From Oharaeibacter diazotrophicus (GTDB lineage Bacteria > Pseudomonadota > Alphaproteobacteria > Rhizobiales > Pleomorphomonadaceae): a stretch of DNA of 64,000 nucleotides. A program made the translations under genes and the position numbers. The stretch lies in the NCBI RefSeq assembly GCF_004362745.1, contig NZ_SNXY01000006.1, positions 1,736,001 through 1,800,000 on the forward strand. The letters are read 5' to 3'. Positions 1 to 64,000 of this stretch are shown piece by piece (position 1 is the first letter of the stretch; every line of letters starts with the position of its first letter). The notes under the pieces were generated by a model. It worked only from the letters and a program-made list of their open reading frames with translations. It did no database searches and was not told the origin of the DNA.

Positions 1-20
1 CGAACGGAGACGACGGGTCG

Positions 21-1046
21 ATGACGGACAGGAACGGCCTCACGGCCCATCTCGACGGCTGGGCGGGGCGGGACGCCACCCGCAAGGCGGTGGCACGCGC
101 GATTCTCGGCCTCGCCGAGGCCGGCCGGCGGATTTCCGCGCTGGTCGCCGAGGGCGTGCACGGGTCCGGCCACGGCGCCGTCGTCGGCGAGAACTCCGGC
201 GGCGATTCGCAGAAGCAGCTCGACTGGCAGACCCACGAGATCGTCGTCGAGGCGCTGCGCTTCACCGGCGTCGCGGCGGTCGGCTCCGAAGAGGCCGAGG
301 CGCCGGACGTGCTCGACCCGAACGGCGCGGTGGTGGTCGCGGTCGATCCGCTCGACGGCTCCTCCAACATCGACAACAACGTCGCGATCGGCACGATCTT
401 CGCGATCCTGCCGGCGCTCGCGGAGGGCGATTCCTTCCTGCAGCCGGGCTCGCGCCAGCTCGCGGCCGGTTTCGTGGTCTACGGCCCGCACACCGACCTC
501 GTGCTGACGCTCGGCGAGGGCACCCACATCTTCACGCTCGATCCCGAGGACGGCGTCTTCCGCATCGCCCTCTCGAACGTGACGATCCCGACCGACACGG
601 CCGAGTTCGCCATCAACGCCTCGAACTACCGGCACTGGCAGCCGGGCATCCGCGCCTGGTTCGACGACTGCATCGCCGGCGCCGCCGGCCCGCGCGAGAA
701 GGACTTCAATATGCGCTGGGTCGCCGCCCTGGTGGCCGAGGCGACGCGCATCCTGATCCGCGGCGGCATCTTCCTCTATCCCGGCGACGACCGCCGCGGC
801 TACGCCCAGGGCCGGCTGCGCCTCGTCTACGAGGCCAACCCGATCGCCTTCGTGGTCGAGCAGGCCGGCGGGCGCGCCACCAACGGCACCGAGCGCGTGC
901 TCGACCTCGTGCCGACCGACCTGCACCAGCGCACCCCGCTGATCTTCGGTTCGACCACCGAGGTCGGGCAGGTCGAATTCTACGAGCGCAACCCCGTGCC
1001 CGCCGATCGGTCGCCGCTGTTCGGCTACCGCGGCCTGTTCCGCTGA
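21..1046 (+). CDS. fbp: Class I fructose-1,6-bisphosphatase
   Basis: Hydrolyses fructose-1,6-bisphosphate (and probably sedoheptulose-1,7-bisphosphate) to the monophosphate in the Calvin cycle and gluconeogenesis; cytoplasmic and Mg-dependent. The 341-residue protein has the usual family length. It shows the metal/phosphate signature VDPLDGSSN at residues 108-116, with the acidic pair E90-E91 upstream. The ATG is preceded by a GGAGA-type ribosome site. It is followed after 37 bp by prkB and then by a Calvin-subtype aldolase, the cbbFPA-like order of photosynthetic and autotrophic proteobacteria, so cbbF would also be an acceptable name. The promoter lies upstream of the window. Confidence 0.95.
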   Translation: MTDRNGLTAHLDGWAGRDATRKAVARAILGLAEAGRRISALVAEGVHGSGHGAVVGENSGGDSQKQLDWQTHEIVVEALRFTGVAAVGSEEAEAPDVLDPNGAVVVAVDPLDGSSNIDNNVAIGTIFAILPALAEGDSFLQPGSRQLAAGFVVYGPHTDLVLTLGEGTHIFTLDPEDGVFRIALSNVTIPTDTAEFAINASNYRHWQPGIRAWFDDCIAGAAGPREKDFNMRWVAALVAEATRILIRGGIFLYPGDDRRGYAQGRLRLVYEANPIAFVVEQAGGRATNGTERVLDLVPTDLHQRTPLIFGSTTEVGQVEFYERNPVPADRSPLFGYRGLFR

Positions 1047-1083
1047 GGGCGGGGCACTTCAGCCGGAGGGCGGACCCGAGGTC

Positions 1084-1959
1084 ATGTCGGAGCGGCATCC
1101 GATCATCGCGATCACCGGTTCGTCCGGGGCCGGCACCACGTCGGTGCGGGCGACGTTCGAGCAGATCTTCCGCCGGGAGAGCATCGACGCCGCCTACATC
1201 GAGGGCGACAGCTTCCACCGCTGGGACCGCGTCGCCATGAAGGCGAAGTCGGCCGAGGAGTCGGCCCGGGGCAACTACACCTTCAGCCACTTCGGGCCGG
1301 AGGCGAACCTGCTCGAGGAACTGGAGGCGGTGTTCCGCAGCTACGGCGAGAACGGCACCGGCCGCTTCCGCCACTACGCCCACGACCACGAGGAGAGCCG
1401 CCTGTTCGGGATCCCCGAGGGCACCTTCTCCGACTGGGAGGACTTCCCCGAGGACACCGACCTCCTGTTCTACGAGGGCCTGCACGGCGCCGCGGTCACC
1501 GGCGAGGTCGACATCGCCCGCCACGTCGACCTCAAGATCGGCGTCGTCCCGGTGATCAACCTCGAGTGGATCCAGAAGATCCACCGCGACAAGGCCACCC
1601 GCGGCTATTCCACCGAGGCGGTCACCGACACCATCCTCAGGCGGATGCACGACTACGTGCACTACATCTGCCCGCAGTTCACCCAGACCGACATCAATTT
1701 CCAGCGCGTGCCGACCGTCGACACCTCCAATCCCTTCGTCGCGCGCTGGATCCCCACCGCCGACGAATCCATGGTGGTGATCCGTTTCCGCAACCCGCGC
1801 GGCATCGACTTCCCCTACCTGCTGTCGATGATCCACGACAGCTTCATGTCCCGCGCCAATTCCATCGTCGTCCCCGGCCCGAAGATGGAACTCGCCATGC
1901 AACTGATACTGACGCCGAAGATCCTCCGGCTGGTGGAGCGCAAGAAGCGCCTCCTGTGA
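1084..1959 (+). CDS. prkB: Phosphoribulokinase
   Basis: Phosphorylates ribulose-5-phosphate to ribulose-1,5-bisphosphate with ATP, the Calvin-cycle step that makes the Rubisco substrate. It has 291 residues, the length of the octameric NADH-activated proteobacterial class. The P-loop GSSGAGTTS is at residues 12-20, and acidic substrate-loop residues follow at about 42-45 (EGDSFHRWD). It sits 37 bp behind fbp and 153 bp before the aldolase, so it is probably co-transcribed (cbbP). Its presence makes a functional Calvin cycle very likely, because this enzyme has essentially no other role. Confidence 0.96.
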   Translation: MSERHPIIAITGSSGAGTTSVRATFEQIFRRESIDAAYIEGDSFHRWDRVAMKAKSAEESARGNYTFSHFGPEANLLEELEAVFRSYGENGTGRFRHYAHDHEESRLFGIPEGTFSDWEDFPEDTDLLFYEGLHGAAVTGEVDIARHVDLKIGVVPVINLEWIQKIHRDKATRGYSTEAVTDTILRRMHDYVHYICPQFTQTDINFQRVPTVDTSNPFVARWIPTADESMVVIRFRNPRGIDFPYLLSMIHDSFMSRANSIVVPGPKMELAMQLILTPKILRLVERKKRLL

Positions 1960-2112
1960 CGAACACGGAGCCGACCAATGGAGACTTGCGCCGGCGCGCG
2001 CGGGTTTCTAATCGGATCGTCGCACCGATCCGCCACCAGTCCGCACGCGGGCCGAACGCGCCCGCCGCCTCCGATTTCAGGGAGGCGCCAACGTCGAGAG
2101 GACGGAGACAAC

Positions 2113-3177
2113 ATGGCCCGCATCACCCTGCGCCAGCTGCTCGACCACGCCGCCGAGCACGGCTACGGCGTTCCCGCCTTCAACATCAACAACATGGAGC
2201 AGGGTCTCGCGATCCTCGAGGCGGCCGAGGCCACCCGGTCCCCGGTGATCATCCAGGCGAGCCGCGGCGCCCGCTCCTACGCCAACGACATCGTGCTCGC
2301 CAAGCTGATCGACGGCCTCGTCGAGCTGCACCCGGACATTCCGATCTGCATGCACCTCGACCACGGCAACGCCGAGCCGACCTGCGCCACCGCGATCCAG
2401 TACGGCTTCACCTCGGTGATGATGGACGGCTCGCTGAAGGCCGACGGCAAGACCCCCGCCGACTACGAGTACAACGCCGGCATCACCCGCCGCGTCGTCG
2501 ACATGGCGCACTGGGCCGGCGTCTCGGTCGAGGGCGAGATCGGCGTGCTCGGCTCGCTGGAGTCCGGCATGGGCGAGAAGGAGGACGGCCACGGCGCCGA
2601 GGGCGTGCTCGGCCACGACCAGCTCCTGACCGATCCCGACCAGGCCGTCCAGTTCGTCAAGGACACCAAGGTCGACGCCCTCGCCGTCGCCATGGGCACC
2701 AGCCACGGCGCCTACAAGTTCACCCGCAAGCCGGACGGCGAGGTGCTGGCGATGGGCGTGATCGAGGCGATCCACAACAAGCTGCCGAACACCCACCTCG
2801 TCATGCACGGCTCGTCGTCGGTGCCGGAGGACCTGCAGGAGATCATCAACCGCTACGGCGGCCAGATGAAGCCGACCTGGGGCGTGCCGGTCGAGGAGAT
2901 CCAGCGCGGCATCAAGCACGGTGTGCGCAAGATCAACATCGACACCGACAACCGCATGGCCATGACCGGCGCGATCCGCAAGGTCTTCGCCGAGAACCCG
3001 TCGGAGTTCGACCCGCGCAAGTACCTGAAGCCGGCCATGGAGGCGATGCGCAAGCTCTGCATCCAGCGCTTCCAGGAGTTCGGCACCGCCGGCCACGCCG
3101 ACCGCATCAAGCCGCTCTCCACCGCCGCCATGGCCAAGCGCTACGCCAGCGGCGAACTCGACCCGAAGTTCGGCTGA
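2113..3177 (+). CDS. fba: Class II fructose-bisphosphate aldolase, Calvin-cycle subtype
   Basis: Zinc-dependent aldolase that condenses dihydroxyacetone phosphate with glyceraldehyde-3-phosphate (or erythrose-4-phosphate) in the Calvin cycle; CbbA/FbaA type. The start chosen gives 354 residues beginning [10 protein letters not shown] and has a GGAG ribosome site at 2104-2107; an in-frame ATG at 1978 would add 45 low-complexity residues not typical of the family. HLDHGN at residues 81-86 carries the catalytic aspartate (D83) and a zinc histidine (H84). A long stretch with GTSHGAYKF and the phosphate-binding KINIDTDNR follows. A strong hairpin behind the stop codon ends the operon. Confidence 0.95.
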
Positions 3178-3188
3178 GCCGGATCGAC

Positions 3189-3214
3189 GACGGGCCGGCG
3201 CCGGCCGGCCCGTC
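3189..3214. terminator. Hairpin between convergent genes (terminator-like)
   Basis: An 11-bp perfect stem (GACGGGCCGGC, 3189-3199, pairing with 3204-3214) with a 4-nt loop lies 11 bp after the aldolase stop codon and 15 bp before the end of the convergent membrane-protein gene. There is no clear T-run, as is common in very GC-rich genomes. It may serve both directions. Confidence 0.6.
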
Positions 3215-3229
3215 ACCGTCCCGACGCGG

Positions 3230-3682
3230 TCAGTTCGCCCGCCGGCAACGCCGCAGGCGACCGGCGAGGACGAGACCGTCGCGGAACGACAGGGCGAGCA
3301 GGAAGAGGTTGGCCGGTCCGGCGATCAGTTCGACGCCCTGCAGCAGCATGTAGGTCAAGTCGAAGCTGCCGGCGGCCGCGAGCCGGTGCAGGATCAAGGC
3401 GGTCGGCAGCAGCACCAGGAGTCCGTTCGCCTGCACGATCCGCATGCGCCGCCGCTTGGCCGCCACGCGCGGATCGTCGCTCCCGGCCCCGAGCCGGCGG
3501 CCGGTCAGGGCGAGCACCGCCATCGTCGGCACCAGCAGCCACAGCCCCTCCGCGATCGCTGTCTTAGCCGCCAGGATGGCGGTCGCGTCGCCGGCCATCT
3601 CGCCCCGGAGCGTGAGCACGATGAAGGTCGAGATCGTCGCCATTGCCACGACGCCGGCGACGGGATGCAGGAAGCGGATCAT
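3230..3682 (-). CDS. Small integral membrane protein of unknown function
   Basis: A 150-residue protein with about four predicted membrane segments (roughly 6-25, 45-62, 88-105 and 113-132) and an Arg-rich cytoplasmic loop around 75-83. No family is recognised with certainty. Its start overlaps the stop codon of the upstream marR-family gene by 4 bp (ATGA), so the two form a two-gene operon read towards fba. By analogy with other marR/membrane-protein pairs, the membrane protein is probably the regulated target, but its substrate cannot be read from the sequence. Confidence 0.75.
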   Translation of the reverse strand: MIRFLHPVAGVVAMATISTFIVLTLRGEMAGDATAILAAKTAIAEGLWLLVPTMAVLALTGRRLGAGSDDPRVAAKRRRMRIVQANGLLVLLPTALILHRLAAAGSFDLTYMLLQGVELIAGPANLFLLALSFRDGLVLAGRLRRCRRAN

Positions 3683-4146
3683 GCCCCGCCCTCCGTGTCC
3701 CGCTCCAGGGACGCGCGGAGCCGCCGCAGGACGAGGACGGTTTGCGCGAGATCGTCGGCCGGCACGAGGCCGGCGAGCAGTTCGGCGACCGGAGTCCAGG
3801 CCGCCCCTGCGGCCGCGAAACGCCGGCGGCCCTCGTCGGTGAGCACCACGAGGCGGGCCCGCTTGTGGTGCGGGTTGTCTTCCAGCGCCACCAGACCGGC
3901 ATCCGCGAGGTCGTCGACCACGCGCTGCACGGACTGACGGGCGAGACCCATGCCGCGGGCGATCCGCGACACGGTTGCGCCCTCGCCGTCGCCGGCGACG
4001 GCGCCGAGCACCTGCCAGCGCGCGCTGGTGAGGCCGAGCGGACGTGTCAGCGCGTCGCCGCTGGCGAGAAGGGCGCCGTTCAGACGGAACACCTCGAGCA
4101 CGAGGGCATCGACGGGATGGGAGAAGACGTCTTCGGGTTTCTTCAT
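3679..4146 (-). CDS. MarR-family transcriptional regulator
   Basis: A 155-residue winged-helix repressor. The MarR core runs from about residue 40 to 120: an ARWQVLGAV helix, the recognition helix region GLARQSVQRVVDDLADAGLV, and a wing with NPHHKRARLVVLTDEGR. It overlaps the downstream membrane-protein gene by 4 bp and probably controls it. A perfect 10-bp palindrome lies 24-34 bp upstream of the start codon and overlaps a TATACT-like -10, the usual arrangement for an autoregulated MarR repressor. The ligand is unknown. Confidence 0.88.
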   Translation of the reverse strand: MKKPEDVFSHPVDALVLEVFRLNGALLASGDALTRPLGLTSARWQVLGAVAGDGEGATVSRIARGMGLARQSVQRVVDDLADAGLVALEDNPHHKRARLVVLTDEGRRRFAAAGAAWTPVAELLAGLVPADDLAQTVLVLRRLRASLERDTEGGA

Positions 4147-4160
4147 GATGACAGCATCAT

Positions 4161-4190
4161 GCCAATATAGCAGTATACTGTCAATATCGA
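4161..4190 (-). promoter_or_regulatory. Putative operator/promoter of the marR pair
   Basis: The perfect palindrome CAGTATACTG (4171-4180) lies in a strikingly AT-rich 30-bp patch, with direct CAATAT repeats on both sides (4163-4168 and 4182-4187). On the minus strand TATACT could act as a -10 box. This fits an autoregulatory MarR site; binding itself is inferred. Confidence 0.5.
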
Positions 4191-4235
4191 TCGGATACGG
4201 CCGCGCCCGTCCCCCTCGCGCACCCTTTCGGCGGC

Positions 4236-4261
4236 CGTCCCGTCCGCCGGTGGACGGGACG
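4236..4261 (-). terminator. Hairpin after the small 4282-4485 gene
   Basis: A 10-bp perfect stem (CGTCCCGTCC, 4236-4245, with 4252-4261) and a 6-nt loop lie just beyond the stop codon of the minus-strand gene ending at 4282. They separate it from the marR promoter. Terminator-like, without a clear T-run. Confidence 0.45.
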
Positions 4262-4281
4262 TGTCCGTTTCACCACCGCCC

Positions 4282-4485
4282 TCACCGCCCGCGGGCGATT
4301 CCTTCCAGCACGCGCAGATTCATCTCGGCGGCGAGGCGCATGCCGTGCGCGGCCACCATCATCGGCACCAGATGCGGCGGCACCGCGCCGTCGCCGGCCA
4401 TCAGCCGGACCGGGCCGGCGAAGGCGTCCCAGCCGATCCGCTCCTCGGCGACGTCCCGCCGGTCCTCGTCGATCCGCTCGCCCAT
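4282..4485 (-). CDS. Small hypothetical protein (67 aa)
   Basis: A short reading frame with a good ribosome site (GGGAGG about 7 nt before the ATG). The predicted protein starts MGERIDEDRRD, is acidic then hydrophobic, and has an amphipathic region near residues 40-60 (LVPMMVAAHGMRLAAEMNLR). No family is recognised. It is flanked by another small minus-strand gene and a hairpin. Codon use looks like that of its neighbours. It could be a small cytoplasmic accessory protein; the call rests on start signal and composition only. Confidence 0.5.
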   Translation of the reverse strand: MGERIDEDRRDVAEERIGWDAFAGPVRLMAGDGAVPPHLVPMMVAAHGMRLAAEMNLRVLEGIARGR

Positions 4486-4553
4486 GTCGTCCTCCCTCGT
4501 TCCCTTCCGTCCCGCTCCACTCTGGCGGGTCTTCGTGACGTTCGTCCGGTCGG

Positions 4554-4814
4554 TCAGCGCCGCCGCGCCAGGAATCCGATCAGCGCGTCGATCAGCGCGC
4601 CCTTGACGCCGCGGCTGCGGCGGGGGCCGTGGTCGTAGCCGCCACGGCCATGGCCGTAGCCGCCGAAGGGGTCGCCGTAGCGGTGGTCGCCGTAGCGATG
4701 GTCGTCGTATCGACGATCGCGGTAGCCGCCCTTCTTCCAGGACTTGCCGCCGTATCCGTGCCGACGGCCGCCGAGGGCCTCGGCCACCGCGCGCTTCAGC
4801 ATCTTGCCGATCAT
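4554..4814 (-). CDS. Small Gly/Tyr/Arg/His-rich repeat protein
   Basis: Encodes 86 residues from an ATG with a GAGGAGCAGG ribosome site; an upstream ATG at 4904 would add an Arg-rich stretch and is less likely. Residues 1-15 (MIGKMLKRAVAEALG) look amphipathic. A low-complexity centre follows, built on YGDHRYGD/YGHGRGGYDHG repeats (about 20-62). It ends in a hydrophobic helix (VKGALIDALIGFLARRR). The pattern recalls small exported or membrane-anchored glycine-rich proteins of Hyphomicrobiales, but no function can be assigned. Confidence 0.5.
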   Translation of the reverse strand: MIGKMLKRAVAEALGGRRHGYGGKSWKKGGYRDRRYDDHRYGDHRYGDPFGGYGHGRGGYDHGPRRSRGVKGALIDALIGFLARRR

Positions 4815-5050
4815 GGGTCCTGCTCCTCTCGTGTCGGGCGGCCCGCGCCGCCGCGCGGGAGCCGACATCGCGCGCCGTTCGGCGCGCCAGAGGGGCCCGG
4901 TCATCCCGAGCCGTATCTCGGGTCGGAGGCGGGCAAGGTCAAGGGCGCCCGGCGACGTAACGCCGCTCGCGAGGGGCGCGGACTTTTCGCGCGCGATGGC
5001 GCAAGATCGCGTCCGCGAGGAGAGAGCGCCGGGGAGGTGGCGCGGGAGCC

Positions 5051-5977
5051 ATGACGACGACCAACGTCCACCTGCCGGTCGAGGAGATCGTGCCGACGGC
5101 GATCGACCTGCGCCGCGAGTTCGAGGAGGCCGGCGTCGCCGCCATCCTCGGCGAACTCGACCGCGACCTCGTCGGTCTCGCGCCCGTCAAGCGGCGCATC
5201 CGCGAGACCGCCGCGCTGCTGCTGGTCGAGCGGGCGCGCGCCCGGCTCGGCCTCGCCCACCGCGCGCCGACGCTGCACATGAGCTTCACCGGCAACCCCG
5301 GCACCGGCAAGACCACGGTCGCCGAGCGCATGGCCTCGCTGCTGCACCGGCTCGGTTACGTCCGCAAGGGCCACCTCGTCTCGGTCACCCGCGACGACCT
5401 CGTCGGCCAGTACATCGGCCACACCGCCCCGAAGACCAAGGAGGTCATCAAGAAGGCGCTCGGCGGCGTGCTGTTCATCGACGAGGCCTACTACCTCTAC
5501 CGCCCTGAGAACGAGCGCGACTACGGCCAAGAGGCGATCGAGATCCTATTGCAGGTCATGGAGAACCAGCGCGACGACCTCGTGGTCATCCTCGCCGGCT
5601 ACGCCGACCGCATGGAGAAATTCTTCGAGAGCAACCCCGGCTTCCGCTCCCGCATCGCCCACCACATCGACTTCCCGGACTATGGCGACGACGAGTTGCT
5701 CGAGATCGCCGTGCGCATGCTGGCCGGCGCCGGCTACCGCTTCTCGCCCGCCGCCGTCGAGGCCTTCCGAGCCTACGTCGCGGCGCGGCGGACGCAGCCG
5801 CATTTCTCCAACGCCCGCTCGATCCGCAACGCCCTCGACCGCGCCCGCCTGCGCCAGGCCAACCGGCTGTTCGAGGAGGCCGCCGGCCCGGTCGGCGCCG
5901 ACGAGCTCTCCACCATAGAGCCGGACGACATCCTGAAGAGCCGCGTCCTCACCCAGGGCGGCCGCATCGGCGGGTGA
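5051..5977 (+). CDS. cbbX: CbbX, red-type Rubisco activase (AAA+ ATPase)
   Basis: A hexameric AAA+ remodeller that pulls on the C-terminus of red-type form I Rubisco large subunit to release inhibitory sugar phosphates; activated by RuBP. The 308-residue protein has Walker [10 protein letters not shown] (81-89), the pore-loop tyrosine in YIGHTA (121-126), Walker B LFIDEA (141-146) and a sensor region near residues 170-190. Normally cbbX follows cbbL-cbbS directly. Here the preceding genes are unrelated small minus-strand genes and Rubisco is absent from the window. A GGAG-like element lies only a few nt before the ATG. The next gene (XRE regulator) is convergent. Confidence 0.95.
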
Positions 5978-5995
5978 TGCGCGGGCGCGCTCCCG

Positions 5996-6280
5996 TCAGC
6001 CGTCGTTGGCCGCGTTGAGCTCGTCCGGGCGGATGCCCGTGTCCTCCGCGCCCGCCGCCCGCTTCGACCGGATGCCGGTGCGGCCGTCGTCGGCCCCGAT
6101 CATCTCGACCCCGCCGCGCTCGAAGGCGGCCGCCAGCGCGGCCACCGCCCCCGGCGGCGGCGGGCGCCGCTCGGCCTCGAACTCCCGAACCGCGTCGACG
6201 GCGACGCCGGCCTGACCGGCGAGCTGGTCGAGCGACCAGTTGAGGAAGGCGCGGGCGGCACGGCACTGGGCGGGGGTCAT
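5996..6280 (-). CDS. XRE-type helix-turn-helix protein
   Basis: A 94-residue protein whose first 55 residues form a lambda-repressor-type HTH (MTPAQCRAARAFLNWSLDQL, then AGQAGVAVDAVREFE). A short tail follows that includes a GVEMIGADDGRTGIR segment, a layout common to small alphaproteobacterial XRE regulators. A GAGGAGAG ribosome site precedes the ATG. It is convergent with cbbX (18 bp between stop codons) and divergent from the exported FAD enzyme (137 bp). Target genes are unknown; the divergent neighbour is a natural candidate. Confidence 0.75.
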   Translation of the reverse strand: MTPAQCRAARAFLNWSLDQLAGQAGVAVDAVREFEAERRPPPPGAVAALAAAFERGGVEMIGADDGRTGIRSKRAAGAEDTGIRPDELNAANDG

Positions 6281-6417
6281 GGAAGGCTCTCCTCACGGGC
6301 GGCGGTCGGCGTCGTCCCGTCCGCCGCGACGGCGATGCTGGCACGCCGCGGCCCTTGACGCGAGGCCGGCCTTCGGGTCTGGCTGTGCCATCGGCAAGGA
6401 CGTGTGGGGACGGCGGC

Positions 6418-8022
6418 ATGCACGTGCGGAAGTGGTTTTCGGCGGCGGTGGTTCCGCTCCTCCTCGCGTTCGCGGCCCCGGCCGCGCGGGCGGCGACCTG
6501 CGAGACCTCCGACATCGTGGTCTACGGCGGCACGCCGGCCGGTCTGGCGGCGGCGATCCAGGCCGGGCGGATGGGCAAGTCCGTCACCGTGCTCGAGCCG
6601 ACCATGCACGTCGGCGGCATGATGGGCAGCGGCCTGACCAAGGCCGACGTGTCGGTCTACGAGGACACCTACGGCGGCATCGCCCGCTCGTTCTTCGCAT
6701 TGGCCCGCGCGCACTACGACACCAAGAGCACGACGCGGATCTACTACGGATCCGGCTGGGCCGAGGAGACGCTGCGGCGGATGACGATCCACGCCGGGGC
6801 GAAGATCGTGCTCGGCCAGCCGATCGCCCGGGCGGTGCGGTCCGGCCGCTCCATCGTCCGCATCGAGACCACCACCGGCCGTCGCTTCTGCGCCGAGGTC
6901 TTCGTCGAGGCGAGTTACGAGGGCGACCTCCTCGCCAGGGCCGGCGTCCCGACCATCCTCGGCCGCGAGGCGCGCGCCACCTACGGCGAGGCCCACGCCG
7001 GCGCGCAGCCGCTCGGGCGGATCGAGGTCGGCAACCGCACCGTGCTCGTCGATCCCTACGTCAAGCCCGGCGTTCCCTCGAGCGGCCTGCTCTACGGCGT
7101 CGAGCCCTTCGTCGCGCGGACGACCGGCGAGGCCGACGACCGGTTGATGGCGTTCAACTATCGCCTCTGCGTCACCGACCGCGCGGCCAACAAGGTGCCC
7201 TTCCGCAAGCCGGCCGGCTACGATCCCGCGCTCTACGAGACCGCCGCGCGCTTCCTGCAGACCCTGATCGCCGAGCGCGGCTTCGTCACCTCGACCCATT
7301 TCATCGGCAACAGCGTCACGGTCGAAGGCAAGCTCGACGTCAATTCGAGCCGCTACTTCTCGACCGACGTCTGGCACATCGGCCGCGACTACATCCTCGC
7401 CGACGGCGCGGGCCGCGCCGCGGTCCTGGCGCGTGTGCGCAACTACACCGAAGGCCTGTTCTGGTTCGCCTCGACCGACCCGCGGGTGCCGAAGAACGTG
7501 CGCAGCTACACGCGCCGCTACGGCTGGTGCGCCGACGAATTCCGCGACAACGGCAACTTCCCGCGCCAGCTCTACGTCCGCCAGGGCCGTCGCCTCGTCG
7601 GCCGCTACGTCCTCACCGAGAACGACCTGATGGCGCGCCGTTCGTTCGACGACTCCATCGGCCTCGGCTACTACCCGATGGACGAGCACGGCATGTACCG
7701 CACGGTCGTCGGCGGTTTCATCGCCGACGAGATCCGCCAGAGCCTGCCCGGCGGCAAGTACGAGATCCCCTATCGCGCGCTGCTGCCGAAGATCGGCGAC
7801 TCGCTCAACCTGATCGCGGCGACCACGATCTCCGCCAGCCACGTCGCCTTCACCTCGGTGCGGGTCGAGCCGACCTTCATGGTGATCGGTCAGGCCGCCG
7901 GCGCCGCCGCGGCCCTCGCCAAGGACGGCCGGGTCGGGGCGGTCGACATGGCGCGCCTGATGAGCACGCTCGACGCCGCCGGCCAGATCCGCAAGAAGGA
8001 TCCGACGGGCGGCCGCCGGTAG
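6418..8022 (+). CDS. Exported FAD-dependent oxidoreductase
   Basis: A 534-residue protein of the FAD_oxidored type (the family often annotated FAD-dependent oxidoreductase or xanthan-lyase-like). A Sec signal peptide covers about residues 1-25 (cleavage near ARA-AT). It is followed by a Rossmann FAD motif (VVYGGTPAGLAAA, about 35-47), an acidic residue at the end of the second strand (E60), and the family's HVGGMMGSGL segment. The ATG at 6418 is preferred over one at 6355 because it places the signal peptide at the N-terminus. The substrate is unknown; location should be periplasmic. It stands alone between the XRE gene and the copper genes. Confidence 0.75.
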   Translation: MHVRKWFSAAVVPLLLAFAAPAARAATCETSDIVVYGGTPAGLAAAIQAGRMGKSVTVLEPTMHVGGMMGSGLTKADVSVYEDTYGGIARSFFALARAHYDTKSTTRIYYGSGWAEETLRRMTIHAGAKIVLGQPIARAVRSGRSIVRIETTTGRRFCAEVFVEASYEGDLLARAGVPTILGREARATYGEAHAGAQPLGRIEVGNRTVLVDPYVKPGVPSSGLLYGVEPFVARTTGEADDRLMAFNYRLCVTDRAANKVPFRKPAGYDPALYETAARFLQTLIAERGFVTSTHFIGNSVTVEGKLDVNSSRYFSTDVWHIGRDYILADGAGRAAVLARVRNYTEGLFWFASTDPRVPKNVRSYTRRYGWCADEFRDNGNFPRQLYVRQGRRLVGRYVLTENDLMARRSFDDSIGLGYYPMDEHGMYRTVVGGFIADEIRQSLPGGKYEIPYRALLPKIGDSLNLIAATTISASHVAFTSVRVEPTFMVIGQAAGAAAALAKDGRVGAVDMARLMSTLDAAGQIRKKDPTGGRR

Positions 8023-8127
8023 GTCTGCACGCTCCCGCCCGTCCACCTGCGCCCTGCGGCTAAACCCGAACTACCGGACCGCGCCCCGACGTGGTAACTC
8101 GGCCGGGTCGGGGAGAGGGAGACGGAC

Positions 8128-8493
8128 TTGCCCGCGACGGCGCGCGACATTCTGCGGGTCTGGGTGGCGATACTCGCCGCCTGGGCGCTCGTCGTCCAGG
8201 CGGTCGTCCCGGCGGCGGCCGCGCCGCTTCCGTCCGACCTCCGGGCGATCTGCGCCGCCGCCATGACCGGCGCCGCTCCCGCGGGCCACCTGCCCGCGGG
8301 CACCGCGCACGACGACTGCTGCACCCTCTCCGTCCCGCCGACCGCGCTGCCGCCGGACGCACCGCCCCGTCCCGTCGTTGCCGCCCGCGGCTGGATCCAC
8401 CTCGACGTCCCCTCCGCCCCCGCGGGCGTGCGCGGCGCGGAGACGCCCGAGACCGCCCCGCTCGTCCCGCGCGGCCCGCCCGTCGCGGCCTGA
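8128..8493 (+). CDS. DUF2946-like exported small protein
   Basis: A 121-residue protein starting at TTG with a strong GGGAGAGGGAG ribosome site. A hydrophobic segment at 10-32 serves as signal or anchor. The middle holds C42 and an H-D-D-C-C cluster near residue 60-65, which could bind metal, and a Pro/Ala-rich tail follows. Proteins of this kind (DUF2946) are commonly encoded directly before periplasmic copper chaperones, as here (110 bp upstream). A role in copper handling is inferred from this context; the family has no defined biochemical activity that I can name. Confidence 0.55.
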   Translation: MPATARDILRVWVAILAAWALVVQAVVPAAAAPLPSDLRAICAAAMTGAAPAGHLPAGTAHDDCCTLSVPPTALPPDAPPRPVVAARGWIHLDVPSAPAGVRGAETPETAPLVPRGPPVAA

Positions 8494-8603
8494 TCGACAC
8501 CGTCCCGGCCGCCCCGGCGGCCCGCTCGACAGCTTCTCGTCTTCCCGACGGCCGCCCGCGAGTCCCGCGCACCGCCCGTCACCTTTCACATCGGATCCTC
8601 GCC

Positions 8604-9080
8604 ATGCGTTTCGCCAAGTTCCTCGCCGCCGCCACTGTCCTCGCCGCCCTGGTCGCCCCCGCCGCGGCCCACGAGTTCAAGGCCGGCGCCCTCGAGATCG
8701 TCCACCCCTGGACCCGCGCCACGCCCCCGGGCGCCAAGGTCGGCGGCGGCTTCATGGTCATCCGCAACACCGGCACCGAGCCCGACCGTCTGGTCGGCGG
8801 CTCCGTGTCCTTCGCCGACGAGTTCCAGGTCCACGAGATGACCATGGAGGGCGACGTCATGAAGATGCGCCAGCTCGAGAACGGCCTCGAGATCCCCGCC
8901 GGCGGCGAGGTCACGCTGAAGCCCGGCTCCTTCCACGTCATGTTCATGGGCCTGAAGCACGGCCTCGAGCAGGGCAAGGAGGAGAAGGCGACGCTGAAGT
9001 TCGAGAAGGCCGGCGAGGTCGAGGTCGAGTTCGCCGTCGAGCCGGTCGGCGCCAAGGAACCGTCGCACGACGGTCACTGA
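8604..9080 (+). CDS. Periplasmic copper chaperone PCu(A)C
   Basis: Delivers Cu(I) in the periplasm, usually to the CuA centre of cytochrome c oxidase. It has 158 residues with a Sec signal peptide (1-22, cleavage AAA-HE). The copper site is recognisable: H77, M88, H111 and M113, close to the family pattern H-x10-M-x21-H-x-M (here the second spacer counts 22). An acidic and lysine-rich region lies near 120-150, and the tail is His-containing. It follows the DUF2946-like gene and is followed by a hairpin. A divalent or Cu-responsive regulator is not seen nearby. Confidence 0.9.
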   Translation: MRFAKFLAAATVLAALVAPAAAHEFKAGALEIVHPWTRATPPGAKVGGGFMVIRNTGTEPDRLVGGSVSFADEFQVHEMTMEGDVMKMRQLENGLEIPAGGEVTLKPGSFHVMFMGLKHGLEQGKEEKATLKFEKAGEVEVEFAVEPVGAKEPSHDGH

Positions 9081-9093
9081 TCACCGAGTTCGC

Positions 9094-9120
9094 GAGGTTC
9101 CGAACACCGGTCGGAACCTC
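9094..9120. terminator. Hairpin after the copper chaperone (repeat-family member)
   Basis: A perfect 10-bp stem, GAGGTTCCGA (9094-9103) and TCGGAACCTC (9111-9120), with a 7-nt loop, 13 bp after the stop codon. Its sequence resembles the right-hand hairpin of the BIME-like element at 18349-18376 (TCCGACC...GGTCGGA), so it is probably a solitary unit of the same repeat family used as a terminator. Confidence 0.6.
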
Positions 9121-9253
9121 CTGCGAGCGCCACCACCGCGCGTCCGCATCGGGCGCCGTCCCCGCGCCGGGGGCGGCGCCCTTTCGTTTTCGGTGCCGGG
9201 CGTGCTTTTCGTCCGGCCTTCGCCCTCCCCTTTCCGCCCGGCGCGCCCTAGCC

Positions 9254-9311
9254 TTGACAGCACGGGTTCGCGCCTATTAGTTTAGACTTCAAATATCGAA
9301 CCCTGAAGGAG
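9254..9311 (+). promoter_or_regulatory. Promoter and putative MarR operator of the aminobenzoyl-CoA operon
   Basis: A consensus -35 TTGACA (9254-9259) is followed at 15-17 bp by TATTAG/TTAGTT (9275-9282) as a plausible -10. Immediately downstream is CTTCAAATATCGAA (9287-9300). This is nearly identical to TTTCAAATGTCAAA upstream of the marR gene at the other end of the operon (18939-18952). A strong ribosome site GAAGGAGG (9305-9312) precedes the ATG. A repressor bound here would block transcription start. Confidence 0.55.
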
Positions 9312-9317
9312 GCGGAC

Positions 9318-11645
9318 ATGCGCATCGTGTGCGTCGGCGGCGGCCCGGCCGGTCTCTATTTCGCGCTTCTGATGAAGAAGGCCGACCCCGCCCACCGAGT
9401 CACGGTGATCGAGCGCAACCGCCCCTACGACACCTTCGGCTGGGGCGTCGTCTTCTCCGATGCCACCATGGAGAACATGCGGATCTGGGATCCGGAGAGC
9501 GCCGCCGAAATCGAGCAGGCGTTCAACCACTGGGACGACATCGAAGTCCGCATCAAGGGCAAGGCGATGCGGACGACCGGCCACGGCTTCGTCGGCATCG
9601 GCCGCAAGAAGCTGCTCAACATCCTGCAGGCCCGCTGCGAGGCGCTCGGCGTCGAGCTGGTGTTCGAGCAGGAGGTCGACGGCGACCGGCAGTTCCCCGA
9701 TGCCGACCTCGTCGTCGCCTCCGACGGCCTCAACTCGAAGATCCGCCTCGCCCATCCCGACGTGTTCGAGCCCGACCTCGTCGTCCGCCCGAACCGCTAC
9801 ATCTGGCTCGGCACCAAGAAGGCCTACGAGGCCTTCACCTTCGACTTCCAGAAGACCGAGCACGGCTGGTTCCAGGCGCACATCTACAAGTTCGACGAGG
9901 ACACCTCGACCTTCATCGTCGAGACCACCGAGGAGACCTTCAGGGCCCACGGCCTCGACCAGGCCGACCAGCAACAGTCGATCGACTTCTGCGAGCGCCT
10001 GTTCGCCGACGTCCTCGACGGCGCCGAGCTGATGACCAACGCCCGCCACCTGCGCGGCTCGGCCTGGCTCAACTTCAACCGCCTGATCTGCGGCCGCTGG
10101 AGCTTCTTCAACGGCAACTCGCACGTCGTGCTGATGGGCGACAGCGCCCACACCGCCCATTTCGCGATCGGCTCGGGCACCAAGCTCGCCATCGAGGACG
10201 CCATCGAGCTCGCCCGCCAGTTCGGCGCGCTCGGCCAGGACCGCGCCGCCATCCCGGCCGTGCTCGCCGCCTACGAGGAGGTCCGCCGCGTCGACGTCGC
10301 CCGGATCCAGAACGCCGCCCGCAACGCCATGGAATGGTTCGAGGTCGTCGGCGCCCGCTACGCCGACACCCTCGAGCCCGAGCAGTTCATGTACTCGATG
10401 CTGACGCGCTCGCAGCGCATCAGCCACGAGAACCTGCGCCTGCGCGATCCCGCGTGGCTCGAGGGCTACGAGCGCTGGTTCGCCGCCCGCACCGGCATCG
10501 CCCCGCGCGGCAACGGCCGCGGCCTGCCGCCGATGTTCACGCCCTACCGCCTGCGCGGGCTCACGCTCGAGAACCGCATTGTGATGTCGCCGATGGCGAT
10601 GTATTCCGCGGTCGACGGCCTGCCCAACGACTTCCACCTCGTCCACCTCGGCGCCCGCGCCCTCGGCGGCGCCGGCCTCGTCTTCGGCGAGATGACCTGC
10701 GTCTCGCCCGACGCCCGCATCACCCCGGGCTGCCTCGGCCTCTGGAACGACGAGCAGGAGGCCGGCTGGAAGCGGATGATCGACTTCGTCCACGGCCAGA
10801 CCGGCTCGAAGTTCGCGATCCAGCTCGGCCACGCCGGCCGCAAGGGTGCCACCAAGGTCGCCTGGGAGGGCACCGACCAGCCGGTCGAGACCGGCGGCTG
10901 GCCGCTGATCTCGGCCTCGCCGATCCCCTACCTGCCGCATTCGCAGGTGCCGCGCGAGATGACCCGCGCCGACATGGACCGCGTCCTCGCCGACTTCGTC
11001 CAGGCCGCCGAGCGCGCCGCCCGCTCCGGTGCCGACATGCTCGAGCTGCACTGCGCCCACGGCTACCTGCTGTCGTCCTTCCTGTCGCCGCTCACCAACC
11101 GTCGCACCGACGCCTACGGCGGCGACCACGAAGGCCGCGCCCGCTTCCCGCTCGAGGTGTTCCGTGCCATCCGCGCGGTCTGGCCCGAGGACCGGCCGAT
11201 CTCGGTGCGCCTGTCCTGCAACGACTGGGTCGACGGCGGCAACTCGCCGGAGGACGCGGCGATCTACGCGCGCATGTTCAAGGACGCCGGCGCCGACATG
11301 ATCGACTGCTCGTCCGGTCAGGTCTCCAAGGAGGAGAAGCCGGTCTACGGCCGGCTCTGGCAGACGCCCTTCGCCGACAAGATCCGCAACGAGGTCGGCG
11401 TGCCCACGATCGCGGTCGGCGCCATCTCCGAGGCCGACCACGCCAACTCGATCATCGCCGCCGGCCGGGCCGACCTCTGCGCCGTCGCCCGCCCGCATCT
11501 CGCCGACCCCGCCTGGACCCTGCACGAGGCCGCCAGGATCGGTCTCACCGAGGTCGAGTGGCCGCGCCAGTATTTCGCCGGCAAGCGCCAGTACGAGACC
11601 GCCCTCGCCCGCACCGCGGCCCCCGCCGCCGTCGCCCCGCGCTGA
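9318..11645 (+). CDS. Fused 2-aminobenzoyl-CoA (or salicylyl-CoA) monooxygenase/reductase
   Basis: A 775-residue bifunctional flavoenzyme. Residues 1 to about 380 are a class A flavoprotein hydroxylase: FAD motif [15 protein letters not shown] (4-18) and second FAD motif [15 protein letters not shown] around D275. Residues about 400-765 are an old-yellow-enzyme domain ([20 protein letters not shown], then QLGHAGRKG and [14 protein letters not shown]). This exact fusion is known from 2-aminobenzoyl-CoA monooxygenase/reductase of Azoarcus evansii and from salicylyl-CoA 5-hydroxylase. It hydroxylates C5 of the aryl-CoA and, for the aminobenzoyl enzyme, reduces the ring. The downstream beta-oxidation genes and RidA favour the amino substrate. 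It is the first gene of the operon. Confidence 0.88.
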
Positions 11646-11684
11646 GGCCCGGAATGGCCGGCGCGAGAACGTCCCGTGTGGGGC

Positions 11685-12250
11685 CCCCTCTCCCTGTCCC
11701 TCCCCCTCGAGGGGGGAGGGGACGCGGTTGGGATCGTTCGGCCTCTACGATCGCACTCGGCGCTCGCTGCGCCGGATCCTCGACGTCTCACTTGCGAACC
11801 CCTCTCCCTGTCCCTCCCCCACAAGGGGGGAGGAGACGCGTATGGAATCGTTCGACCTCGATCTCCAACCTCGCCATCCGCTTCGACGGAGTCGTTACGT
11901 CTCACGCGCCAACCCCTCTCCCTGTCCCTCCCCCACAAGGGGGGAGGGGACGCGGTTGGTTTCGTTCGACCTTGATGTGCCGCCTCGGCGCCCGCGGTGA
12001 CCGATCGATCCCCCGTGAACCGGGAGCTTCGGATCCGACAACGCACGCCGCCGCCGTCGGCGCGACGCCCGACATCCACCCTGTCCCTCCCCACCGCGTC
12101 CCCTCCCCCCTTGTGGGGGAGGGACAGGGAGAGGGGTATCCCACGCGCGCGGTCCCCCACCCCGCCCACGAGCACGCGACGCCCGACATCCACCCTGTCC
12201 CTCCCCCCATCGTCCCCTCCCCCCTGGAGGGGGAGGGACAGGGAGAGGGG
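11685..12250. repeat. Hairpin-repeat island A1 (five copies)
   Basis: This 690-bp gene-free stretch inside the operon holds five copies of a GC-rich hairpin family whose arms read CCCTCTCCCTGTCCCTCCCC and its complement. Copies lie near 11685-11730, 11799-11840, 11911-11959 (one orientation, spaced 112-114 bp with related flanks), and 12080-12138 and 12190-12250 (other orientation). Reading frames crossing it are low complexity and look spurious. Such structures could terminate or attenuate transcription between the oxygenase gene and the SDR gene. Confidence 0.85.
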
Positions 12251-12336
12251 GGAGTCCGCGCCGCCACGCAGCCCGCCGCAATGTCGCCCACCGCCACGCC
12301 GCTCGCCACCGGCCGCCCCGCCCCCGGAGCCCGTCC

Positions 12337-13098
12337 ATGACCCGACACGCCCTCGTCACCGGCGGCGGCTCCGGCATCGGAGCGGCGACCGCCCGCGCCC
12401 TCTCCGCCGCCGGCTGGCGCGTCAGCGTCGCCGGTCGCCGGCCCGCGCCTCTCGAAGCCACGCTCGCCACCCTCGCCGGCCCGCGCGGCATCGCCGCGAC
12501 CCTCGACGTCACCGACGAGGCTTCCGTCACGGCCGCCGTTGCGGCGGTCGAGGCGGTCGCCCCGGTCGACCTCCTGGTCAACAACGCCGGCGCCGCCGCG
12601 AGCGCCCCGTTCCAGCGCACCACGCCGGCGCTCTTCCACGAGATGATCGCGGTCAACCTGACCGGCACCTTCCTGGTCACCCGCGCGATCCTGCCCGGCA
12701 TGGTCGCCCGCGGCCGCGGCCGCGTCGTCAACGTCGCCTCCACCGCCGGGCTCGTCGGCTACCCCTACGTCTCGGCCTATGTCGCGGCCAAGCACGGCGT
12801 CGTCGGGCTCACCCGCGCGCTCGCGCTCGAGGTCGCGCGCCGCGGCGTCACGGTGAACGCGGTCTGCCCGGGCTTCACCGACACGCCGCTGATCGACGCC
12901 TCGGTGGCGACGATCGCGGAGAAGACCGGCCGCGACGCCGACGCCGCCCGGGCCGAGCTCGCCCGCTCGAACCCGCAGGGACGGTTGGTCTCGCCGGAGG
13001 AGGTCGCCGCCACGGTGGTCTGGCTCGCCTCCGACGCGGCCTCGGCGATCAACGGACAGGCCATCGCGGTGGCCGGTGGAGAGGTGATGACCGGATGA
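12337..13098 (+). CDS. Short-chain dehydrogenase/reductase (3-hydroxyacyl-CoA dehydrogenase-like)
   Basis: A 253-residue classical SDR that probably oxidises or reduces a hydroxyl on the alicyclic CoA ester made by the upstream monooxygenase. Cofactor motif TGGGSGIG at 8-15, NNAG near residue 85, catalytic Ser in VNVASTAG, and Tyr148/Lys152 (YVAAK). The C-terminal [10 protein letters not shown] is typical. Its stop codon overlaps the start of the enoyl-CoA hydratase gene (ATGA), which shows translational coupling. NAD or NADP preference was not judged. Confidence 0.88.
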
Positions 13099-13943
13099 GC
13101 GAGACCTCGATCATGGGCGCCATGCGCCGCCCCTTCCGCGACTACGAGGCGCGCCACTTCGGCTGGCGGGCCGAGGAGGACGGCCGCGTCGCCGTCGTCA
13201 CGCTGAACCGGCCGGAGCGCAAGAACCCGCTGACCTTCGACAGCTACGCCGAGCTGCGCGACCTCTTCCGCGCCCTCGCCCACCCCTCCGACGTGCGGGC
13301 GATCGTGATCACCGGCGCGGGCGGCAACTTCTCCTCCGGCGGCGACGTCTTCGAGATCATCGAGCCGCTGACGCGCATGGCGATGCCCGACCTGCTCGCC
13401 TTCACGCGCATGACCGGCGACCTCGTCAAGGCGATGCGGCGCTGCCCGCAGCCGATCGTCGCCGCTGTCGACGGCGTCTGCGCCGGCGCCGGCGCCATCC
13501 TCGCCATGGCCTCCGACATCCGGCTCGCCACCCCGGCGGCCAAGACCGCCTTCCTGTTCACCCGCGTCGGCCTCGCCGGCGCCGACATGGGCGCCTGCGG
13601 GATCCTGCCGCGCATGATCGGCCAGGGCCGCGCCTCCGAGTTGCTCTACACCGGCCGCGTCATGACCGCCGACGAGGGCGCCGCCTGGGGCTTCTACAAC
13701 CGCCTCGTCCCCGCCGACGCGCTCCTCGCCGAGGCGACCGGCCTCGCCCGCGCCATCGCCGACGGCCCCGCCTTCGCCCACGCCATGACCAAGACCATGC
13801 TGACCCAGGAATGGGCCATGGGCCTCGACGAGATGATCGAGGCGGAGGCGCAGGCGCAGGCGATCTGCATGGCCACCCGGGACTTCCGCCGCGCCTTCGA
13901 GGCCTTCGCCGAGAAGCGCAAACCCGTGTTCGAGGGCGACTGA
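13095..13943 (+). CDS. Enoyl-CoA hydratase/isomerase family protein
   Basis: A 282-residue crotonase-fold enzyme. The oxyanion-hole segments are [16 protein letters not shown] (about residues 72-88) and [13 protein letters not shown] (about 132-144). An N-terminal extension (1-20) precedes the domain, as in members from aromatic-CoA gene clusters. It should hydrate or hydrolyse a ring-derived CoA ester after dearomatisation. The start overlaps the SDR stop codon by 4 bp, and the next gene begins 3 bp after its stop, so the SDR, hydratase and acyl-CoA dehydrogenase form a tight block. The exact substrate is unknown. Confidence 0.88.
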
Positions 13944-13946
13944 GCC

Positions 13947-15122
<1,176 letters not shown>

Positions 15123-15142
15123 CGGGCACCGACGCCGTCGCA

Positions 15143-15835
15143 CGCCCCACCCCGACGCTCCGCGCCGCCCCTCCCCACGAGGGGAAGGGTAGAAGAACGG
15201 CCCACGCCGGCGCCACCGATCTACCCTCCCCCCTGCGGGGAGGGTCGACGGCCAAAGGCCGGCGGGGTGGGGTCCGCGTCAACCGCCGCGACGCCCGTCC
15301 CTCCCCACCGCGCGCGGGGAACCCCGATCCCGTCGCCCCCCTGCCCGGCCACCCCACCCCGGCGCTCCGCGCCGACCCTCCCCACGAGGGGGAGGGTAGA
15401 AGGACGACCCGCGCCGGCTCCACCCCACTACCCTCCCCCTCGTGGGGAGGGTCGACGGCCGAAGGCCGGCGGGGTGGGGTACGCCTCGACCGCCGCGACG
15501 CCCGTCCCTCCCCACCGCGCGCGGGGAACCCCATTCCCGTCGAGCCCCTGCCCGGCCACCCCACCCCGGCGCTCCGCGCCGACCCTCCCCGCAAGGGGGA
15601 GGGTAGAAGAACGGCCGGCGCCACCTCACTACCCTCCCCCCTGCGGGGAGGGTCGACGGCCGAAGGCCGGCGGGGTGGGGTACGCCTCGACCGCCGCGAC
15701 GCCCGTCCCTCCCCACCGCACGCGCTCAACCCCATTCCCGTCGAGCCCCTGCCCGGCCACCCCACCCCGGCGCTCCGCGCCGACCCTCCCCGCAAGGGGG
15801 AGGGCAGAACCGCGCCCCGCCCCCTCCCCCTCCCC
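15143..15835. repeat. Tandem array of a ~204-bp unit (repeat family B)
   Basis: This stretch between the acyl-CoA dehydrogenase and RidA genes carries three and a half direct copies of a unit of about 204 bp. The marker GGCCACCCCACCCC recurs at 15347, 15554 and 15755, and the first unit begins near 15143. Each unit contains two hairpins of the ACCCTCCCC...GGGGAGGGT type and a GACGGCCGAAGGCCGGCGGGGTGGGG segment. The long Pro/Arg/Gly-rich reading frames across it are by-products of the repeat. The same hairpins recur near 44.5 and 54.3 kb. Confidence 0.85.
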
Positions 15836-15875
15836 CTCCCCCTTTCCTGATCCCCACTCCACCGGAATCCCCGCC

Positions 15876-16295
15876 ATGCTCGACCGTCCCCCCGCCCCCC
15901 GTCCCCGTGTCCTGCAGCCCGAGGGCTGGCCGCAGCCGAAGGGTTATGCCAATGGCATGGAGGCGCGCGGGCGCGTCGTGTTCGTGGGCGGCCAGATCGG
16001 TTGGACGCCGGACATGCGGTTCGAGGCCACGGACCTCGCCGGCCAGATCCGCCAAGCCCTCCTCAACGTCGTCGCCGTGCTGGCCGAGGCCGGCGCCGGG
16101 CCCGAGCACGTCACCACCATGACGTGGTACCTGATCGACCGCCGCGACTACGCCGCCAAGCTCAAGGAGATCGGCGCGGTCTGGCGCGAGGTGATGGGCC
16201 GCAACTTCCCGGCCATGGCGGTCGTCGAGGTCTCCGGCCTCGTCGAGGACGAGGCGCTGGTCGAGATCCAGGCCACCGCCGTCGTGCCGGACTGA
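15876..16295 (+). CDS. RidA family (YjgF/YER057c) enamine/imine deaminase
   Basis: A 139-residue protein with the RidA features: FVGGQIGWTPD near residue 40, a conserved Arg-containing/aliphatic core, and NFPAMAVVEVSGLVEDEALVEIQATAVV at the end, with the glutamate used by the family. RidA proteins hydrolyse reactive enamines or imines to ketones and ammonia. In an operon that may dearomatise 2-aminobenzoyl-CoA, an enamine/imine ring intermediate would be its natural substrate (inference). A 6-bp gap separates it from the following fusion gene. The start is the ATG after the repeat array. Confidence 0.88.
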   Translation: MLDRPPAPRPRVLQPEGWPQPKGYANGMEARGRVVFVGGQIGWTPDMRFEATDLAGQIRQALLNVVAVLAEAGAGPEHVTTMTWYLIDRRDYAAKLKEIGAVWREVMGRNFPAMAVVEVSGLVEDEALVEIQATAVVPD

Positions 16296-16300
16296 ACCCG

Positions 16301-18256
16301 ATGACCGACGCCGCCCCCGTGGTGACCACCCGCCGCGACGGCGCCGTCGCGGTCGTCACCATCGACTCGCCCCCCGTCAACGCCGCCTCGCACGCCGTCC
16401 GCGCCGGGCTCGTCGCCGCGATCGCCGGCGCGAACGCCGACCCGGACGTCCGTGCCGTCGTGATCGCCTGCGCCGGCCGCAGCTTCGTCGCCGGCGCCGA
16501 CGTCCGCGAGTTCGGCCGGCCCCCCGAGCCGCCGCGACTGACCGACGTCTGCGACGCCATCGAGGCGTCGGCAAAGCCCGTCGTCGCCGCGCTGCACGGC
16601 ACCGCGCTCGGCGGCGGGCTCGAGATCGCCCTCGCCTGCCACGCCCGGATCGCCGCCCCGGGCGCGCGGATGGGGCTGCCCGAGGTCAAGCTCGGCATCG
16701 TCCCCGGCGCCGGCGGCACCCAGCGGCTGCCGCGCCTCGTCGGCGTGCCCCGCGCGATCGAGATGGCGACCTCCGGCCGCCCGGTCGACGCCGCCGACGC
16801 GCTCGCGAGCGGCCTCGTCGACCGCATCGCCGGCCCCGACCTCCTCACGGAGGCCGTCGCCCTCGCCGCCGACCTCGACGCCCCGCGCCGCACCGGCGAC
16901 CGCCCCGTCCCCGCCTTCGACCGCGCCGCCGTCGAGGCCGTCGTCGCCAAGGTCGAGGCCCGCGCCCGCGGCCGGATCGCGCCCGGCGAGGCCGCCCGCC
17001 TCGTGCTCGCGAGCGCCGACCTGCCGCTCCGCGACGGCCTCGCCCGCGAATGGGAGACGGTCGCGCGCCTCAAGGAGACCGATCAGGCGAGGGCGCTCCG
17101 CCACGTCTTCTTCGCCGAGCGCGAGGCTGCGCGCGTCCCCGGGCTCGACGGCGTCGCCCCGCGCGCGGTCACCACCGTCGGCGTCGCCGGCTGCGGCCTG
17201 ATGGGCTCCGGCATCGCCGCGGCCGCCGCCGACGCCGGCTGCGCGGTGATCGTGGTCGAGCGCGACGAACCCGCCGCCGCCGCCGGCCGCGACCGCCTCG
17301 CCGCGCTCTACGACCGCCGCGTCGCCACCGGCCGCCTCGCCGCCGCCGAGCGCGACGCCCGGCTCGGCCGCATCGCCGTCTCGGCCGATCGCGCCGCCTT
17401 CGCCGCCGCCGACCTCGTCGTCGAGGCGGTGTTCGACGACCTCGACGTCAAGCGCGAGCTGTTCGCGGCCCTCTCGGCCATCGTCCGGCCCGACGCCATC
17501 CTCGCCACCAACACCAGCTACCTCGATCCCGACGCCATCGCCGCCGTGGTCGCCGACCCCGGCCGTGTCGTCGGCCTGCACTTCTTCTCGCCGGCCGACG
17601 TGATGCGCCTCGTCGAGGTGGTCCGCACCGGCGCCGTCGCGCCCGACGTGCTCGCCACCGCGATCGCCGTCGCCAAACGCCTCGGCAAATTGCCGGTGGT
17701 CACCGGCGTCTGCGAGGGCTTCGTCGGCAACCGCGTCTTCTCTGCCTATCGCGACGAGGCCGAGCGGCTGCTGCTCGACGGCGCGTACCCCGAGACGATC
17801 GACGCTGCCATGGAGGCGCACGGCCTCGCCATGGGTCCGTTCGCGGTGTTCGACCTCGCCGGCCTCGAGATCGCCCGGGCCCGACGCGAGCGCCTGCGCG
17901 CCGCCGGCCGCCTCTCCCCGGCGCCGACCATCGCCGACCGGCTCTGCGAGCGCGGCCGCCTCGGCCGCCGGGCCGGCCGCGGCTGGTACGCCTACGATGG
18001 CGGCGAGCGCCGCGTGGATCCCGAGGTGACCGCCCTGGTCGAGGCCGCCTCGGCCGAGGCCGGCGTCGCCCGCCGCGTCGTCGCCGCCGACGAGATCGTC
18101 CGCCGCCTCGTCGGCGCCATGGCCCGCGAAGGCCGCGCCCTCGTCGACGAGGGCATCGCGCAACGCGCCTCCGACGTCGACCTCGTCATGATCGCCGGCT
18201 ACGGCTATCCCGACTGGCGCGGCGGCCCGATGTTCGAGACGGCGGCGGCGGGTTGA
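16301..18256 (+). CDS. Fused enoyl-CoA hydratase / 3-hydroxyacyl-CoA dehydrogenase
   Basis: A 651-residue multifunctional beta-oxidation protein. Residues 1 to about 190 form the crotonase domain (CAGRSFVAGADVREF and LHGTALGGGLEIALACH). After a linker, an NAD-binding dehydrogenase domain begins near 290 (VGVAGCGLMGSGIAAAAADAG). The catalytic region includes HFFSPADVMRLVEVV, and two C-terminal helical domains follow. It is shorter than FadB (about 715). It would take the ring-opened or alicyclic CoA ester to the 3-oxo stage. It ends the operon; a strong 16-bp hairpin follows 13 bp after the stop codon. No thiolase gene is present in the window. Confidence 0.9.
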   Translation: MTDAAPVVTTRRDGAVAVVTIDSPPVNAASHAVRAGLVAAIAGANADPDVRAVVIACAGRSFVAGADVREFGRPPEPPRLTDVCDAIEASAKPVVAALHGTALGGGLEIALACHARIAAPGARMGLPEVKLGIVPGAGGTQRLPRLVGVPRAIEMATSGRPVDAADALASGLVDRIAGPDLLTEAVALAADLDAPRRTGDRPVPAFDRAAVEAVVAKVEARARGRIAPGEAARLVLASADLPLRDGLAREWETVARLKETDQARALRHVFFAEREAARVPGLDGVAPRAVTTVGVAGCGLMGSGIAAAAADAGCAVIVVERDEPAAAAGRDRLAALYDRRVATGRLAAAERDARLGRIAVSADRAAFAAADLVVEAVFDDLDVKRELFAALSAIVRPDAILATNTSYLDPDAIAAVVADPGRVVGLHFFSPADVMRLVEVVRTGAVAPDVLATAIAVAKRLGKLPVVTGVCEGFVGNRVFSAYRDEAERLLLDGAYPETIDAAMEAHGLAMGPFAVFDLAGLEIARARRERLRAAGRLSPAPTIADRLCERGRLGRRAGRGWYAYDGGERRVDPEVTALVEAASAEAGVARRVVAADEIVRRLVGAMAREGRALVDEGIAQRASDVDLVMIAGYGYPDWRGGPMFETAAAG

Positions 18257-18269
18257 GGTTCATACCAGT

Positions 18270-18376
18270 CTCGCACGGTCCCGACTCGTCGGGACCGTGC
18301 GAGGTTTCGGCCATCCGGCCGGCGCCCGGTCGGGCGCTCCTCGCCCGTAAAGCTCCGACCACAGGTCGGAACTTTG
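18270..18376. repeat. BIME-like three-part repeat / bidirectional terminator
   Basis: Lies between convergent genes. A perfect 16-bp stem (18270-18285 with 18288-18303, CTCGCACGGTCCCGAC arm) is followed by a core reading GGTTTCGGCC, then GGCCGGCGCCCGGTCGGGCG. It ends with a second hairpin (18349-18375, TCCGACC arm). The same order of hairpin, core and hairpin recurs in the opposite orientation at 23865-23968, with strong identity in the core. It probably terminates both flanking operons. Confidence 0.7.
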
Positions 18377-18387
18377 CGAGCTCGGGA

Positions 18388-18897
18388 TCAGTCCTCGCCC
18401 GCGGTCAGATGCGCGGCGACCGAGGCCTTGACGACGCCGAGGTCGCGCAGCGTCGCCGCCACCAGCCGCGGCTCGACGTCGGCGAGCATGTCGGAGAGCC
18501 AGCCCTCGTGGGCATGCGCCATGGCGGCGAAGGTGTCGCGGCCCTTGGCCGTCAGCCGCGCCACCGTGACCCTACGGTCGCCGTCGGCGGATTCGCGGCT
18601 GATCAGCCCGTCGCTCTCGAGCCGGTCGACGAGCCCGGTGACGTTGCCGTTGGTCACCATCATCCGTTTGGAAAGTTCGCCGAGCCGGAGTCCGGCCGGC
18701 TCGCGGTCGAGCTGCGCCATCAGGTCGAACTGCGGCAGCGTCATGCCGAACTGCGCCCTGAGCCGCCGGCGCACCTCCTGGCTGATCAGGTTGGTGGTCG
18801 AGAGCATCCTGAGCCACAGCCGGAGCTCCTGCTTGTGGCCCTCCGGCGTGCCCTTGACGATGATCTCGAGGTCGACGTTGCCGCTGTCCTGGTCCAT
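18388..18897 (-). CDS. MarR-family regulator of the aryl-CoA operon
   Basis: A 169-residue MarR protein: dimerisation helix 20-45 (QELRLWLRMLSTTNLISQEV), winged helix with LRLGELSKRMMVTNGNVTGL (about 78-97) and wing ESADGDRRVTVARLTAKG. It lies convergent to the aminobenzoyl-CoA operon. Aromatic-CoA pathways are often controlled by MarR repressors that respond to the CoA thioester. The ATTTCAAATGTCAAA motif in its own promoter also occurs just after the -10 of the oxygenase operon, so it probably represses both. The start at 18897 gives the family length. Confidence 0.88.
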   Translation of the reverse strand: MDQDSGNVDLEIIVKGTPEGHKQELRLWLRMLSTTNLISQEVRRRLRAQFGMTLPQFDLMAQLDREPAGLRLGELSKRMMVTNGNVTGLVDRLESDGLISRESADGDRRVTVARLTAKGRDTFAAMAHAHEGWLSDMLADVEPRLVAATLRDLGVVKASVAAHLTAGED

Positions 18898-18937
18898 GCC
18901 GCGATCCCGTGTCCGGCCATCAGGATTACGGAGGGAT

Positions 18938-18953
18938 ATTTCAAATGTCAAAG
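18938..18953 (-). promoter_or_regulatory. Putative MarR operator upstream of the marR gene
   Basis: ATTTCAAATGTCAAAG is an AT-rich island about 40 bp upstream of the start codon. It matches CTTCAAATATCGAA at 9287-9300 at most aligned positions (TTCAAATrTCrAA). Binding is inferred from the match and position. Confidence 0.45.
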
Positions 18954-18959
18954 AGTGGG

Positions 18960-19361
18960 GTGGTAGGCAGTAGGCAGTAGGGCTTGGGCAGTCGGGCTTC
19001 GGCAGTCGGCAGTCGGCAGTCGGGCTTCGGCAGTAGGCTGTCGGACTTCGGCAGTCGGCAGTCGGACTTCGCCGGCCGACGGCATGCCCCGGCCCATCCC
19101 CCCTCGCACGGAAGCCCGCCCTGCCCTCTCCCCCCTTGTGGGGGAGAGTTGAAGAGGGGGTTCCCCACGTGTCCGCCGGTGCGGCGGTGGAGGCGTCGCA
19201 CACCCCTCTCCCTGACCCTCCCCCACGAGGGGGGAGGGAATCCGTCGCGGCGGTGGCGGCCGGTAGCTCCGAGTCCCGCGGCCGAGACCCGACGGCCCCG
19301 CCGACCGCCGACCGCCGCCCCGAAGCCCGACTGCCGACTGCCGACTGCCGAAGCCCCCCGC
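18960..19361. repeat. Composite repeat island: heptamer family C plus hairpin family A
   Basis: Fills the 464 bp between the marR start and the next gene. From 18960 to about 19075 it reads as degenerate copies of GGCAGTCGGCAGTCGGGCTTC. Two family-A hairpins follow (about 19118-19150 and 19202-19235). At 19322-19352 is a forward CGACTGCCGACTGCCGACTG heptamer run. No credible gene is seen. The order heptamer-hairpin-hairpin-heptamer (inverted) makes the whole island roughly palindromic. Confidence 0.8.
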
Positions 19362-20933
19362 CTACCGCCCCGCCAACATCTTCCCCACCATGTACCCCGA
19401 CCCCGCCCCCGTGCCCGCGCCCGGCCAGGTGAACGCCCCGCACATGTGCAGTCCCTTGACCGGCGTCGCGTAGCGCGACCAGCCCGGCACCGGGCGGAAC
19501 AGGAAGTTCTGGTCGAGGTGGTGGCTGCCCGAGAGGTTGTCGCCGCCGACGAGGTTGGGGTTCTCGCGTTCGAGGTCGAGCGGGGAGAACACGGCGCGGC
19601 CGAGGATCTTCGCCCGCGTGCCGGGAGCGTAAGTCTCGAGGAGGTCGAGGACGCGCCCGGCGTAGGCGTCCTTCGCGCCGTCCCAGTCGCGCGCGGCGAT
19701 GGTGCCGGCGGCGTCGCCGCGGATCTCGGCCGGCAGCACGCGGACCTGGATCCACAGCACGTGCTTGCCGGCGGGGGCGCGCGAGGGATCGATCGCGGTC
19801 GGCTGGCCGACCACCAGCACCGGCTCGGCCGGCAGGAGGCCCGCGCTCGCCTCCGCGTAGACGCGCGCCATCATCGCCATGTCCGGGGCGACGTGGACAT
19901 AGGCGAAGCGGCGGAGGTCCGCCCCGGCGCGCCAGTCCGGCAGGTCGTCCATGGCGAGGTGGATCATCATCGTGCCCGGCCCGGCGCGGAAGCGCGCCAC
20001 CTTGGCGTCGAAGTCGGCGCGGGCGGAATCGGGCGGCAGCAGCCGGCCGAACAGCAGCTTGGGGTGGACGTTGGCGATCACGGCGCGCTTGGCCTTGAGC
20101 AGGCGGCCGTCGGCGAGCCGCACGCCGGTCGCCCGGCCGCCGTCCGTCTCGATCCGCTCCACCGCCGTGCCGAGGATCAGTTCGCCGCCCTTCGCCGCCA
20201 GCGCGCCGGTCATCGCCTTGACGATGGTGTCGGCGCCGCCCTGGCCGATCACCATGCCGAAGGCCTGGTTGGCCATCGATTCCAGATAGGGGAACAGCGC
20301 GCCGCCGGCGACGTCGGGTGCGAAGTCGAGATGCAGCCCCCAGGCCGCCATCATCGTCTTCACCGCGGGATCCTCGAAGCGGGCGTCGAGGAAGTCGCGC
20401 GGCGAAGCGAGCAGCAGCCGGGCGGTATCGTGGAGCCAGCCGGTGCCGCGCCGGCGCCAGGCCTTCCACAGCACCTTGGCGGCGGCGAGCGAGGGCATCG
20501 GCGCGCCGAGCAGGCCGAAGATGTGCGGGGCGTCGGCGCCGAAGCCGGCCAGCATCGCCTTCCACGCTTCGGCGTCGGCCGGCGAGCGCGCGGCGATGCC
20601 TGCGACGGTCTTGTCGAGATCGGTGGAGACGCCGAGGTGGGTGCCGTCGCGGAACACGCTGGCGAAGCAGTCGGCCGCCGGCACGAAGCCGAGGCCGTGG
20701 GCGGAGAGCAGATCGCGGTGCTCGGCGAGGAAGCCGGACCCGGCGAACATCGACAGGTTCATCGCCGCGACGTCGTGGCGGAAGCCCGGCAGCGTCAATT
20801 CGCGCGTCTTCACCGCGCCGCCCGGCTCGTCCGCACGCTCCACCACCGCGACCTTCCAGTCGCGGGTGGCGAGATGCACCGCCGCCGCCAGACCGTTGTG
20901 TCCCGCGCCGACGACGATCGCGTCGTAGTCCAT
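19362..20933 (-). CDS. Phytoene-desaturase-like FAD/NAD(P) oxidoreductase (copy 1)
   Basis: A 523-residue flavoprotein of the CrtI/PYROXD2-like amine-oxidase-fold superfamily. The FAD motif IVVGAGHNGLAAAVHLA (6-22) and an E-R-A-D-E-P-G-G-A segment (about 36-44) are clear. The C-terminal end GTGAGSGYMVGKMLAG binds the flavin ribityl. There are no carotenoid genes nearby. It is divergent from the isatin-hydrolase-like gene, with a paralogue (22269-23858) beyond that. Both share a PAEPVLVVGQPTAIDPSRAP-type segment. The substrate is unknown; context suggests an indolic or other N-heterocyclic intermediate. A GGGAGG ribosome site supports the start. Confidence 0.8.
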   Translation of the reverse strand: MDYDAIVVGAGHNGLAAAVHLATRDWKVAVVERADEPGGAVKTRELTLPGFRHDVAAMNLSMFAGSGFLAEHRDLLSAHGLGFVPAADCFASVFRDGTHLGVSTDLDKTVAGIAARSPADAEAWKAMLAGFGADAPHIFGLLGAPMPSLAAAKVLWKAWRRRGTGWLHDTARLLLASPRDFLDARFEDPAVKTMMAAWGLHLDFAPDVAGGALFPYLESMANQAFGMVIGQGGADTIVKAMTGALAAKGGELILGTAVERIETDGGRATGVRLADGRLLKAKRAVIANVHPKLLFGRLLPPDSARADFDAKVARFRAGPGTMMIHLAMDDLPDWRAGADLRRFAYVHVAPDMAMMARVYAEASAGLLPAEPVLVVGQPTAIDPSRAPAGKHVLWIQVRVLPAEIRGDAAGTIAARDWDGAKDAYAGRVLDLLETYAPGTRAKILGRAVFSPLDLERENPNLVGGDNLSGSHHLDQNFLFRPVPGWSRYATPVKGLHMCGAFTWPGAGTGAGSGYMVGKMLAGR

Positions 20934-21268
20934 CGTCCGAACCTCCCGCCGAGCCGATCCTCGAAACTCCCATATGCATACATCTCTCGGCCGCCGCTGC
21001 AACAGCGCGGACGCGGGCGCGGCGGGCCGGCGAGGCCGGCGCTCCGTCCACGAACCGCACCGTTCCGCGGTGGTCGGCGGCGAAGCTCCGGCTCGGCGCG
21101 GCCCCTCGACACTCGGCCGGAGCGCGCCCCGATACTTGCAATCCCATATTTCGGGCGTAGGATGCCCTCCGGACGCGTCCGAGATGCCGCCACCCGGGAC
21201 CACGGGCGGCGGACGGCGGAGGAAGGCCGTCGGGCGCCCGTTCCGGATCTTGCCAGGGGACGACATCC
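20934..21268. promoter_or_regulatory. Divergent promoter region with paired AT-rich motifs
   Basis: The 335-bp gene-free region has two AT-rich islands in GC-rich surroundings: CTCCCATATGCATACATCTC (20968-20987), 35 bp upstream of the minus-strand oxidoreductase gene, and CTTGCAATCCCATATTTCGG (21135-21154), upstream of the plus-strand cyclase gene. Closely similar motifs occur in the same pairing in the other divergent promoter at 31637-32037. They are candidates for a shared MarR-type operator. Nothing else was recognised. Confidence 0.55.
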
Positions 21269-22057
21269 ATGAGTTCCAGCCAAAGCCTCGCCGGCCTCGC
21301 GTCGGCCCTCCTCTCGGGCGCCGTCAAGGTGGTCGACCTGACCGCCCCGCTCGGCCCGGAGACGCCGGTGATCTTCCTGCCGCCGCAGATCGGCAAGAAC
21401 ACGCCGCCGGTGAAGGTGCACACCATCTCCCATTACGACGGCGACGGCCCCTACTGGGCCTGGAACTGGCTGGAGCTCGGCGAGCACACCGGCACCCACT
21501 TCGACGCCCCGGTGCATTGGATCACCGGCAAGGACTACGCCGACGGCACCACCGACCGCATCCCGCCGCAGAACTTCGTCGCCCCGGTCAACGTGATCGA
21601 CCGCTCGAAGGAAGCCGCGGAGAACCCGGACTACCTGCTCACGGTCGAGAGCATCCAGGCCTGGGAGGCCGAGCACGGCGCCATCGAGGCCGGCTCCTGG
21701 GTGGTGCTGCGCACCGACTGGTACAAGCGCAACGGCTCGACCGAGACCTTCCTCAACGCCGACGCCAACGGCCCGCATTCCCCCGGGCCCACCGCCGAGG
21801 CGATCGAGTACCTGCTCTCCAAGGGCATCGTCGGCTGGGGCTCCGAGACGGTCGGCACCGACGCCGGCTCGGCCGGCGGCATGAACCCGCCCTTCCCGGC
21901 CCACAACCTGATGCACAAGGCCAACAAATACGGCCTCGCCAGCCTCTGCCACCTCGACCAGCTCCCGGCCAAGGGCGCCGTCCTGATCGCCGCCCCGCTG
22001 AAGTTCGTCAACGGCACCGGCTCGCCGGTCCGCGCGCTCGCCCTCGTCCCGGCCTGA
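21269..22057 (+). CDS. Cyclase-family amidohydrolase, isatin-hydrolase-like
   Basis: A 262-residue metal-dependent hydrolase of the cyclase / kynurenine-formamidase-like family. The metal-binding signature EHTGTHFDAPVHW spans 72-84 with H73, H77 and D79 as expected ligands. It is preceded by an aromatic-rich segment (YWAWNW, 62-67) that could stack against a flat ring. Isatin hydrolases (isatin to isatinate) are members of this family with the same size. The neighbouring aminobenzoyl-CoA operon, IorAB and indole-oxygenase-like genes make isatin a sensible substrate, but other cyclic amides or N-formylkynurenine cannot be excluded. A perfect GC hairpin follows the gene. Confidence 0.72.
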   Translation: MSSSQSLAGLASALLSGAVKVVDLTAPLGPETPVIFLPPQIGKNTPPVKVHTISHYDGDGPYWAWNWLELGEHTGTHFDAPVHWITGKDYADGTTDRIPPQNFVAPVNVIDRSKEAAENPDYLLTVESIQAWEAEHGAIEAGSWVVLRTDWYKRNGSTETFLNADANGPHSPGPTAEAIEYLLSKGIVGWGSETVGTDAGSAGGMNPPFPAHNLMHKANKYGLASLCHLDQLPAKGAVLIAAPLKFVNGTGSPVRALALVPA

Positions 22058-22081
22058 CGGCCGGCCGCACGGCGAAGTCCA

Positions 22082-22107
22082 CCGGCGGGCGCCCCGGCGC
22101 CCGCCGG
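22082..22107 (+). terminator. Hairpin after the cyclase gene
   Basis: A perfect 12-bp inverted repeat CCGGCGGGCGCC (22082-22093) with GGCGCCCGCCGG (22096-22107), 25 bp after the stop codon. A second hairpin with arms CCTTCTCCC and GGGAGAAGG (22161-22183) follows and belongs to a common intergenic repeat type. No T-run, so termination strength is uncertain. Confidence 0.5.
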
Positions 22108-22268
22108 CTCCAACCACGGCGCCACCGCGCTCCCTCTCCCCTCGCGGAATCCCCCGCGCTCCTTCTCCCCTCGCGGGAGAAGGTGCCGGCAGGCGGATGA
22201 GGGGGAACCGCGACGGCGTCCGACTTGGCCCGTCCCCACCCCGCCCGTGCCCCACTCCCGGAGCCCCC

Positions 22269-23858
22269 ATGTCCGAACCTGACTACGTGATCGTCGGCAG
22301 CGGCATCAACGCGCTGGTCGCGGCGGCGATGCTCGGCCGGAAGGGCCGCCGGGTCGTGGTGCTGGAGCGCAACGATCGCATCGGCGGCTGCATCCGCACC
22401 GAGGAGATCACGGCCCCGGGCTTCGTCCACGACGTCATGGCCACCACCTTCGTGCTGTTCCTGCTGTCGCCGGCCTATGCCGCGCTCGGCAAGGACCTCG
22501 AGGCGCGGGGTCTCTCCTTCTCCCACACCGACACGCCGACCGCCGTGCTCCGGCCGGACGGCTCCCACGTGGTCTTCACCAAGGACCGCGCCCGCAACGT
22601 CGCCGCCTTCGAGGCGCTCGCCGCCGGCGACGGCGCCGCCTTCGCCCGCGAGATGGACGGCCTCGGCGCCGACGCGTCCTTCCTGTTCGCGCTGCTCGGC
22701 GGCTCGCTGTGGTCGGCGCCGATCTTCAAGGCGGTGGCGAAGGAGGCCCTGCGGCGCGGTCCGCGCGGGCTCATGGCCTGGTTCGGCGAGCAACTCGTCA
22801 CCGCCCGTGCCCACCTCGAGGGCGCCTATGCGTCCGAGGCGCTGCGCGCGCTCTGGGCGCCGTGGGTGCTGCACACCGGCCTCGGCCCGGAGAGCGCCTA
22901 TTCCGGCGCCATGGCCCGGGTGATCGCCTTCGCCATCGAGATCGCCGGCTGCCCGATCGTCACCGGCGGCGCCCGCAACGCGCTTTCCGCCTTCGAGCGG
23001 CTGATCGTCGACCAGGGCGGCTCCATCCACACCGGCGCCGACGTCGTCGGCATCGTGCCCGGCCCGGGCGACCGCGCCGCCGGCGTCCGCCTCGCCGGCG
23101 GTGAGACGATCACGGCCCGCCGCGGCGTGATCTGCTCGGTCGCGCCCGACCAGCTCTACGGCCGCCTGCTCGCCGACTTCCCCCGCCCGGTGCCGGCAGA
23201 GGTCACCGCCGGCCTCGCCCGCTACCGCTGGGGCAAGGGCAACGTCCAGATCCACTACGCGCTCTCCGCCCCGCCGCGCTGGAAGGCCGGGCCGGCCCTC
23301 GACAAGGTCGCGCTGATCCACCTGACGCCCGGCCTCGACGGCGTCTCGCGCGCCGCCAACGAGGCCGAGCGCGGCCTGCTGCCGGCCGAGCCCACCATCT
23401 GCGTCGGCCAGCCGACCGCGCTCGATCCCTCGCGCGCGCCGGACGGCAAGGCGATCCTGTGGCTGCAACTGCCCGAGGCGCCGCGCGTCATCAAGGGCGA
23501 CGCCGCCGGCTCGATCGACGTCCCCGCCGACGGCCGCTGGACCGAGGCGGTGCGCGAGGCCTACGCCGACCGCGTCGAGGCGCTGCTCGCCGCCCACGTC
23601 GAGAACTTCCGCGACGGCGTGATCGCCCGCCGCGTCTACTCGCCGGCCGACCTCCAGGCGATGAACGTCAACCTCGTCGGCGGCGACCCCTACGGCGGCT
23701 TCTGCGGCCTCGACCAGTTCTTCCTGTGGCGGCCGTTCAAGTCGTCGATCAACCACCGCACCCACGTCGACGGGCTCTGGCACATCGGCGCCTCGACCCA
23801 CCCGGGCCCCGGCCTCGGCGGCGGCTCCGGCTTCCTGCTCGGTTCGGCGCTGAAATGA
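22269..23858 (+). CDS. Phytoene-desaturase-like FAD/NAD(P) oxidoreductase (copy 2)
   Basis: A 529-residue flavoprotein with FAD motif VIVGSGINALVAAAMLG (6-22), the RIGGCIRTEEITAPGF segment (about 39-54), and a C-terminal HPGPGLGGGSGFLLGSAL FAD-ribityl motif. It is paralogous to the 19362-20933 protein: the two align end to end with shared segments such as VGQPTA-DPSRAP and NLVGGD. It is separated from the cyclase gene by hairpins but on the same strand. The two copies could form a heteromer or act on successive intermediates. A carotenoid role is unlikely without crtB/crtE nearby. Confidence 0.8.
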   Translation: MSEPDYVIVGSGINALVAAAMLGRKGRRVVVLERNDRIGGCIRTEEITAPGFVHDVMATTFVLFLLSPAYAALGKDLEARGLSFSHTDTPTAVLRPDGSHVVFTKDRARNVAAFEALAAGDGAAFAREMDGLGADASFLFALLGGSLWSAPIFKAVAKEALRRGPRGLMAWFGEQLVTARAHLEGAYASEALRALWAPWVLHTGLGPESAYSGAMARVIAFAIEIAGCPIVTGGARNALSAFERLIVDQGGSIHTGADVVGIVPGPGDRAAGVRLAGGETITARRGVICSVAPDQLYGRLLADFPRPVPAEVTAGLARYRWGKGNVQIHYALSAPPRWKAGPALDKVALIHLTPGLDGVSRAANEAERGLLPAEPTICVGQPTALDPSRAPDGKAILWLQLPEAPRVIKGDAAGSIDVPADGRWTEAVREAYADRVEALLAAHVENFRDGVIARRVYSPADLQAMNVNLVGGDPYGGFCGLDQFFLWRPFKSSINHRTHVDGLWHIGASTHPGPGLGGGSGFLLGSALK

Positions 23859-23864
23859 CACCGA

Positions 23865-23968
23865 GCGCGCAAGCCTCCTGCCTCGGGCCGGAGGCTTGCG
23901 CGCGAGAGGCGCCCGGCCGGGCGCCGGCCGCAAGGCCGAAACCCCGTTGCGTCCCGATGCATCGGGAC
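23865..23968. repeat. BIME-like three-part repeat (inverted copy of 18270-18376)
   Basis: Begins 6 bp after the oxidoreductase stop codon. A perfect 14-bp stem (23865-23878 with 23890-23903, GCGCGCAAGCCTCC arm) is followed by a core GGCGCCCGGCCGGGCGCCGG and GGCCGAAACC. It ends with GTCCCGATGCATCGGGAC (23951-23968), an 8-bp perfect stem. On the minus strand it matches the element at 18270-18376 in order and core sequence. It separates the gene from the downstream marR. Confidence 0.7.
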
Positions 23969-24006
23969 GTCACGGGACAGGAACGAGACCTCGGGGGGAC
24001 GGCGAC

Positions 24007-24513
24007 ATGGACGAGCGCTTCACGGGCGGCATCCTCGGCGGCGACGGCGTCGATCCCGCCACGCGCCCGACCCTCGGCGAGATCGGGCTCAACCACTTCG
24101 CGCCCTATCTGATGAACCGGGTCATGGCGCGCTGGAACGCCAACCTCGCCGAGGACCTCAAGGCGCACGACCTCACCACTACCAAGATGCGCGCGCTCGC
24201 GGTGCTGTGCCTGTCGGGCAGCCTGACCATCAACGAGCTGTCGGTCTACGCCGTCACCGAGCAGTCGACCATGAGCCGCACCCTCGACGCCCTCGAGGAC
24301 CAGGGCCTGATCCGCCGCGTCCCCCGCCCCGAGGACATGCGCGTGCGCGACGTCTCGGTCACCGAGGAGGGCCGCGCCGCCTTCGACAGCTTCTGGCCGG
24401 TGATGTACGAGGACTTCCGCGCCCTGTTCGACGGTGTCGACGACGAGGAGTACCGAGCCTTCGTCGCCACCCTCCACAAGCTGCTCAGGAACATCCGCAA
24501 GCACGAGCTGTGA
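24007..24513 (+). CDS. MarR-family transcriptional regulator
   Basis: A 168-residue winged-helix protein. After a variable N-terminus (1-25), dimerisation helix residues (NHFAPYLMNRVMARWNANLA) lead into the winged helix with LTINELSVYAVTEQSTMSRTL (about 79-99), DNA-reading helix and wing RPEDMRVRDVSVTEEGR. The ATG at 24007 with GGGGGGA upstream is preferred; an upstream ATG lies in the repeat. It is the last gene of the isatin-hydrolase block and the best candidate to read the CATAT/CTTGCAA motifs in the two divergent promoters (20934-21268 and 31637-32037). The effector is unknown. Confidence 0.87.
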   Translation: MDERFTGGILGGDGVDPATRPTLGEIGLNHFAPYLMNRVMARWNANLAEDLKAHDLTTTKMRALAVLCLSGSLTINELSVYAVTEQSTMSRTLDALEDQGLIRRVPRPEDMRVRDVSVTEEGRAAFDSFWPVMYEDFRALFDGVDDEEYRAFVATLHKLLRNIRKHEL

Positions 24514-24520
24514 GGGCGGT

Positions 24521-25159
24521 TCAGCTGCCACCCTCCATCGCCTTCCGCCACGCGTCGACGAAGTCTGGCACTTGGGCCACGCCGCCATCCTTGGGGCCCG
24601 CGAGCTTGAAGGGCACAGGCTGGCAGAAGCCGTCCTCGCATGACGTCTGAAATGCACCCGCGCCTGGAGGCGCATTCGTTGCTCCCGGTGCGCCCAACGA
24701 GTTCTCACCGAGCAACTTGATCGCCTGATCGAGCACCGCGGGATCGGCCTTCGCCTTGACCGCGGCCGCGATCTCAGCGTTGGTGGCGCCGAGCCGGAGC
24801 ATCTTGGCTCGGAGCGCAACCGCCTTGGCCACGTCCGGGCTGTCGGATACGTCGATCGGCGTTTCGGGTGGCGGGTTCAGATGGGCGATCACCGCCGGCT
24901 TGATCGCGACCGACAGGATCCCGGTGACGAGGCAGGCGACGAACAGCGCGCCCGCCGACTTCGACACCAGTTCGATCTTGTCCCGGTTCTCCGGCTTGCC
25001 CAGATCCGCCTTCGACAAACCGAACGCGCCGACGGCGGCCGTCAGCCCGAACAGCAGCGGCAACAGCGTCCCGGCGATCGGCGTCGAGGAGAAGATCAGC
25101 AGGGCGCCCGTCAACGCCCCCAGGCTGGCGAATCCGAAGATCGACGACTTCAAAGGCAT
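24521..25159 (-). CDS. Hypothetical membrane protein (212 aa)
   Basis: Three likely transmembrane segments occupy residues 8-26, 30-48 and 69-87. A soluble C-terminal half contains an Ala-rich helix (KAVALRAKMLRLGATNAEIAA, about 112-132) and a two-cysteine segment SCEDGFCQPVPF near residue 172, suggesting a disulfide outside the cytoplasm. No family recognised. It is convergent with the marR gene (7 bp between stop codons). Codon use is less GC-extreme than in neighbouring genes, which may point to acquisition together with the nearby IS element. Confidence 0.6.
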   Translation of the reverse strand: MPLKSSIFGFASLGALTGALLIFSSTPIAGTLLPLLFGLTAAVGAFGLSKADLGKPENRDKIELVSKSAGALFVACLVTGILSVAIKPAVIAHLNPPPETPIDVSDSPDVAKAVALRAKMLRLGATNAEIAAAVKAKADPAVLDQAIKLLGENSLGAPGATNAPPGAGAFQTSCEDGFCQPVPFKLAGPKDGGVAQVPDFVDAWRKAMEGGS

Positions 25160-25376
25160 GGCCGCCCCTCCGCAACCGAGGGCCGATGGTTGCAGATGTG
25201 CACGCGCGTCACAAGGCCGTACCCGCGTGCGGCGCGTTCCCGCCCCCCGCCCCCGGCACGCGCCCTGCCCTTCAGGAAATATTTCCCGGCTTCCCGCTGG
25301 CGGCGCAAAGCGGTTTCGCTATTCTTCTCCCCCGAGGGACGGGCGTGCGGAGGAGCCGCCCGGCGAGGAAACGGGG

Positions 25377-26231
25377 ATGGAGATGATGAAGCGTGGCGGT
25401 ATCGGCCGCGGCCCGCTGGTCGCGGCGCTGCTCCTGGCGTCGGCCCTCGTCGGACCCGCGGCGGCCGAGGATGCGCCGGCGAGCGCGGCGGAGAGCAGCT
25501 GGCCGGCCCTGTCGGCCGACGTGTTCGGTGGTCGCCCGATCGGCGACGGCACCGGCCTGATCGCGCTCGCCGCCCCGGTCAACCACCCCGACGCCGGCGC
25601 CATCCCGGTCACGATCACCACGGCCGGCCCCGCCGCCGGCCCGGACCGGATCGAGAAGCTGACGCTGATCGTCGACGAGAATCCCTCGCCGGTGGTCGCC
25701 AGCTTCGACGTCGCCGACGGCGCGGTCCTCGCCAAGGTCGAGACCACCATCCGCGTCAATCGCTTCTCGAGCGTCCACCTCGTCGCCGAGACCGCCGACG
25801 GCCGGCTGCTCGCTGTCGAGCGCTTCGTCAAGGGCTCCGGCGGCTGTTCGGCCCGCGGCGTCGAACTGCGCGAGGCGGCGCTGAAGGACCTCGGCGAGAT
25901 GGCCTTCTCCGAGATCGGCCGCACCCCGCGCGCCGACGGCTCGCTCGAGCGACAGGTCGAGATCTCCGTCCAGCACCCGAACTACACGGGCATGCAGATG
26001 GACTACGTCACGCTCTACTACATCCCGGCCCACTTCATGACCGAGATGGCGCTGGCGCAGGACGGCCGCCCGCTGGTGACGATCGAGAGCGGCATCTCGG
26101 TGTCGGAGAACCCGCATTTCCGCATCACCTACGCCACGCCGAGCCGCGGCAAGGACCTCGCCGTCGACGTGTCCGACAGCGAGGGCCTGCGCTTCCACCG
26201 CGCCTTCCCGCTCGACGCCTCCGGCACCTGA
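25377..26231 (+). CDS. SoxYZ-like fused carrier protein, exported
   Basis: A 284-residue protein with a Sec signal peptide (about 1-31, ending VGPAAAED). The first half resembles SoxY (AIPVTITT, then LTLIVDENPSPVVASF, ending in a GGCSARG motif near residue 160, comparable to the sulfur-carrying cysteine of SoxY). The second half resembles SoxZ (QVEISVQHPNYTGMQMD, about 196-212). This fusion is known as quinoprotein-dehydrogenase-associated SoxYZ-like carrier. No PQQ dehydrogenase or sox genes are next to it. A GAGGA ribosome site lies 7 nt before the ATG. Function uncertain. Confidence 0.78.
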   Translation: MEMMKRGGIGRGPLVAALLLASALVGPAAAEDAPASAAESSWPALSADVFGGRPIGDGTGLIALAAPVNHPDAGAIPVTITTAGPAAGPDRIEKLTLIVDENPSPVVASFDVADGAVLAKVETTIRVNRFSSVHLVAETADGRLLAVERFVKGSGGCSARGVELREAALKDLGEMAFSEIGRTPRADGSLERQVEISVQHPNYTGMQMDYVTLYYIPAHFMTEMALAQDGRPLVTIESGISVSENPHFRITYATPSRGKDLAVDVSDSEGLRFHRAFPLDASGT

Positions 26232-27416
<1,185 letters not shown>

Positions 27417-27433
27417 CCACCAAGACAGTCGCT

Positions 27434-27917
27434 CCCCCCTTGCGGGGGGAGGGACAGGGAGAGGGGTTCACCCGGCATAGAACGTACCGGCGGTCGAAGC
27501 CCCGCGTACCCCTCTCTCCAATTCTCCCCCACAAGGGGGGAGAGGGCCCGCCGAGCGGATGGCCGGCGGTGCGGCTCGCGAAAACCGTTCTCAGCGGATA
27601 CGCCCTGGCGTCCGCCGCAACCTGAACCTCGCAACCGCGTCCCCTCCCCCCTGGAGGGGGAGGGACAGGGAGAGGAGGCAACCGCCGCGACATTTGTCCA
27701 AGCGACAGAATGACGAGGCGGCAGACCGTACGTCTCTCGGCGTCGGCCCCCTCTCTCCAACTCTCCCCCTCCAGGGGGGAGAGGGCCGGTCGAGGATGGG
27801 GTCGACGGTGCGGCTCGCGACCAACGCAGTCGCGTCGACGACCAGCGCCGTCCGAGACCCGAAGCCCGACTGCCGACTGCCGACTGCCGAAGCCCTACTG
27901 CCTCCCCCCTGCCCCCT
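27434..27917. repeat. Composite repeat island: hairpins A and heptamers C
   Basis: The gene-free 484 bp after the IS element contain four family-A hairpins (27434-27470 split by the IS, about 27510-27548, 27636-27676 and 27750-27788). A heptamer run GAAGCCCGACTGCCGACTGC (27861-27895) follows, ending at the stop codon of the minus-strand iorB-like gene. No gene is supported. Confidence 0.8.
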
Positions 27918-29465
27918 TCACAACGTCCCCACCGTCTTCAGCGCCCCGTCGAGCGCCACGCCGGCCTCGTCGAGCAGGGCGGCCTGCCGGAGCCGCGCGA
28001 GCCAGACCGCGCCATCCTCGCGCGGGATCAGCGTCGGCAGCGCGGAGAGCACGCGGTCGAACTTGGAGACGCCGCGGGCGTGGGTGTCGGAATAGCCCTT
28101 GACCAGCCGGCGGCAGCCGAGCACCTCGACGGCGAGGTCGTAGTTGGCCGGGAGCGTCGCCGAGGCGGTGGCGAGCCAGGCTTCGCGGTGGGCGGTCTCG
28201 CGGGCGTGGCGGAGCGAGCCGCGGCGGCGGCCGCGCAGGCCCGCGACCATGTAGAGCCCGAGGAACCAGAACAGCGTGTGCGTCTTCACGCGGCGGCCGC
28301 GGTTCACCACCCGGTCGAGCGCGCGGTAGAGCCGCGGGCGGTTCTCGATGAAGAGACCGAGCCGCTCCGGCAGGGTGCCGCAGACCTCCTCCATGCGCGG
28401 GTGCATGTACTCGGTGGTGTGCAGCACCTGGCCCTCGCGCACGCCGACCTCGCGGCGCACACGGGCGAGCCGGGCGGCGCGGGTCTTGAGGTCGGCGACG
28501 CGGACGACGTCGTCGTAGGCCATTGCGACCGCGACGTATTTCGCCGCCGCCACCGTGAAGGCGAAGCCGCGCTCGGCGCCGCCGGCGGCGACGTCCTCGC
28601 CGTGCAGCCGGCGGACGCGGTCGAGATACTCGCCGGCGTAGTCGGGGTCCTGGTAGGCGGTGAGCGTCTTGACGCCGGCGAACAGCATCGCCCGCGCCGC
28701 TTCCGGGAACTCCGCGCGGATGCGGTGGACCAGCCGGTCGAGCGCGGGATGGCCGGCGGTCTCCGGCACGGCGTCGAGCCGCTTCGGCGCCGTGCGCGCC
28801 ACCGCCTCGCGCGGCTTGTCGCGGACGCGGTCGGCGGCGACGCGGAAGGCCTTCAGGCTCGCCTCGACGCCCTTGCCGCCGGCGCCGATCGTCGCCTCGA
28901 AGGCCTCGCGCGGGAAGGGCAGCACGCCGGAACCGGCGAGCGCGCCGAACATCGAGGCCGAGATCACGCTGCCGTTCGCCTTGGCCACCGCCTCCATGTC
29001 GAAGGCGATGGTGCGCTTGGCCGCGAAGTCGGTGGCGGCGACGACCACGCCGGGGTCGCCGACGCCGTCGCCGGGACGCTCCTTCTCGACCACCGCGAAG
29101 GAGCGGTGTGTCGAGGCGATCAGCGTGGTGCGGTCGGGCGTGACGAGGCCGCGCAGGACCGAGCGCCCCGCCTCCATCAGTTCGGCGGCCATCACGACGT
29201 CGACGTCGCCCGGCGTCGGCATCAGCGAAAGCACCGGCGCGCGCCCGTCCTTCGCCGGCAGCATCTCGACGTAGTAGATGGTGGCGCCGGTGCGCTGGGC
29301 GACGCCCGGCACCGATGTGGTCTGCGCCATCCACCCCTCAGCTTCGGCGAGGGCGACGATCCAGTCGGCGAGCACGCCGCCGCCCTGACCGCCCATGGCG
29401 AGGATGGCGATCGACAGCGGCCGGTCGGTGGAGAGGCGCGCGGGGAAGGTCTCGTGCCGCGTCAT
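27918..29465 (-). CDS. iorB: Indolepyruvate oxidoreductase subunit beta with C-terminal DUF6537-like domain
   Basis: A 515-residue protein. Residues 15 to about 200 are the pyruvate:ferredoxin oxidoreductase gamma-type domain (SIAILAMGGQGGGVLADWI, 18-36, and SVPGVAQRTGATIYYVE). The remaining about 300 residues are an extra domain typical of proteobacterial aerobic-type IorB, with KTHTLFWFLGLYMVAGLRG and GVSKFDRVLSALP. With the alpha subunit it should convert an arylpyruvate (indolepyruvate, perhaps phenylpyruvate) plus CoA to the arylacetyl-CoA, reducing ferredoxin. It begins 17 bp after the iorA stop codon, so the two are co-transcribed. Confidence 0.85.
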   Translation of the reverse strand: MTRHETFPARLSTDRPLSIAILAMGGQGGGVLADWIVALAEAEGWMAQTTSVPGVAQRTGATIYYVEMLPAKDGRAPVLSLMPTPGDVDVVMAAELMEAGRSVLRGLVTPDRTTLIASTHRSFAVVEKERPGDGVGDPGVVVAATDFAAKRTIAFDMEAVAKANGSVISASMFGALAGSGVLPFPREAFEATIGAGGKGVEASLKAFRVAADRVRDKPREAVARTAPKRLDAVPETAGHPALDRLVHRIRAEFPEAARAMLFAGVKTLTAYQDPDYAGEYLDRVRRLHGEDVAAGGAERGFAFTVAAAKYVAVAMAYDDVVRVADLKTRAARLARVRREVGVREGQVLHTTEYMHPRMEEVCGTLPERLGLFIENRPRLYRALDRVVNRGRRVKTHTLFWFLGLYMVAGLRGRRRGSLRHARETAHREAWLATASATLPANYDLAVEVLGCRRLVKGYSDTHARGVSKFDRVLSALPTLIPREDGAVWLARLRQAALLDEAGVALDGALKTVGTL

Positions 29466-29482
29466 GGGCGTGGGCTCCGGGT

Positions 29483-31636
29483 TCACTCGGCGAAGACGAC
29501 GCGGCGCGCCGCGCGGCGGCGCTGCAGCCAGGCGATGACCGTGCCGCGGACGCGGTCGAGCAGCAGGTCCCAGCGGGTCGGGTTGTGCACCACCTCGGCC
29601 TTGTAGAAGGACGGGCACAGCACCGCGGCCTCGGCGACCTCGCCGCAATTGCCGCAGCCGACGCAGTTCTCGTCGATGGCGGCGACCGGATCGTCCTTCA
29701 GCGGATCGTCGGTGTGCTTGACCGTCAGCGACGGGCAGCCGGACAGGCGGATGCAGGCGTGGTCGCCGGTGCAGACGTCCTCGTCGACGCCGAACTTCTC
29801 GCGCACCACGCGCCGGCCGTCCTTGACCGCCTTGGCGAACAGCGGCTTCACCCGGCGCTGCTTGTTCAGCATGCACTCGGAGGAGGCGACGATGATCTTC
29901 GGTCCGGGCGCGTCGGTGGTTAGCGCCTCGCGCAGCGTGTCGCGCATTTTGCCGACGTCGTAGGTGCGGTCGATCTGGCGCACCCAGGTGGCGCCGACGC
30001 CCTTCACGGCGGCGACGATCGAGTTGTTGGTCTTGCGCCGCGGGTTGAGCGCGCGCGAGGACAGGATGTCCTGCCCGCCGGTGGCGGCCGAATAATAGTT
30101 GTCGACGACCAGGATCACCCCGTCCTGCTTGTTGAAGACGGCGTTGCCGACCGACGAGTTCAGGCCGTTGTGCCAGAAGCCGCCGTCGCCCATCACCGAG
30201 ATCGGGCGCTTGTCGGCCTCGACGTTGAAGGCCGACGCCGAGGCGGGCCCGAGGCCGTAGCCCATGGTGGTGGCGCCGATGTTGAACGGCGGCAGGATCG
30301 AGAACAGGTGGCAGCCGATGTCGGCCGAGACGTGGTGTCGGCCGAGTTCCTGCTCGACCAGCTTCATCGCCGCGAAGATCGGCCGCTCCGGACAGCCGAC
30401 GCAGAAGCCGGCCGGCCGGGCCGGCACCACCTCGGCCAGCGCCTTGACCTTGGGGTCGGCGAGCACGCCGGACGGGTCCGGCAGCGGCGGCTGGTTGCCG
30501 AGCAGCGGCCGGGCGTTGGCCTCGACGAACTGCCGGAGCCCCTTGGTCAGCACCGGCGTGGTGTATTCGCCGCCCATCGGCAGCACGTCCTTGCCCGACA
30601 CCCTCGTCTGGATGTCGCGGCGACGCAGGATGGTGCTCAGCGCCTGCTCGATGTACTCGGGCGCGCCCTCCTCGACCACCACCACCGCCTTCTTGGACGC
30701 GCAGAAGGCGACCAGCTCGTCCTCGATCAGCGGATAGGTCACGTTCATCACGTAGAGCGGCACCGCCGTCTCGCCGTAGACGTCCGCGAGGCCGAGAAGT
30801 TGCAGGGCGCGCATGACGTTGTTGTACATGCCGCCCTGGAGCACGATGCCGATCTCGGCCGTCTCCGGTCCGAACAGCTCGTTGAGCTTGCGGCTCTTGA
30901 CGAACTCCACCGCGGCCGGCCAGCGCCGCTCGAGCTTGTCCTTCTCCTGCAGGAAGGAGGCCGGCGGCAGCACGATGCGGTTGACGTCGCGCACCGGGTT
31001 CTCGACCGCCTCCTTCAGCGTGAAGGCCGGCTTGCGGTTGGCCTTGGCGACGAACTGGCCGTGGACGTGGCAGGTGCGGATGCGCACCTCCAGCATCACC
31101 GGCGTGCTCGACGCCTCGGAGAGCTCGAAACCCTCCTCGACCATGCGCACCACGGTCGGCAGGTCGGGTCGCGGGTCGAGCAGCCACATCTGCGACTTCA
31201 TCGCGTAGGCGTGGCTGCGCTCCTGCATGATCGAGGAGCCCTCGCCGTAGTCCTCGCCGATCACGATCAGCGCGCCGCCGGTGACGCCGGACGACGACAG
31301 GTTGGAGAGCGCGTCGGCGGCGACGTTGGTGCCGGCGGTCGACTTCCAGGTCACCGCACCGCGCACCGGATACATCACCGAGGCCGACAGCATCGCCGCC
31401 GCGGTCGCCTCCGAGGCCGACGATTCGAAGTGGACCCCGAGGTCCTCCATGACGTCCTTGGCGTCGGCCAGCACGTCCATCAGGTGCGAGATCGGCGAGC
31501 CCTGGTAGCCGCCGACGTAGGAGACGCCCGACTGCAGCAGCGCCTTGGTGATCGCGAGGATGCCCTCGCCGCGGAAGATCTCGCCCTCGCCGAGCTTCAG
31601 GTCCTCGACTTCGCGGGCAAACGAACGCTCTGCCAT
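29483..31636 (-). CDS. iorA: Indolepyruvate:ferredoxin oxidoreductase subunit alpha
   Basis: A 717-residue protein. The N-terminal half carries the pyrimidine-binding and transketolase-like domains (VSYVGGYQGSPISHLMD, about 36-52). The thiamine diphosphate site is VMGDGGFWHNGL near 475-490. The C-terminus has iron-sulfur cysteines (CTGDHACIRLSGCPS and NCVGCGNCG...LCPS, about 622-675). The first cluster has an unusual C-x5-C-x4-C spacing. It is an oxidative decarboxylase of arylpyruvates to arylacetyl-CoA. It is divergent from the ABC importer and shares its intergenic motifs with the isatin-hydrolase promoter region. A GGGAGG ribosome site is present. Confidence 0.88.
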   Translation of the reverse strand: MAERSFAREVEDLKLGEGEIFRGEGILAITKALLQSGVSYVGGYQGSPISHLMDVLADAKDVMEDLGVHFESSASEATAAAMLSASVMYPVRGAVTWKSTAGTNVAADALSNLSSSGVTGGALIVIGEDYGEGSSIMQERSHAYAMKSQMWLLDPRPDLPTVVRMVEEGFELSEASSTPVMLEVRIRTCHVHGQFVAKANRKPAFTLKEAVENPVRDVNRIVLPPASFLQEKDKLERRWPAAVEFVKSRKLNELFGPETAEIGIVLQGGMYNNVMRALQLLGLADVYGETAVPLYVMNVTYPLIEDELVAFCASKKAVVVVEEGAPEYIEQALSTILRRRDIQTRVSGKDVLPMGGEYTTPVLTKGLRQFVEANARPLLGNQPPLPDPSGVLADPKVKALAEVVPARPAGFCVGCPERPIFAAMKLVEQELGRHHVSADIGCHLFSILPPFNIGATTMGYGLGPASASAFNVEADKRPISVMGDGGFWHNGLNSSVGNAVFNKQDGVILVVDNYYSAATGGQDILSSRALNPRRKTNNSIVAAVKGVGATWVRQIDRTYDVGKMRDTLREALTTDAPGPKIIVASSECMLNKQRRVKPLFAKAVKDGRRVVREKFGVDEDVCTGDHACIRLSGCPSLTVKHTDDPLKDDPVAAIDENCVGCGNCGEVAEAAVLCPSFYKAEVVHNPTRWDLLLDRVRGTVIAWLQRRRAARRVVFAE

Positions 31637-32037
31637 ATCGGGCCTCCCGGGGGAGATCGCCGCCCTCGACGACGATCGCTTGCAAATTCATATTTCCGTC
31701 GCGCCGGACCTGTCAACCGATCCCGATCGTCCAATCGGCGTGCCCGGCACGCCCTTCCCGCAATGCAGCGCGCCCCGGCCCGCCCGATCGCTGCGCGGCC
31801 GACGCCGACCCTGGCCCCGGCCTACTCGCGTCGTCGCCGCAATTATATGCACACGCATTCATCTCGACCGCTCGAGGCGGCGGCGATTTGCCTTGCGCCG
31901 CGCCGCCGGATGCCCACAGATTCCCCTTGGCAGCGGCCGACTTGTTATTTTAAGCTTGAAACAACGACACGGGGAAAACCCCGGTCACAGGGTCTGCCGG
32001 CGCCATGCCGGCCGAGAAGATGAGGGGAGAGGGTTCC
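31637..32037. promoter_or_regulatory. Divergent promoter region of iorA and the ABC importer
   Basis: The 401-bp gene-free region holds CTTGCAAATTCATATTTCCG (31679-31698), close to the iorA start, and ATTATATGCACACGCATTCA (31842-31861) followed by TCTC. Both resemble the pair at 20934-21268. Nearer the importer lies TTTTAAGCTTGAAA (31948-31961), an almost perfect palindrome that also resembles the TTCAA-N4-TNNAA motifs at 9287 and 18939. A ribosome site GGGGAGAGGG precedes the importer start. Confidence 0.55.
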
Positions 32038-33582
32038 ATGCTGACGCCGTCCCGTCGTCAGGCGCTCGCATTGGGCGCCGGCGGTTTCCTGGCCACGCTC
32101 GTCACCGGCCGCGGCATCGCCCGCGCCGCCGAGGGCGGCACGCTCACCATCGCCTACAACGTCAACCTGCCGTCCTTCGACCCGACCGTGGGTCCGTCGG
32201 CGGTCAACCCGACGATCCAGGCGATCTACCGCTCGATCTTCGACCAGTTCGTCGGCCAGGCGCCGGACCTGTCGTTCCAGCCCGGCCTCGGCCTCCTCAC
32301 CGAGTGGGGCTGGAACGAGGACAAGACCAAGATCCACATGACCGTGCGCGAGGGCGTCACCTGGCACGACGGCTCGCCCTTCACGGCCGAGGACGTGGTG
32401 TGGTCGCTCCAGCGCGCCGCCGACGAGAAGACCGGCAACCCGATCCAATTCGTCTGGTCGACCGCCGGCAACTACGTCGTCGACGGCAACAAGATCACCG
32501 CCGACGTGCTGCGCTTCGAGCCGACCTTCTTCAAGTGGATGGCCTTCCTCACCGGCTACGTGCTGCCGAAGGCCTATTACGAGAAGGTCGGGCCGGAGGG
32601 CTTCGAGAAGAAGCCCGTGGGCACCGGGCCCTACATGGTCGACGCCTACGAGGGCAACGCCTTCCTGCGCCTCAAGGCCAACCCGAACTGGTACGGCGGC
32701 AAGCCGGCCTTCGACACCGTGGTGTTCAAGTTCGTGCCGGACGCCACCAGCCGCGTCGCCGAGATCGAGTCCGGCTCCTCGGACGTCACCCTCGAGGTGC
32801 CCTACGAGGAGTTCGACCGCCTGATCGAGATCGAGGGCCTCGCCGGCTCGGCGACGCCGATCTCCGACATCGGCATGATCTTCCTGAACGACGTCGACGC
32901 GATGCTGGACAAGAACGTCCGCCTCGCCGCCCACCACGCCATCGACAAGGAAGCCATCGTCAAGCGGCTGCTGCTCGGCTACGGCGTGCCGATCGACACG
33001 CTCGAGGCGCCGGAATACGCCGCCTACGACGCTTCCATCAAGGTCGGCTACGACCCGGAGAAGGCCAAGGAACTCCTGAAGGCCTCGGGCTTCTCGACCG
33101 AGAACCCGGTCAAGTTCAGGATCCAGACGACGCGCGGCTTCAAGCCGAAGGACTACGAGATGGTCCAGGCGATCGTCGGCATGTGGCGCAAGGTCGGCAT
33201 CGAGGCCGAGATCGAGGTCTACGAGATCGCCAAGCACTACGAGCTGCGCGCCGCCGACCAGCTCGCCCCGGCCGCCTTCTACAATTGGGGCAACGCCATC
33301 GGCGACCCGACCACGTCGACCGGCTTCGCCATGTTCGGCCCCTCGCCCCACTCGGTCTGGGACACCGACGACCTCGACGCCATGATCGCCCCGCTCTGGG
33401 GCGAGAAGGACGAGGAAAAGCGCATCGCCGGCTGGAAGGCGGTCGACAAGTACATCGCAGAAGAGGGCTACGTCATCCCGCTGCTGCAGTACGTCCAGCC
33501 GGTCGTCTACAAGGCGAGCCTCAAGGTCACCCCCAACGTCTCCGGCGCCCTCCAGCCGACGCTGATCGCGCCCGGCGCCTGA
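32038..33582 (+). CDS. ABC importer substrate-binding protein, peptide/opine type (system 1)
   Basis: A 514-residue SBP_bac_5 (DppA/OppA-like) periplasmic protein with a twin-arginine-type leader (SRRQALALGAGGFLATLV, residues 5-22; cleavage near ARA-AE). Conserved features include FDPTVGPSAVNPTIQ near residue 40 and GTGPYMVDAYEGNAFLRLKAN (about 198-218). It is divergent from iorA and is separated from its permease genes by a 480-bp repeat island. The ligand is not predictable; the location suggests an indolic compound or an amino-acid conjugate of an aromatic acid. The start at 32038 is chosen for the ribosome site and leader. Confidence 0.87.
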   Translation: MLTPSRRQALALGAGGFLATLVTGRGIARAAEGGTLTIAYNVNLPSFDPTVGPSAVNPTIQAIYRSIFDQFVGQAPDLSFQPGLGLLTEWGWNEDKTKIHMTVREGVTWHDGSPFTAEDVVWSLQRAADEKTGNPIQFVWSTAGNYVVDGNKITADVLRFEPTFFKWMAFLTGYVLPKAYYEKVGPEGFEKKPVGTGPYMVDAYEGNAFLRLKANPNWYGGKPAFDTVVFKFVPDATSRVAEIESGSSDVTLEVPYEEFDRLIEIEGLAGSATPISDIGMIFLNDVDAMLDKNVRLAAHHAIDKEAIVKRLLLGYGVPIDTLEAPEYAAYDASIKVGYDPEKAKELLKASGFSTENPVKFRIQTTRGFKPKDYEMVQAIVGMWRKVGIEAEIEVYEIAKHYELRAADQLAPAAFYNWGNAIGDPTTSTGFAMFGPSPHSVWDTDDLDAMIAPLWGEKDEEKRIAGWKAVDKYIAEEGYVIPLLQYVQPVVYKASLKVTPNVSGALQPTLIAPGA

Positions 33583-34063
33583 CGGGCGGGGCGCACGCGG
33601 CCGCCTCGCTTCCGCCCGATCGCCGGGCGGAGGAGTCGCCACCGCCGAGCGGATTGCCTACCGGCAGGTCAAGCCGTGCCCGCTTCCCGGTTCGCCGTAC
33701 CCCTTCCACCGCGTCCCCTCCCCCTTGGAGGGGGAGGGACAGGGAGAGGGGGCCACCCGCGCCGACGCCGGCCGACGTCGCCGGCGAGGGCACCCGGAAG
33801 CCGCACGGCGTCTGCCCCCTCTCCCCAACCCTCCCCCTCCAGGGGGGAGGGGGCAGGTCGATCGGGTGGAAGCGGGAAGCGCAGGACGACGACGGGGCTG
33901 AAGGACGGAGGCAGAACTGCCGACGCTCGGCAATCGACACTCTCCTTCCGATTGCCGAAGCCCCACTTCCGACTGCCGACTGCCGACTGCCGACTGCCGA
34001 CTGCCGAAGCCCTACTGCCTACTGCCCCCTCCCCCCACCCTCTCCCCCACCCCCGTCCCCGCC
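33583..34063. repeat. Composite repeat island inside the importer operon
   Basis: The 481 bp between the binding-protein gene and the first permease gene contain two family-A hairpins (33709-33752 and 33814-33856). A heptamer tract with five perfect CGACTGC units follows (33969-34003), preceded by degenerate CGATTGCCGAAGCCCCACTT units and followed by GAAGCCCTACTGCCTACTGC. No gene is supported. Such hairpins could stabilise the upstream binding-protein transcript. Confidence 0.82.
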
Positions 34064-35071
34064 ATGCTCGCCGTCGCCGCCCTCAACCGTCTCCTGATGG
34101 CCCTCGCCACGCTCTTCGGCGTCGCCGTGGTGGTGTTCGTGCTCTTGCGCGTCGTCCCCGGCGATCCGATCGCGATGATGATCGCGCCCGGCGCCAGCCC
34201 CGCCGACGTCGCGGCGCTGCGCGCCCGCTACGGGCTCGACGCCTCGATCCCGGTGCAGTTCTTGGTCTGGCTCGGCGCCGTCGCCGGCGGCGACTTCGGC
34301 ACCTCGATCTCGCTGCGGCGCGACGTGCTGGAGCTCCTGGCCGAGCGGCTGCCGGCGACGCTCGAGCTCGCCGTCGCCGCGCTCGCCTTCGCGCTGGCGC
34401 TCGGCGGCACCGTGGCGGTGGTCGGCACGCTGGCGCGCCGCACGATCGGCGAGACGGTAGTCGACACCGTCAACGGCGTGTTCCTGGCGGTGCCCGACTT
34501 CGTCTGGGCGCTGGCGCTGGTGCTCCTCCTCGGCGTCGTCTTCCCGGTGTTCCCGCTGTCCGGCCGGATCGACCCCGGCGCCGACGTCGCCTTCGCGACA
34601 CGCTTCTACCTGACCGAGAGCCTCGTCACGCTCCGCTTCGACGTCTTCCTCGGCATCCTCGCGCACATGGCGATGCCGGTGCTGGCGCTCGGCTTCCCGT
34701 TGGCGGCGGTGATCGCGCGGGTGCTGAAGGGCGCGCTCGCCGAGGCGATGGTGCAGGATTACGTGCTGCTCGCCCGCCTCAAGGGCATGTCGGACCTCCG
34801 GCTGATCCTGCAGGAGGCGCTGCGCAACGCCATCGGCCCAACCCTGGCGCTGACCGGCGTGCAGTTCACCTTCCTGATCGGCGGCACGGTGATCGTCGAG
34901 CGGATCTTCTCCTATCCCGGCATCGGCAACATGGGCGTCGACGCCGTCATCAACCGCGACCTGCCGCTGATCCAGGGCCTCGTCCTCGTGTTCGGCACGC
35001 TGTTCATCCTGGTCAATCTCGCGACCGACCTCGCGGTCGCCGCCCTGAACCCGCGGCTGCGCCATGGCTGA
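34064..35071 (+). CDS. ABC importer permease, DppB-type (system 1)
   Basis: A 335-residue inner-membrane protein with about six membrane segments. It has the EAA-loop region of binding-protein-dependent permeases (DYVLLARLKGMSDLRLILQEALRNA, about 229-253) and the N-terminal FGVAVVVFVLLRVVPGDPI typical of DppB/OppB. It pairs with the next gene (DppC-type) to form the translocation path. The ATG follows the repeat island, with only a weak ribosome site visible. Function follows from family membership. Confidence 0.9.
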   Translation: MLAVAALNRLLMALATLFGVAVVVFVLLRVVPGDPIAMMIAPGASPADVAALRARYGLDASIPVQFLVWLGAVAGGDFGTSISLRRDVLELLAERLPATLELAVAALAFALALGGTVAVVGTLARRTIGETVVDTVNGVFLAVPDFVWALALVLLLGVVFPVFPLSGRIDPGADVAFATRFYLTESLVTLRFDVFLGILAHMAMPVLALGFPLAAVIARVLKGALAEAMVQDYVLLARLKGMSDLRLILQEALRNAIGPTLALTGVQFTFLIGGTVIVERIFSYPGIGNMGVDAVINRDLPLIQGLVLVFGTLFILVNLATDLAVAALNPRLRHG

Positions 35072-35140
35072 GGCGCGCCCCCTTCCCTTCCGCCCCGCCC
35101 GCGCGCTCTACTCGACGCCGCGCCCCACCGGAGCGCAGTC

Positions 35141-36034
35141 ATGACCGACGTCACCCACCAGGGACCGGCCCCCGCCTTGTCGAGACCCCCGCTCCGCCTC
35201 CCCGCGCCGCTGCGCGATCCCAAGGTCGTCGTCGGCGGCGGCTTCGTGCTGTTCCTGGTGGTGCTCGCGGTGTTCGCGCCGTGGATCGCGCCGAAGGACC
35301 CGCTCGAGCAGGACCTGATGCTCGGCACCCTGCCGCCGGTCGGCTTTTCCGGCGCCGAGCCCGGCTACCTCCTCGGCACCGACGACCTCGGCCGCGACGT
35401 GCTCTCGCGGGTGATCCACGGCAGCCGGGTCGCGCTCACGGTCGCCTTCGTCGCCGCCAGCCTCGCGGCGCTTGTCGGCACCGGGCTCGGCCTGCTCGCC
35501 GGCTGGTACCGCGGCTGGATCGACGTGGTGGTGTCCCGCCTCGTCGACGTCTGGATGGCCTTCCCGCCAGTGCTGCTGTCGATCCTGCTGGTGGCGGTGA
35601 TCGGGGCCGGCCTGCCGGCAGTGATCGCGGCGATCGTCATCATCGACTGGACGCGCTTCTGCCGGGTGGTGCGCGCCGAGACGATGGCGCAGGCCGGCCT
35701 CGACTACGTCACCGCCGCCCGCTCGGTCGGCTTCTCGCGCGGGCGGATCCTGGTCTCGGAGATCCTGCCCAACGTGGTGCCGGTGCTGATCGCCCTCGTC
35801 AGCCTCGAGATGGGCATCGCCGTCATCGTCGAGGCGATCCTGTCCTTCGTCGGCCTGTCGGTGTCGTCGGACACGCCGACCTGGGGTGGCATGATCGCCG
35901 AGGGCCGCCAGATGGTCCGCCACGGCTGGTGGGTGCTGGCGGCGCCGCTGACGATGCTGTTCCTCACCGTCCTCGCCTTCAACCAGCTCGGCGACGGCCT
36001 GCGCCGCGCCCTCGACCCGGTGATGAAGCGATGA
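35141..36034 (+). CDS. ABC importer permease, DppC-type (system 1)
   Basis: A 297-residue inner-membrane protein. It has the DppC-type N-terminal segment and periplasmic loop (LLGTDDLGRDVLSRVIHGSR, about 76-95) and the EAA motif (DYVTAARSVGFSRGRILVSEILPN, about 187-210). Five to six membrane helices. Its stop codon overlaps the start of the first ATPase gene (ATGA), so translation is coupled. It forms a heterodimer with the preceding permease. Confidence 0.9.
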   Translation: MTDVTHQGPAPALSRPPLRLPAPLRDPKVVVGGGFVLFLVVLAVFAPWIAPKDPLEQDLMLGTLPPVGFSGAEPGYLLGTDDLGRDVLSRVIHGSRVALTVAFVAASLAALVGTGLGLLAGWYRGWIDVVVSRLVDVWMAFPPVLLSILLVAVIGAGLPAVIAAIVIIDWTRFCRVVRAETMAQAGLDYVTAARSVGFSRGRILVSEILPNVVPVLIALVSLEMGIAVIVEAILSFVGLSVSSDTPTWGGMIAEGRQMVRHGWWVLAAPLTMLFLTVLAFNQLGDGLRRALDPVMKR

Positions 36035-36915
36035 GCGCGCCCCTCCTGGACATCGTCGGCCTCTCAGCCGTCTCCGACCGCGACGGCGGCGCCCCGGTGC
36101 TCTCCGACGTCTCGCTGCGGCTGGAACGCGGCCGCGTCCGCGGCCTCGTCGGCGAGAGCGGCGCCGGCAAGTCCACGATCGCCAAGGCGCTGCTCGGCAT
36201 CCTGCCGCGCACCGTGCGCGTCGTCGGCGGCCACGTCCTGTTCGAGGGTCGCGACCTCCTCGCCATGGCCGCCGCCGAGCGTCGCCGCGTCCTCGGCACC
36301 GAGATCGTCCTGATCCCGCAGGACCCGATGACCTCGCTGAACCCGTCGCGGCGGATCGGCGCCCAGATCGTCGACGGCCTCGTGGTCGGCCGCGGCCTCG
36401 GCCGGCGCGAGGCGACGGCGCGCGCCGCCGCCATGCTCGCCGAAGTGCAGATCCGCGATCCCGAGCGGGTGATGCGGTCCTATCCGCACGAGCTCTCCGG
36501 CGGCATGCGCCAGCGCGTGCTGATCGCTGCCGCCTTCGTGATGGAGCCGAAGCTGGTGGTCGCCGACGAGCCGACCACCGCCCTCGACGTCACCGTGCAG
36601 AAGCAGATCCTGCGCCTGATCCGCGGCCTGCAGGAGGCCCACGGCACCGCCGTCGTCTTCGTCACCCACGATCTCGGCGTCGTCGCCAAGATCTGCGACG
36701 ACGTCACGCTCCTGTGGACCGGCCGCGTCGTCGAGGCCGGCCCGGTCGAGGCGATGCTGACGCGCCCGACCCACCCCTACACCCGCGCGCTGATCGCCGC
36801 GAGCCCGCGTCACGACCGTCCCGAGGAGGGCCTCGCGCCCGTGCCCGAGGCGGTGTTCGCGGGGCTCCGCCGCGAGGCCGCCGCGCTCGACGGAGAACCG
36901 CGCCATGGCCGCTGA
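36031..36915 (+). CDS. ABC importer ATPase, DppD-type (system 1)
   Basis: A 294-residue nucleotide-binding protein: Walker A GESGAGKST (39-47), Q-loop IPQDPMTSLNPS, signature LSGGMRQRV (about 156-164), Walker B LVVADEPTTALD (about 176-187), and the oligopeptide-type C-terminal segment HPYTRALIAASP. Powers the importer together with the following ATPase; the two reading frames overlap by 11 bp. Confidence 0.93.
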   Translation: MSAPLLDIVGLSAVSDRDGGAPVLSDVSLRLERGRVRGLVGESGAGKSTIAKALLGILPRTVRVVGGHVLFEGRDLLAMAAAERRRVLGTEIVLIPQDPMTSLNPSRRIGAQIVDGLVVGRGLGRREATARAAAMLAEVQIRDPERVMRSYPHELSGGMRQRVLIAAAFVMEPKLVVADEPTTALDVTVQKQILRLIRGLQEAHGTAVVFVTHDLGVVAKICDDVTLLWTGRVVEAGPVEAMLTRPTHPYTRALIAASPRHDRPEEGLAPVPEAVFAGLRREAAALDGEPRHGR

Positions 36916-37744
36916 CCTGATCGTCGCCACCGGCGTCGAGGTCGTCTACGGCGCCCGCCGCGGCCTGTTCGGCGACCGGCCCGGCACCCGCGTCCTGCAC
37001 GGCGTCGACGTCCGCGTCGGCCGCGGCGAGACCGTCGGCATCGTCGGCGAGAGCGGTTCGGGCAAGACCACGCTCGGCCGCGCCCTGATCCGCCTCGTCG
37101 AGCCCTCGGCCGGCCGCGTCGTCTTCGACGGCACCGACGTCACGCACATGGGCGAGGACGCGCTCCGGCCGCTGCGCCGGCGCATGCAGATGATCTTCCA
37201 GGACCCGATGGCCTGCCTCAACCCGCGGCACACCATCCGGCGCATCCTCGAGGGCCCGCTCCGCCTGCACGGCCTCGCCACCGACGCGATTTCCGCCGGC
37301 CGGCGCGTCGCCGCCATGCTCGACAAGGTCGGCCTGCCGCAGGCGGTGCTGGAGCGCCATCCCCACGAACTCTCCGGCGGCCAGCGCCAGCGCGTCGGCA
37401 TCGCGCGCGCCGCGGTGCTGGAGCCCGATTTCGTGCTCGCCGACGAGATCGTCTCCGGCCTCGACGTCTCCACCCAGGCCCAGGTGCTGCGCCTGCTCAA
37501 GGACCTCTCGGCCGACATGGGCCTCTCCATGGCCTTCATCAGCCACGACCTCTCCGTCGTCCGCGCCGTCTGCGACCGCGTCTACGTGATGCGCCACGGC
37601 GTGATCGTCGAGGAGGGCCGCTGCGAGGAGCTGTTCGCCGCGCCGAAGGCCCCCTACACCCGCGCGCTGATCGACGCCGTGCCGCTGCCCGAGATCGACC
37701 CGGGCTGGCTCGATCGCCGCACCGACTTCGAGGACGCCGCCTGA
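36905..37744 (+). CDS. ABC importer ATPase, DppF-type (system 1)
   Basis: A 279-residue ATPase with Walker A GESGSGKTT (50-58), Q-loop IFQDPMACLNPRH, signature [10 protein letters not shown] (about 157-166), Walker B FVLADEIVSGLD (about 178-189; the usual Pro after Asp-Glu is replaced by Ile) and APYTRALIDAVP near the end. It is the last core gene of the importer. The VOC gene follows 131 bp later on the same strand. Confidence 0.92.
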   Translation: MAADLIVATGVEVVYGARRGLFGDRPGTRVLHGVDVRVGRGETVGIVGESGSGKTTLGRALIRLVEPSAGRVVFDGTDVTHMGEDALRPLRRRMQMIFQDPMACLNPRHTIRRILEGPLRLHGLATDAISAGRRVAAMLDKVGLPQAVLERHPHELSGGQRQRVGIARAAVLEPDFVLADEIVSGLDVSTQAQVLRLLKDLSADMGLSMAFISHDLSVVRAVCDRVYVMRHGVIVEEGRCEELFAAPKAPYTRALIDAVPLPEIDPGWLDRRTDFEDAA

Positions 37745-37875
37745 CCCGGACGGTCGGCGGCGGAACGGACGACATCCACGACACCGGCACCGGGGCCGCG
37801 GGCCTCCGGCGCGACGGGACGGCTTCGCGTCGCCCCGACGGATCGCCCGCGTCTCGCCGAGGAGGACGACCACCG

Positions 37876-38472
37876 ATGCCCCGTACCAGCCTGCCCCTCG
37901 CCGCCGCGCTCGTCGCGGCCCTGTCGCTGCCCGCCGCCGCCGAGGGCATCCCCGGCATGCGCGGCCACGACCACACCGGCGTCACCGTGCCGGACATGAA
38001 GGAGGCGGTGTCCTTCTTCGTCGACGTGGTCGGCTGCAAGAAGGCGATGACCTTCGGGCCGTTCGCCGACGACAAGGGCACCTTCATGACCGACGCCCTC
38101 GGCGTCGACGCCAAGGCGGTGATCGAGGAGATCACGCTGGTGCGCTGCGGCTACGGCTCCAACATCGAGCTGTTCAAGTACACCGCGCCCGACCAGACTA
38201 CGCTGAAGCAGAAGAACAGCGACGTCGGCGCCTTCCACGTCGCCTTCTACGTCGACGACGTCGCCGCGGCGAAGGCCTACCTCGAGTCCAAGGGCGTCGC
38301 GACGCGCCTCGGCCCGATCCCGGTCGACCAGGGCCCGGCGGCCGGCCAGACCATCCTCTACTTCCAGGCGCCTTGGGGCATGCAGCTCGAGGCGATCAGC
38401 TATCCGAAGGGCATGGCCTACGAACAGGGGGCGGAGACGGTGCTGTGGAGCCCGAAGGACCCCGCGAAGTGA
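37876..38472 (+). CDS. Exported VOC-family protein (glyoxalase/bleomycin-resistance fold)
   Basis: A 198-residue protein with a Sec signal peptide (1-22, cleavage AAA-EG). A vicinal-oxygen-chelate domain follows, with two beta-alpha-beta modules: HDHTGVTVPDMKEAVSFFVD (about 35-54) and FHVAFYVDDVAAAKAYLES (about 120-138). Likely metal ligands are H37, H121 and a late glutamate (QLEAISY). A periplasmic location is unusual for this family. It has a GAGGAGGA ribosome site. It lies between the importer and a cupin gene and may process the imported compound; no reaction can be assigned. Confidence 0.78.
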   Translation: MPRTSLPLAAALVAALSLPAAAEGIPGMRGHDHTGVTVPDMKEAVSFFVDVVGCKKAMTFGPFADDKGTFMTDALGVDAKAVIEEITLVRCGYGSNIELFKYTAPDQTTLKQKNSDVGAFHVAFYVDDVAAAKAYLESKGVATRLGPIPVDQGPAAGQTILYFQAPWGMQLEAISYPKGMAYEQGAETVLWSPKDPAK

Positions 38473-38501
38473 TAACGTCTCGCCATAGGGAGGACAGGAC
38501 G

Positions 38502-38951
38502 ATGGCGGATCTCGAGAAGGGCATCACCCGCGACGGCGAGGGCTTCGCCGGCACCGAATGGAACATCCTCGGGCAGGTCTATTTCCCGAAGGCGAGCTGC
38601 GACAGCACCTTCGCCTTCGAGACCAATAGCGAGCCCGGCCAGTTCGTGCCGGTGCACGTGCACCCGACCCAGGACGAGTTCATCCTGGTTCAGGAGGGCG
38701 AACTCGACCTGAAACTCGACGGCGTCTGGACCAAGGCGCGCGCCGGCGACCTCGTGCGCATGCCGCGCGGCATCCCGCACGGCTACTTCAACAAGGGCGA
38801 CGTCCCCGCCCGCGCCCTGTTCTGGGTCTCGCCGGCCGGCAAGCTCGAAGATCTGTTCCGCGCCCTCGACAAGCTCTCGGACATCCCGGAGATCATCCGC
38901 CTCTCCGCCGAGCACGACGTCGACTTCCTCCCCGAGGAAGCCAACGCCTGA
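38502..38951 (+). CDS. Cupin-domain protein
   Basis: A 149-residue single-domain cupin. Motif 1 is PVHVHPTQDEFILVQEGEL (about 49-67, with HxH and Glu metal ligands) and motif 2 is GDLVRMPRGIPHGYFN (about 80-95, His ligand). A C-terminal helical tail follows. A strong AGGGAGGA ribosome site sits 30 bp behind the VOC gene, so the two are probably one transcript with the importer. Cupins of this kind include dioxygenases, isomerases and binding proteins; the substrate is unknown. A hairpin follows before the convergent thioesterase gene. Confidence 0.85.
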   Translation: MADLEKGITRDGEGFAGTEWNILGQVYFPKASCDSTFAFETNSEPGQFVPVHVHPTQDEFILVQEGELDLKLDGVWTKARAGDLVRMPRGIPHGYFNKGDVPARALFWVSPAGKLEDLFRALDKLSDIPEIIRLSAEHDVDFLPEEANA

Positions 38952-38973
38952 CGGCGCGAAGCACGGACGAAGA

Positions 38974-39005
38974 CCGCGGGGCACCCGGAGACGGCAGCCC
39001 CGCGG
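38974..39005. terminator. Hairpin between convergent cupin and thioesterase genes
   Basis: CCGCGGGGC (38974-38982) pairs perfectly with GCCCCGCGG (38997-39005) around a 14-nt loop, 23 bp after the cupin stop codon and just before the end of the convergent gene. Terminator-like for both. Confidence 0.45.
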
Positions 39006-39014
39006 GCGTGCGCC

Positions 39015-39476
39015 TCAACCCGCCGTTTCGGCGCGGTAGCGCTCGAGCGCGGCGCGCAGGTCGTCCGGGATCGCGATTGCCTTGTGTTCGACGAGGTCGG
39101 TGCACACCACCACGAGACGGCCGCGCAGCGCCTCGCGGCCGTCCTTCAGCGCGTGCAGCGTCAGCGCGAAGGAGGCGCCGCCGATCCGCGTCAGCACCAC
39201 CGCCACCTCCATCTCGTCGCCCATGAAGCCGGGCGACAGGAAGTCGGCGCTGGCGTGGGCGTAGCCGAGGCCGACGCGGCGGTCACGCATGTAGGCGTGG
39301 TAGTCGAGCCCGAGCCTCGCCGGGTACCAGTCCTCGACCACGCCGTTGAAAATGTCGAAGTAGTTCGGCGTGTAGACGATGCCCGCGGGGTCGCAGTGCC
39401 CCCAGCGGATCTTCACCGTCGTCCGCCACAGCGCCGGATGCAGCGTCCCGGCCTCGATGCGCTCGATCTTCGACAT
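39015..39476 (-). CDS. Hot-dog-fold acyl-CoA thioesterase (4-hydroxybenzoyl-CoA type)
   Basis: A 153-residue protein of the 4HBT family: TTVKIRWGHCDPAGIVYTPNYFDIFN (about 19-44) with the catalytic aspartate in CDPAGIVY. It should hydrolyse aromatic or arylacetyl-CoA esters. In aminobenzoyl-CoA and other aryl-CoA clusters such enzymes rescue dead-end thioesters; here it could release indoleacetate from IorAB product. Stands alone on the minus strand, with no strong ribosome site seen. Confidence 0.88.
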   Translation of the reverse strand: MSKIERIEAGTLHPALWRTTVKIRWGHCDPAGIVYTPNYFDIFNGVVEDWYPARLGLDYHAYMRDRRVGLGYAHASADFLSPGFMGDEMEVAVVLTRIGGASFALTLHALKDGREALRGRLVVVCTDLVEHKAIAIPDDLRAALERYRAETAG

Positions 39477-39887
39477 GTCCCGCCCCGGAAACCGGCCGTT
39501 TCTCCGCGGCCGCGTGGCGCGGACCTTTGGCAGAACCCGCCCCGAAACTCAACCGGCCGCTTGGTCGAAGCGGCGGGGATCGGCGGTCATCCCTGCGGCG
39601 TCGGTTCGATTTGCCTTCCGCCGGCGGGCATGCGGCTGCCAGGGCGTTCTCCGACCAAGCTGCAAGACTTGGTCGATGAGAGAATGCTGGAGCATATCGA
39701 ATCTGGTGCGGTATCTCGTCGACCGGACGATTCCGTCAGGTCGGAAGGCGCTCCAGGTGACGCGGTACCCACGGACTGCCGGGTCGCCGGGGCGCGACGC
39801 ATCCTCGCGACCGCCGCGACCGACGCCGAGGGCATCGCGGCGCGACCGCCCCGTCGCCGGGGCATCGGGCCGGCACGGAGAGGGACG
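39477..39887. other. Intergenic region with atypical composition
   Basis: The 411 bp between the divergent thioesterase and methyltransferase genes. The section 39655-39740 is less GC-rich than its surroundings (for example GAGAGAATGCTGGAGCATAT). No gene with a credible start or codon pattern is seen; promoters for both flanking genes should lie here. Confidence 0.4.
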
Positions 39888-40613
39888 ATGATCGCTGGAG
39901 CAACATTCCTCAGGCGGATCGCCGAGGTCCTGGCGCGGGGCCGGATGGTCAGGCGCCGACTGCCCAACGGGGTCGCCATCTACGTCACGCCGGACAGCCA
40001 ACTCGGCTACCTCAGGTCCCGTCTGGACGATCGGATGCTGCGGATCGCGTGGGAGACCGTGACGCCGTCGTCGGTCGTCTGGGACATCGGCGCCAACTGC
40101 GGCGTGTTCGCCTTCGGCTGCGCAGGGGCCCGCAGCATCGTCGCCGTCGAGCCGGATCCGTTTCTCTGCCATGTGGTGCAGCGCTCGATGGCCCTGAACG
40201 GCGTCGCGGTGAAACTGGTCGCCGCCGCGGCGGCTTCGGCGGTCGGCCTCGCCGAGTTCTCGATCGCTGCGCGCGGGCGGGCCTCGAACCATCTGACGCG
40301 CGTGGGCGGGCGCAGTCAGGCGGGCGGCGAGCGCGCGCGCATCCTGGTCCCGACGATCACCTTGGACGGGCTCCTGGACGTCTCCGCTCCGCCGACGCTC
40401 CTCAAGATCGACGTCGAAGGCGCCGAGGTCGACGTGTTGCGCGGCGCCCGCCGCGTGCTGTCCGAAGCGAGACCGGCGATCCACCTCGAGGTCGATCAGT
40501 CCACGGAGAGCGACTGCAGGGCCATCCTCGAGGCCGCCGACTACGACACCACCGCCCTCGACGAGATGAACTGGTTCTGCGTCCCGCGCCGACGCCTCAC
40601 CGCCGCCGCCTGA
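39888..40613 (+). CDS. FkbM-family methyltransferase
   Basis: A 241-residue S-adenosylmethionine-dependent methyltransferase. SAM motif I is VVWDIGANCGVFAFGCA (about 63-79), then IVAVEPDPFLCHVV (about 85-98). The FkbM-type acidic segment LLKIDVEGAEVDVLRGARR (about 167-185) and HLEV follow. Such enzymes O-methylate sugars or small molecules. A GGAGAGGG ribosome site supports the ATG at 39888. It overlaps the convergent araC gene by 17 bp and has no obvious tie to the indolic genes, so it may be an unrelated insertion. Confidence 0.85.
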   Translation: MIAGATFLRRIAEVLARGRMVRRRLPNGVAIYVTPDSQLGYLRSRLDDRMLRIAWETVTPSSVVWDIGANCGVFAFGCAGARSIVAVEPDPFLCHVVQRSMALNGVAVKLVAAAAASAVGLAEFSIAARGRASNHLTRVGGRSQAGGERARILVPTITLDGLLDVSAPPTLLKIDVEGAEVDVLRGARRVLSEARPAIHLEVDQSTESDCRAILEAADYDTTALDEMNWFCVPRRRLTAAA

Positions 40614-41580
40614 GCGTCTCCGACGGGCTCTCGCCGAAGCGCTCCCGATAGGCGGCCGCCGCGCGGCCGAGGTGGCCGAAGCCGGCCGCGAAGGCGATGT
40701 CGGCGACCAGCGCCGGGCCGTCGGGGTCGAGCAGGCCCGCGCGCAGGCGCTCGAGCCGGGCGGCCTGCAGTGCCTCGGTGATCGTGTGTCCGCGCGCCCG
40801 CCGGAATGCGTCCTGGAGCGAGCGCAGGCAGACGCCCGCCGCGGCGGCGACGTCTGCGGTCGAGATCGCCCGGCCCGCGTTCTCGGCGATGAACGCCTCG
40901 GCGCGGCGCACCGCGGCCGGCGCCGGAGCGGCCGTCGGGCGGGCCAGCACGTCGGTGCGGTCGTGCCGCAGCCCGGCCAGCATCAGCGTCGTCACCCCGT
41001 CGCGCAGCGTGGCGAGATAGGCGGCCGGCAGCCGGGCGCCGGCGTCGGCAGCCGCCAGCAGCGCCGCCGCCTGCCGTTGCAGCGCCATGCCGACGGGACC
41101 GTCGAGGTCGACTGCGGTGTCGAAGGCCGGCGCCGCGGCCGGCCGGTCGGCGAGCGCACCGTAGCGCGCGGCCATCGCTTCGCGCTCCACCAGCACGATC
41201 AGCTTCTCGCAGCCGGCCTGCCAGGTCATCCGCGTCGCCAGCATCGGCGACAGCACGGAGGCCGTCCGCCCCGCCTCGGCCTCGGCGACCCGCGTACCGC
41301 AGCGCACCCGCGCCCGGCCCTTCAGCGGAATCTGCAGCAGATAGAAACGCGCGAGTTCGCCGGGGTCGATCTCCACCGTCGCGCCGTAGGCGACGTAGTT
41401 GACCGAGAAGTCGCCGAAGGTCGCGGCGTGGTGGCGGGCGTGGAAGCCCTCGGCGCGCCGCTCCAGCGGGCTCAGGAAATGCGGACAGAAGATCCGCCCG
41501 ATCGCCTCGCGCGCCTCGTCGGGCCGGCGCGTGTCGACGACGGCGTTGCGGGCGAGCGGCAGGTCGGGCGTCGGCGTCAT
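40597..41580 (-). CDS. AraC-family transcriptional activator
   Basis: A 327-residue regulator. The N-terminal ligand domain (about 30-205) is of the AraC_binding_2 type, with FSVNYVAYGATVEIDPGELA and FYLLQIPLKGRARV. The C-terminal double helix-turn-helix (about 228-327) includes ISTADVAAAAGVCLRSLQDAF and IAFAAGFGHLGRAAAAYRERFGESPSE. It is divergent from the flavin reductase/SDR/oxygenase operon. AraC-type activators of the same layout control indole and styrene-type oxygenase operons, so local activation is likely. Confidence 0.9.
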   Translation of the reverse strand: MTPTPDLPLARNAVVDTRRPDEAREAIGRIFCPHFLSPLERRAEGFHARHHAATFGDFSVNYVAYGATVEIDPGELARFYLLQIPLKGRARVRCGTRVAEAEAGRTASVLSPMLATRMTWQAGCEKLIVLVEREAMAARYGALADRPAAAPAFDTAVDLDGPVGMALQRQAAALLAAADAGARLPAAYLATLRDGVTTLMLAGLRHDRTDVLARPTAAPAPAAVRRAEAFIAENAGRAISTADVAAAAGVCLRSLQDAFRRARGHTITEALQAARLERLRAGLLDPDGPALVADIAFAAGFGHLGRAAAAYRERFGESPSETLRRRR

Positions 41581-41670
41581 CGCGACCCTCCTCGGATCCC
41601 CGCGCGAAGCGGACAGCCTCCCTCGCCGCGCGGATAGAACCGGCCGAAATCCGGCACCCTACTGATGATA

Positions 41671-41684
41671 GTTGAAACTTGAAC
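41671..41684 (+). promoter_or_regulatory. Putative operator before the flavin reductase gene
   Basis: GTTGAAACTTGAAC lies 19 bp upstream of the flavin reductase ATG in an AT-rich patch. Its reverse complement GTTCAAGTTTCAAC resembles the TTCAA-N4-TNNAA motifs at 9287, 18939 and (reversed) 31948. Binding is inferred; the protein could be the AraC regulator or a MarR. Confidence 0.4.
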
Positions 41685-41702
41685 GAAGAGGAAGCGTCGA
41701 CC

Positions 41703-42248
41703 ATGGACATCGCCGCCTCGAGGGACGCCTTCCGTACCGGCATGCGCCGCGTCGCCGGGGCCGTCACCATCGTCACCACCGCCGACGCCGCCGGCGAGCG
41801 CCGCGGCGCCACCGCCACCGCGGTCTGCTCGCTGACCGTCGACCCACCCGCCGTGATCGCCTGCATCGCCCGCGACAGCGCCGTCGGCCGAATGGCGCCG
41901 GAGAGCGGCATCTTCACCGTCAACGTCCTGACGGGCGACCAGCGCCCGGTCGCCGAGACCTTCGCCGGCCGCACCGGACACGTCGGCGACGAGCGCTTCG
42001 CCGTCGGCGACTGGACCGCCGGCGCCCTCGGCGCGCCGCGGCTCGCCGGCGCCGTCGCCGCCTTCGAATGCCGGCTCGAGAAGGCGGTCGAATTCGCCAC
42101 CCACGTCGTCCTGTTCGGCGCCGTCGTCGGCACCGTCCTCGGCCCGGCCGGGCTCGCGCCGCTCGTCTACGTCGACGGCCGCTTCGCCGGCGTCGCCGAT
42201 GCCGACGTCGACGCCGGATCCGGACAGCCGGACTCGCCGCGCGGATAG
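41703..42248 (+). CDS. Flavin reductase (StyB/IifD/HpaC-like)
   Basis: A 181-residue FMN-binding split-barrel protein: RRVAGAVTIVTTADAAGERRGATATAVCSLTVDPPAV (about 15-51) and a GGRHHP-equivalent region near the C-terminus. It reduces FAD or FMN with NADH and hands the free reduced flavin to the oxygenase encoded two genes downstream, completing a two-component monooxygenase. A GAAGAGGAAG ribosome site precedes the ATG. First gene of a three-gene operon that includes an SDR. Confidence 0.88.
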   Translation: MDIAASRDAFRTGMRRVAGAVTIVTTADAAGERRGATATAVCSLTVDPPAVIACIARDSAVGRMAPESGIFTVNVLTGDQRPVAETFAGRTGHVGDERFAVGDWTAGALGAPRLAGAVAAFECRLEKAVEFATHVVLFGAVVGTVLGPAGLAPLVYVDGRFAGVADADVDAGSGQPDSPRG

Positions 42249-42308
42249 CGGGACGCCGCGGGCGCCCCGACCATCGGGGCATTCCGGATCGGGACGGGAG
42301 GATCTGAC

Positions 42309-43094
42309 ATGCGCGGACTCGAGGGCAGAACGGCGATCGTATCGGGCGGCGCCACGTTGATCGGCGAGGCCGTCGGCGCCACGCTCGCCGGCTACGGCAC
42401 CAATGTCGTGATCGCCGACGTCGACGTCGCCGCCGGCGAGGCCGCCGCGGCGAGGATCGGCCGCGGCGCCCGCTTCCTCGCCTGCGACGTCACCTCCGAC
42501 GCCGACGTCGCCGCCCTCGTCGCCGCCACCGTCGAGGCGACCGGCCGGCTCGACCATCTCGTCAACGTCGCCTGCACCTATCTCGACGACGGCGCCGACA
42601 CCAGCCGCGCCGATTGGCTGAAGGCGCTCGACGTCAACATCGTCGGCTCGGTGATGTTGATGCAGGCGGCCCGGCCGCATCTGAAGGCGAACCGCGGCGC
42701 CATCGTCAACTTCGGCTCGATCTCGGCGCGCGTCGCCCAGATCGGCCGCTGGGTCTACCCGGTCTCGAAGGCGGCGATCCTCCAACTCACCCGCAACCAG
42801 GCCATGGACCTCGCCCCCGACGGCATCCGCGTCAACGCGGTGTCGCCGGGCTGGACCTGGTCCAACATCATGCGCCAGCTGACCAACGACCGCCGCGAGA
42901 AGGCCGACGCCGTGGCGAAGCCCTTCCACCTCCTCGGCCGCGCCGGCGATCCCGCCGAGGTCGGCGAGGCCGTCGCCTTCCTGCTCTCCGACGCCGCTTC
43001 CTTCGTCACCGGCACCGACCTCGCGGTCGACGGCGGCTACGGCGCCATGGGCCCCGAGCGCGCCGACCCGGCCATCCCGCTCCTGATGGAGTGA
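42309..43094 (+). CDS. SDR-family dehydrogenase of the oxygenase operon
   Basis: A 261-residue short-chain dehydrogenase. The cofactor motif is a variant SGGATLIG (12-19), and NNAG is replaced by NVAC (88-91), both unusual. Catalytic YPVSK is near 155-159 and a GGYGAMGPERADPAIPL tail follows. SDRs are found with StyA-type oxygenases in indole operons (the IifB protein of the Acinetobacter iif operon oxidises cis-indole-2,3-dihydrodiol to 3-hydroxyindolin-2-one). A similar dihydrodiol or hydroxyindole dehydrogenase role is likely here. The gene lies 60 bp after the reductase gene with a GGGAGGA ribosome site. Confidence 0.85.
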   Translation: MRGLEGRTAIVSGGATLIGEAVGATLAGYGTNVVIADVDVAAGEAAAARIGRGARFLACDVTSDADVAALVAATVEATGRLDHLVNVACTYLDDGADTSRADWLKALDVNIVGSVMLMQAARPHLKANRGAIVNFGSISARVAQIGRWVYPVSKAAILQLTRNQAMDLAPDGIRVNAVSPGWTWSNIMRQLTNDRREKADAVAKPFHLLGRAGDPAEVGEAVAFLLSDAASFVTGTDLAVDGGYGAMGPERADPAIPLLME

Positions 43095-43168
43095 ACCACC
43101 CCTTCCGCCGCGACGGGCGCGCCAGAACCGCCCGCGTCGGCCTCTTCCAGAGAACCAGGGACACCCCG

Positions 43169-44401
43169 ATGACCAAGCGCAGCTTCACCATCGTCGGCGG
43201 CGGCCAGTCCGGGCTCCAGCTCGGCTGCGGCCTGCTCGACGCCGGCCACGACGTCCGCATCGTCCAGAACCGTACCGCCGAGGAGATCCACGGCGGCCGC
43301 GTCCTGTCCAGCCAGTGCATGTTCGGCGAGGCGCTCGTCAACGAGGCGGCCGTCGGCCTCGACTTCTGGACCGACACCTGCCCGACCGTCGACAGCATCA
43401 ACTTCTGCGTCCCCGCGCCCGACGGCGCCGGCAAGGCGATCGACTGGAACGGCAAGCTCGACCGCCCCGCCCGTAGCGTCGACCAGCGCGTCAAGATCCC
43501 CGCCTGGATGGCCGAGTTCGAGCGCCGCGGCGGCCGGCTCGACATCGCCGAGGCCGGCATTCCCGACCTCGAGGCCTACGCCCGCGACAGCGACCTCGTG
43601 ATCGTCGCCGCCGGCAAGGGCGACATCGCCCGTCTGTTCCCGCGCGACGCCGGCAAGTCGCCGTTCGACCGGCCGCAGCGCGCCCTGGCCCTCACCTACG
43701 TCACCGGCATGACGCCGCGGCCGGAGCACTCGGCGGTCTGCTTCAACCTGATCCCCGGCGTCGGCGAGTATTTCGTCTTCCCGGCGCTGACGACGTCCGG
43801 CCCTTGCGAGATCATGGTGTTCGAGGGCCTGCCCGGCGGCCCGATGGACTGCTGGCGCGACGTCCGTTCGCCGGCCGAGCATCTGGCGACCTCCAAGCGG
43901 ATCCTCGAAACCTTCCTGCCGTGGGAAGCCGAGCGCTGCCGCGCCATCGAGCTCACCGACGACAACGGCATCCTCGCCGGCGCCTTCGCGCCCACGGTGC
44001 GCGAACCGGTGGGCCGGCTGCCCTCGGGCGCGGTCGTGCTCGGCCTCGCCGACGCGGTCTGCCTCAACGACCCGATCACCGGCCAGGGCTCCAACAACGC
44101 GTCGAAGGCCGCCAAGATCTACCTCGACGCCATCCTCGCCCACGGCGACCGCCCGTTCGACGCCGCCTTCATGCAGGCGACCTTCGACGCCTATTGGGCC
44201 TACGCGCAGTTCGTGGTCGGCTGGACCAACGCGCTCCTGCAGCCCCCGCCGCCGCACGTGCTCCGGATCATGGGCAGCGCCCAGGCCCACCCCGCCCTCG
44301 CCCGCCGCATCGCCAACGGCTTCGACGAACCGCGCGACCTCTTCCCCTGGTTCGCCGTCCCCGAGGAAGCCGACCGATACCTCGGCCAGCTCGCGGCGTG
44401 A
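43169..44401 (+). CDS. StyA-type flavoprotein monooxygenase (indole oxygenase-like)
   Basis: A 410-residue group E flavoprotein monooxygenase, the oxygenase partner of a free-flavin reductase. FAD motif FTIVGGGQSGLQLGCGLLDAG (6-26). The StyA-like substrate region is RVLSSQCMFGEALVNEAAVGLDFW, and the second FAD motif lies in VVLGLADAVCLNDPITGQGSNNA near 290-312. Family members epoxidise styrene or indole; the indole enzymes (IifC/IndA type) give indole-2,3-epoxide or dihydrodiol and indigo. With an SDR and reductase in the same operon, and isatin-hydrolase-like and aminobenzoyl-CoA genes nearby, indole is the preferred substrate (inference). Confidence 0.83.
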   Translation: MTKRSFTIVGGGQSGLQLGCGLLDAGHDVRIVQNRTAEEIHGGRVLSSQCMFGEALVNEAAVGLDFWTDTCPTVDSINFCVPAPDGAGKAIDWNGKLDRPARSVDQRVKIPAWMAEFERRGGRLDIAEAGIPDLEAYARDSDLVIVAAGKGDIARLFPRDAGKSPFDRPQRALALTYVTGMTPRPEHSAVCFNLIPGVGEYFVFPALTTSGPCEIMVFEGLPGGPMDCWRDVRSPAEHLATSKRILETFLPWEAERCRAIELTDDNGILAGAFAPTVREPVGRLPSGAVVLGLADAVCLNDPITGQGSNNASKAAKIYLDAILAHGDRPFDAAFMQATFDAYWAYAQFVVGWTNALLQPPPPHVLRIMGSAQAHPALARRIANGFDEPRDLFPWFAVPEEADRYLGQLAA

Positions 44402-44443
44402 AGGTGGCGTAGGGCGGCGGCGCCCCGGCCCGGCACCGCTGCT

Positions 44444-44596
44444 TTGACCCTCCCCTTGCGGGAGGGTCGGCGCAAAGCGCCGGGGAGGGTCGCCGGCTAC
44501 GGGCTCGACGCGGCATGTTGCGTTGCGGCGGTGGAAGCCACCCCACCCCGCCGACCTTCGGCCGTCGACCCTCCCCGCAAGGGGGAGGGTAGAATT
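44444..44596. repeat. Composite hairpin element B1 (inverted partner at 54202-54354)
   Basis: About 150 bp between convergent genes. Hairpin GACCCTCCCC...GGAGGGTC, a CGCAAAGCGCCGGGGAGGGTCG segment, a central CGGCTACGGGCTCGACGCGG, then CCACCCCACCCCGCCGACCT and a last hairpin ending GGGGGAGGGTAGAA. The element at 54202-54354 is the same sequence in reverse orientation with a strong match. Probably a terminator for both neighbours. Confidence 0.75.
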
Positions 44597-44634
44597 GTGG
44601 AGCGCCGACACCCGACGCCCCCGGCCCCGCCCCC

Positions 44635-45675
44635 TCAGGCCGCGAACAGCCCCGCGCGGTCGAGCCGCAGGAACGTCCGCGTCCCCACCGCCGGCGGGGT
44701 GAAGCCGGCCGGGGCGACGGCCTCGAGGTCGGCCTCCGCCCCGTCGAGCCGCACCGCGACCCGGCGCGACGATCCCGACCGGTGCAGCGACACCACCGTG
44801 CCCGGCAGGCCCTCGCCCTCGCGGGCGAAGGCGACGTTCTCCGGGCGCACGTAGAGCAGCCCGCGGCCGTCGGCGGCCCGCACCCCCGGCGCCAGCGGCA
44901 CCGGGTTGGTGCCGAGCCGGGCGACGCCGCCGCGGATCTCCACCGGAATCCGCGCCGCCTCGCCGATGAAGTCGAACACGAACGGGCTGGCCGGGCGGTC
45001 GTACACGTCCTCGGGGCTGCCGATCTGCTCGATGCGGCCGTTCGACATCACCACCACGCGGTCGGCGAGGTCGAGCGCCTCCTCCTGGTCGTGGGTGACG
45101 AACACCGTGGTGTGGCCGGTCTTGTCGTGGAGCTCGCGCAGCCAGCGCCGGAGTTCCTTGCGCACCTTGGCGTCGAGCGCGCCGAACGGTTCGTCGAGCA
45201 GCAGCACCTGCGGCTCGATCGCGAGCGCCCGGGCGAGCGCGACGCGCTGGCGCTGGCCGCCGGAGAGCTGGGTCGGGTAGCGCTTGCCGAACTCGCCGAG
45301 CTGGACGAGGTCGAGCAGCGTCGCGACGCGCTTGGCGATCTCGGCCTCCGCCGGCCGGGTCGCGCGCGGGCGGGCGCGCAGGCCGAAGCCGACGTTGTCG
45401 GCCACCGTCATGTGCTTGAACAGGGCGTAGTGCTGGAACACGAAGCCGACGTTGCGCTCGCGCACCGTCTTCAGGCTGGCGTCGACACCGCCGAACAGCA
45501 CCTGGCCGCGGGTCGGGAAGTCGAGCCCGGCGATGATGCGCAGCAGCGTGGTCTTGCCCGAACCGGACGGGCCGAGCAGCGCCAGCAGCTCCCCGGATGC
45601 GACCTCGAGGTCGACCGAGTGCAGCGCGGCGGCGGATCCGAAGTCCTTGGCGATCGAGCGGAGGTCGAGCTTCAT
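44635..45675 (-). CDS. cysA: Sulfate/thiosulfate importer ATPase CysA
   Basis: A 346-residue ATPase: Walker [10 protein letters not shown] (35-43), signature LSGGQRQRV (about 139-147), Walker [13 protein letters not shown] (about 158-169), H-loop [11 protein letters not shown]. The C-terminal TOBE-like domain (about 240-346) has [10 protein letters not shown], as in CysA. It ends the minus-strand operon sbp-cysT-cysW-cysA, and its start lies 14 bp behind cysW. A family-B hairpin separates it from the convergent oxygenase gene. Confidence 0.94.
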
Positions 45676-45689
45676 CGAAAGGGCTCCCG

Positions 45690-46619
45690 TCAGTGGCGGC
45701 GGCCGGCCGCGAGTTCGTCCGCGAAGCGGACCTCGAGCAGCGTCTTCAGGCCGAGGGTGAGGAGGGCGAGCAGCGCCAGCACCGCGGCGACCGCGAAGGC
45801 GCCGACGAACTGGTACTCGTTGTAGAGGATTTCCACGTGCAGCGGCATCGTGTTGGTCAGGCCGCGGATGTGGCCGGACACCACCGACACCGCGCCGAAC
45901 TCGCCCATGGCGCGGGCGTTGCAGAGCAGCACGCCGTAGAGCAGCGCCCATTTCACGTTGGGCAGTGTCACGGTGAGGAAGGTGCGCAGGCCCGAGGCGC
46001 CGAGCGACAGCGCGGCCTCCTCGTCGGTGGTGCCCTGCTCCTCCATCAGCGGGATCAGCTCGCGCGCCACGAACGGGAAGGTGACGAAGATCGTCGCCAG
46101 CACGATGCCGGGCACGGCGAACACCACCTGCAGGCCGGCGGCGTTGAGGATCGGCCCGAACCAGCCGTGGGTGGTGGAGTAGAGCAGCACGTAGACGAGG
46201 CCGGCGACCACCGGCGACACCGAGAACGGCAGGTCGATCAGGGTGATCAGGAAGGCCTTGCCGCGGAACTCGTACTTGGCGACCGCCCAGGCGGCGGCGA
46301 CGCCGAACACGAGGTTGGCCGGCACCGCGATCGCGGCGACCAGCAGCGTCAGCCGGATCGCGGCGAGCGCGTCGGGGTCGGTCAGCGCCTCGACCACCGG
46401 GCCGAGGCCGCGGCGCAGCGCCTCGGCGAACACCGCGACCAGCGGCAGCAGCAGGAACAGCGCCAGCAGCGCCACCGCGACGAGGATCAGCGTGCGCCGG
46501 ACCCACGGCGCCTCCTCGGTCGGCAGGCGTGGCGCCGGGCGGCGGGCGACCCGGACGGGGGCGGCGGCGGTGCGCGCGGGCGGCGGCACGGCCGAGGACG
46601 AGACGGCGACGTCAGACAC
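45690..46619 (-). CDS. cysW: Sulfate importer permease CysW
   Basis: A 309-residue inner-membrane permease with about six membrane helices. An extended N-terminus (1-40, Pro/Arg-rich) precedes the first helix ([21 protein letters not shown]). The EAA motif region is [22 protein letters not shown] (about 198-219). It overlaps cysT by 8 bp. It forms the sulfate channel together with CysT. Confidence 0.93.
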
Positions 46620-47451
46620 GACCGAACCTCCGGCGGGACCAGGCCTGGATCAGGTTGATGGCGAGCAGCATCGCGAAGGAGATCGCCAGCATGATCGTCG
46701 CCACCGCGGTGGCGCCGGCGTAGTCGAACTCCTCGAGCTTGATGACGATCAGCAGCGGCGCGATTTCCGAGACGTAGGGGATGTTGCCGGCGATGAAGAT
46801 CACCGAGCCGTATTCGCCGACCGAACGGGCGAAGGCGAGCGCGAAGCCGGTCAGGATCGCCGGCGTCAGCGTCGGCAGGATCACCGCCCGGAGCGTGCGG
46901 AAGCGGCCGGCGCCGAGCGTCGCCGCGGCCTCCTCGCACTCGCGGTCGACCTCGGCCAGCACCGGCTGCACCGTGCGGACCACGAAGGGCAGGCCGACGA
47001 AGACCAGCGCCACGAAGATGCCGAGCGGGGTGAAGGCGATCTTGAGGCCGATCGCCTGGGCGTATTGTCCGAGCCAGCCGTTCGGGGCGTAGAGCGCCGT
47101 CAGGGCGATGCCGGCCACCGCCGTCGGCAGCGCGAACGGCAGGTCGATCGCCGCGTCGAGGAGACGCCGGCCGGGGAAGGAGTAGCGCGTCAGCACCCAG
47201 GCGACCAGCACGCCGAACGGCACGTTGAACACGGCCGCCGCGAAGCTGGTCAGGAACGACACCTTCAACGCCGCGAAGGTGCGCTCCTCGAGGGCGAGCG
47301 CGGCGATGGCGCCGAACCCGAGGCCGGAGGCGTTCCACACCAGCGCCGCGAGCGGCAGGAGCACGATCGCGGCGAGGTAGACGAGCGTGAAACCGAGCGC
47401 CAGGCGAAAGCCCGGGATCACGCTCGGCTGGACCAATCGAAATGTCGACAC
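46612..47451 (-). CDS. cysT: Sulfate importer permease CysT
   Basis: A 279-residue permease. GTG at 47451 is chosen as start: it follows GAAGGAAAC and gives [21 protein letters not shown], the usual CysT N-terminus. Six membrane segments are evident, and the EAA region is [22 protein letters not shown] (about 169-190). A 13-bp hairpin lies between the binding-protein gene and this gene. Confidence 0.93.
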
Positions 47452-47505
47452 CCGTTTCCTTCCCCCTCGCGGGCGCGGCGTCGGATCGCCGCGCGAACGA
47501 TCGAA

Positions 47506-47534
47506 CCGGGCCCCGCCGTCGCGGCGGGGCCCGG
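47506..47534 (-). promoter_or_regulatory. Intercistronic hairpin between sbp and cysT
   Basis: A perfect 13-bp stem CCGGGCCCCGCCG (47506-47518) with 47522-47534 around a 3-nt loop, 10 bp after the binding-protein stop codon. Hairpins here typically protect the binding-protein message and lower permease expression. Confidence 0.55.
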
Positions 47535-47543
47535 CGGTGCGGA

Positions 47544-48566
47544 TCACTGCGCCGGCTTGTAGATCTGGTCGAACACGCCGCCGTCGCCGAAGTGGTAGGG
47601 CTGCGCCTTCTTCCAACCGCCGAAGATCGGGTCGTCGATCGAGACCAGCTTCAGTTGCGGGATCTTCCCGAGCAGCGTCTTGTCGGTGACGAGATCGGGC
47701 TCGGCCGGGCGGTAGTAGTGCTTGGCGGCCAGTGTCTGGCCCTCGGCGGAGTAGAGGTAGTTCAGGTAGGCCTCGGCCACCTTGCGGGTGCCGGCCGCGT
47801 CGACGTTGCCGTCGACCACCGCGACCGGCGGCTCCGCCAGGATCGACTGCGGCGGCACCACGATGTCGAACTGGTCGGCGCCGAACTCGTCCTGGGCGAG
47901 GAAGGCCTCGTTCTCCCACGCGAGCAGCACGTCGCCGATCTGGCGCTGGGCGAAGGTGGTGGTCGAGCCGCGCGCACCGGTGTCGAGCACGGGCACGTGC
48001 TTGAACAGCGTGCCGATGTACTCCTTGATCTTGGCCTCGTCGCCGCCGTACTCGCCGTAGGCCCAGGCCCACGCGGCGAGATAGTTCCAGCGCGCGCCGC
48101 CCGAAGTCTTCGGGTTCGGCGTCACCACCTCGACGCCGTCCTTGACGAGGTCGCCCCAGTCCGTGATGCCCTTCGGGTTGCCCTTGCGGACCAGGAACAC
48201 GATGGTCGAGGTGTAGGGCGAGGAATTGTGCGGCAGCCGGCCGCGCCAGTCGGCGGCGATCTTGCCGGACTTGGCGGCGATGGCGTCGATGTCGCTCTCG
48301 AGCGCCAGCGTCACCACGTCGGCGGGCAGGCCGTCGATCACCGCACGGGCCTGCTTGCCCGAGCCGCCGTGCGAGGTCTGGATCGTCACGGTCTCGCCGG
48401 TGTCGGCCTTCCACTTGGCGGCGAAGGCGGCGTTGAATTCCTTGTAGAGCTCGCGGGTCGGGTCGTAGCTGACGTTGGTCAGCGTGACGTCGGCGAGCGC
48501 CGGCGCGGCCATCGGCAGCGCCACCGCGGCCGCGATCAGCAGGCGTTTCCAGTCGAACGGCTTCAT
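47544..48566 (-). CDS. sbp: Sulfate-binding protein
   Basis: A 340-residue periplasmic protein with a Sec signal peptide (1-25, cleavage ALA-DV). Family segments: [18 protein letters not shown] (about 28-45), [15 protein letters not shown] (about 62-76), [19 protein letters not shown] (about 147-165). Captures sulfate for CysTWA. CysP and Sbp are hard to separate by eye, so the symbol is approximate. The gene heads the operon, downstream of an AT-rich promoter at 48679-48706. Confidence 0.92.
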
Positions 48567-48678
48567 GGTCGAGCGTCCCCTCGGGTCGGATTTCCCGGCC
48601 GCGGCGCGGCCGGTGGTTCGTTCTGCGAGGGGGCCGTTCCGCACCGCCGGCTCGTGCCGGCCCCGTCTCATGAAACTA

Positions 48679-48706
48679 ACTCTATCTGATGGGTCGAGTT
48701 TATCAA
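48679..48706 (-). promoter_or_regulatory. Putative promoter of the sulfate operon
   Basis: On the minus strand TTGATA (48701-48706) and TAGAGT (48679-48684) are spaced 16 bp within an AT-rich patch. The rest of the 366-bp divergent region (48567-48932) contains no gene; the promoter of the plus-strand importer should lie nearer 48850-48920. Confidence 0.4.
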
Positions 48707-48932
48707 GTTTCCTTTCGCAGCGTTTTTTCCACCCGGAACGGAAAATTCTCCTCGCCGGCCCCGGGTTCCGGGAATGGTCCGGTCGCCGTCGGCGCCGCTG
48801 CGCATGCGCCGCGTCGATGCCCGCGGGGCGCGCCGCACGGGGCCGTGCATTCTTCATTTTCGACGTGGACAGCGGTGCCCGCCCGGCTAAACTCGCGTCC
48901 GCTCGCTAGAAAATCGAACAGGGGTGACGGGC

Positions 48933-50528
48933 ATGCTCATGCGTTCAGTGCGCCATTTCGTGTCGGCGGCGGCGGTCTGCGCCGCGCTGATCGGTCCCGC
49001 CGCGGCGGCCACGCCGGCCGACACGCTGGTCGAGGCCTGGCAGATCGACGACATCATCTCGCTCGATCCGGCCGAGATCTTCGAGATCTCCACCACCGAG
49101 ATCGCCGGCAACACCTACGAGCGCCTGATCGGCTACGACATCCACGACGTCTCCAAGGTGTTCGGCGTCGTCGCCGAGGACTGGACCGTCTCCGAAGACG
49201 GCAAGACCATCACCTTCAAGATCCGCGAAGGCCGCAAGTTCGCCTCCGGCAACCCGATCACCGCCGCCGACGCGGTCTATTCGCTGCAGCGCGCGATCAT
49301 CCTCGACAAGTCCCCGGCCTTCATCGTCTCCCAGTTCGGCCTGACCAAGGACAACGTCAAGGACAAGATCAAGCAGACCGGCGACTACACCTTCACCTTC
49401 GAGATGGACAAGGCCTACGCCCCGTCCTTCGTGCTCTACTGCCTGACCTCCTCGGTCGCCTCCGTGGTCGACAAGAAGCTGGTCGAGGAGCACGAGGCGA
49501 ACGGCGACCTCGGCTACGAGTGGCTGAAGACCCACTACGCCGGCTCCGGCCCCTATTCGATCCGCGACTGGCGCGCCAACGAGGCCGTCGTGCTGGAGCG
49601 CAACCCGAATTATTCGGGCACCGCCGCCCCGCTCGCCCGCGTGATCTACCGCCACGTGCCCGAGACCGCGACCCAGCGCCTCCTGCTCGAGAAGGGCGAC
49701 ATCGACGTCGCGCGCAACCTCGGCCCCGAGCAGATCGCCGCCGTCTCGGCCAACCCGGACGTCAAACTCGCCCAAGCGGCCAAGGGCACGCTCTACTACT
49801 TCAGCCTCAACCAGAAGAACCCGACCCTCGCCAAGCCCGAGGTTCGCGAGGCGATGAAGTACCTCGTCGACTACCAGGCGATCGCCGACACCATCATGAA
49901 GAACCTCGGCGAGGTCCATCAGGCCTTCCTGCCGAAGGGCTTCCTCGGCGCGGTCAACGACAACCCCTATTCGCTCGACGTCGAGAAGGCCAAGGCTCTG
50001 CTCGCCAAGGCCGGCCTGCCGGACGGCTTCACCGTCACCATGGACGTCCGCTCGACCCAGCCGATCACCGGCATCGCCGAGGCGGTCCAGGGCACGCTCG
50101 CCAAGGCCGGCATCAAGGTCGAGATCATCCCGGGCGACGGCAAGCAGACCCTGACCAAGTACCGCGCCCGCACCCACGACATCTACATCGGCGTCTGGGG
50201 CCCGGACTACCAGGACCCGCACACCAACGCCCAGACCTTCGCGTCCAACCCGGACAACAAGGACGACGCCGCGTCGAAGACGCTGGCGTGGCGCAACGCC
50301 TGGGAGACGCCGGAACTCGGCAAGCAGGTCGACGCCGCCATCCTCGAGCGCGACGGCGCCAAGCGCGCCGCCCTCTACGAGGCGATGCAGAAGGAGGTGA
50401 TGGCGACCAGCCCGTTCGTCGTCATGTTCCAGCAGACGGAGGTCGCGGCGGTCCGCGCCAACGTCAAGGGCTTCGAGCTCGGCCCGTCCTTCGACAACAA
50501 CTTCGTCGCGCCGGTGAGCAAGGAGTGA
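48933..50528 (+). CDS. ABC importer substrate-binding protein, peptide type (system 2)
   Basis: A 531-residue SBP_bac_5 protein with a Sec signal peptide (about 1-26, MLMRSVRHFVSAAAVCAALI). It shows the family segment GVVAEDWTVSEDGKTITFKI (about 69-88) and GSGPYSIRDWRANEAVVLERN (about 203-223). Sequence differs clearly from the system 1 protein, so it probably has another ligand. Its stop codon overlaps the GTG start of the permease gene. ATG at 48933 is preferred over GTG 48924 and ATG 48939 because of ribosome-site spacing. Confidence 0.87.
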   Translation: MLMRSVRHFVSAAAVCAALIGPAAAATPADTLVEAWQIDDIISLDPAEIFEISTTEIAGNTYERLIGYDIHDVSKVFGVVAEDWTVSEDGKTITFKIREGRKFASGNPITAADAVYSLQRAIILDKSPAFIVSQFGLTKDNVKDKIKQTGDYTFTFEMDKAYAPSFVLYCLTSSVASVVDKKLVEEHEANGDLGYEWLKTHYAGSGPYSIRDWRANEAVVLERNPNYSGTAAPLARVIYRHVPETATQRLLLEKGDIDVARNLGPEQIAAVSANPDVKLAQAAKGTLYYFSLNQKNPTLAKPEVREAMKYLVDYQAIADTIMKNLGEVHQAFLPKGFLGAVNDNPYSLDVEKAKALLAKAGLPDGFTVTMDVRSTQPITGIAEAVQGTLAKAGIKVEIIPGDGKQTLTKYRARTHDIYIGVWGPDYQDPHTNAQTFASNPDNKDDAASKTLAWRNAWETPELGKQVDAAILERDGAKRAALYEAMQKEVMATSPFVVMFQQTEVAAVRANVKGFELGPSFDNNFVAPVSKE

Positions 50529-51628
50529 CGGCGGTCTCCGGTCCCGGACCGGATCGCGGCGCCGGGGACGGGGCATCCCCCGTCCTCGCCGCCGGGGACG
50601 GGTGGAAGCCCGTCCTCGGCATCGCCGCGGCCTTCGGCCGATTCGTCTCGACGCTGGCGGCGACGCTGCTCGGCCTGCTCGCCGTCACCTTCGTGATCGG
50701 GCGGGTCATCCCGATCGACCCGGTGCTCGCCATCGTCGGCGACCGCGCCCCAGCGCAGGTCTACGCCCGCGTCCGCGCCGAGCTCGGCATCGACCTGCCG
50801 CTGTGGGAACAGTTCTGGATCTACTGCACCAAGGCGCTCTCCGGCGACTTCGGCACCTCGGTGCTGACCACCAATCCGGTGCTGGTCGACATCGCCCGCT
50901 ACTTCCCCGCCACCATCGAACTCGCCACCCTCGGCACCCTTGTCGGCACGCTGGTCGGCATCCCGCTCGGCGTCTATGCCGCGGTGCGCGCCGGCAGCCT
51001 CGGCGACCAGATCGTCCGCGTGCTCGGCCTCGTCGGCTATTCGGTGCCGATCTTCTGGCTCGGCCTGATGGGGCTGTTGCTGTTCTACGCCAATCTCGAC
51101 TGGGTCGCCGGACCGGGCCGGCTCGATGTCGCCTACGACTACTACGTCACCCCCGTCACCGGCATGCTGCTGGTCGACAGCCTGATGCAGGGCCAGACCG
51201 AGGTGTTCTGGAATGCCGTCTCGCACATCGTGCTGCCGGTGGCGCTGCTCGGCTATTTCTCGCTCGCCTACATCGCGCGGATGACGCGCTCCTTCATGCT
51301 CAACGAGCTGTCGCAGGAATATGTCGTCACCGCCCGGGTCAAGGGCCTGTCCGAGGCGCGGGTGATCTGGGGTCACGCGCTGCGCAACGCCGCGGTGCCG
51401 CTGGTCACCGTGGTGGTCCTCTCCTACGCCACCCTGCTCGAGGGCTCGGTGCTGACCGAGACCGTGTTCGCGTGGCCGGGGCTCGGCACCTACATCACCA
51501 GCGCCCTGCAGAGCGCCGACATGAACGCCGTGCTCGGCGGCACGCTGGTGATCGGCACCACCTTCGTCTGCCTCAACGTGCTGTCCGACCTGCTCTACCG
51601 CCTGATCGACCCGAGGACGCGCCGATGA
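50525..51628 (+). CDS. ABC importer permease, DppB-type (system 2)
   Basis: A 367-residue permease starting at GTG, overlapping the binding-protein stop codon (GTGA) with AAGGA upstream. A low-complexity N-terminal stretch (1-35) precedes the first membrane helix. It has the DppB segment TFVIGRVIPIDPVLAIVGD and the EAA region EYVVTARVKGLSEARVIWGHALRNA (about 268-292). Confidence 0.9.
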   Translation: MTAVSGPGPDRGAGDGASPVLAAGDGWKPVLGIAAAFGRFVSTLAATLLGLLAVTFVIGRVIPIDPVLAIVGDRAPAQVYARVRAELGIDLPLWEQFWIYCTKALSGDFGTSVLTTNPVLVDIARYFPATIELATLGTLVGTLVGIPLGVYAAVRAGSLGDQIVRVLGLVGYSVPIFWLGLMGLLLFYANLDWVAGPGRLDVAYDYYVTPVTGMLLVDSLMQGQTEVFWNAVSHIVLPVALLGYFSLAYIARMTRSFMLNELSQEYVVTARVKGLSEARVIWGHALRNAAVPLVTVVVLSYATLLEGSVLTETVFAWPGLGTYITSALQSADMNAVLGGTLVIGTTFVCLNVLSDLLYRLIDPRTRR

Positions 51629-52566
51629 CCGCCCCGGCCCCGCCCGCGACCTCATCGTCCGCCGGCGCGCTCCGCGCGTGGCTGACCGCCGCCGAACCCG
51701 GCTCGCGCACCCAGGCGCGGCTCGGCCGCTTCTACGTCGGCTGGCTGAGCTTCCGCGCCAATCCGCTGGCGATGGTCGGCCTCGCCATCGTGGTCGCGCT
51801 GGTGCTGGTCGCGATCTTCGCCGACGTGCTCGCCACCCGCGATCCGCTGATCGGCGGCGACCTGCGCACCGAGCGGCTGCTGCCGCCGAGCGCCGAATTC
51901 TGGTTCGGCACCGACAATCAGGCCCGCGACATCTACGCCCGCGTCGTCCACGGCTCCCGGCTGACGCTGCTCGTCGTGGTGCTGGTGTCGGTCATCGCCA
52001 CTCCGATCGGCGTCCTGGTCGGCACCGTCTCCGGCTATTTCGGCGGGATCGTCGACACGGTGCTGATGCGGATCACCGACATCTTCCTCGCCTTCCCCCG
52101 CCTCGTGCTCGCCCTCGCCTTCGTCTCGGCGCTCGGCCCCGGCATCGAGAACGCGGTGATCGCGATCGCCATCACGATCTGGCCGCCCTATGCCCGCATC
52201 GCCCGCGCCGAGACGCTGACGGTGCGGAACGGCGACTTCATCCACGCCGTCCGCCTCCAGGGCGCCTCGTCGGCGCGGATCATCCTTCGCCACGTCGTGC
52301 CGCTCTGCATGTCCTCGGTGATCGTGCGCGTCACCCTCGACATGGCCGGCATCATCCTCACCGCCGCCGGCCTCGGCTTCCTCGGCCTCGGCGCCCAGCC
52401 GCCGCTGCCGGAATGGGGCGCGATGATCGCCGCCGGCCGGCAGTATCTGATCGACCAGTGGTGGGTGGCGGCGATGCCGGGCATCGCCATCTTCGTGGTC
52501 AGCCTGGGCTTCAACCTGCTCGGCGACGGCCTGCGCGACGTGCTCGATCCCAAGGCCGCGAAATGA
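51625..52566 (+). CDS. ABC importer permease, DppC-type (system 2)
   Basis: A 313-residue permease of DppC type: WFGTDNQARDIYARVVHGSR in the periplasmic loop (about 93-112) and EAA-type DFIHAVRLQGASSARIILRHVVP (about 204-226). Coupled to both neighbours by 4-bp overlaps (ATGA at 51625 and 52563). Partner of the preceding permease. Confidence 0.9.
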   Translation: MTAPAPPATSSSAGALRAWLTAAEPGSRTQARLGRFYVGWLSFRANPLAMVGLAIVVALVLVAIFADVLATRDPLIGGDLRTERLLPPSAEFWFGTDNQARDIYARVVHGSRLTLLVVVLVSVIATPIGVLVGTVSGYFGGIVDTVLMRITDIFLAFPRLVLALAFVSALGPGIENAVIAIAITIWPPYARIARAETLTVRNGDFIHAVRLQGASSARIILRHVVPLCMSSVIVRVTLDMAGIILTAAGLGFLGLGAQPPLPEWGAMIAAGRQYLIDQWWVAAMPGIAIFVVSLGFNLLGDGLRDVLDPKAAK

Positions 52567-53399
52567 ACCGTCTCCTGCTCGAGGTCGAGGACCTCCGCGT
52601 CCGCTTCCACCTGCGCCGCGGCACCGTCGAGGCGGTGCGCGGCGTCTCGTTCGCGCTCGGGCGCGAGCGCCTCGGCATCGTCGGCGAGTCCGGCTCGGGC
52701 AAGTCGCAGACCGGCCGCGCCATCCTCGGCCTCACCCCGCCGCCCGGCGAGGTCACCGCCGCCAAGCTCGCCTTCGACGGCGTCGACATGCTGCGCGCCT
52801 CGAAGAAGGAGCTGAGGCGGCTGCGCGGCGGGCGGATCGGCATGGTGATGCAGGATCCGAAATACTCGCTGAACCCGGTGATGACCGTCGGTGCCCAGAT
52901 CGTCGAGGCCTACCGCGCCCACGCCCGCGCCGGCCGCGCCGAAGCGCGCGACAAGGCGCTGGCCGGCCTCGAGGCCGTCAAGATCCGCGATCCCGGCCGC
53001 GTCTTCTCGCTCTATCCGCACGAACTCTCCGGCGGCATGGGCCAGCGGGTGATGATCGCGATGATGCTGATCGGCGACCCCGACCTCCTGATCGCCGACG
53101 AGCCGACATCGGCGCTCGACGTCACGGTCCAGCTCGAGGTGCTGCGCATCCTCGACGAGTTGGTCGCCAACCGCGGCATGGGCCTGATCTTCGTCAGCCA
53201 CGACCTCGAGCTGGTGTCCTCCTTCTGCGACCGCGTGCTGGTGATGTACGCCGGCCGCGTCGTCGAGGAGGTCGCCGCGCGCGACCTCGCGAACGCCCGC
53301 CATCCCTACACCCGCGGGCTGATGGGCTGCCTGCCGAAGCTCCACGACGACGTCCACCCGCTGCCGGTGCTCGACAGGGATCCCGCATGGGCGCTGTGA
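52563..53399 (+). CDS. ABC importer ATPase, DppD-type (system 2)
   Basis: A 278-residue ATPase: Walker A GESGSGKSQ (41-49; Gln replaces the usual final Thr/Ser), Q-loop MQDPKYSLNPVM, signature LSGGMGQRV (about 158-166), Walker B LLIADEPTSALD (about 178-189). The C-terminal HPYTRGLMGCLP segment is of the oligopeptide type. Its end overlaps the next ATPase gene by 13 bp. Confidence 0.92.
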   Translation: MNRLLLEVEDLRVRFHLRRGTVEAVRGVSFALGRERLGIVGESGSGKSQTGRAILGLTPPPGEVTAAKLAFDGVDMLRASKKELRRLRGGRIGMVMQDPKYSLNPVMTVGAQIVEAYRAHARAGRAEARDKALAGLEAVKIRDPGRVFSLYPHELSGGMGQRVMIAMMLIGDPDLLIADEPTSALDVTVQLEVLRILDELVANRGMGLIFVSHDLELVSSFCDRVLVMYAGRVVEEVAARDLANARHPYTRGLMGCLPKLHDDVHPLPVLDRDPAWAL

Positions 53400-54163
53400 C
53401 CCCCTTCCTCGCCGTCGACGACCTCGCGGTGCGCTTCGGCTCCGGCCGGCTCGCCGTCGCGGCGGTCGACCGCGTCTCCTTCTCGGTCGGCGAGGGCGAG
53501 GCGCTCGGCCTCGTCGGCGAATCCGGCTCGGGCAAGTCCACCGTCCTCCGCGCCATCGCCGGGCTGGCGCCGGTGTCGGGCGGGAAGATCGCGCTCGCCG
53601 GCCGGCCGGTGCCGTCCCCGCGCGACATGGCCTTCTTCCGCACCGTGCAGATGGTGTTCCAGGATCCCTACGGCTCGCTTCACCCGCGCCACACCGTCGA
53701 CCAGATCCTCGCCGAGCCGTTGGCGATCCACCGCGAGCGCGACGTCGAGGCCCGCATCCTCGGGGCGCTGCGCGAGGTCGGGCTCGGCCCGGCCTTCCGC
53801 TTCCGCTACCCGCACCAGCTCTCCGGCGGCCAGCGCCAGCGCGTCGCGATCGCCAGGGCGCTGATCCTCCGTCCGCGGGTGCTGCTGCTCGACGAGCCGA
53901 CCTCGGCGCTCGACGCCTCGGTCCAGGCCGAGATCCTCAACCTCCTGGAATCGCTGCGCCGCGAGCTCGGCCTGACCTATCTCCTGGTCAGCCACGACCT
54001 CGCGGTGGTTGCCCATCTCTGCGAGCGGCTGGTGGTGATGCGCCATGGCAGCCTCGTCGAGGCGACCACGGCGGCGCACCTGCGCACCGGAACGGTGTCC
54101 GAGGACTACACCCGCACCATGTTGACCGCCAGCGAGGGCTTCACCCGCCGCCCGGCGCCCTGA
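53387..54163 (+). CDS. ABC importer ATPase, DppF-type (system 2)
   Basis: A 258-residue ATPase: Walker A GESGSGKST (44-52), Q-loop VFQDPYGSLHPRH, signature [10 protein letters not shown] (about 145-154), Walker B VLLLDEPTSALD (about 166-177), H-loop LLVSHDLAVV. Slightly short for DppF because the Cys-rich C-terminal extension is absent. Last gene of system 2, followed by family-B hairpins. Confidence 0.92.
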   Translation: MGAVTPFLAVDDLAVRFGSGRLAVAAVDRVSFSVGEGEALGLVGESGSGKSTVLRAIAGLAPVSGGKIALAGRPVPSPRDMAFFRTVQMVFQDPYGSLHPRHTVDQILAEPLAIHRERDVEARILGALREVGLGPAFRFRYPHQLSGGQRQRVAIARALILRPRVLLLDEPTSALDASVQAEILNLLESLRRELGLTYLLVSHDLAVVAHLCERLVVMRHGSLVEATTAAHLRTGTVSEDYTRTMLTASEGFTRRPAP

Positions 54164-54174
54164 AGGGGCGCGAA

Positions 54175-54354
54175 TCTACCCTCCCCCGGACGCAGGCCGT
54201 TCTTCTACCCTCCCCCTTGCGGGGAGGGTCGACGGCCGAAGGCCGGCGGGGTGGGGTGGCGTCCACCGCCGCGCCGCCCTGTCCAATGTCGAGCCCGACG
54301 CCGGCGACCCTCCCCGGCGCTTCGCGCCGACCCTCCCCCAAGGGGAGGGTCAAG
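54175..54354. repeat. Composite hairpin element B2 (inverted partner of 44444-44596)
   Basis: The 241 bp between convergent importer and GGDEF genes hold an extra CTACCCTCCCC half-unit (54177-54187) and then, from about 54202 to 54354, the reverse-oriented copy of the element at 44444-44596: hairpin, GACGGCCGAAGGCCGGCGGG, centre, GGCGCTTCGCGCC and a final CCCTCCCC/GGGGAGGG hairpin. No gene is supported. Confidence 0.75.
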
Positions 54355-54404
54355 ACAGGGGTGCGCGTCGGCGCCACACCCTCCACCCGCGGCGAACCCC
54401 GCCC

Positions 54405-55445
54405 TCACACCAGCCTCAGCCGCGCCGGGCCCTTGCCCCTGCCCCGCGGCGGCGCGGTACGATATGTCCCGCGCCCCGCCGCCTTGGCGCGGTACATCGC
54501 GTCGTCGGCGGCGCGGAAGAGTTCGTCGGCGCTGCGGCCGTCGGCGCGGGCGATGCCGATCGAGGCGCCGATCCGCACCTTGGCCGCGCCGCTGCCCACC
54601 GTCTCGGCGAGGTCGCTCGCGATCCGCGCGGCGCGCAATTCGGGGTCGGCGATGCGCTCGGCGCGCCAGATCACCGCGAACTCGTCGCCGCCGATCCGCG
54701 CCACCAGTTCGGCGTCGCGGCAGGCGACCGCGAGCCGGTCGGCGGCCCGGCGCAGGCAGGCGTCGCCGGCGGCGTGGCCGAAACCGTCGTTGACCTGCTT
54801 GAAGCCGTCGAGGTCGACGATCATCAGCACGCCCGAGCGCGCCAGCGGGTCGTCCGGGGCGTCGAAGGCGGCGAGTGCGCTCTGGAAGCGGGCGCGGCTG
54901 GCGAGGCCGGTCATGGCGTCGCTCTCGGCCATGTGGCGCAGCCGGTCGGCGAGCAGCCGCTCCTCGGTGATGTCCTGCTTCATGCCGAAGATGCGGACCG
55001 GCACGTCGCCGTCGCATTCCACCGTCGCGGTGATGCGGATCCAGCGCGCCGCGCCGCGCGCGGTGCGGATCTCGACGTCGAGCTGGAAACCCGAGCGCTC
55101 GGCGAGCGCCCGATCGCGCACGGCCCGCAGCCTCGCGCGCGACTCCTCCGGATAGAGCGGCAGCACCATCTCGCGCGTCACAGCGATGCCGCGCGGCAGT
55201 TCGAACAGGTCGTAGACCATGTCGGTCCAGGTCAGCGTCTGGCACGGCAGGTCGCACTGCCACACCCCGATCCGCGCCGCCTCGGAGGCGCGCTCGAAGA
55301 GCTTGCGGAAATGCGCCAGCGCCTCGCCCTGGGCGCTGATCACCGCGGCGCTGGCCGCGAGTTCGGCCGCGAGCCGCGCGACGGCGCCGCCGGTCTCCGA
55401 GGGAGCGACGACGTCGATGCCGGGATCGGTGCTTCCGTTGGCCAT
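54405..55445 (-). CDS. PAS-GGDEF diguanylate cyclase
   Basis: A 346-residue signalling protein that should make cyclic di-GMP from two GTP. A helical N-terminus (about 20-55) leads into a PAS/PAC domain (about 55-165: IGVWQCDLPCQTLTWTDMVYD to IFGMKQDITEE). The GGDEF domain follows (about 175-335, with ARIGGDEFAVIW). The inhibitory I-site position reads RDAE instead of RxxD, so product inhibition may be weakened. No membrane helix is evident, so it is cytoplasmic. The start at 55445 has a better ribosome context than an upstream ATG at 55478, which would add 11 residues. Confidence 0.9.
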   Translation of the reverse strand: MANGSTDPGIDVVAPSETGGAVARLAAELAASAAVISAQGEALAHFRKLFERASEAARIGVWQCDLPCQTLTWTDMVYDLFELPRGIAVTREMVLPLYPEESRARLRAVRDRALAERSGFQLDVEIRTARGAARWIRITATVECDGDVPVRIFGMKQDITEERLLADRLRHMAESDAMTGLASRARFQSALAAFDAPDDPLARSGVLMIVDLDGFKQVNDGFGHAAGDACLRRAADRLAVACRDAELVARIGGDEFAVIWRAERIADPELRAARIASDLAETVGSGAAKVRIGASIGIARADGRSADELFRAADDAMYRAKAAGRGTYRTAPPRGRGKGPARLRLV

Positions 55446-55706
55446 GGCTGCGGTTCCGTCACATGCGATCGCGAACATATCGGAAATACACTTACGATCC
55501 GTTTTTTGCGCTGCCGCACATTTGTGCCGTCCGTCGCAGGAGGCGGAAATTGCTCCCGGCGACCGAGGTCGGCGGATTTATTTCTCGACTTTCCCGATAT
55601 GGATTATAGGTTCGCCGTGACCGTCGCGTCCGGCTCGACCGCCGAGCCGTCCGGTCCGCCAAGACGGTCGCCCCGACCGCCCGCAGTCTCGAACACGGAA
55701 CCGCCG

Positions 55707-57158
55707 ATGCTCGTCTTCCTCAGCCCCGTCACGGAACGGAACAGGGTCGTCCGCGCCTTCTTCGACGGCCTCGCCGGCCGCTACCGGCCCGTCCTGCGCG
55801 AGGAGGCCGGCGTCAACGCCGCCGCGGAGTATCTCGCCGGCGGCATCCCGGTGATCGTCCACGTCTCCGGCGAGACCGGCTTCTTCCGCGCCGGCCTCAC
55901 CGACGAGGAGACCGCGCGCGTGGTCGAGGAGGTCCGCTCCGGCCTTACGCGCGTCGCCGCCGCCGGCGGCCGGATCGTCTGGTCGGTCGGCGTGCCATCC
56001 CCCGAGAACACCAAGCCGGAGGCGGTCGCCGAGCTCCGCCGCGTGCTCGCCGCCAAGGCCGACGTCGTCCTGCTGCCGCCCGGCGGCTACCGCCTCGAGG
56101 ACGTCCACCCGAAGCTGCGCCGCGACCCCGCCCGCGGCCGCACCGGCCTGTGGCCGGCCGACGCCGCCGCCCTCGGCGCCGTCTACGACGCCGTCGCCGC
56201 CGATCTCGCGACCTTGCGGGCCGACTACGCCGACGACCTCGCCGCGATTCCCGCGCCCGACCTGCCGCCGCCGGCCGATCCCGCGCCGCTCTTCGTCGAC
56301 TGGCCGAACACGGCCAAGACCGGCCGCAACTGGGGCGACAAGCTCAACCCCGTGCTCGCCGCCCTGCTCTCCGGCCGCCCGGTCGTCAACGGCAAGGGCA
56401 CCCTGCGCAGCGACGACGCCCCGGCGATCCGCATGATCGGCAGCAGCCTCGGCAGCATCCGGCCGCGCAGCGTCGTCTACGGCACCGGCTACATCGACAC
56501 CGCCGACAAGACCCCGGTGCCGCGCGCCGTCGCCGCCGTGCGCGGACCGCTGTCGCGGGCGAAGGCGCTCGCCGCCGGCCTCGACGTGCCGGACGTCTAC
56601 GGCGACATGGCGCTGCTGCTGCCGCTGTTCTACCGGCCGGCGATCGAGCCGACCTTCGACGTCGGCGTCATCCAGCACTTCCGCGACGCCGAGGGCGAGC
56701 CGCTGCCGCCGGTGCCGGCCGGCCTGAAAGTCAAGGTGATCGACATCCTCGGCTCGATCACTGGCGTCGTCGACGACATCCTGTCCTGCCGCGAGATCGT
56801 GTCGAGTTCGCTGCACGGCCTGATCGCCGCCCACGCCTACGGCCGCCCGGCCACCTGGCTGAAGTGGGGCAACCGGCCGATGGGCGACGACTTCAAGTTC
56901 CGCGACTACTTCGCCTCGGTCGGCTGGGACGACGCCGAGCCCTTCCGTGTCACCGCCGCCACCACCGCCGCGGACTTTCTCGGCCCCAAGCTCACCACCC
57001 GGCCGCTGGTCGACGTCGCCAAGTTGATCGCCGCCTGCCCCTTCGCCGACGACGCCCGCAAGCGCGCGCTGCTCGACTGCGCCGCCCGCGAGTTCCCGGC
57101 GATCCCGCCGGTGTCCTTCCTGGCGCCGCGGGCCGAGGGTCTGCGCCGCGCCGGCTGA
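55707..57158 (+). CDS. Polysaccharide pyruvyltransferase-family protein with N-terminal extra domain
   Basis: A 483-residue protein. Residues about 195-430 match the PF04230/ExoV-type pyruvyltransferase domain: NWGDKLNPVLAALLSG (about 210-225), a GTGYI segment and the end motif SCREIVSSSLHGLIAAHAYG (about 350-369). ExoV-like enzymes add ketal pyruvate to exopolysaccharide sugars and are about 300-320 residues. The extra N-terminal 180 residues (VFLSPVTERNRVVRAFFDGL to VVLLPPGGYRLEDVHP) look like half of a GT-B glycosyltransferase. No other polysaccharide genes adjoin, apart from the diguanylate cyclase. An earlier in-frame ATG at 55599 is less likely. Confidence 0.75.
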   Translation: MLVFLSPVTERNRVVRAFFDGLAGRYRPVLREEAGVNAAAEYLAGGIPVIVHVSGETGFFRAGLTDEETARVVEEVRSGLTRVAAAGGRIVWSVGVPSPENTKPEAVAELRRVLAAKADVVLLPPGGYRLEDVHPKLRRDPARGRTGLWPADAAALGAVYDAVAADLATLRADYADDLAAIPAPDLPPPADPAPLFVDWPNTAKTGRNWGDKLNPVLAALLSGRPVVNGKGTLRSDDAPAIRMIGSSLGSIRPRSVVYGTGYIDTADKTPVPRAVAAVRGPLSRAKALAAGLDVPDVYGDMALLLPLFYRPAIEPTFDVGVIQHFRDAEGEPLPPVPAGLKVKVIDILGSITGVVDDILSCREIVSSSLHGLIAAHAYGRPATWLKWGNRPMGDDFKFRDYFASVGWDDAEPFRVTAATTAADFLGPKLTTRPLVDVAKLIAACPFADDARKRALLDCAAREFPAIPPVSFLAPRAEGLRRAG

Positions 57159-57183
57159 GCCTCCGCCACGGCCGCGGACGGCT

Positions 57184-58110
57184 TCACGCCTCCGCGGTCG
57201 CGATTCCCACGGGCTCGGCCGCCTCGCCCACGTCCGGCAGCGAGGCGAGCAGCGTCTCGCGCGCCGAATCGAGATGCACCCGGCAGGCCGCGGCGACGCG
57301 GGCCGGATCGCGCGCCTTCAGCGCCGCGACGTAGTCGAGATGCTCGAGCACGGCCCGTTCGTTGCGGCGGCGCTCGTCCTGCTTGTTCCACTGGTAGTGG
57401 TAGTGGAAGATCATCGCGATGACGTCGTAGAAGTCGATGATGAACCGGTTGGCCGAGGCGCTGTGGATCAGCCGGTGGAACCGCTCGTCGAGTTCGGAGA
57501 AGCGGCCGTAGCCGGTGGCGATCTCCGACAGCAGCGCCCGGTGCTCGGCCTCCAGCGCGTCGAGCCGGGCCCAGGCCGGATGGTTGGGCGGCTGCTGCGC
57601 GAAGGCCTGCGCCGAGCGCATCTCGAACATCTCGCGCACTTCGATCAGCTCGAAGGCGAAGCGGCGGTCGAAGCCCTTCAGCACCCAATGGCTGTTCGGC
57701 CGCTTCTCGATCAGGCCGAAGCGGCTGAAGCGGATCAGGAATTCGCGAACGCTGGTAGTGCCGACGCCGATCGCGCGGGCGAGTTCCAGTTCGTTGATCT
57801 GGGTGCCGGCGCGCGCGTCGCCCTCGAGCAGCCGGCGCATGAAGCTGCGCTCGATCACCTCCGACAACGGGTCGGTCTCGGCGGCGGCGAAATAATCGCC
57901 CGGCACGGGCGCGCGCAGCACCGTCCGCGACCGGCCGGACCGGGCGATCAGCCCGGCGTCCTCGAGCCGCTGCAGCACCGCGCGCACGGTGGTGCGGCTG
58001 ACGCCGAGCGCGCGGCCGATCTCCGGCTCGGACGCGCCGAGCCCCTCGCCGGCGAGGAGGGACAAGGCCCGGTTGTAGGCGTCCTTGAAGGTGGTGTTCT
58101 GCCTGGACAT
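57184..58110 (-). CDS. GntR/FadR-family regulator with two winged helices
   Basis: A 308-residue regulator. It has two helix-turn-helix segments in tandem, EPEIGRALGVSRTTVRAVLQ (about 28-47) and NELELARAIGVGTTSVREFL (about 105-124). A FadR-type all-helical effector domain follows (about 150-290), with an LDERFHRLIHSASANRFI metal/ligand signature. It is divergent from the sugar operon. The motif GATAAAAGACA occurs upstream of both the dehydrogenase and the binding-protein gene, so it probably represses the whole operon until a sugar acid binds. Confidence 0.88.
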   Translation of the reverse strand: MSRQNTTFKDAYNRALSLLAGEGLGASEPEIGRALGVSRTTVRAVLQRLEDAGLIARSGRSRTVLRAPVPGDYFAAAETDPLSEVIERSFMRRLLEGDARAGTQINELELARAIGVGTTSVREFLIRFSRFGLIEKRPNSHWVLKGFDRRFAFELIEVREMFEMRSAQAFAQQPPNHPAWARLDALEAEHRALLSEIATGYGRFSELDERFHRLIHSASANRFIIDFYDVIAMIFHYHYQWNKQDERRRNERAVLEHLDYVAALKARDPARVAAACRVHLDSARETLLASLPDVGEAAEPVGIATAEA

Positions 58111-58180
58111 CGGCTTCCCGGCCCGGTTCCGTCCCGGGCGACGGCCCTCGCGGGGCCTAGCGCTGCGTCTCGTTGCATTC

Positions 58181-58197
58181 TATAGATAAAAGACAGC
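58181..58197. promoter_or_regulatory. GntR operator candidate 1
   Basis: TATAGATAAAAGACAGC lies in the 106-bp divergent region between the gntR gene and the dehydrogenase gene, 20 bp before the latter's start. The core GATAAAAGACA is repeated in reverse orientation at 59378-59396. It is AT-rich in otherwise GC-rich DNA. Confidence 0.55.
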
Positions 58198-58216
58198 TTG
58201 GCGCTAGGGTCCGTTC

Positions 58217-59344
58217 ATGTCCGATTTCCCCATCCTCCAGTTCGGCACCAGCCGATTCCTGCAGGCCCACGTCGACCTTTTCGTACACGAAGCCGCCGAG
58301 GCCGGACAGGCGGCGGGCCCGGTCGCGATCGTCGCGTCCAGCGGCGACGGCGGCCGCCGCGGCCGCCTCGCCGCCTTCGACGACCCGGCCGGCTACCCGG
58401 TCGAGATCCGCGGCCTCGAGGCCGGCGTGCCGGTGGAACGGACGGTCCGCGTCCGCAGCGTCCGCCGCGGCCTCGACCTCGTCGCAGACTGGGACGAGGT
58501 CCGCGCCGTCGCCGCCGGCGCCGCCTTCTGGATCTCCAACGTCTCCGAGGGCGGCTACCGCCTCGCGGACGGCCCGCCGGTCGACCTCGACGCCGCCACG
58601 CCGCCGGCCGGCTTTCCCGCCCGCCTGCTGATGCTGCTGCACCACCGCTGGCGCGTGGGCGGACCGGCGCCGGTCGTGATGCCGACCGAACTCGTCCGCC
58701 GCAACGGCGAGGTGCTGCACGGCCTCGTCCGCGGCCTCGCGGTTGCAGCCGGCGCCCCCGCCGCCTTCCTCGACTGGCTCGACCGCGACTGCGTCTTCGT
58801 CGTCGGCCTCGTCGACCGCATCGTCTCGGCGCCGCTGGAACCGGCGGGCGCGGTCGCCGAGCCCTACGCCCTGTGGGCGATCGAGCGCCGCCCCGGCCTC
58901 AGCCTACCCTGCGAGCACCCGGCCATCGTCGTCGCCGACGCGCTGGAGCCCTTCGAGCGGCTGAAGCTGCACATCCTCAACCTCGGCCACACCGTGCTCG
59001 CCCACGGCTGGCGCGCCGCCGGCCGGCCGGAGGGCGCCACGGTGCGCGCCGCCATGGCCGATCCGGCGACGCGCGCGCATCTCGAGGCGGTCTACCGCGA
59101 CGAGGTCCTGCCGGGCTTTTCCGCCCGCGGTCTCGGCGCCGAGGCGGAGGCCTACGTCGCCACCACCCTCGAACGCTTCGCCAATCCCTTCCTCGACCAC
59201 CGCCTGGCCGACATCGCGGTGAACCACGGCGAGAAGGCGGAACGGCGGATCGCCGATTTCCTCGCCTGGGTCCGCGCGGTTCATTCATTCCATCTTGCGC
59301 CCGAATTGGAAAATGTGCTCCATATTGCGCGAGAGGGGACTTGA
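58217..59344 (+). CDS. Mannitol dehydrogenase-family oxidoreductase (tagaturonate/fructuronate reductase-like)
   Basis: A 375-residue NAD-dependent polyol or sugar-acid dehydrogenase. The N-terminal segment ILQFGTSRFLQAHVDLFVHEA (6-26) is the family's modified Rossmann motif. The C-terminal domain has LHILNLGHTVLAH (about 253-265), close to the catalytic KxxxxN/H pattern of the family (K252, N257, H260). It is shorter than classical mannitol dehydrogenase (about 490). The adjacent GntR and ribose-type importer suggest it interconverts a hexuronate-derived keto acid such as tagaturonate and altronate, or a related polyol. Confidence 0.82.
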   Translation: MSDFPILQFGTSRFLQAHVDLFVHEAAEAGQAAGPVAIVASSGDGGRRGRLAAFDDPAGYPVEIRGLEAGVPVERTVRVRSVRRGLDLVADWDEVRAVAAGAAFWISNVSEGGYRLADGPPVDLDAATPPAGFPARLLMLLHHRWRVGGPAPVVMPTELVRRNGEVLHGLVRGLAVAAGAPAAFLDWLDRDCVFVVGLVDRIVSAPLEPAGAVAEPYALWAIERRPGLSLPCEHPAIVVADALEPFERLKLHILNLGHTVLAHGWRAAGRPEGATVRAAMADPATRAHLEAVYRDEVLPGFSARGLGAEAEAYVATTLERFANPFLDHRLADIAVNHGEKAERRIADFLAWVRAVHSFHLAPELENVLHIAREGT

Positions 59345-59377
59345 AAGCCCCGGGTGATTGGGCTACGGTTCCCTTGG

Positions 59378-59396
59378 TTGTCTTTTATCGATAATA
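59378..59396. promoter_or_regulatory. GntR operator candidate 2
   Basis: TTGTCTTTTATCGATAATA, upstream of the sugar-binding protein gene by 57 bp, is the reverse complement of TATTATCGATAAAAGACAA and shares GATAAAAGACA with 58181-58197. It marks a probable second promoter for the importer genes under the same regulator. Confidence 0.55.
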
Positions 59397-59452
59397 TAAC
59401 AGCTGCCATCGAATACCCGTCCTGGAGGGGACGGGCTTGGGAGGAGAAGACC

Positions 59453-60436
59453 ATGCAGTCCAAGATGACGCGCCGCCTCTTCGTCGGCGCCGCCGCTCTC
59501 GCCGTGGCCGCCGTCGCGGCCCCGTTCGCGCCGGCCCGTGCCGCCGACGCGACCATCCCGATCATCGTGAAGGACACCACGTCCTTCTACTGGCAGATCG
59601 TGCTCGCCGGCGCCCGTCAGGCCGGCAAGGACCTCGGCGTCAACGTGCCCGAGCTCGGCGCGCAGTCCGAGGCCGACATCAACGGCCAGATCTCGATCCT
59701 CGAGAACGCCGTCTCCGGCTCGCCGGCCGCCATCGTGATCTCGCCGACCGAGTTCAAGGCGCTCGGCAAGCCGATCGACGAGGCCGCCAAGTCGGTCAAG
59801 ATCATCGGCATCGACAGCGGCGCCGACAGCAAGGCGTTCACCTCGTTCCTGACCACCGACAACGTCCAGGGCGGCCGCGTCGCCGCCGACGGTCTCGCCG
59901 CCGCGATCGCGGAGAAGTACGGCTCGGCCGAGGGCGACGTCGCCCTGATCACGTCGCTGCCGGGCGTCGGCTCGCTCGACCAGCGCGCCCAGGGCTTCAA
60001 GGAGCAGCTGGCGGCCAAGTACCCGGGCCTCAAGCTGGTGGCGGACAAGGTGGCGGACGGTCAGGCCACGACCGGCCTCAACATCATGACCGACCTGATC
60101 ACCGCCAACCCGAACCTGCGCGGCGTGTTCGCCTCCAACCTGATCATGGCCCAGGGCGCCGGTCAGGCGATCGCCGAGAACAACGCCCAGGACAACATCA
60201 AGCTGATCGGCTTCGACAGCGACGACAAGCTGGTCAAGTTCCTGAGCGACGGCGTCATCGCCGGCCTCGTGGTCCAGGACCCCTACCGGATGGGCTACGA
60301 CGGCATCAAGACCGCGCTCGCCGCCTCGAAGGGCGAGACCGTCGAGACCTTCGTCGACACCGGCGCCAACCTCGTCACCAAGGCCAACATGAAGGAGCCC
60401 AAGATCGACGCGCTCCTGAACCCGAAGCTCAACTGA
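59453..60436 (+). CDS. Ribose-type sugar-binding protein (ABC system 3)
   Basis: A 327-residue periplasmic-binding-protein type 1 (RbsB-like) with a signal peptide (1-27; RRLFVGAAALAVAAVAAPFAPARA). Family features: IIVKDTTSFYWQIVLAGARQAG (about 31-52), GQISILENAVSGSPAAIVISP (about 72-92), GFDSDDKLVKFLSDGVIAG (about 255-273). Delivers a sugar or sugar acid to the permease. GAGGAGAAG ribosome site. A 12-bp hairpin separates it from the ATPase gene. Confidence 0.9.
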   Translation: MQSKMTRRLFVGAAALAVAAVAAPFAPARAADATIPIIVKDTTSFYWQIVLAGARQAGKDLGVNVPELGAQSEADINGQISILENAVSGSPAAIVISPTEFKALGKPIDEAAKSVKIIGIDSGADSKAFTSFLTTDNVQGGRVAADGLAAAIAEKYGSAEGDVALITSLPGVGSLDQRAQGFKEQLAAKYPGLKLVADKVADGQATTGLNIMTDLITANPNLRGVFASNLIMAQGAGQAIAENNAQDNIKLIGFDSDDKLVKFLSDGVIAGLVVQDPYRMGYDGIKTALAASKGETVETFVDTGANLVTKANMKEPKIDALLNPKLN

Positions 60437-60470
60437 GCCTCGGGCGGGTCGATCCGCTCCCCCTGAAGCG

Positions 60471-60496
60471 CGGCCGGACCCCACGGGGTCCGGCCG
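60471..60496 (+). promoter_or_regulatory. Intercistronic hairpin in the sugar operon
   Basis: A perfect 12-bp inverted repeat CGGCCGGACCCC (60471-60482) with GGGGTCCGGCCG (60485-60496), 34 bp after the binding-protein stop codon. It probably stabilises the binding-protein message or partly terminates transcription, as at 47506-47534. Confidence 0.55.
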
Positions 60497-60563
60497 CTCC
60501 GTACCCGCACGCCGTCGCCACGGCCCGGCGGGCCGCCGAGCTTCCCGGCCTCACGAGGGCGCC

Positions 60564-62081
60564 ATGGCACATCACCCGGAACCCCATCACGCGCCCGCGC
60601 GCGGCACCCCGATCCTGGAGCTGCGCGGCCTCGAGAAGCGCTACGTCGGCACCCACGCGCTGAAGCCGGCCGACCTCACCTTCCGCGCAGGCGAGATCCA
60701 CGCCATCGTCGGCGAGAACGGCGCCGGCAAGTCGACGCTGATCAAGCTCCTGACCGGCGTCATCCCGCGCACCTCCGGCGAGGTGCTGTGGCAGGGCCGT
60801 CCGGTCCCGCTCGCCTCGCCGCAGGAGGCGATGGCCCTCGGCATCAACGCGGTGCACCAGGAGGTCGTGCTCTGCCGCCACCTCACCGTGGCCGCCAACA
60901 TGTTCCTCGGCGAGGAGAAGGTCCGCTTCGGCCTGATGCAGCGCCGCCGGATGGAGCGCGAGGCGCAGGCGATCCTGCACGACCTCGGCTTCGACCTGCC
61001 GGCCGACGTGCTGCTCGGCGACCTCACCATCGGCCAGCAGCAGCTGGTCGCCGCCGCCAGGGCCGCCACCCGCGGCACCCGCTTCCTGATTTTCGACGAG
61101 CCGACCGCCTATCTCACCCGCCGCGAGGCCGAACAGCTGTTCGCGCTGATCCGGCGGCTCGAGGCCGACGGCGTCACCATCGTCTACATCTCCCACCGCA
61201 TGGAGGAGGTGTTCGAGCTCGCTTCGCGCGTCTCGGTGCTGCGCGACGGCACCCTGGTCGGCACCCGCGACATCGCCGCGACCGACGAGGCCGAGCTGAT
61301 CGCGATGATGATCAACCGCTCGCTCGAGCAGATCTACCACAAGGAACACTTCACGCCCGGCAAGGTGATCCTCGAGACCAAGGGCCTGTCCGGCCCCGGC
61401 TTCGAGGACGTCTCGATCACCGTGCGGTCGGGCGAGATCGTCGGGCTCTACGGCCTGATCGGCGCCGGGCGCAGCGAGTTCGTCACCACGGTGTTCGGCC
61501 GCCACCGCCGCACCGCCGGCACCGTCTCCTGGGACGGCCGGCCGGTCGACATCCGCTCCGAGCGTGACGCCATCGATCTCGGCATCGCCCTCGCGCCCGA
61601 AAGCCGGCGCGACCAGGGCCTCTGCCTCAACCTCTCGGTCGGCCTCAACCTCGACCTGCCGATCTACCACCGGCTCGGCCGCGGCGGCCTGCTGTTCGGC
61701 GGCGCCGAGGCGGCGGCGGCGGACCGGCAGATCGCCGACCTCCGGATCAAGACCGCCGGCCGGAGCGCGCTCGCCTCCTCGCTGTCGGGCGGCAACCAGC
61801 AGAAGATCGTCGTCGGCAAGTGGCTCAACCACGGCGCCCGGCTGTTCATCTTCGACGAGCCGACCGTCGGCGTCGACGTCGGCACCAAGGCCGAGATCTA
61901 CCGCCTGTTCTCCGAACTCCTGCGTCAGGGGGCCGGCATCGTCCTGATCTCGTCCTACCTGCCGGAGGCCTACGAGCTTTCCGACACGCTCCACGTGTTC
62001 CGCCGTGGTCGCCTCGTCTCCAGCCACGGCTGGCGCGCGGTGTCCCACGAAGACATCCTCGCCCGTGCGATCGGCGTTTGA
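60564..62081 (+). CDS. Sugar importer ATPase, RbsA-type (system 3)
   Basis: A 505-residue protein with two nucleotide-binding domains. The first has Walker A GENGAGKST (50-58) and Walker B FLIFDEPTAYL (about 173-183). The second has the degenerate P-loop GLYGLIGAGRSE typical of carbohydrate-uptake class 2 (CUT2) ATPases (about 295-306), signature LSGGNQQK (about 408-415) and Walker B LFIFDEPTVGVD. Energises uptake with the permease encoded 12 bp downstream. Confidence 0.92.
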   Translation: MAHHPEPHHAPARGTPILELRGLEKRYVGTHALKPADLTFRAGEIHAIVGENGAGKSTLIKLLTGVIPRTSGEVLWQGRPVPLASPQEAMALGINAVHQEVVLCRHLTVAANMFLGEEKVRFGLMQRRRMEREAQAILHDLGFDLPADVLLGDLTIGQQQLVAAARAATRGTRFLIFDEPTAYLTRREAEQLFALIRRLEADGVTIVYISHRMEEVFELASRVSVLRDGTLVGTRDIAATDEAELIAMMINRSLEQIYHKEHFTPGKVILETKGLSGPGFEDVSITVRSGEIVGLYGLIGAGRSEFVTTVFGRHRRTAGTVSWDGRPVDIRSERDAIDLGIALAPESRRDQGLCLNLSVGLNLDLPIYHRLGRGGLLFGGAEAAAADRQIADLRIKTAGRSALASSLSGGNQQKIVVGKWLNHGARLFIFDEPTVGVDVGTKAEIYRLFSELLRQGAGIVLISSYLPEAYELSDTLHVFRRGRLVSSHGWRAVSHEDILARAIGV

Positions 62082-62093
62082 GGGATTCCTGCG

Positions 62094-63065
62094 ATGACCG
62101 ACGTTCCTGCCCAGCCGAAGGCGCACGCCCGCGGACGCTTCCAGTTCCTGTTCGGCCTGACGCTGCTCGCCCTGCTCCTGCTGCTCTGGGGCATCCTCGC
62201 CTTCTCGACGCAGAGCTTCTGGACCACCAACAACCTGTCGAACCTGTTGCGCCAGGGCTCGATGACCGCGATCCTGGCGATCGGCCAGACCTTCGTGATC
62301 ATCACCGCCGGCATCGACCTGTCGGTCGGCGCCATCGTCGGCTTCACCAGCGTGGTCGCGGCGATGCTGCTCCAGGCCGGCTTCCCGATCTGGGCGGCCT
62401 GCCTGATCACGCTGGCGATCGGCGTCGGCATCGGCCTCTTCCACGGTTTCGGCATCGTCAAGCTCGGCCTGCCGCCCTTCATCATCACGCTGGCGACGCT
62501 GACCTCGCTGCGCGGCATCGGCCTCCTGATGACCAACGGCGCCACCATCTCGATCACCAACGACGAGTTCACCGCCTTCTCGCGGGCCGACTTCCTCGGC
62601 ATCCCCAGCCTGTTCTGGATGGTGATCCTGGTGGCGATCCCCGCCTTCCTGTTCCTGCACCACAGCCGGTGGGGCCGCTACCTGTTCTCGGTCGGCTCCA
62701 ACCCCGAGGCCGCGCGCCTGTCCGGCGTGCACGTGCCGCGGATGATCTACCTCGCCTATACGCTGTCGGCCCTCTGCGCCGCCTTCGTCGGCCTCCTGCT
62801 CGCCGCCCGCATCGGTATCGGCAACGCCACCCAGGCCGAGGGCTGGGAGTTGCAGGCGATCGCATCGTCGGTGATCGGCGGCACCTCGCTGTTCGGCGCG
62901 GTCGGGTCGGTGCACGGCCCGCTGCTCGGCGCCTTCATCCTCGCGACGATCAACAACGGCGCCAACCTCCTGAACGTCAACTCGTTCTGGCAGCGCATCA
63001 TCACCGGCGGCCTGATCATCGTGATCGTCTACTTCGACCAGTTGCGCCGACGCGGCCGGTCCTGA
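62094..63065 (+). CDS. Sugar importer permease, RbsC-type (system 3)
   Basis: A 323-residue inner-membrane permease with eight to ten membrane helices. CUT2 signatures: GQTFVIITAGIDLSVGAIVGF (about 63-83) and IASSVIGGTSLFGAVGSVHGPLLGAF (about 256-281). Together with the RbsA-type ATPase it moves the ligand of the preceding binding protein. A hairpin (63082-63101) lies between it and the alcohol dehydrogenase gene. Confidence 0.92.
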   Translation: MTDVPAQPKAHARGRFQFLFGLTLLALLLLLWGILAFSTQSFWTTNNLSNLLRQGSMTAILAIGQTFVIITAGIDLSVGAIVGFTSVVAAMLLQAGFPIWAACLITLAIGVGIGLFHGFGIVKLGLPPFIITLATLTSLRGIGLLMTNGATISITNDEFTAFSRADFLGIPSLFWMVILVAIPAFLFLHHSRWGRYLFSVGSNPEAARLSGVHVPRMIYLAYTLSALCAAFVGLLLAARIGIGNATQAEGWELQAIASSVIGGTSLFGAVGSVHGPLLGAFILATINNGANLLNVNSFWQRIITGGLIIVIVYFDQLRRRGRS

Positions 63066-63081
63066 TACCGCCTCCCGCGAC

Positions 63082-63101
63082 GCCCCGGTCCGCCGGGGCG
63101 C
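63082..63101 (+). promoter_or_regulatory. Small hairpin between permease and dehydrogenase genes
   Basis: CGCCCCGG (63082-63089) pairs with CCGGGGCG (63094-63101) around a 4-nt loop in the 72-bp gap. It may adjust expression of the distal gene. Confidence 0.35.
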
Positions 63102-63137
63102 CGCCCCTCGGCAACGCTCCCGACGGACACCCGCTCC

Positions 63138-64000
63138 CATGAAGGCCCTCGTCTGCGAAGAACCCGGCCGGCTCCGGCTCGACGACCGTCCGGAGCCCGG
63201 CTCCCCGCCGCCCGGCTGGGCTCTGGTGTCCGTCAGCCACGTCGGCATCTGCGGTACCGACTACCACATCTATGGCGGCAAGCACCCGTTCCTGAACTAT
63301 CCCCGGGTGATGGGCCACGAGGTCTCCGGCCGCGTCGTCGCGGTCGGCGCCGACGTCGCGATCGCCCCGGGCTCGCCGGTGGTGGTCAACCCCTACGTCT
63401 CCTGCGGCCACTGCGGCGCCTGCCGCAAGGGCAAGCCGAACTGCTGCACGGCGATCGCCGTGCTCGGTGTCCACACCGACGGCGCCATGTGCGAGCGCGT
63501 GCTGGTGCCGGCCGGCAACCTCTACCCGGCCGCCGGCATCACGCTCGAGCAGGCCGCGACGGTGGAGTTCCTGGCGATCGGCGCCCACGGCGTCCGCCGC
63601 TCCGGCGCCGCGCCGGGCGCGACCGCGCTGGTGATCGGCGCCGGCCCGATCGGCCTCGGCACCGCCCTGTTCGCCCGCATCGCCGGCCAGCGCGTCACGC
63701 TGCTCGACACCAGCGTCGAGCGCCTCGCCTTCGCCCGCGACGCCCTCGGCTTCGACGACACCCTGCTCGCCGGCGACGGCCTCGCCGACCGCGTCGCCGC
63801 CCACACCGGCGGCGAGGGCTTCGACGTCGTCTACGACGCCACCGGCGCCGCGCCGTCGATCGAGGCGGCCTTCGCGCACGTCGGCCACGGCGGCACGCTG
63901 GTGCTGCTGTCGGTGGTGCGCGACACCATCTCCTTCTCGGACCCCGAGTTCCACAAGCGCGAGATGACCCTCCACGGCTCGCGCAACGCCACCCGGGTCG
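63138..64000 (+). CDS. Zinc-containing alcohol dehydrogenase, sorbitol/threonine-dehydrogenase type (partial, cut by window end)
   Basis: The first 287 residues of a medium-chain dehydrogenase, with the C-terminus beyond the window. Catalytic zinc ligands C38 (GICGTD) and H60-E61 (MGHEVSG) and four structural zinc cysteines (C89, C92, C95, C103) are present. The NAD motif GAGPIGLG is near residue 173. As part of the GntR operon it should oxidise a secondary alcohol of the imported sugar acid or polyol, for example L-galactonate or L-idonate; which one is not resolvable here. Confidence 0.88.

Follow-up and report, generated by a model that had tools for sequence, protein, structure and literature searches.

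The window analysed here, a 64,000-nt stretch of Oharaeibacter diazotrophicus DNA (GCF_004362745.1, NZ_SNXY01000006.1, positions 1,736,001-1,800,000, forward strand), carries at 40597-44401 a four-gene operon in which the genes for an AraC-family regulator, a flavin reductase, an SDR and an oxygenase are all intact, as the original prediction had it (Table 1). The reductase, SDR and oxygenase genes follow one another in this order on the plus strand, the SDR gene lying between the other two as proposed, and the regulator gene is divergent on the minus strand. The oxygenase had been described as a group E enzyme with its own flavin reductase, and a separate reductase gene (41703-42248) is encoded alongside it; the corresponding reading frame opens at 41679, with an ATG preceded by AGAGGAAG at 41703, and ends at 42248. 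Table 1 also lists FAD oxidoreductases, IorAB and a CoA-monooxygenase cluster in the same window, which the original prediction left out.

Table 1 Features of the window, with assigned or candidate roles and their basis
Feature	Position	Strand	Basis
Salicylyl-CoA 5-hydroxylase / 2-aminobenzoyl-CoA monooxygenase-reductase type	9318-11645	+	NF006101, FAD_binding_3 and Oxidored_FMN
Possible lower-pathway genes (five)	12337-18256	+	profile/domain matches
SDR (possible lower pathway)	12337-13098	+	domain match
Enoyl-CoA hydratase (possible lower pathway)	13095-13943	+	domain match
Acyl-CoA dehydrogenase (possible lower pathway)	13947-15122	+	domain match
RidA-type protein (possible lower pathway)	15957-16295	+	domain match
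FadJ-like protein (possible lower pathway)	16301-18256	+	domain match
MarR1, MarR-like regulator	18388-18897	-	position and sequence similarity; no NCBIfam hit
FAD1, FAD2 paralogue (38% identity)	19362-20933	-	divergent from isatin hydrolase
Isatin hydrolase homologue, predicted isatin to isatinate	21269-22057	+	PF04199, PDB 4j0n
FAD2, candidate dioxindole-to-isatin dehydrogenase	22269-23858	+	carotenoid-desaturase/amine-oxidase-type FAD oxidoreductase
MarR2, MarR/SlyA-type regulator	24007-24513	+	similarity
IorB-like beta subunit	27918-29465	-	NF006179 715 bits (cut-off 348), PF01558
IorA-like alpha subunit, candidate isatinate:acceptor oxidoreductase (CoA-acylating)	29483-31636	-	TIGR03336, TPP domain
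Oligopeptide-type ABC importer	32005-37744	+	ORFs; recurrent in IndA loci
VOC protein	37876-38472	+	domain match
Cupin	38502-38951	+	domain match
4HBT thioesterase	39015-39476	-	domain match
AraC-family regulator, IndR/IifR-like	40597-41580	-	PF14525 and PF12833
Possible IndR operator	41602-41637	.	two GGAYA half-sites, direct repeat, 21 bp apart
Flavin reductase, IifD role, predicted reduced-flavin supplier	41703-42248	+	PF01613 131 bits
IifB-like SDR, predicted dihydrodiol to dioxindole	42309-43094	+	identity to IifB relatives, PDB 8eh2
IndA/IifC-type indole monooxygenase, group E, predicted	43169-44401	+	PF17885, PDB 7z4x, tree, fingerprint

The best NCBIfam model for the regulator is AndR, matched below its cut-off, which is equally the case for A. 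baumannii IifR and the Alloyangia regulator, and 45 of the 48 full-flank loci contain a homologue of the regulator. The half-sites of the putative operator are GGACAG at 41611 and GGATAG at 41632. A loose form of this pattern occurs in 17 of 27 intergenic regions, the window's included (shuffled mean 0.4, maximum 3), and a period of 21 stands out among the spacings of 17-26 tested; the strict form occurs in 16 of the 27 and is absent from the window, which matches the loose form only.

The oxygenase very likely oxidises indole, judging from its sequence. Group E enzymes are promiscuous, and the enzyme could act on another substrate, such as styrene, skatole or a sulfide, with indole as an incidental one; this appears highly improbable given the features of the oxygenase and of its partner SDR, which is of the IifB type. 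The oxygenase is 55-67% identical to four IifC/IndA relatives and 28% identical to StyA, and scores 157.7 bits (cut-off 25) against PF17885, the styrene/indole monooxygenase substrate-binding domain. Over residues 5-409 it resembles the Variovorax IndA of PDB 7z4x (phmmer, 603 bits), compared with 130 bits for styrene monooxygenase A (3ihm), and it shares the 7z4x residues at the positions of the printed alignment that set 7z97 and 7zca apart; we take 7z4x and its variants to be VpIndA1. In a tree from which eight fused or over-long IndA-like frames (including the sole one of L081) were excluded, and for which the software flagged long outgroup branches, the oxygenase falls in a 30-row set on the IifC/IndA side with support 100/99, and the three annotated StyA rows split off together with L096 and L099 (100/98). 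Its fingerprint, SQMVIA, fully matches the indole set S46-Q48-M50-V/I73-I76-A96 (StyA numbering) given in passages of PMC13101512, as do 74 of 87 IMO-type rows, the window's included, and departs from the styrene set N-V-H-Y-H-S. Skatole enzymes are at most 40% identical to styrene or indole ones according to the same passages (PMC13101512), below the identity of the oxygenase to its IifC/IndA relatives. The fingerprint, the tree and a score of 210.6 bits against NCBIfam NF045732 (StyA), under the curated cut-off of 550, all led us to reject a styrene monooxygenase; neither a styrene-oxide isomerase nor a phenylacetaldehyde dehydrogenase is among the annotated genes. Clade, identity and fingerprint thus agree with the earlier view of an indole rather than a styrene operon, and the clade placement suggested as its check, run with both StyA and IifC/IndA rows, leaves it standing.

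The SDR is 57-66% identical to four relatives including A. baumannii IifB, and matches PDB 8eh2, itself nearly identical to A. baumannii IifB, with 303 bits. Its SGGATLIG and NVAC motifs, singled out beforehand as unusual, are present but typical of the IifB family. Among 83 sequences of IifB type (counting the window's; identity of 50% or more, length of 200 aa or more), the glycine motif reads SGGATLIG in 27 and PGGATKIG in 35, N[VLI]Ax[TS]Y occurs in 82, and all 83 carry the Ser/Tyr/Lys pattern; A. baumannii IifB and 8eh2 both have SGGATLIG and NLACTY. With motifs normal for the family and the Ser/Tyr/Lys pattern retained, we rejected the idea of a degenerate SDR.

The claimed lack of an IifA homologue holds for the whole genome, in which the 422-aa A. 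baumannii IifA as query (E up to 0.01) finds no full-length counterpart. The sole match, of 36% over residues 7-235 of 422, is a dienelactone-hydrolase match that we rejected as IifA because only this part is covered. The IifA-containing iif operon of A. baumannii adjoins antABC. Rieske PF00848 has no match in the window; of the three Rieske alpha proteins elsewhere in the genome, none reaches an anthranilate dioxygenase cut-off, two having glycine-betaine monooxygenase as best model (below cut-off) and the third being weakly matched.

The isatin hydrolase homologue, which sits between the two FAD oxidoreductases, is known by sequence and shows full-length homology to its best match, the proven isatin hydrolase B of Labrenzia aggregata (PDB 4j0n, 417 bits), with a gapless printed alignment, the same HxGTHxDxPxH metal motif, and H73, H77, D79, H83 and S225 present. 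The expectation that the product of the operon leaves at the dioxindole or isatin level and meets a cyclase is borne out as far as sequence goes, since the cyclase is this isatin hydrolase homologue and 49 of the 50 genomes having a close IndA relative encode both.

By sequence, FAD2 has only distant matches. Its predicted model has a mean pLDDT of 85, dropping under 50 at residues 468-493 and in two shorter stretches. The fold is similar to those of carotenoid desaturases, nicotine oxidoreductase and amine oxidases, which fits a small N-heterocycle as substrate without proving it. In four loci (L004, L008, L010 and L012) IndA is followed by FAD2 in the same orientation, immediately so in the last three; in G004, the sole close FAD2 is directly downstream of IndA, and none is found in the 20 kb around the isatin hydrolase gene. 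Alternatively, dioxindole might become isatin by air alone, with FAD1 and FAD2 acting on an unrelated compound, and isatin is indeed regarded as a spontaneous dead-end product in Acinetobacter in passages of PMC12538310 and PMC6221969. We regard this as unlikely: in the sample of 199 genomes from the window's order, 14 have an isatin hydrolase of at least 65% identity, exactly these 14 also have FAD2, and each of them has the two genes side by side.

IorA scores 279.3 bits against TIGR03336 (indolepyruvate:ferredoxin oxidoreductase), below the cut-off of 650.9, and is therefore taken as a relative rather than filed as IOR; it has one weak match among solved structures. The enzyme encoded at 9318-11645 scores 1350 bits against NF006101 (cut-off 1078), a match that does not decide its substrate. 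Homologues of the possible lower-pathway genes lie beside IndA in L025 and L028. Azoarcus evansii degrades 2-aminobenzoyl-CoA by a monooxygenase/reductase pathway, and the window likewise has a two-domain enzyme above the salicylyl-CoA 5-hydroxylase cut-off; in contrast to Azoarcus evansii, it contains no match of benzoate-CoA-ligase type, and IorAB is proposed as the thioester maker. In a different order of events, decarboxylation of isatinate would come first and give 2-aminobenzaldehyde or anthranilate, 2-aminobenzoyl-CoA would be the product of a separate CoA ligase, and IorAB would have another role; this seems improbable to us. One benzoate-CoA-ligase-like protein elsewhere in the genome (366.9 bits, cut-off 375) makes activation of free anthranilate possible, and, according to passages of PMC12633357, Variovorax strains with iadC-K2 showed C7H7NO and anthranilate. 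Against this, the benzoate-CoA ligase model has eight matches in the genome, all of them outside the window, IorA stays under the indolepyruvate cut-off, and IorA lies within 25 kb of the isatin hydrolase gene in 48 of 49 genomes.

The 50 IndA genomes, picked from 80 loci, contain isatin hydrolase in 49 cases, IorA in 49, FAD2 in 50 (E up to 1e-80; four actinobacterial ones 44-45% identical, one split over two contigs) and full-length IifA in three, where it accompanies the isatin module. In 30 of them, at most 25 kb separate the isatin hydrolase gene from IndA; in one the distance is 25.1 kb, in 18 the two are on different contigs, and one has no isatin hydrolase gene. In the order sample, IndA of the window's clade occurs in four of 199 genomes (a 35% IndA-like protein in G148 not counted, an extra 38% copy in G231 ignored). 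An isatin hydrolase with 65% identity or more is present in all four, compared with 10 of the other 195; with matches down to 49%, the counts are 4/4 and 17/195. The 65% threshold dropped 24 of 38 isatin-hydrolase-positive genomes from the 14, in which FAD2 was counted at 1e-100. These genomes are related, so the counts are not independent. The other five order-sample genomes of the same family lack IndA, isatin hydrolase and FAD2 alike, which makes the gene set patchy, and no isatin hydrolase, IorAB, FAD1, FAD2 or CoA monooxygenase lies near IndA in 18 of 48 loci (both 10-kb flanks). An Alloyangia plasmid carries, inside a stretch of 25 kb, regulator-SDR-IndA-reductase-thioesterase-CoA monooxygenase and, further on, cyclase-FAD-MarR-IorA. 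Kaistia hirudinis (L027), a relative, also has much of the set.

Of the 14 order-sample genomes with the isatin hydrolase-FAD2 pair, 10 have no IndA, and a 24.7-kb portion of a Sulfitobacter D7 plasmid has isatin hydrolase-MarR-IorAB without IndA, so the module serves other inputs too, perhaps indole-acetate. Bradyrhizobium iorAB (bll3411/bll3410) is induced by IAA according to passages of PMC3788728, and the iad loci of Variovorax and Bradyrhizobium likewise run through isatin, with IorAB homologues (IadA/IadB) and two MarR regulators, as described in PMC9613470. The operon might hence serve detoxification only, turning indole into dioxindole, indigo or isatin, and the module would then act in iad-like degradation of indole-acetate, the two sharing no more than an intermediate. 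We judge this doubtful, given that 49 of the 50 genomes having a close IndA relative contain the module, and given the placement of FAD2 downstream of IndA in the four loci above; moreover, entry into the iad route is by the Rieske-type IadCDE, whereas the window has a flavin monooxygenase and none of the three Rieske alpha genes of the genome.

We therefore favour, with some confidence, the reading of 40597-44401 as an AraC-controlled, IifA-less indole monooxygenase operon through which indole enters an isatin route encoded within the same 64 kb. The reductase would supply the reduced flavin that lets the oxygenase epoxidise indole, a diol would form from the indole epoxide, and the SDR would oxidise the diol to dioxindole (3-hydroxyindolin-2-one). 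FAD2, perhaps with FAD1, would dehydrogenate dioxindole to isatin, isatin hydrolase would open isatin to isatinate (2-aminophenylglyoxylate), and an IorAB-type enzyme would oxidatively decarboxylate isatinate onto CoA. This would yield 2-aminobenzoyl-CoA at no cost in ATP; the CoA monooxygenase-reductase and beta-oxidation-type genes at 9318-18256 would then degrade the thioester. The roles of the oxygenase, SDR and isatin hydrolase are predicted from characterised relatives; gene linkage and chemistry are what lead us to infer the FAD2 step, the IorAB step and the connection to the lower genes. This isatin/2-aminobenzoyl-CoA route would take the place of the IifA/free-anthranilate route, which suggests a second way of indole breakdown, distinct from that established for the strains studied.

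The Acinetobacter iif operon (iifABCDE, iifR) and its ind/iif2/ipo-dho relatives have in common an IifC-type oxygenase, an IifB-type SDR, a flavin reductase and a divergent AraC regulator, and the counterparts of IifB, IifC, IifD and IifR are together in the window operon. Unlike the iif operon, that of the window has the order reductase-SDR-oxygenase, a genome without full-length IifA, and the isatin module and CoA monooxygenase rather than antABC as neighbours; a related Variovorax locus, L005, also differs in carrying IifA. The enzymes belong to known families, and what would be new is the variant pathway that they form together. More tentatively, we propose that it represents a widespread, undescribed aerobic mineralisation of indole in alphaproteobacteria and some actinobacteria, in which isatin would be a true intermediate formed by a dedicated carotenoid-desaturase-like dioxindole dehydrogenase and IorAB would convert isatinate directly to 2-aminobenzoyl-CoA, with no free anthranilate on the way and no ATP needed for activation. 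Among the open-licence papers surveyed, by title, abstract opening and some passages, none states this IorAB reaction or a dioxindole oxidoreductase in indole degradation. A 2018 review lists the place of isatin in indole degradation as open because no iif-cluster gene makes or uses isatin (passages of PMC6221969). The recurrent gene set names candidates for the missing isatin enzymes and fits the absence of IifA, so that the question becomes testable gene by gene; if the proposal is true, indole and auxin breakdown share one lower route. Other neighbours of the operon recur as well, with homologues of the ABC importer binding protein in 14, of the VOC protein in 12 and of the 4HBT thioesterase in nine of the 48 full-flank loci.

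The four operon genes are intact and arranged as originally predicted, with the AraC regulator divergent from the flavin reductase, SDR and oxygenase genes, and the whole window falls on a single contig of a genome of 5.0 Mb (estimated completeness 99.96%). The best solved relatives of the oxygenase are 7z4x and its variants (603 bits), presumably VpIndA1, while styrene monooxygenase A (3ihm) reaches only 130 bits. The oxygenase is 67%, 66%, 66% and 55% identical to the Alloyangia, Azospirillum, Variovorax and A. baumannii proteins, respectively. In a 94-row tree, for which the program warned of long outgroup branches, it falls within a 30-row, mostly Rhizobiales set (100/99) on the IifC/IndA side, and a 100/98 branch separates it from the three annotated StyA rows together with loci L096 and L099. 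For group E monooxygenases, six fingerprint positions have been published (PMC13101512); at these the window protein carries the indole-type SQMVIA, as against NVHYHS in four styrene-type rows. A StyA identity was rejected on this fingerprint, on the tree and on a curated StyA model score of 210.6 (cut-off 550); identity to P. putida S12 StyA is 28%. The proposed indole rather than styrene type is thus borne out at sequence level, and the operon is, in predicted function, unremarkable within the indole monooxygenase family.

Features in and around the indole operon and the isatin hydrolase homologue
Feature	Positions	Strand	Remarks
Salicylyl-CoA 5-hydroxylase/oxidoreductase-type enzyme	within 9318-18256		1350 bits, cut-off 1078
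SDR, enoyl-CoA hydratase, acyl-CoA dehydrogenase, RidA-type and FadJ-like genes	within 9318-18256		
GC-rich intergenic repeat	11669-12250		114-nt unit, about 5 copies
GC-rich intergenic repeat	15145-15841		unit about 207 nt, 4 copies
GC-rich intergenic repeat	18949-19074		14-nt tandem
FAD1	19362-20933		FAD oxidoreductase, one side of isatin hydrolase homologue
Isatin hydrolase homologue	21269-22057		
FAD2	22269-23858		FAD oxidoreductase, other side of isatin hydrolase homologue
IS110-like transposase gene	26478-27416	+	by eye; separates FAD2/MarR2 block from iorB
IorB and IorA	27918-31636	-	family models
Methyltransferase-like ORF	39945-40613	+	FkbM-like by eye; overlaps 3' end of regulator gene
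AraC regulator	40597-41580	-	intact; AraC_binding_2/HTH_18 (Pfam)
Flavin reductase	41703-42248	+	intact; probable start ATG 41703; Flavin_Reduct (Pfam)
SDR	42309-43094	+	intact; adh_short_C2 (Pfam)
Oxygenase	43169-44401	+	intact; Smoa_sbd (Pfam)
Sulfate/thiosulfate-type ABC importer	44635-48566	-	by eye; downstream of operon, looks unrelated
Second oligopeptide-type ABC importer	48924-54163	+	binding protein PF00496; downstream of operon, looks unrelated

Identity of the SDR to four IifB-type proteins is 57-66%, and the solved structure that matches it best, 8eh2, hardly differs from the A. baumannii IifB of L002. Its motifs, initially regarded as unusual, are instead family traits: among 83 SDR sequences including that of the window, SGGATLIG occurs in 27 and PGGATKIG in 35, 82 share N[VLI]Ax[TS]Y, and all have the Ser/Tyr/Lys pattern. 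IifB is reported to oxidize the indole diol to 3-hydroxyindolin-2-one (PMC6221969, PMC7225977). The best NCBIfam model for the regulator, AndR (160 bits, under the cut-off of 350), is also the top model for its counterparts in A. baumannii (IifR, 181) and Alloyangia (193); in A. baumannii, IifR reportedly mediates indole activation of the iif operon (PMC4577076). A GGA-A direct repeat of 21-bp period recurs between regulator and reductase genes, the loose pattern in 17 of 27 intergenic regions including that of the window (shuffled mean 0.4, maximum 3) and the stricter one in 16 of 27, the window being without it.

The predicted lack of an IifA homologue holds genome-wide, the 422-aa A. baumannii IifA finding a sole partial match (36%, residues 7-235 only). 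Full-length IifA (53-58%, at least 411 residues) is present in three of 50 IndA-bearing genomes (G008, G038 and G042; on a different contig from IndA in G008), and 16 further genomes have partial matches inside residues 5-275. Three of the 50 hold IifA together with the isatin module (isatin hydrolase with its partner genes).

The oxygenase product had been proposed to meet a cyclase. By sequence, it could indeed meet that protein, whose identity is rather that of an isatin hydrolase homologue: it aligns with isatin hydrolase B (4j0n) over the full length and gapless at 417 bits, followed among solved matches by isatin hydrolase A (5nnb, 311 bits). Residue 73 is the first of the metal motif HTGTHFDAPVH, and Ser225 is kept; the equivalent ligands in isatin hydrolase A are reported as His69, His73 and Asp75, plus neighbouring His79, in a paper that also mentions isatin hydrolase B with an S225C mutation (PMC6117287). 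FAD1 and FAD2 share 38% identity, and MarR2, the IS110-like gene, IorB and IorA follow beyond FAD2. IorB scores above its family cut-off and IorA well under the indolepyruvate one. The family of the salicylyl-CoA 5-hydroxylase-type enzyme presumably includes 2-aminobenzoyl-CoA monooxygenase/reductase.

A scan of GTDB genome contigs found at least 551 oxygenase relatives, the best 80 of which were retained. Among the 48 of these 80 loci with both 10-kb flanks, the flanks contained isatin hydrolase in 14, IorA in 16, FAD2 in 16, FAD1 in 15, the CoA monooxygenase in 15 and IifA in 2; 30 had one or more of isatin hydrolase, IorA, IorB, FAD1, FAD2 and CoA monooxygenase, and 18 had none. L025 carries a near-complete set (IorA, transporter, VOC, indole operon, CoA monooxygenase and lower-gene homologues); the adjoining 20 kb (L126) contain MarR2, FAD2, isatin hydrolase, FAD1 and MarR1. 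An Alloyangia plasmid shows the same gene company, an Azospirillum plasmid part of it.

Whole genomes were searched for 50 of the 80 loci, picked for named isolates and long contigs. At E up to 1e-30, 49 had an isatin hydrolase, the best matches showing 47-87% identity; IorA was found in 49, and FAD2 and IndA in all 50. The sole genome without isatin hydrolase and IorA, a Haloechinothrix (G036), nevertheless encodes a FAD2 of 44% identity roughly 3 kb away from IndA. IndA and isatin hydrolase are no more than 25 kb apart in 30 genomes, 25.1 kb apart in one and on different contigs in 18; IorA is equally close to isatin hydrolase, at 25 kb or less, in 48 of 49. Among 199 genomes of the order to which the window belongs, 14 have isatin hydrolase at 65% identity or more: all four with IndA of the window clade, versus 10 of 195 others (Fisher 1.6e-5, a guide only, as the genomes are related). 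The other five same-family genomes in this sample have none of IndA, isatin hydrolase and FAD2, so the gene set is patchy.

FAD2 (E up to 1e-100) occurs in the same 14 order-sample genomes, each time about 450 bases or less from isatin hydrolase. In L008, L010 and L012, an orthologue (65-70%) is located about 98-162 bases downstream of IndA, and in G004, the genome of L010, this copy is the only close FAD2, with none in 20 kb around isatin hydrolase. Because FAD2 stands beside isatin hydrolase and is movable next to IndA, it is best explained as a candidate enzyme acting between their metabolites, which would convert dioxindole to isatin. Its predicted structure shares the fold of carotenoid desaturases, nicotine oxidoreductase and amine oxidases. 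Two Rhizobium genomes (L008 with L102; L012 with L104) each have two close FAD2 copies, one following IndA and the other adjoining isatin hydrolase.

IorAB, as a TPP-dependent 2-oxoacid:acceptor oxidoreductase, could make 2-aminobenzoyl-CoA from isatinate, an aryl-2-oxoacid; no statement of this reaction was found in the accessible text of the literature searched. IorAB homologues are named IadA/IadB in iad loci, which are assigned an isatin-to-anthranilate route (PMC9613470); a 2025 preprint assigns iad steps to the iadC-K2 region, and the words iadA and iadB are absent from its main text (PMC12633357). A route through free anthranilate is a possible alternative to the CoA route, and a benzoate-CoA-ligase-like gene is present elsewhere in this genome; none of its three Rieske alpha proteins reaches anthranilate dioxygenase cut-offs. 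In A. baumannii, by contrast, the iif operon, with IifA, adjoins antABC. IifA may therefore be tied to the free-anthranilate route and the isatin module to the CoA route, a contrast drawn from few loci.

The isatin module occurs without IndA in 10 of the 14 order-sample genomes and in Sulfitobacter sp. D7, which makes it a shared lower route that perhaps serves indole-acetate too; in Bradyrhizobium, indole-acetate reportedly induces iorA 30.7-fold and iorB 7.6-fold (PMC3788728). Both the original observation and its main interpretation hold as judged from sequence, and the operon with its surroundings marks a recurrent, predicted variant of indole degradation, with isatin most likely on the path.

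The Sulfitobacter plasmid locus (L100) has an isatin hydrolase-MarR-IorA-IorB unit, and the 24.7 kb covered hold no IndA, FAD1 or FAD2. Three Rhodococcus loci (L073, L080 and L082) carry a second IndA copy that is fused to some 160 additional residues, with IifA and IorAB both nearby and, in L073 and L080, isatin hydrolase too.
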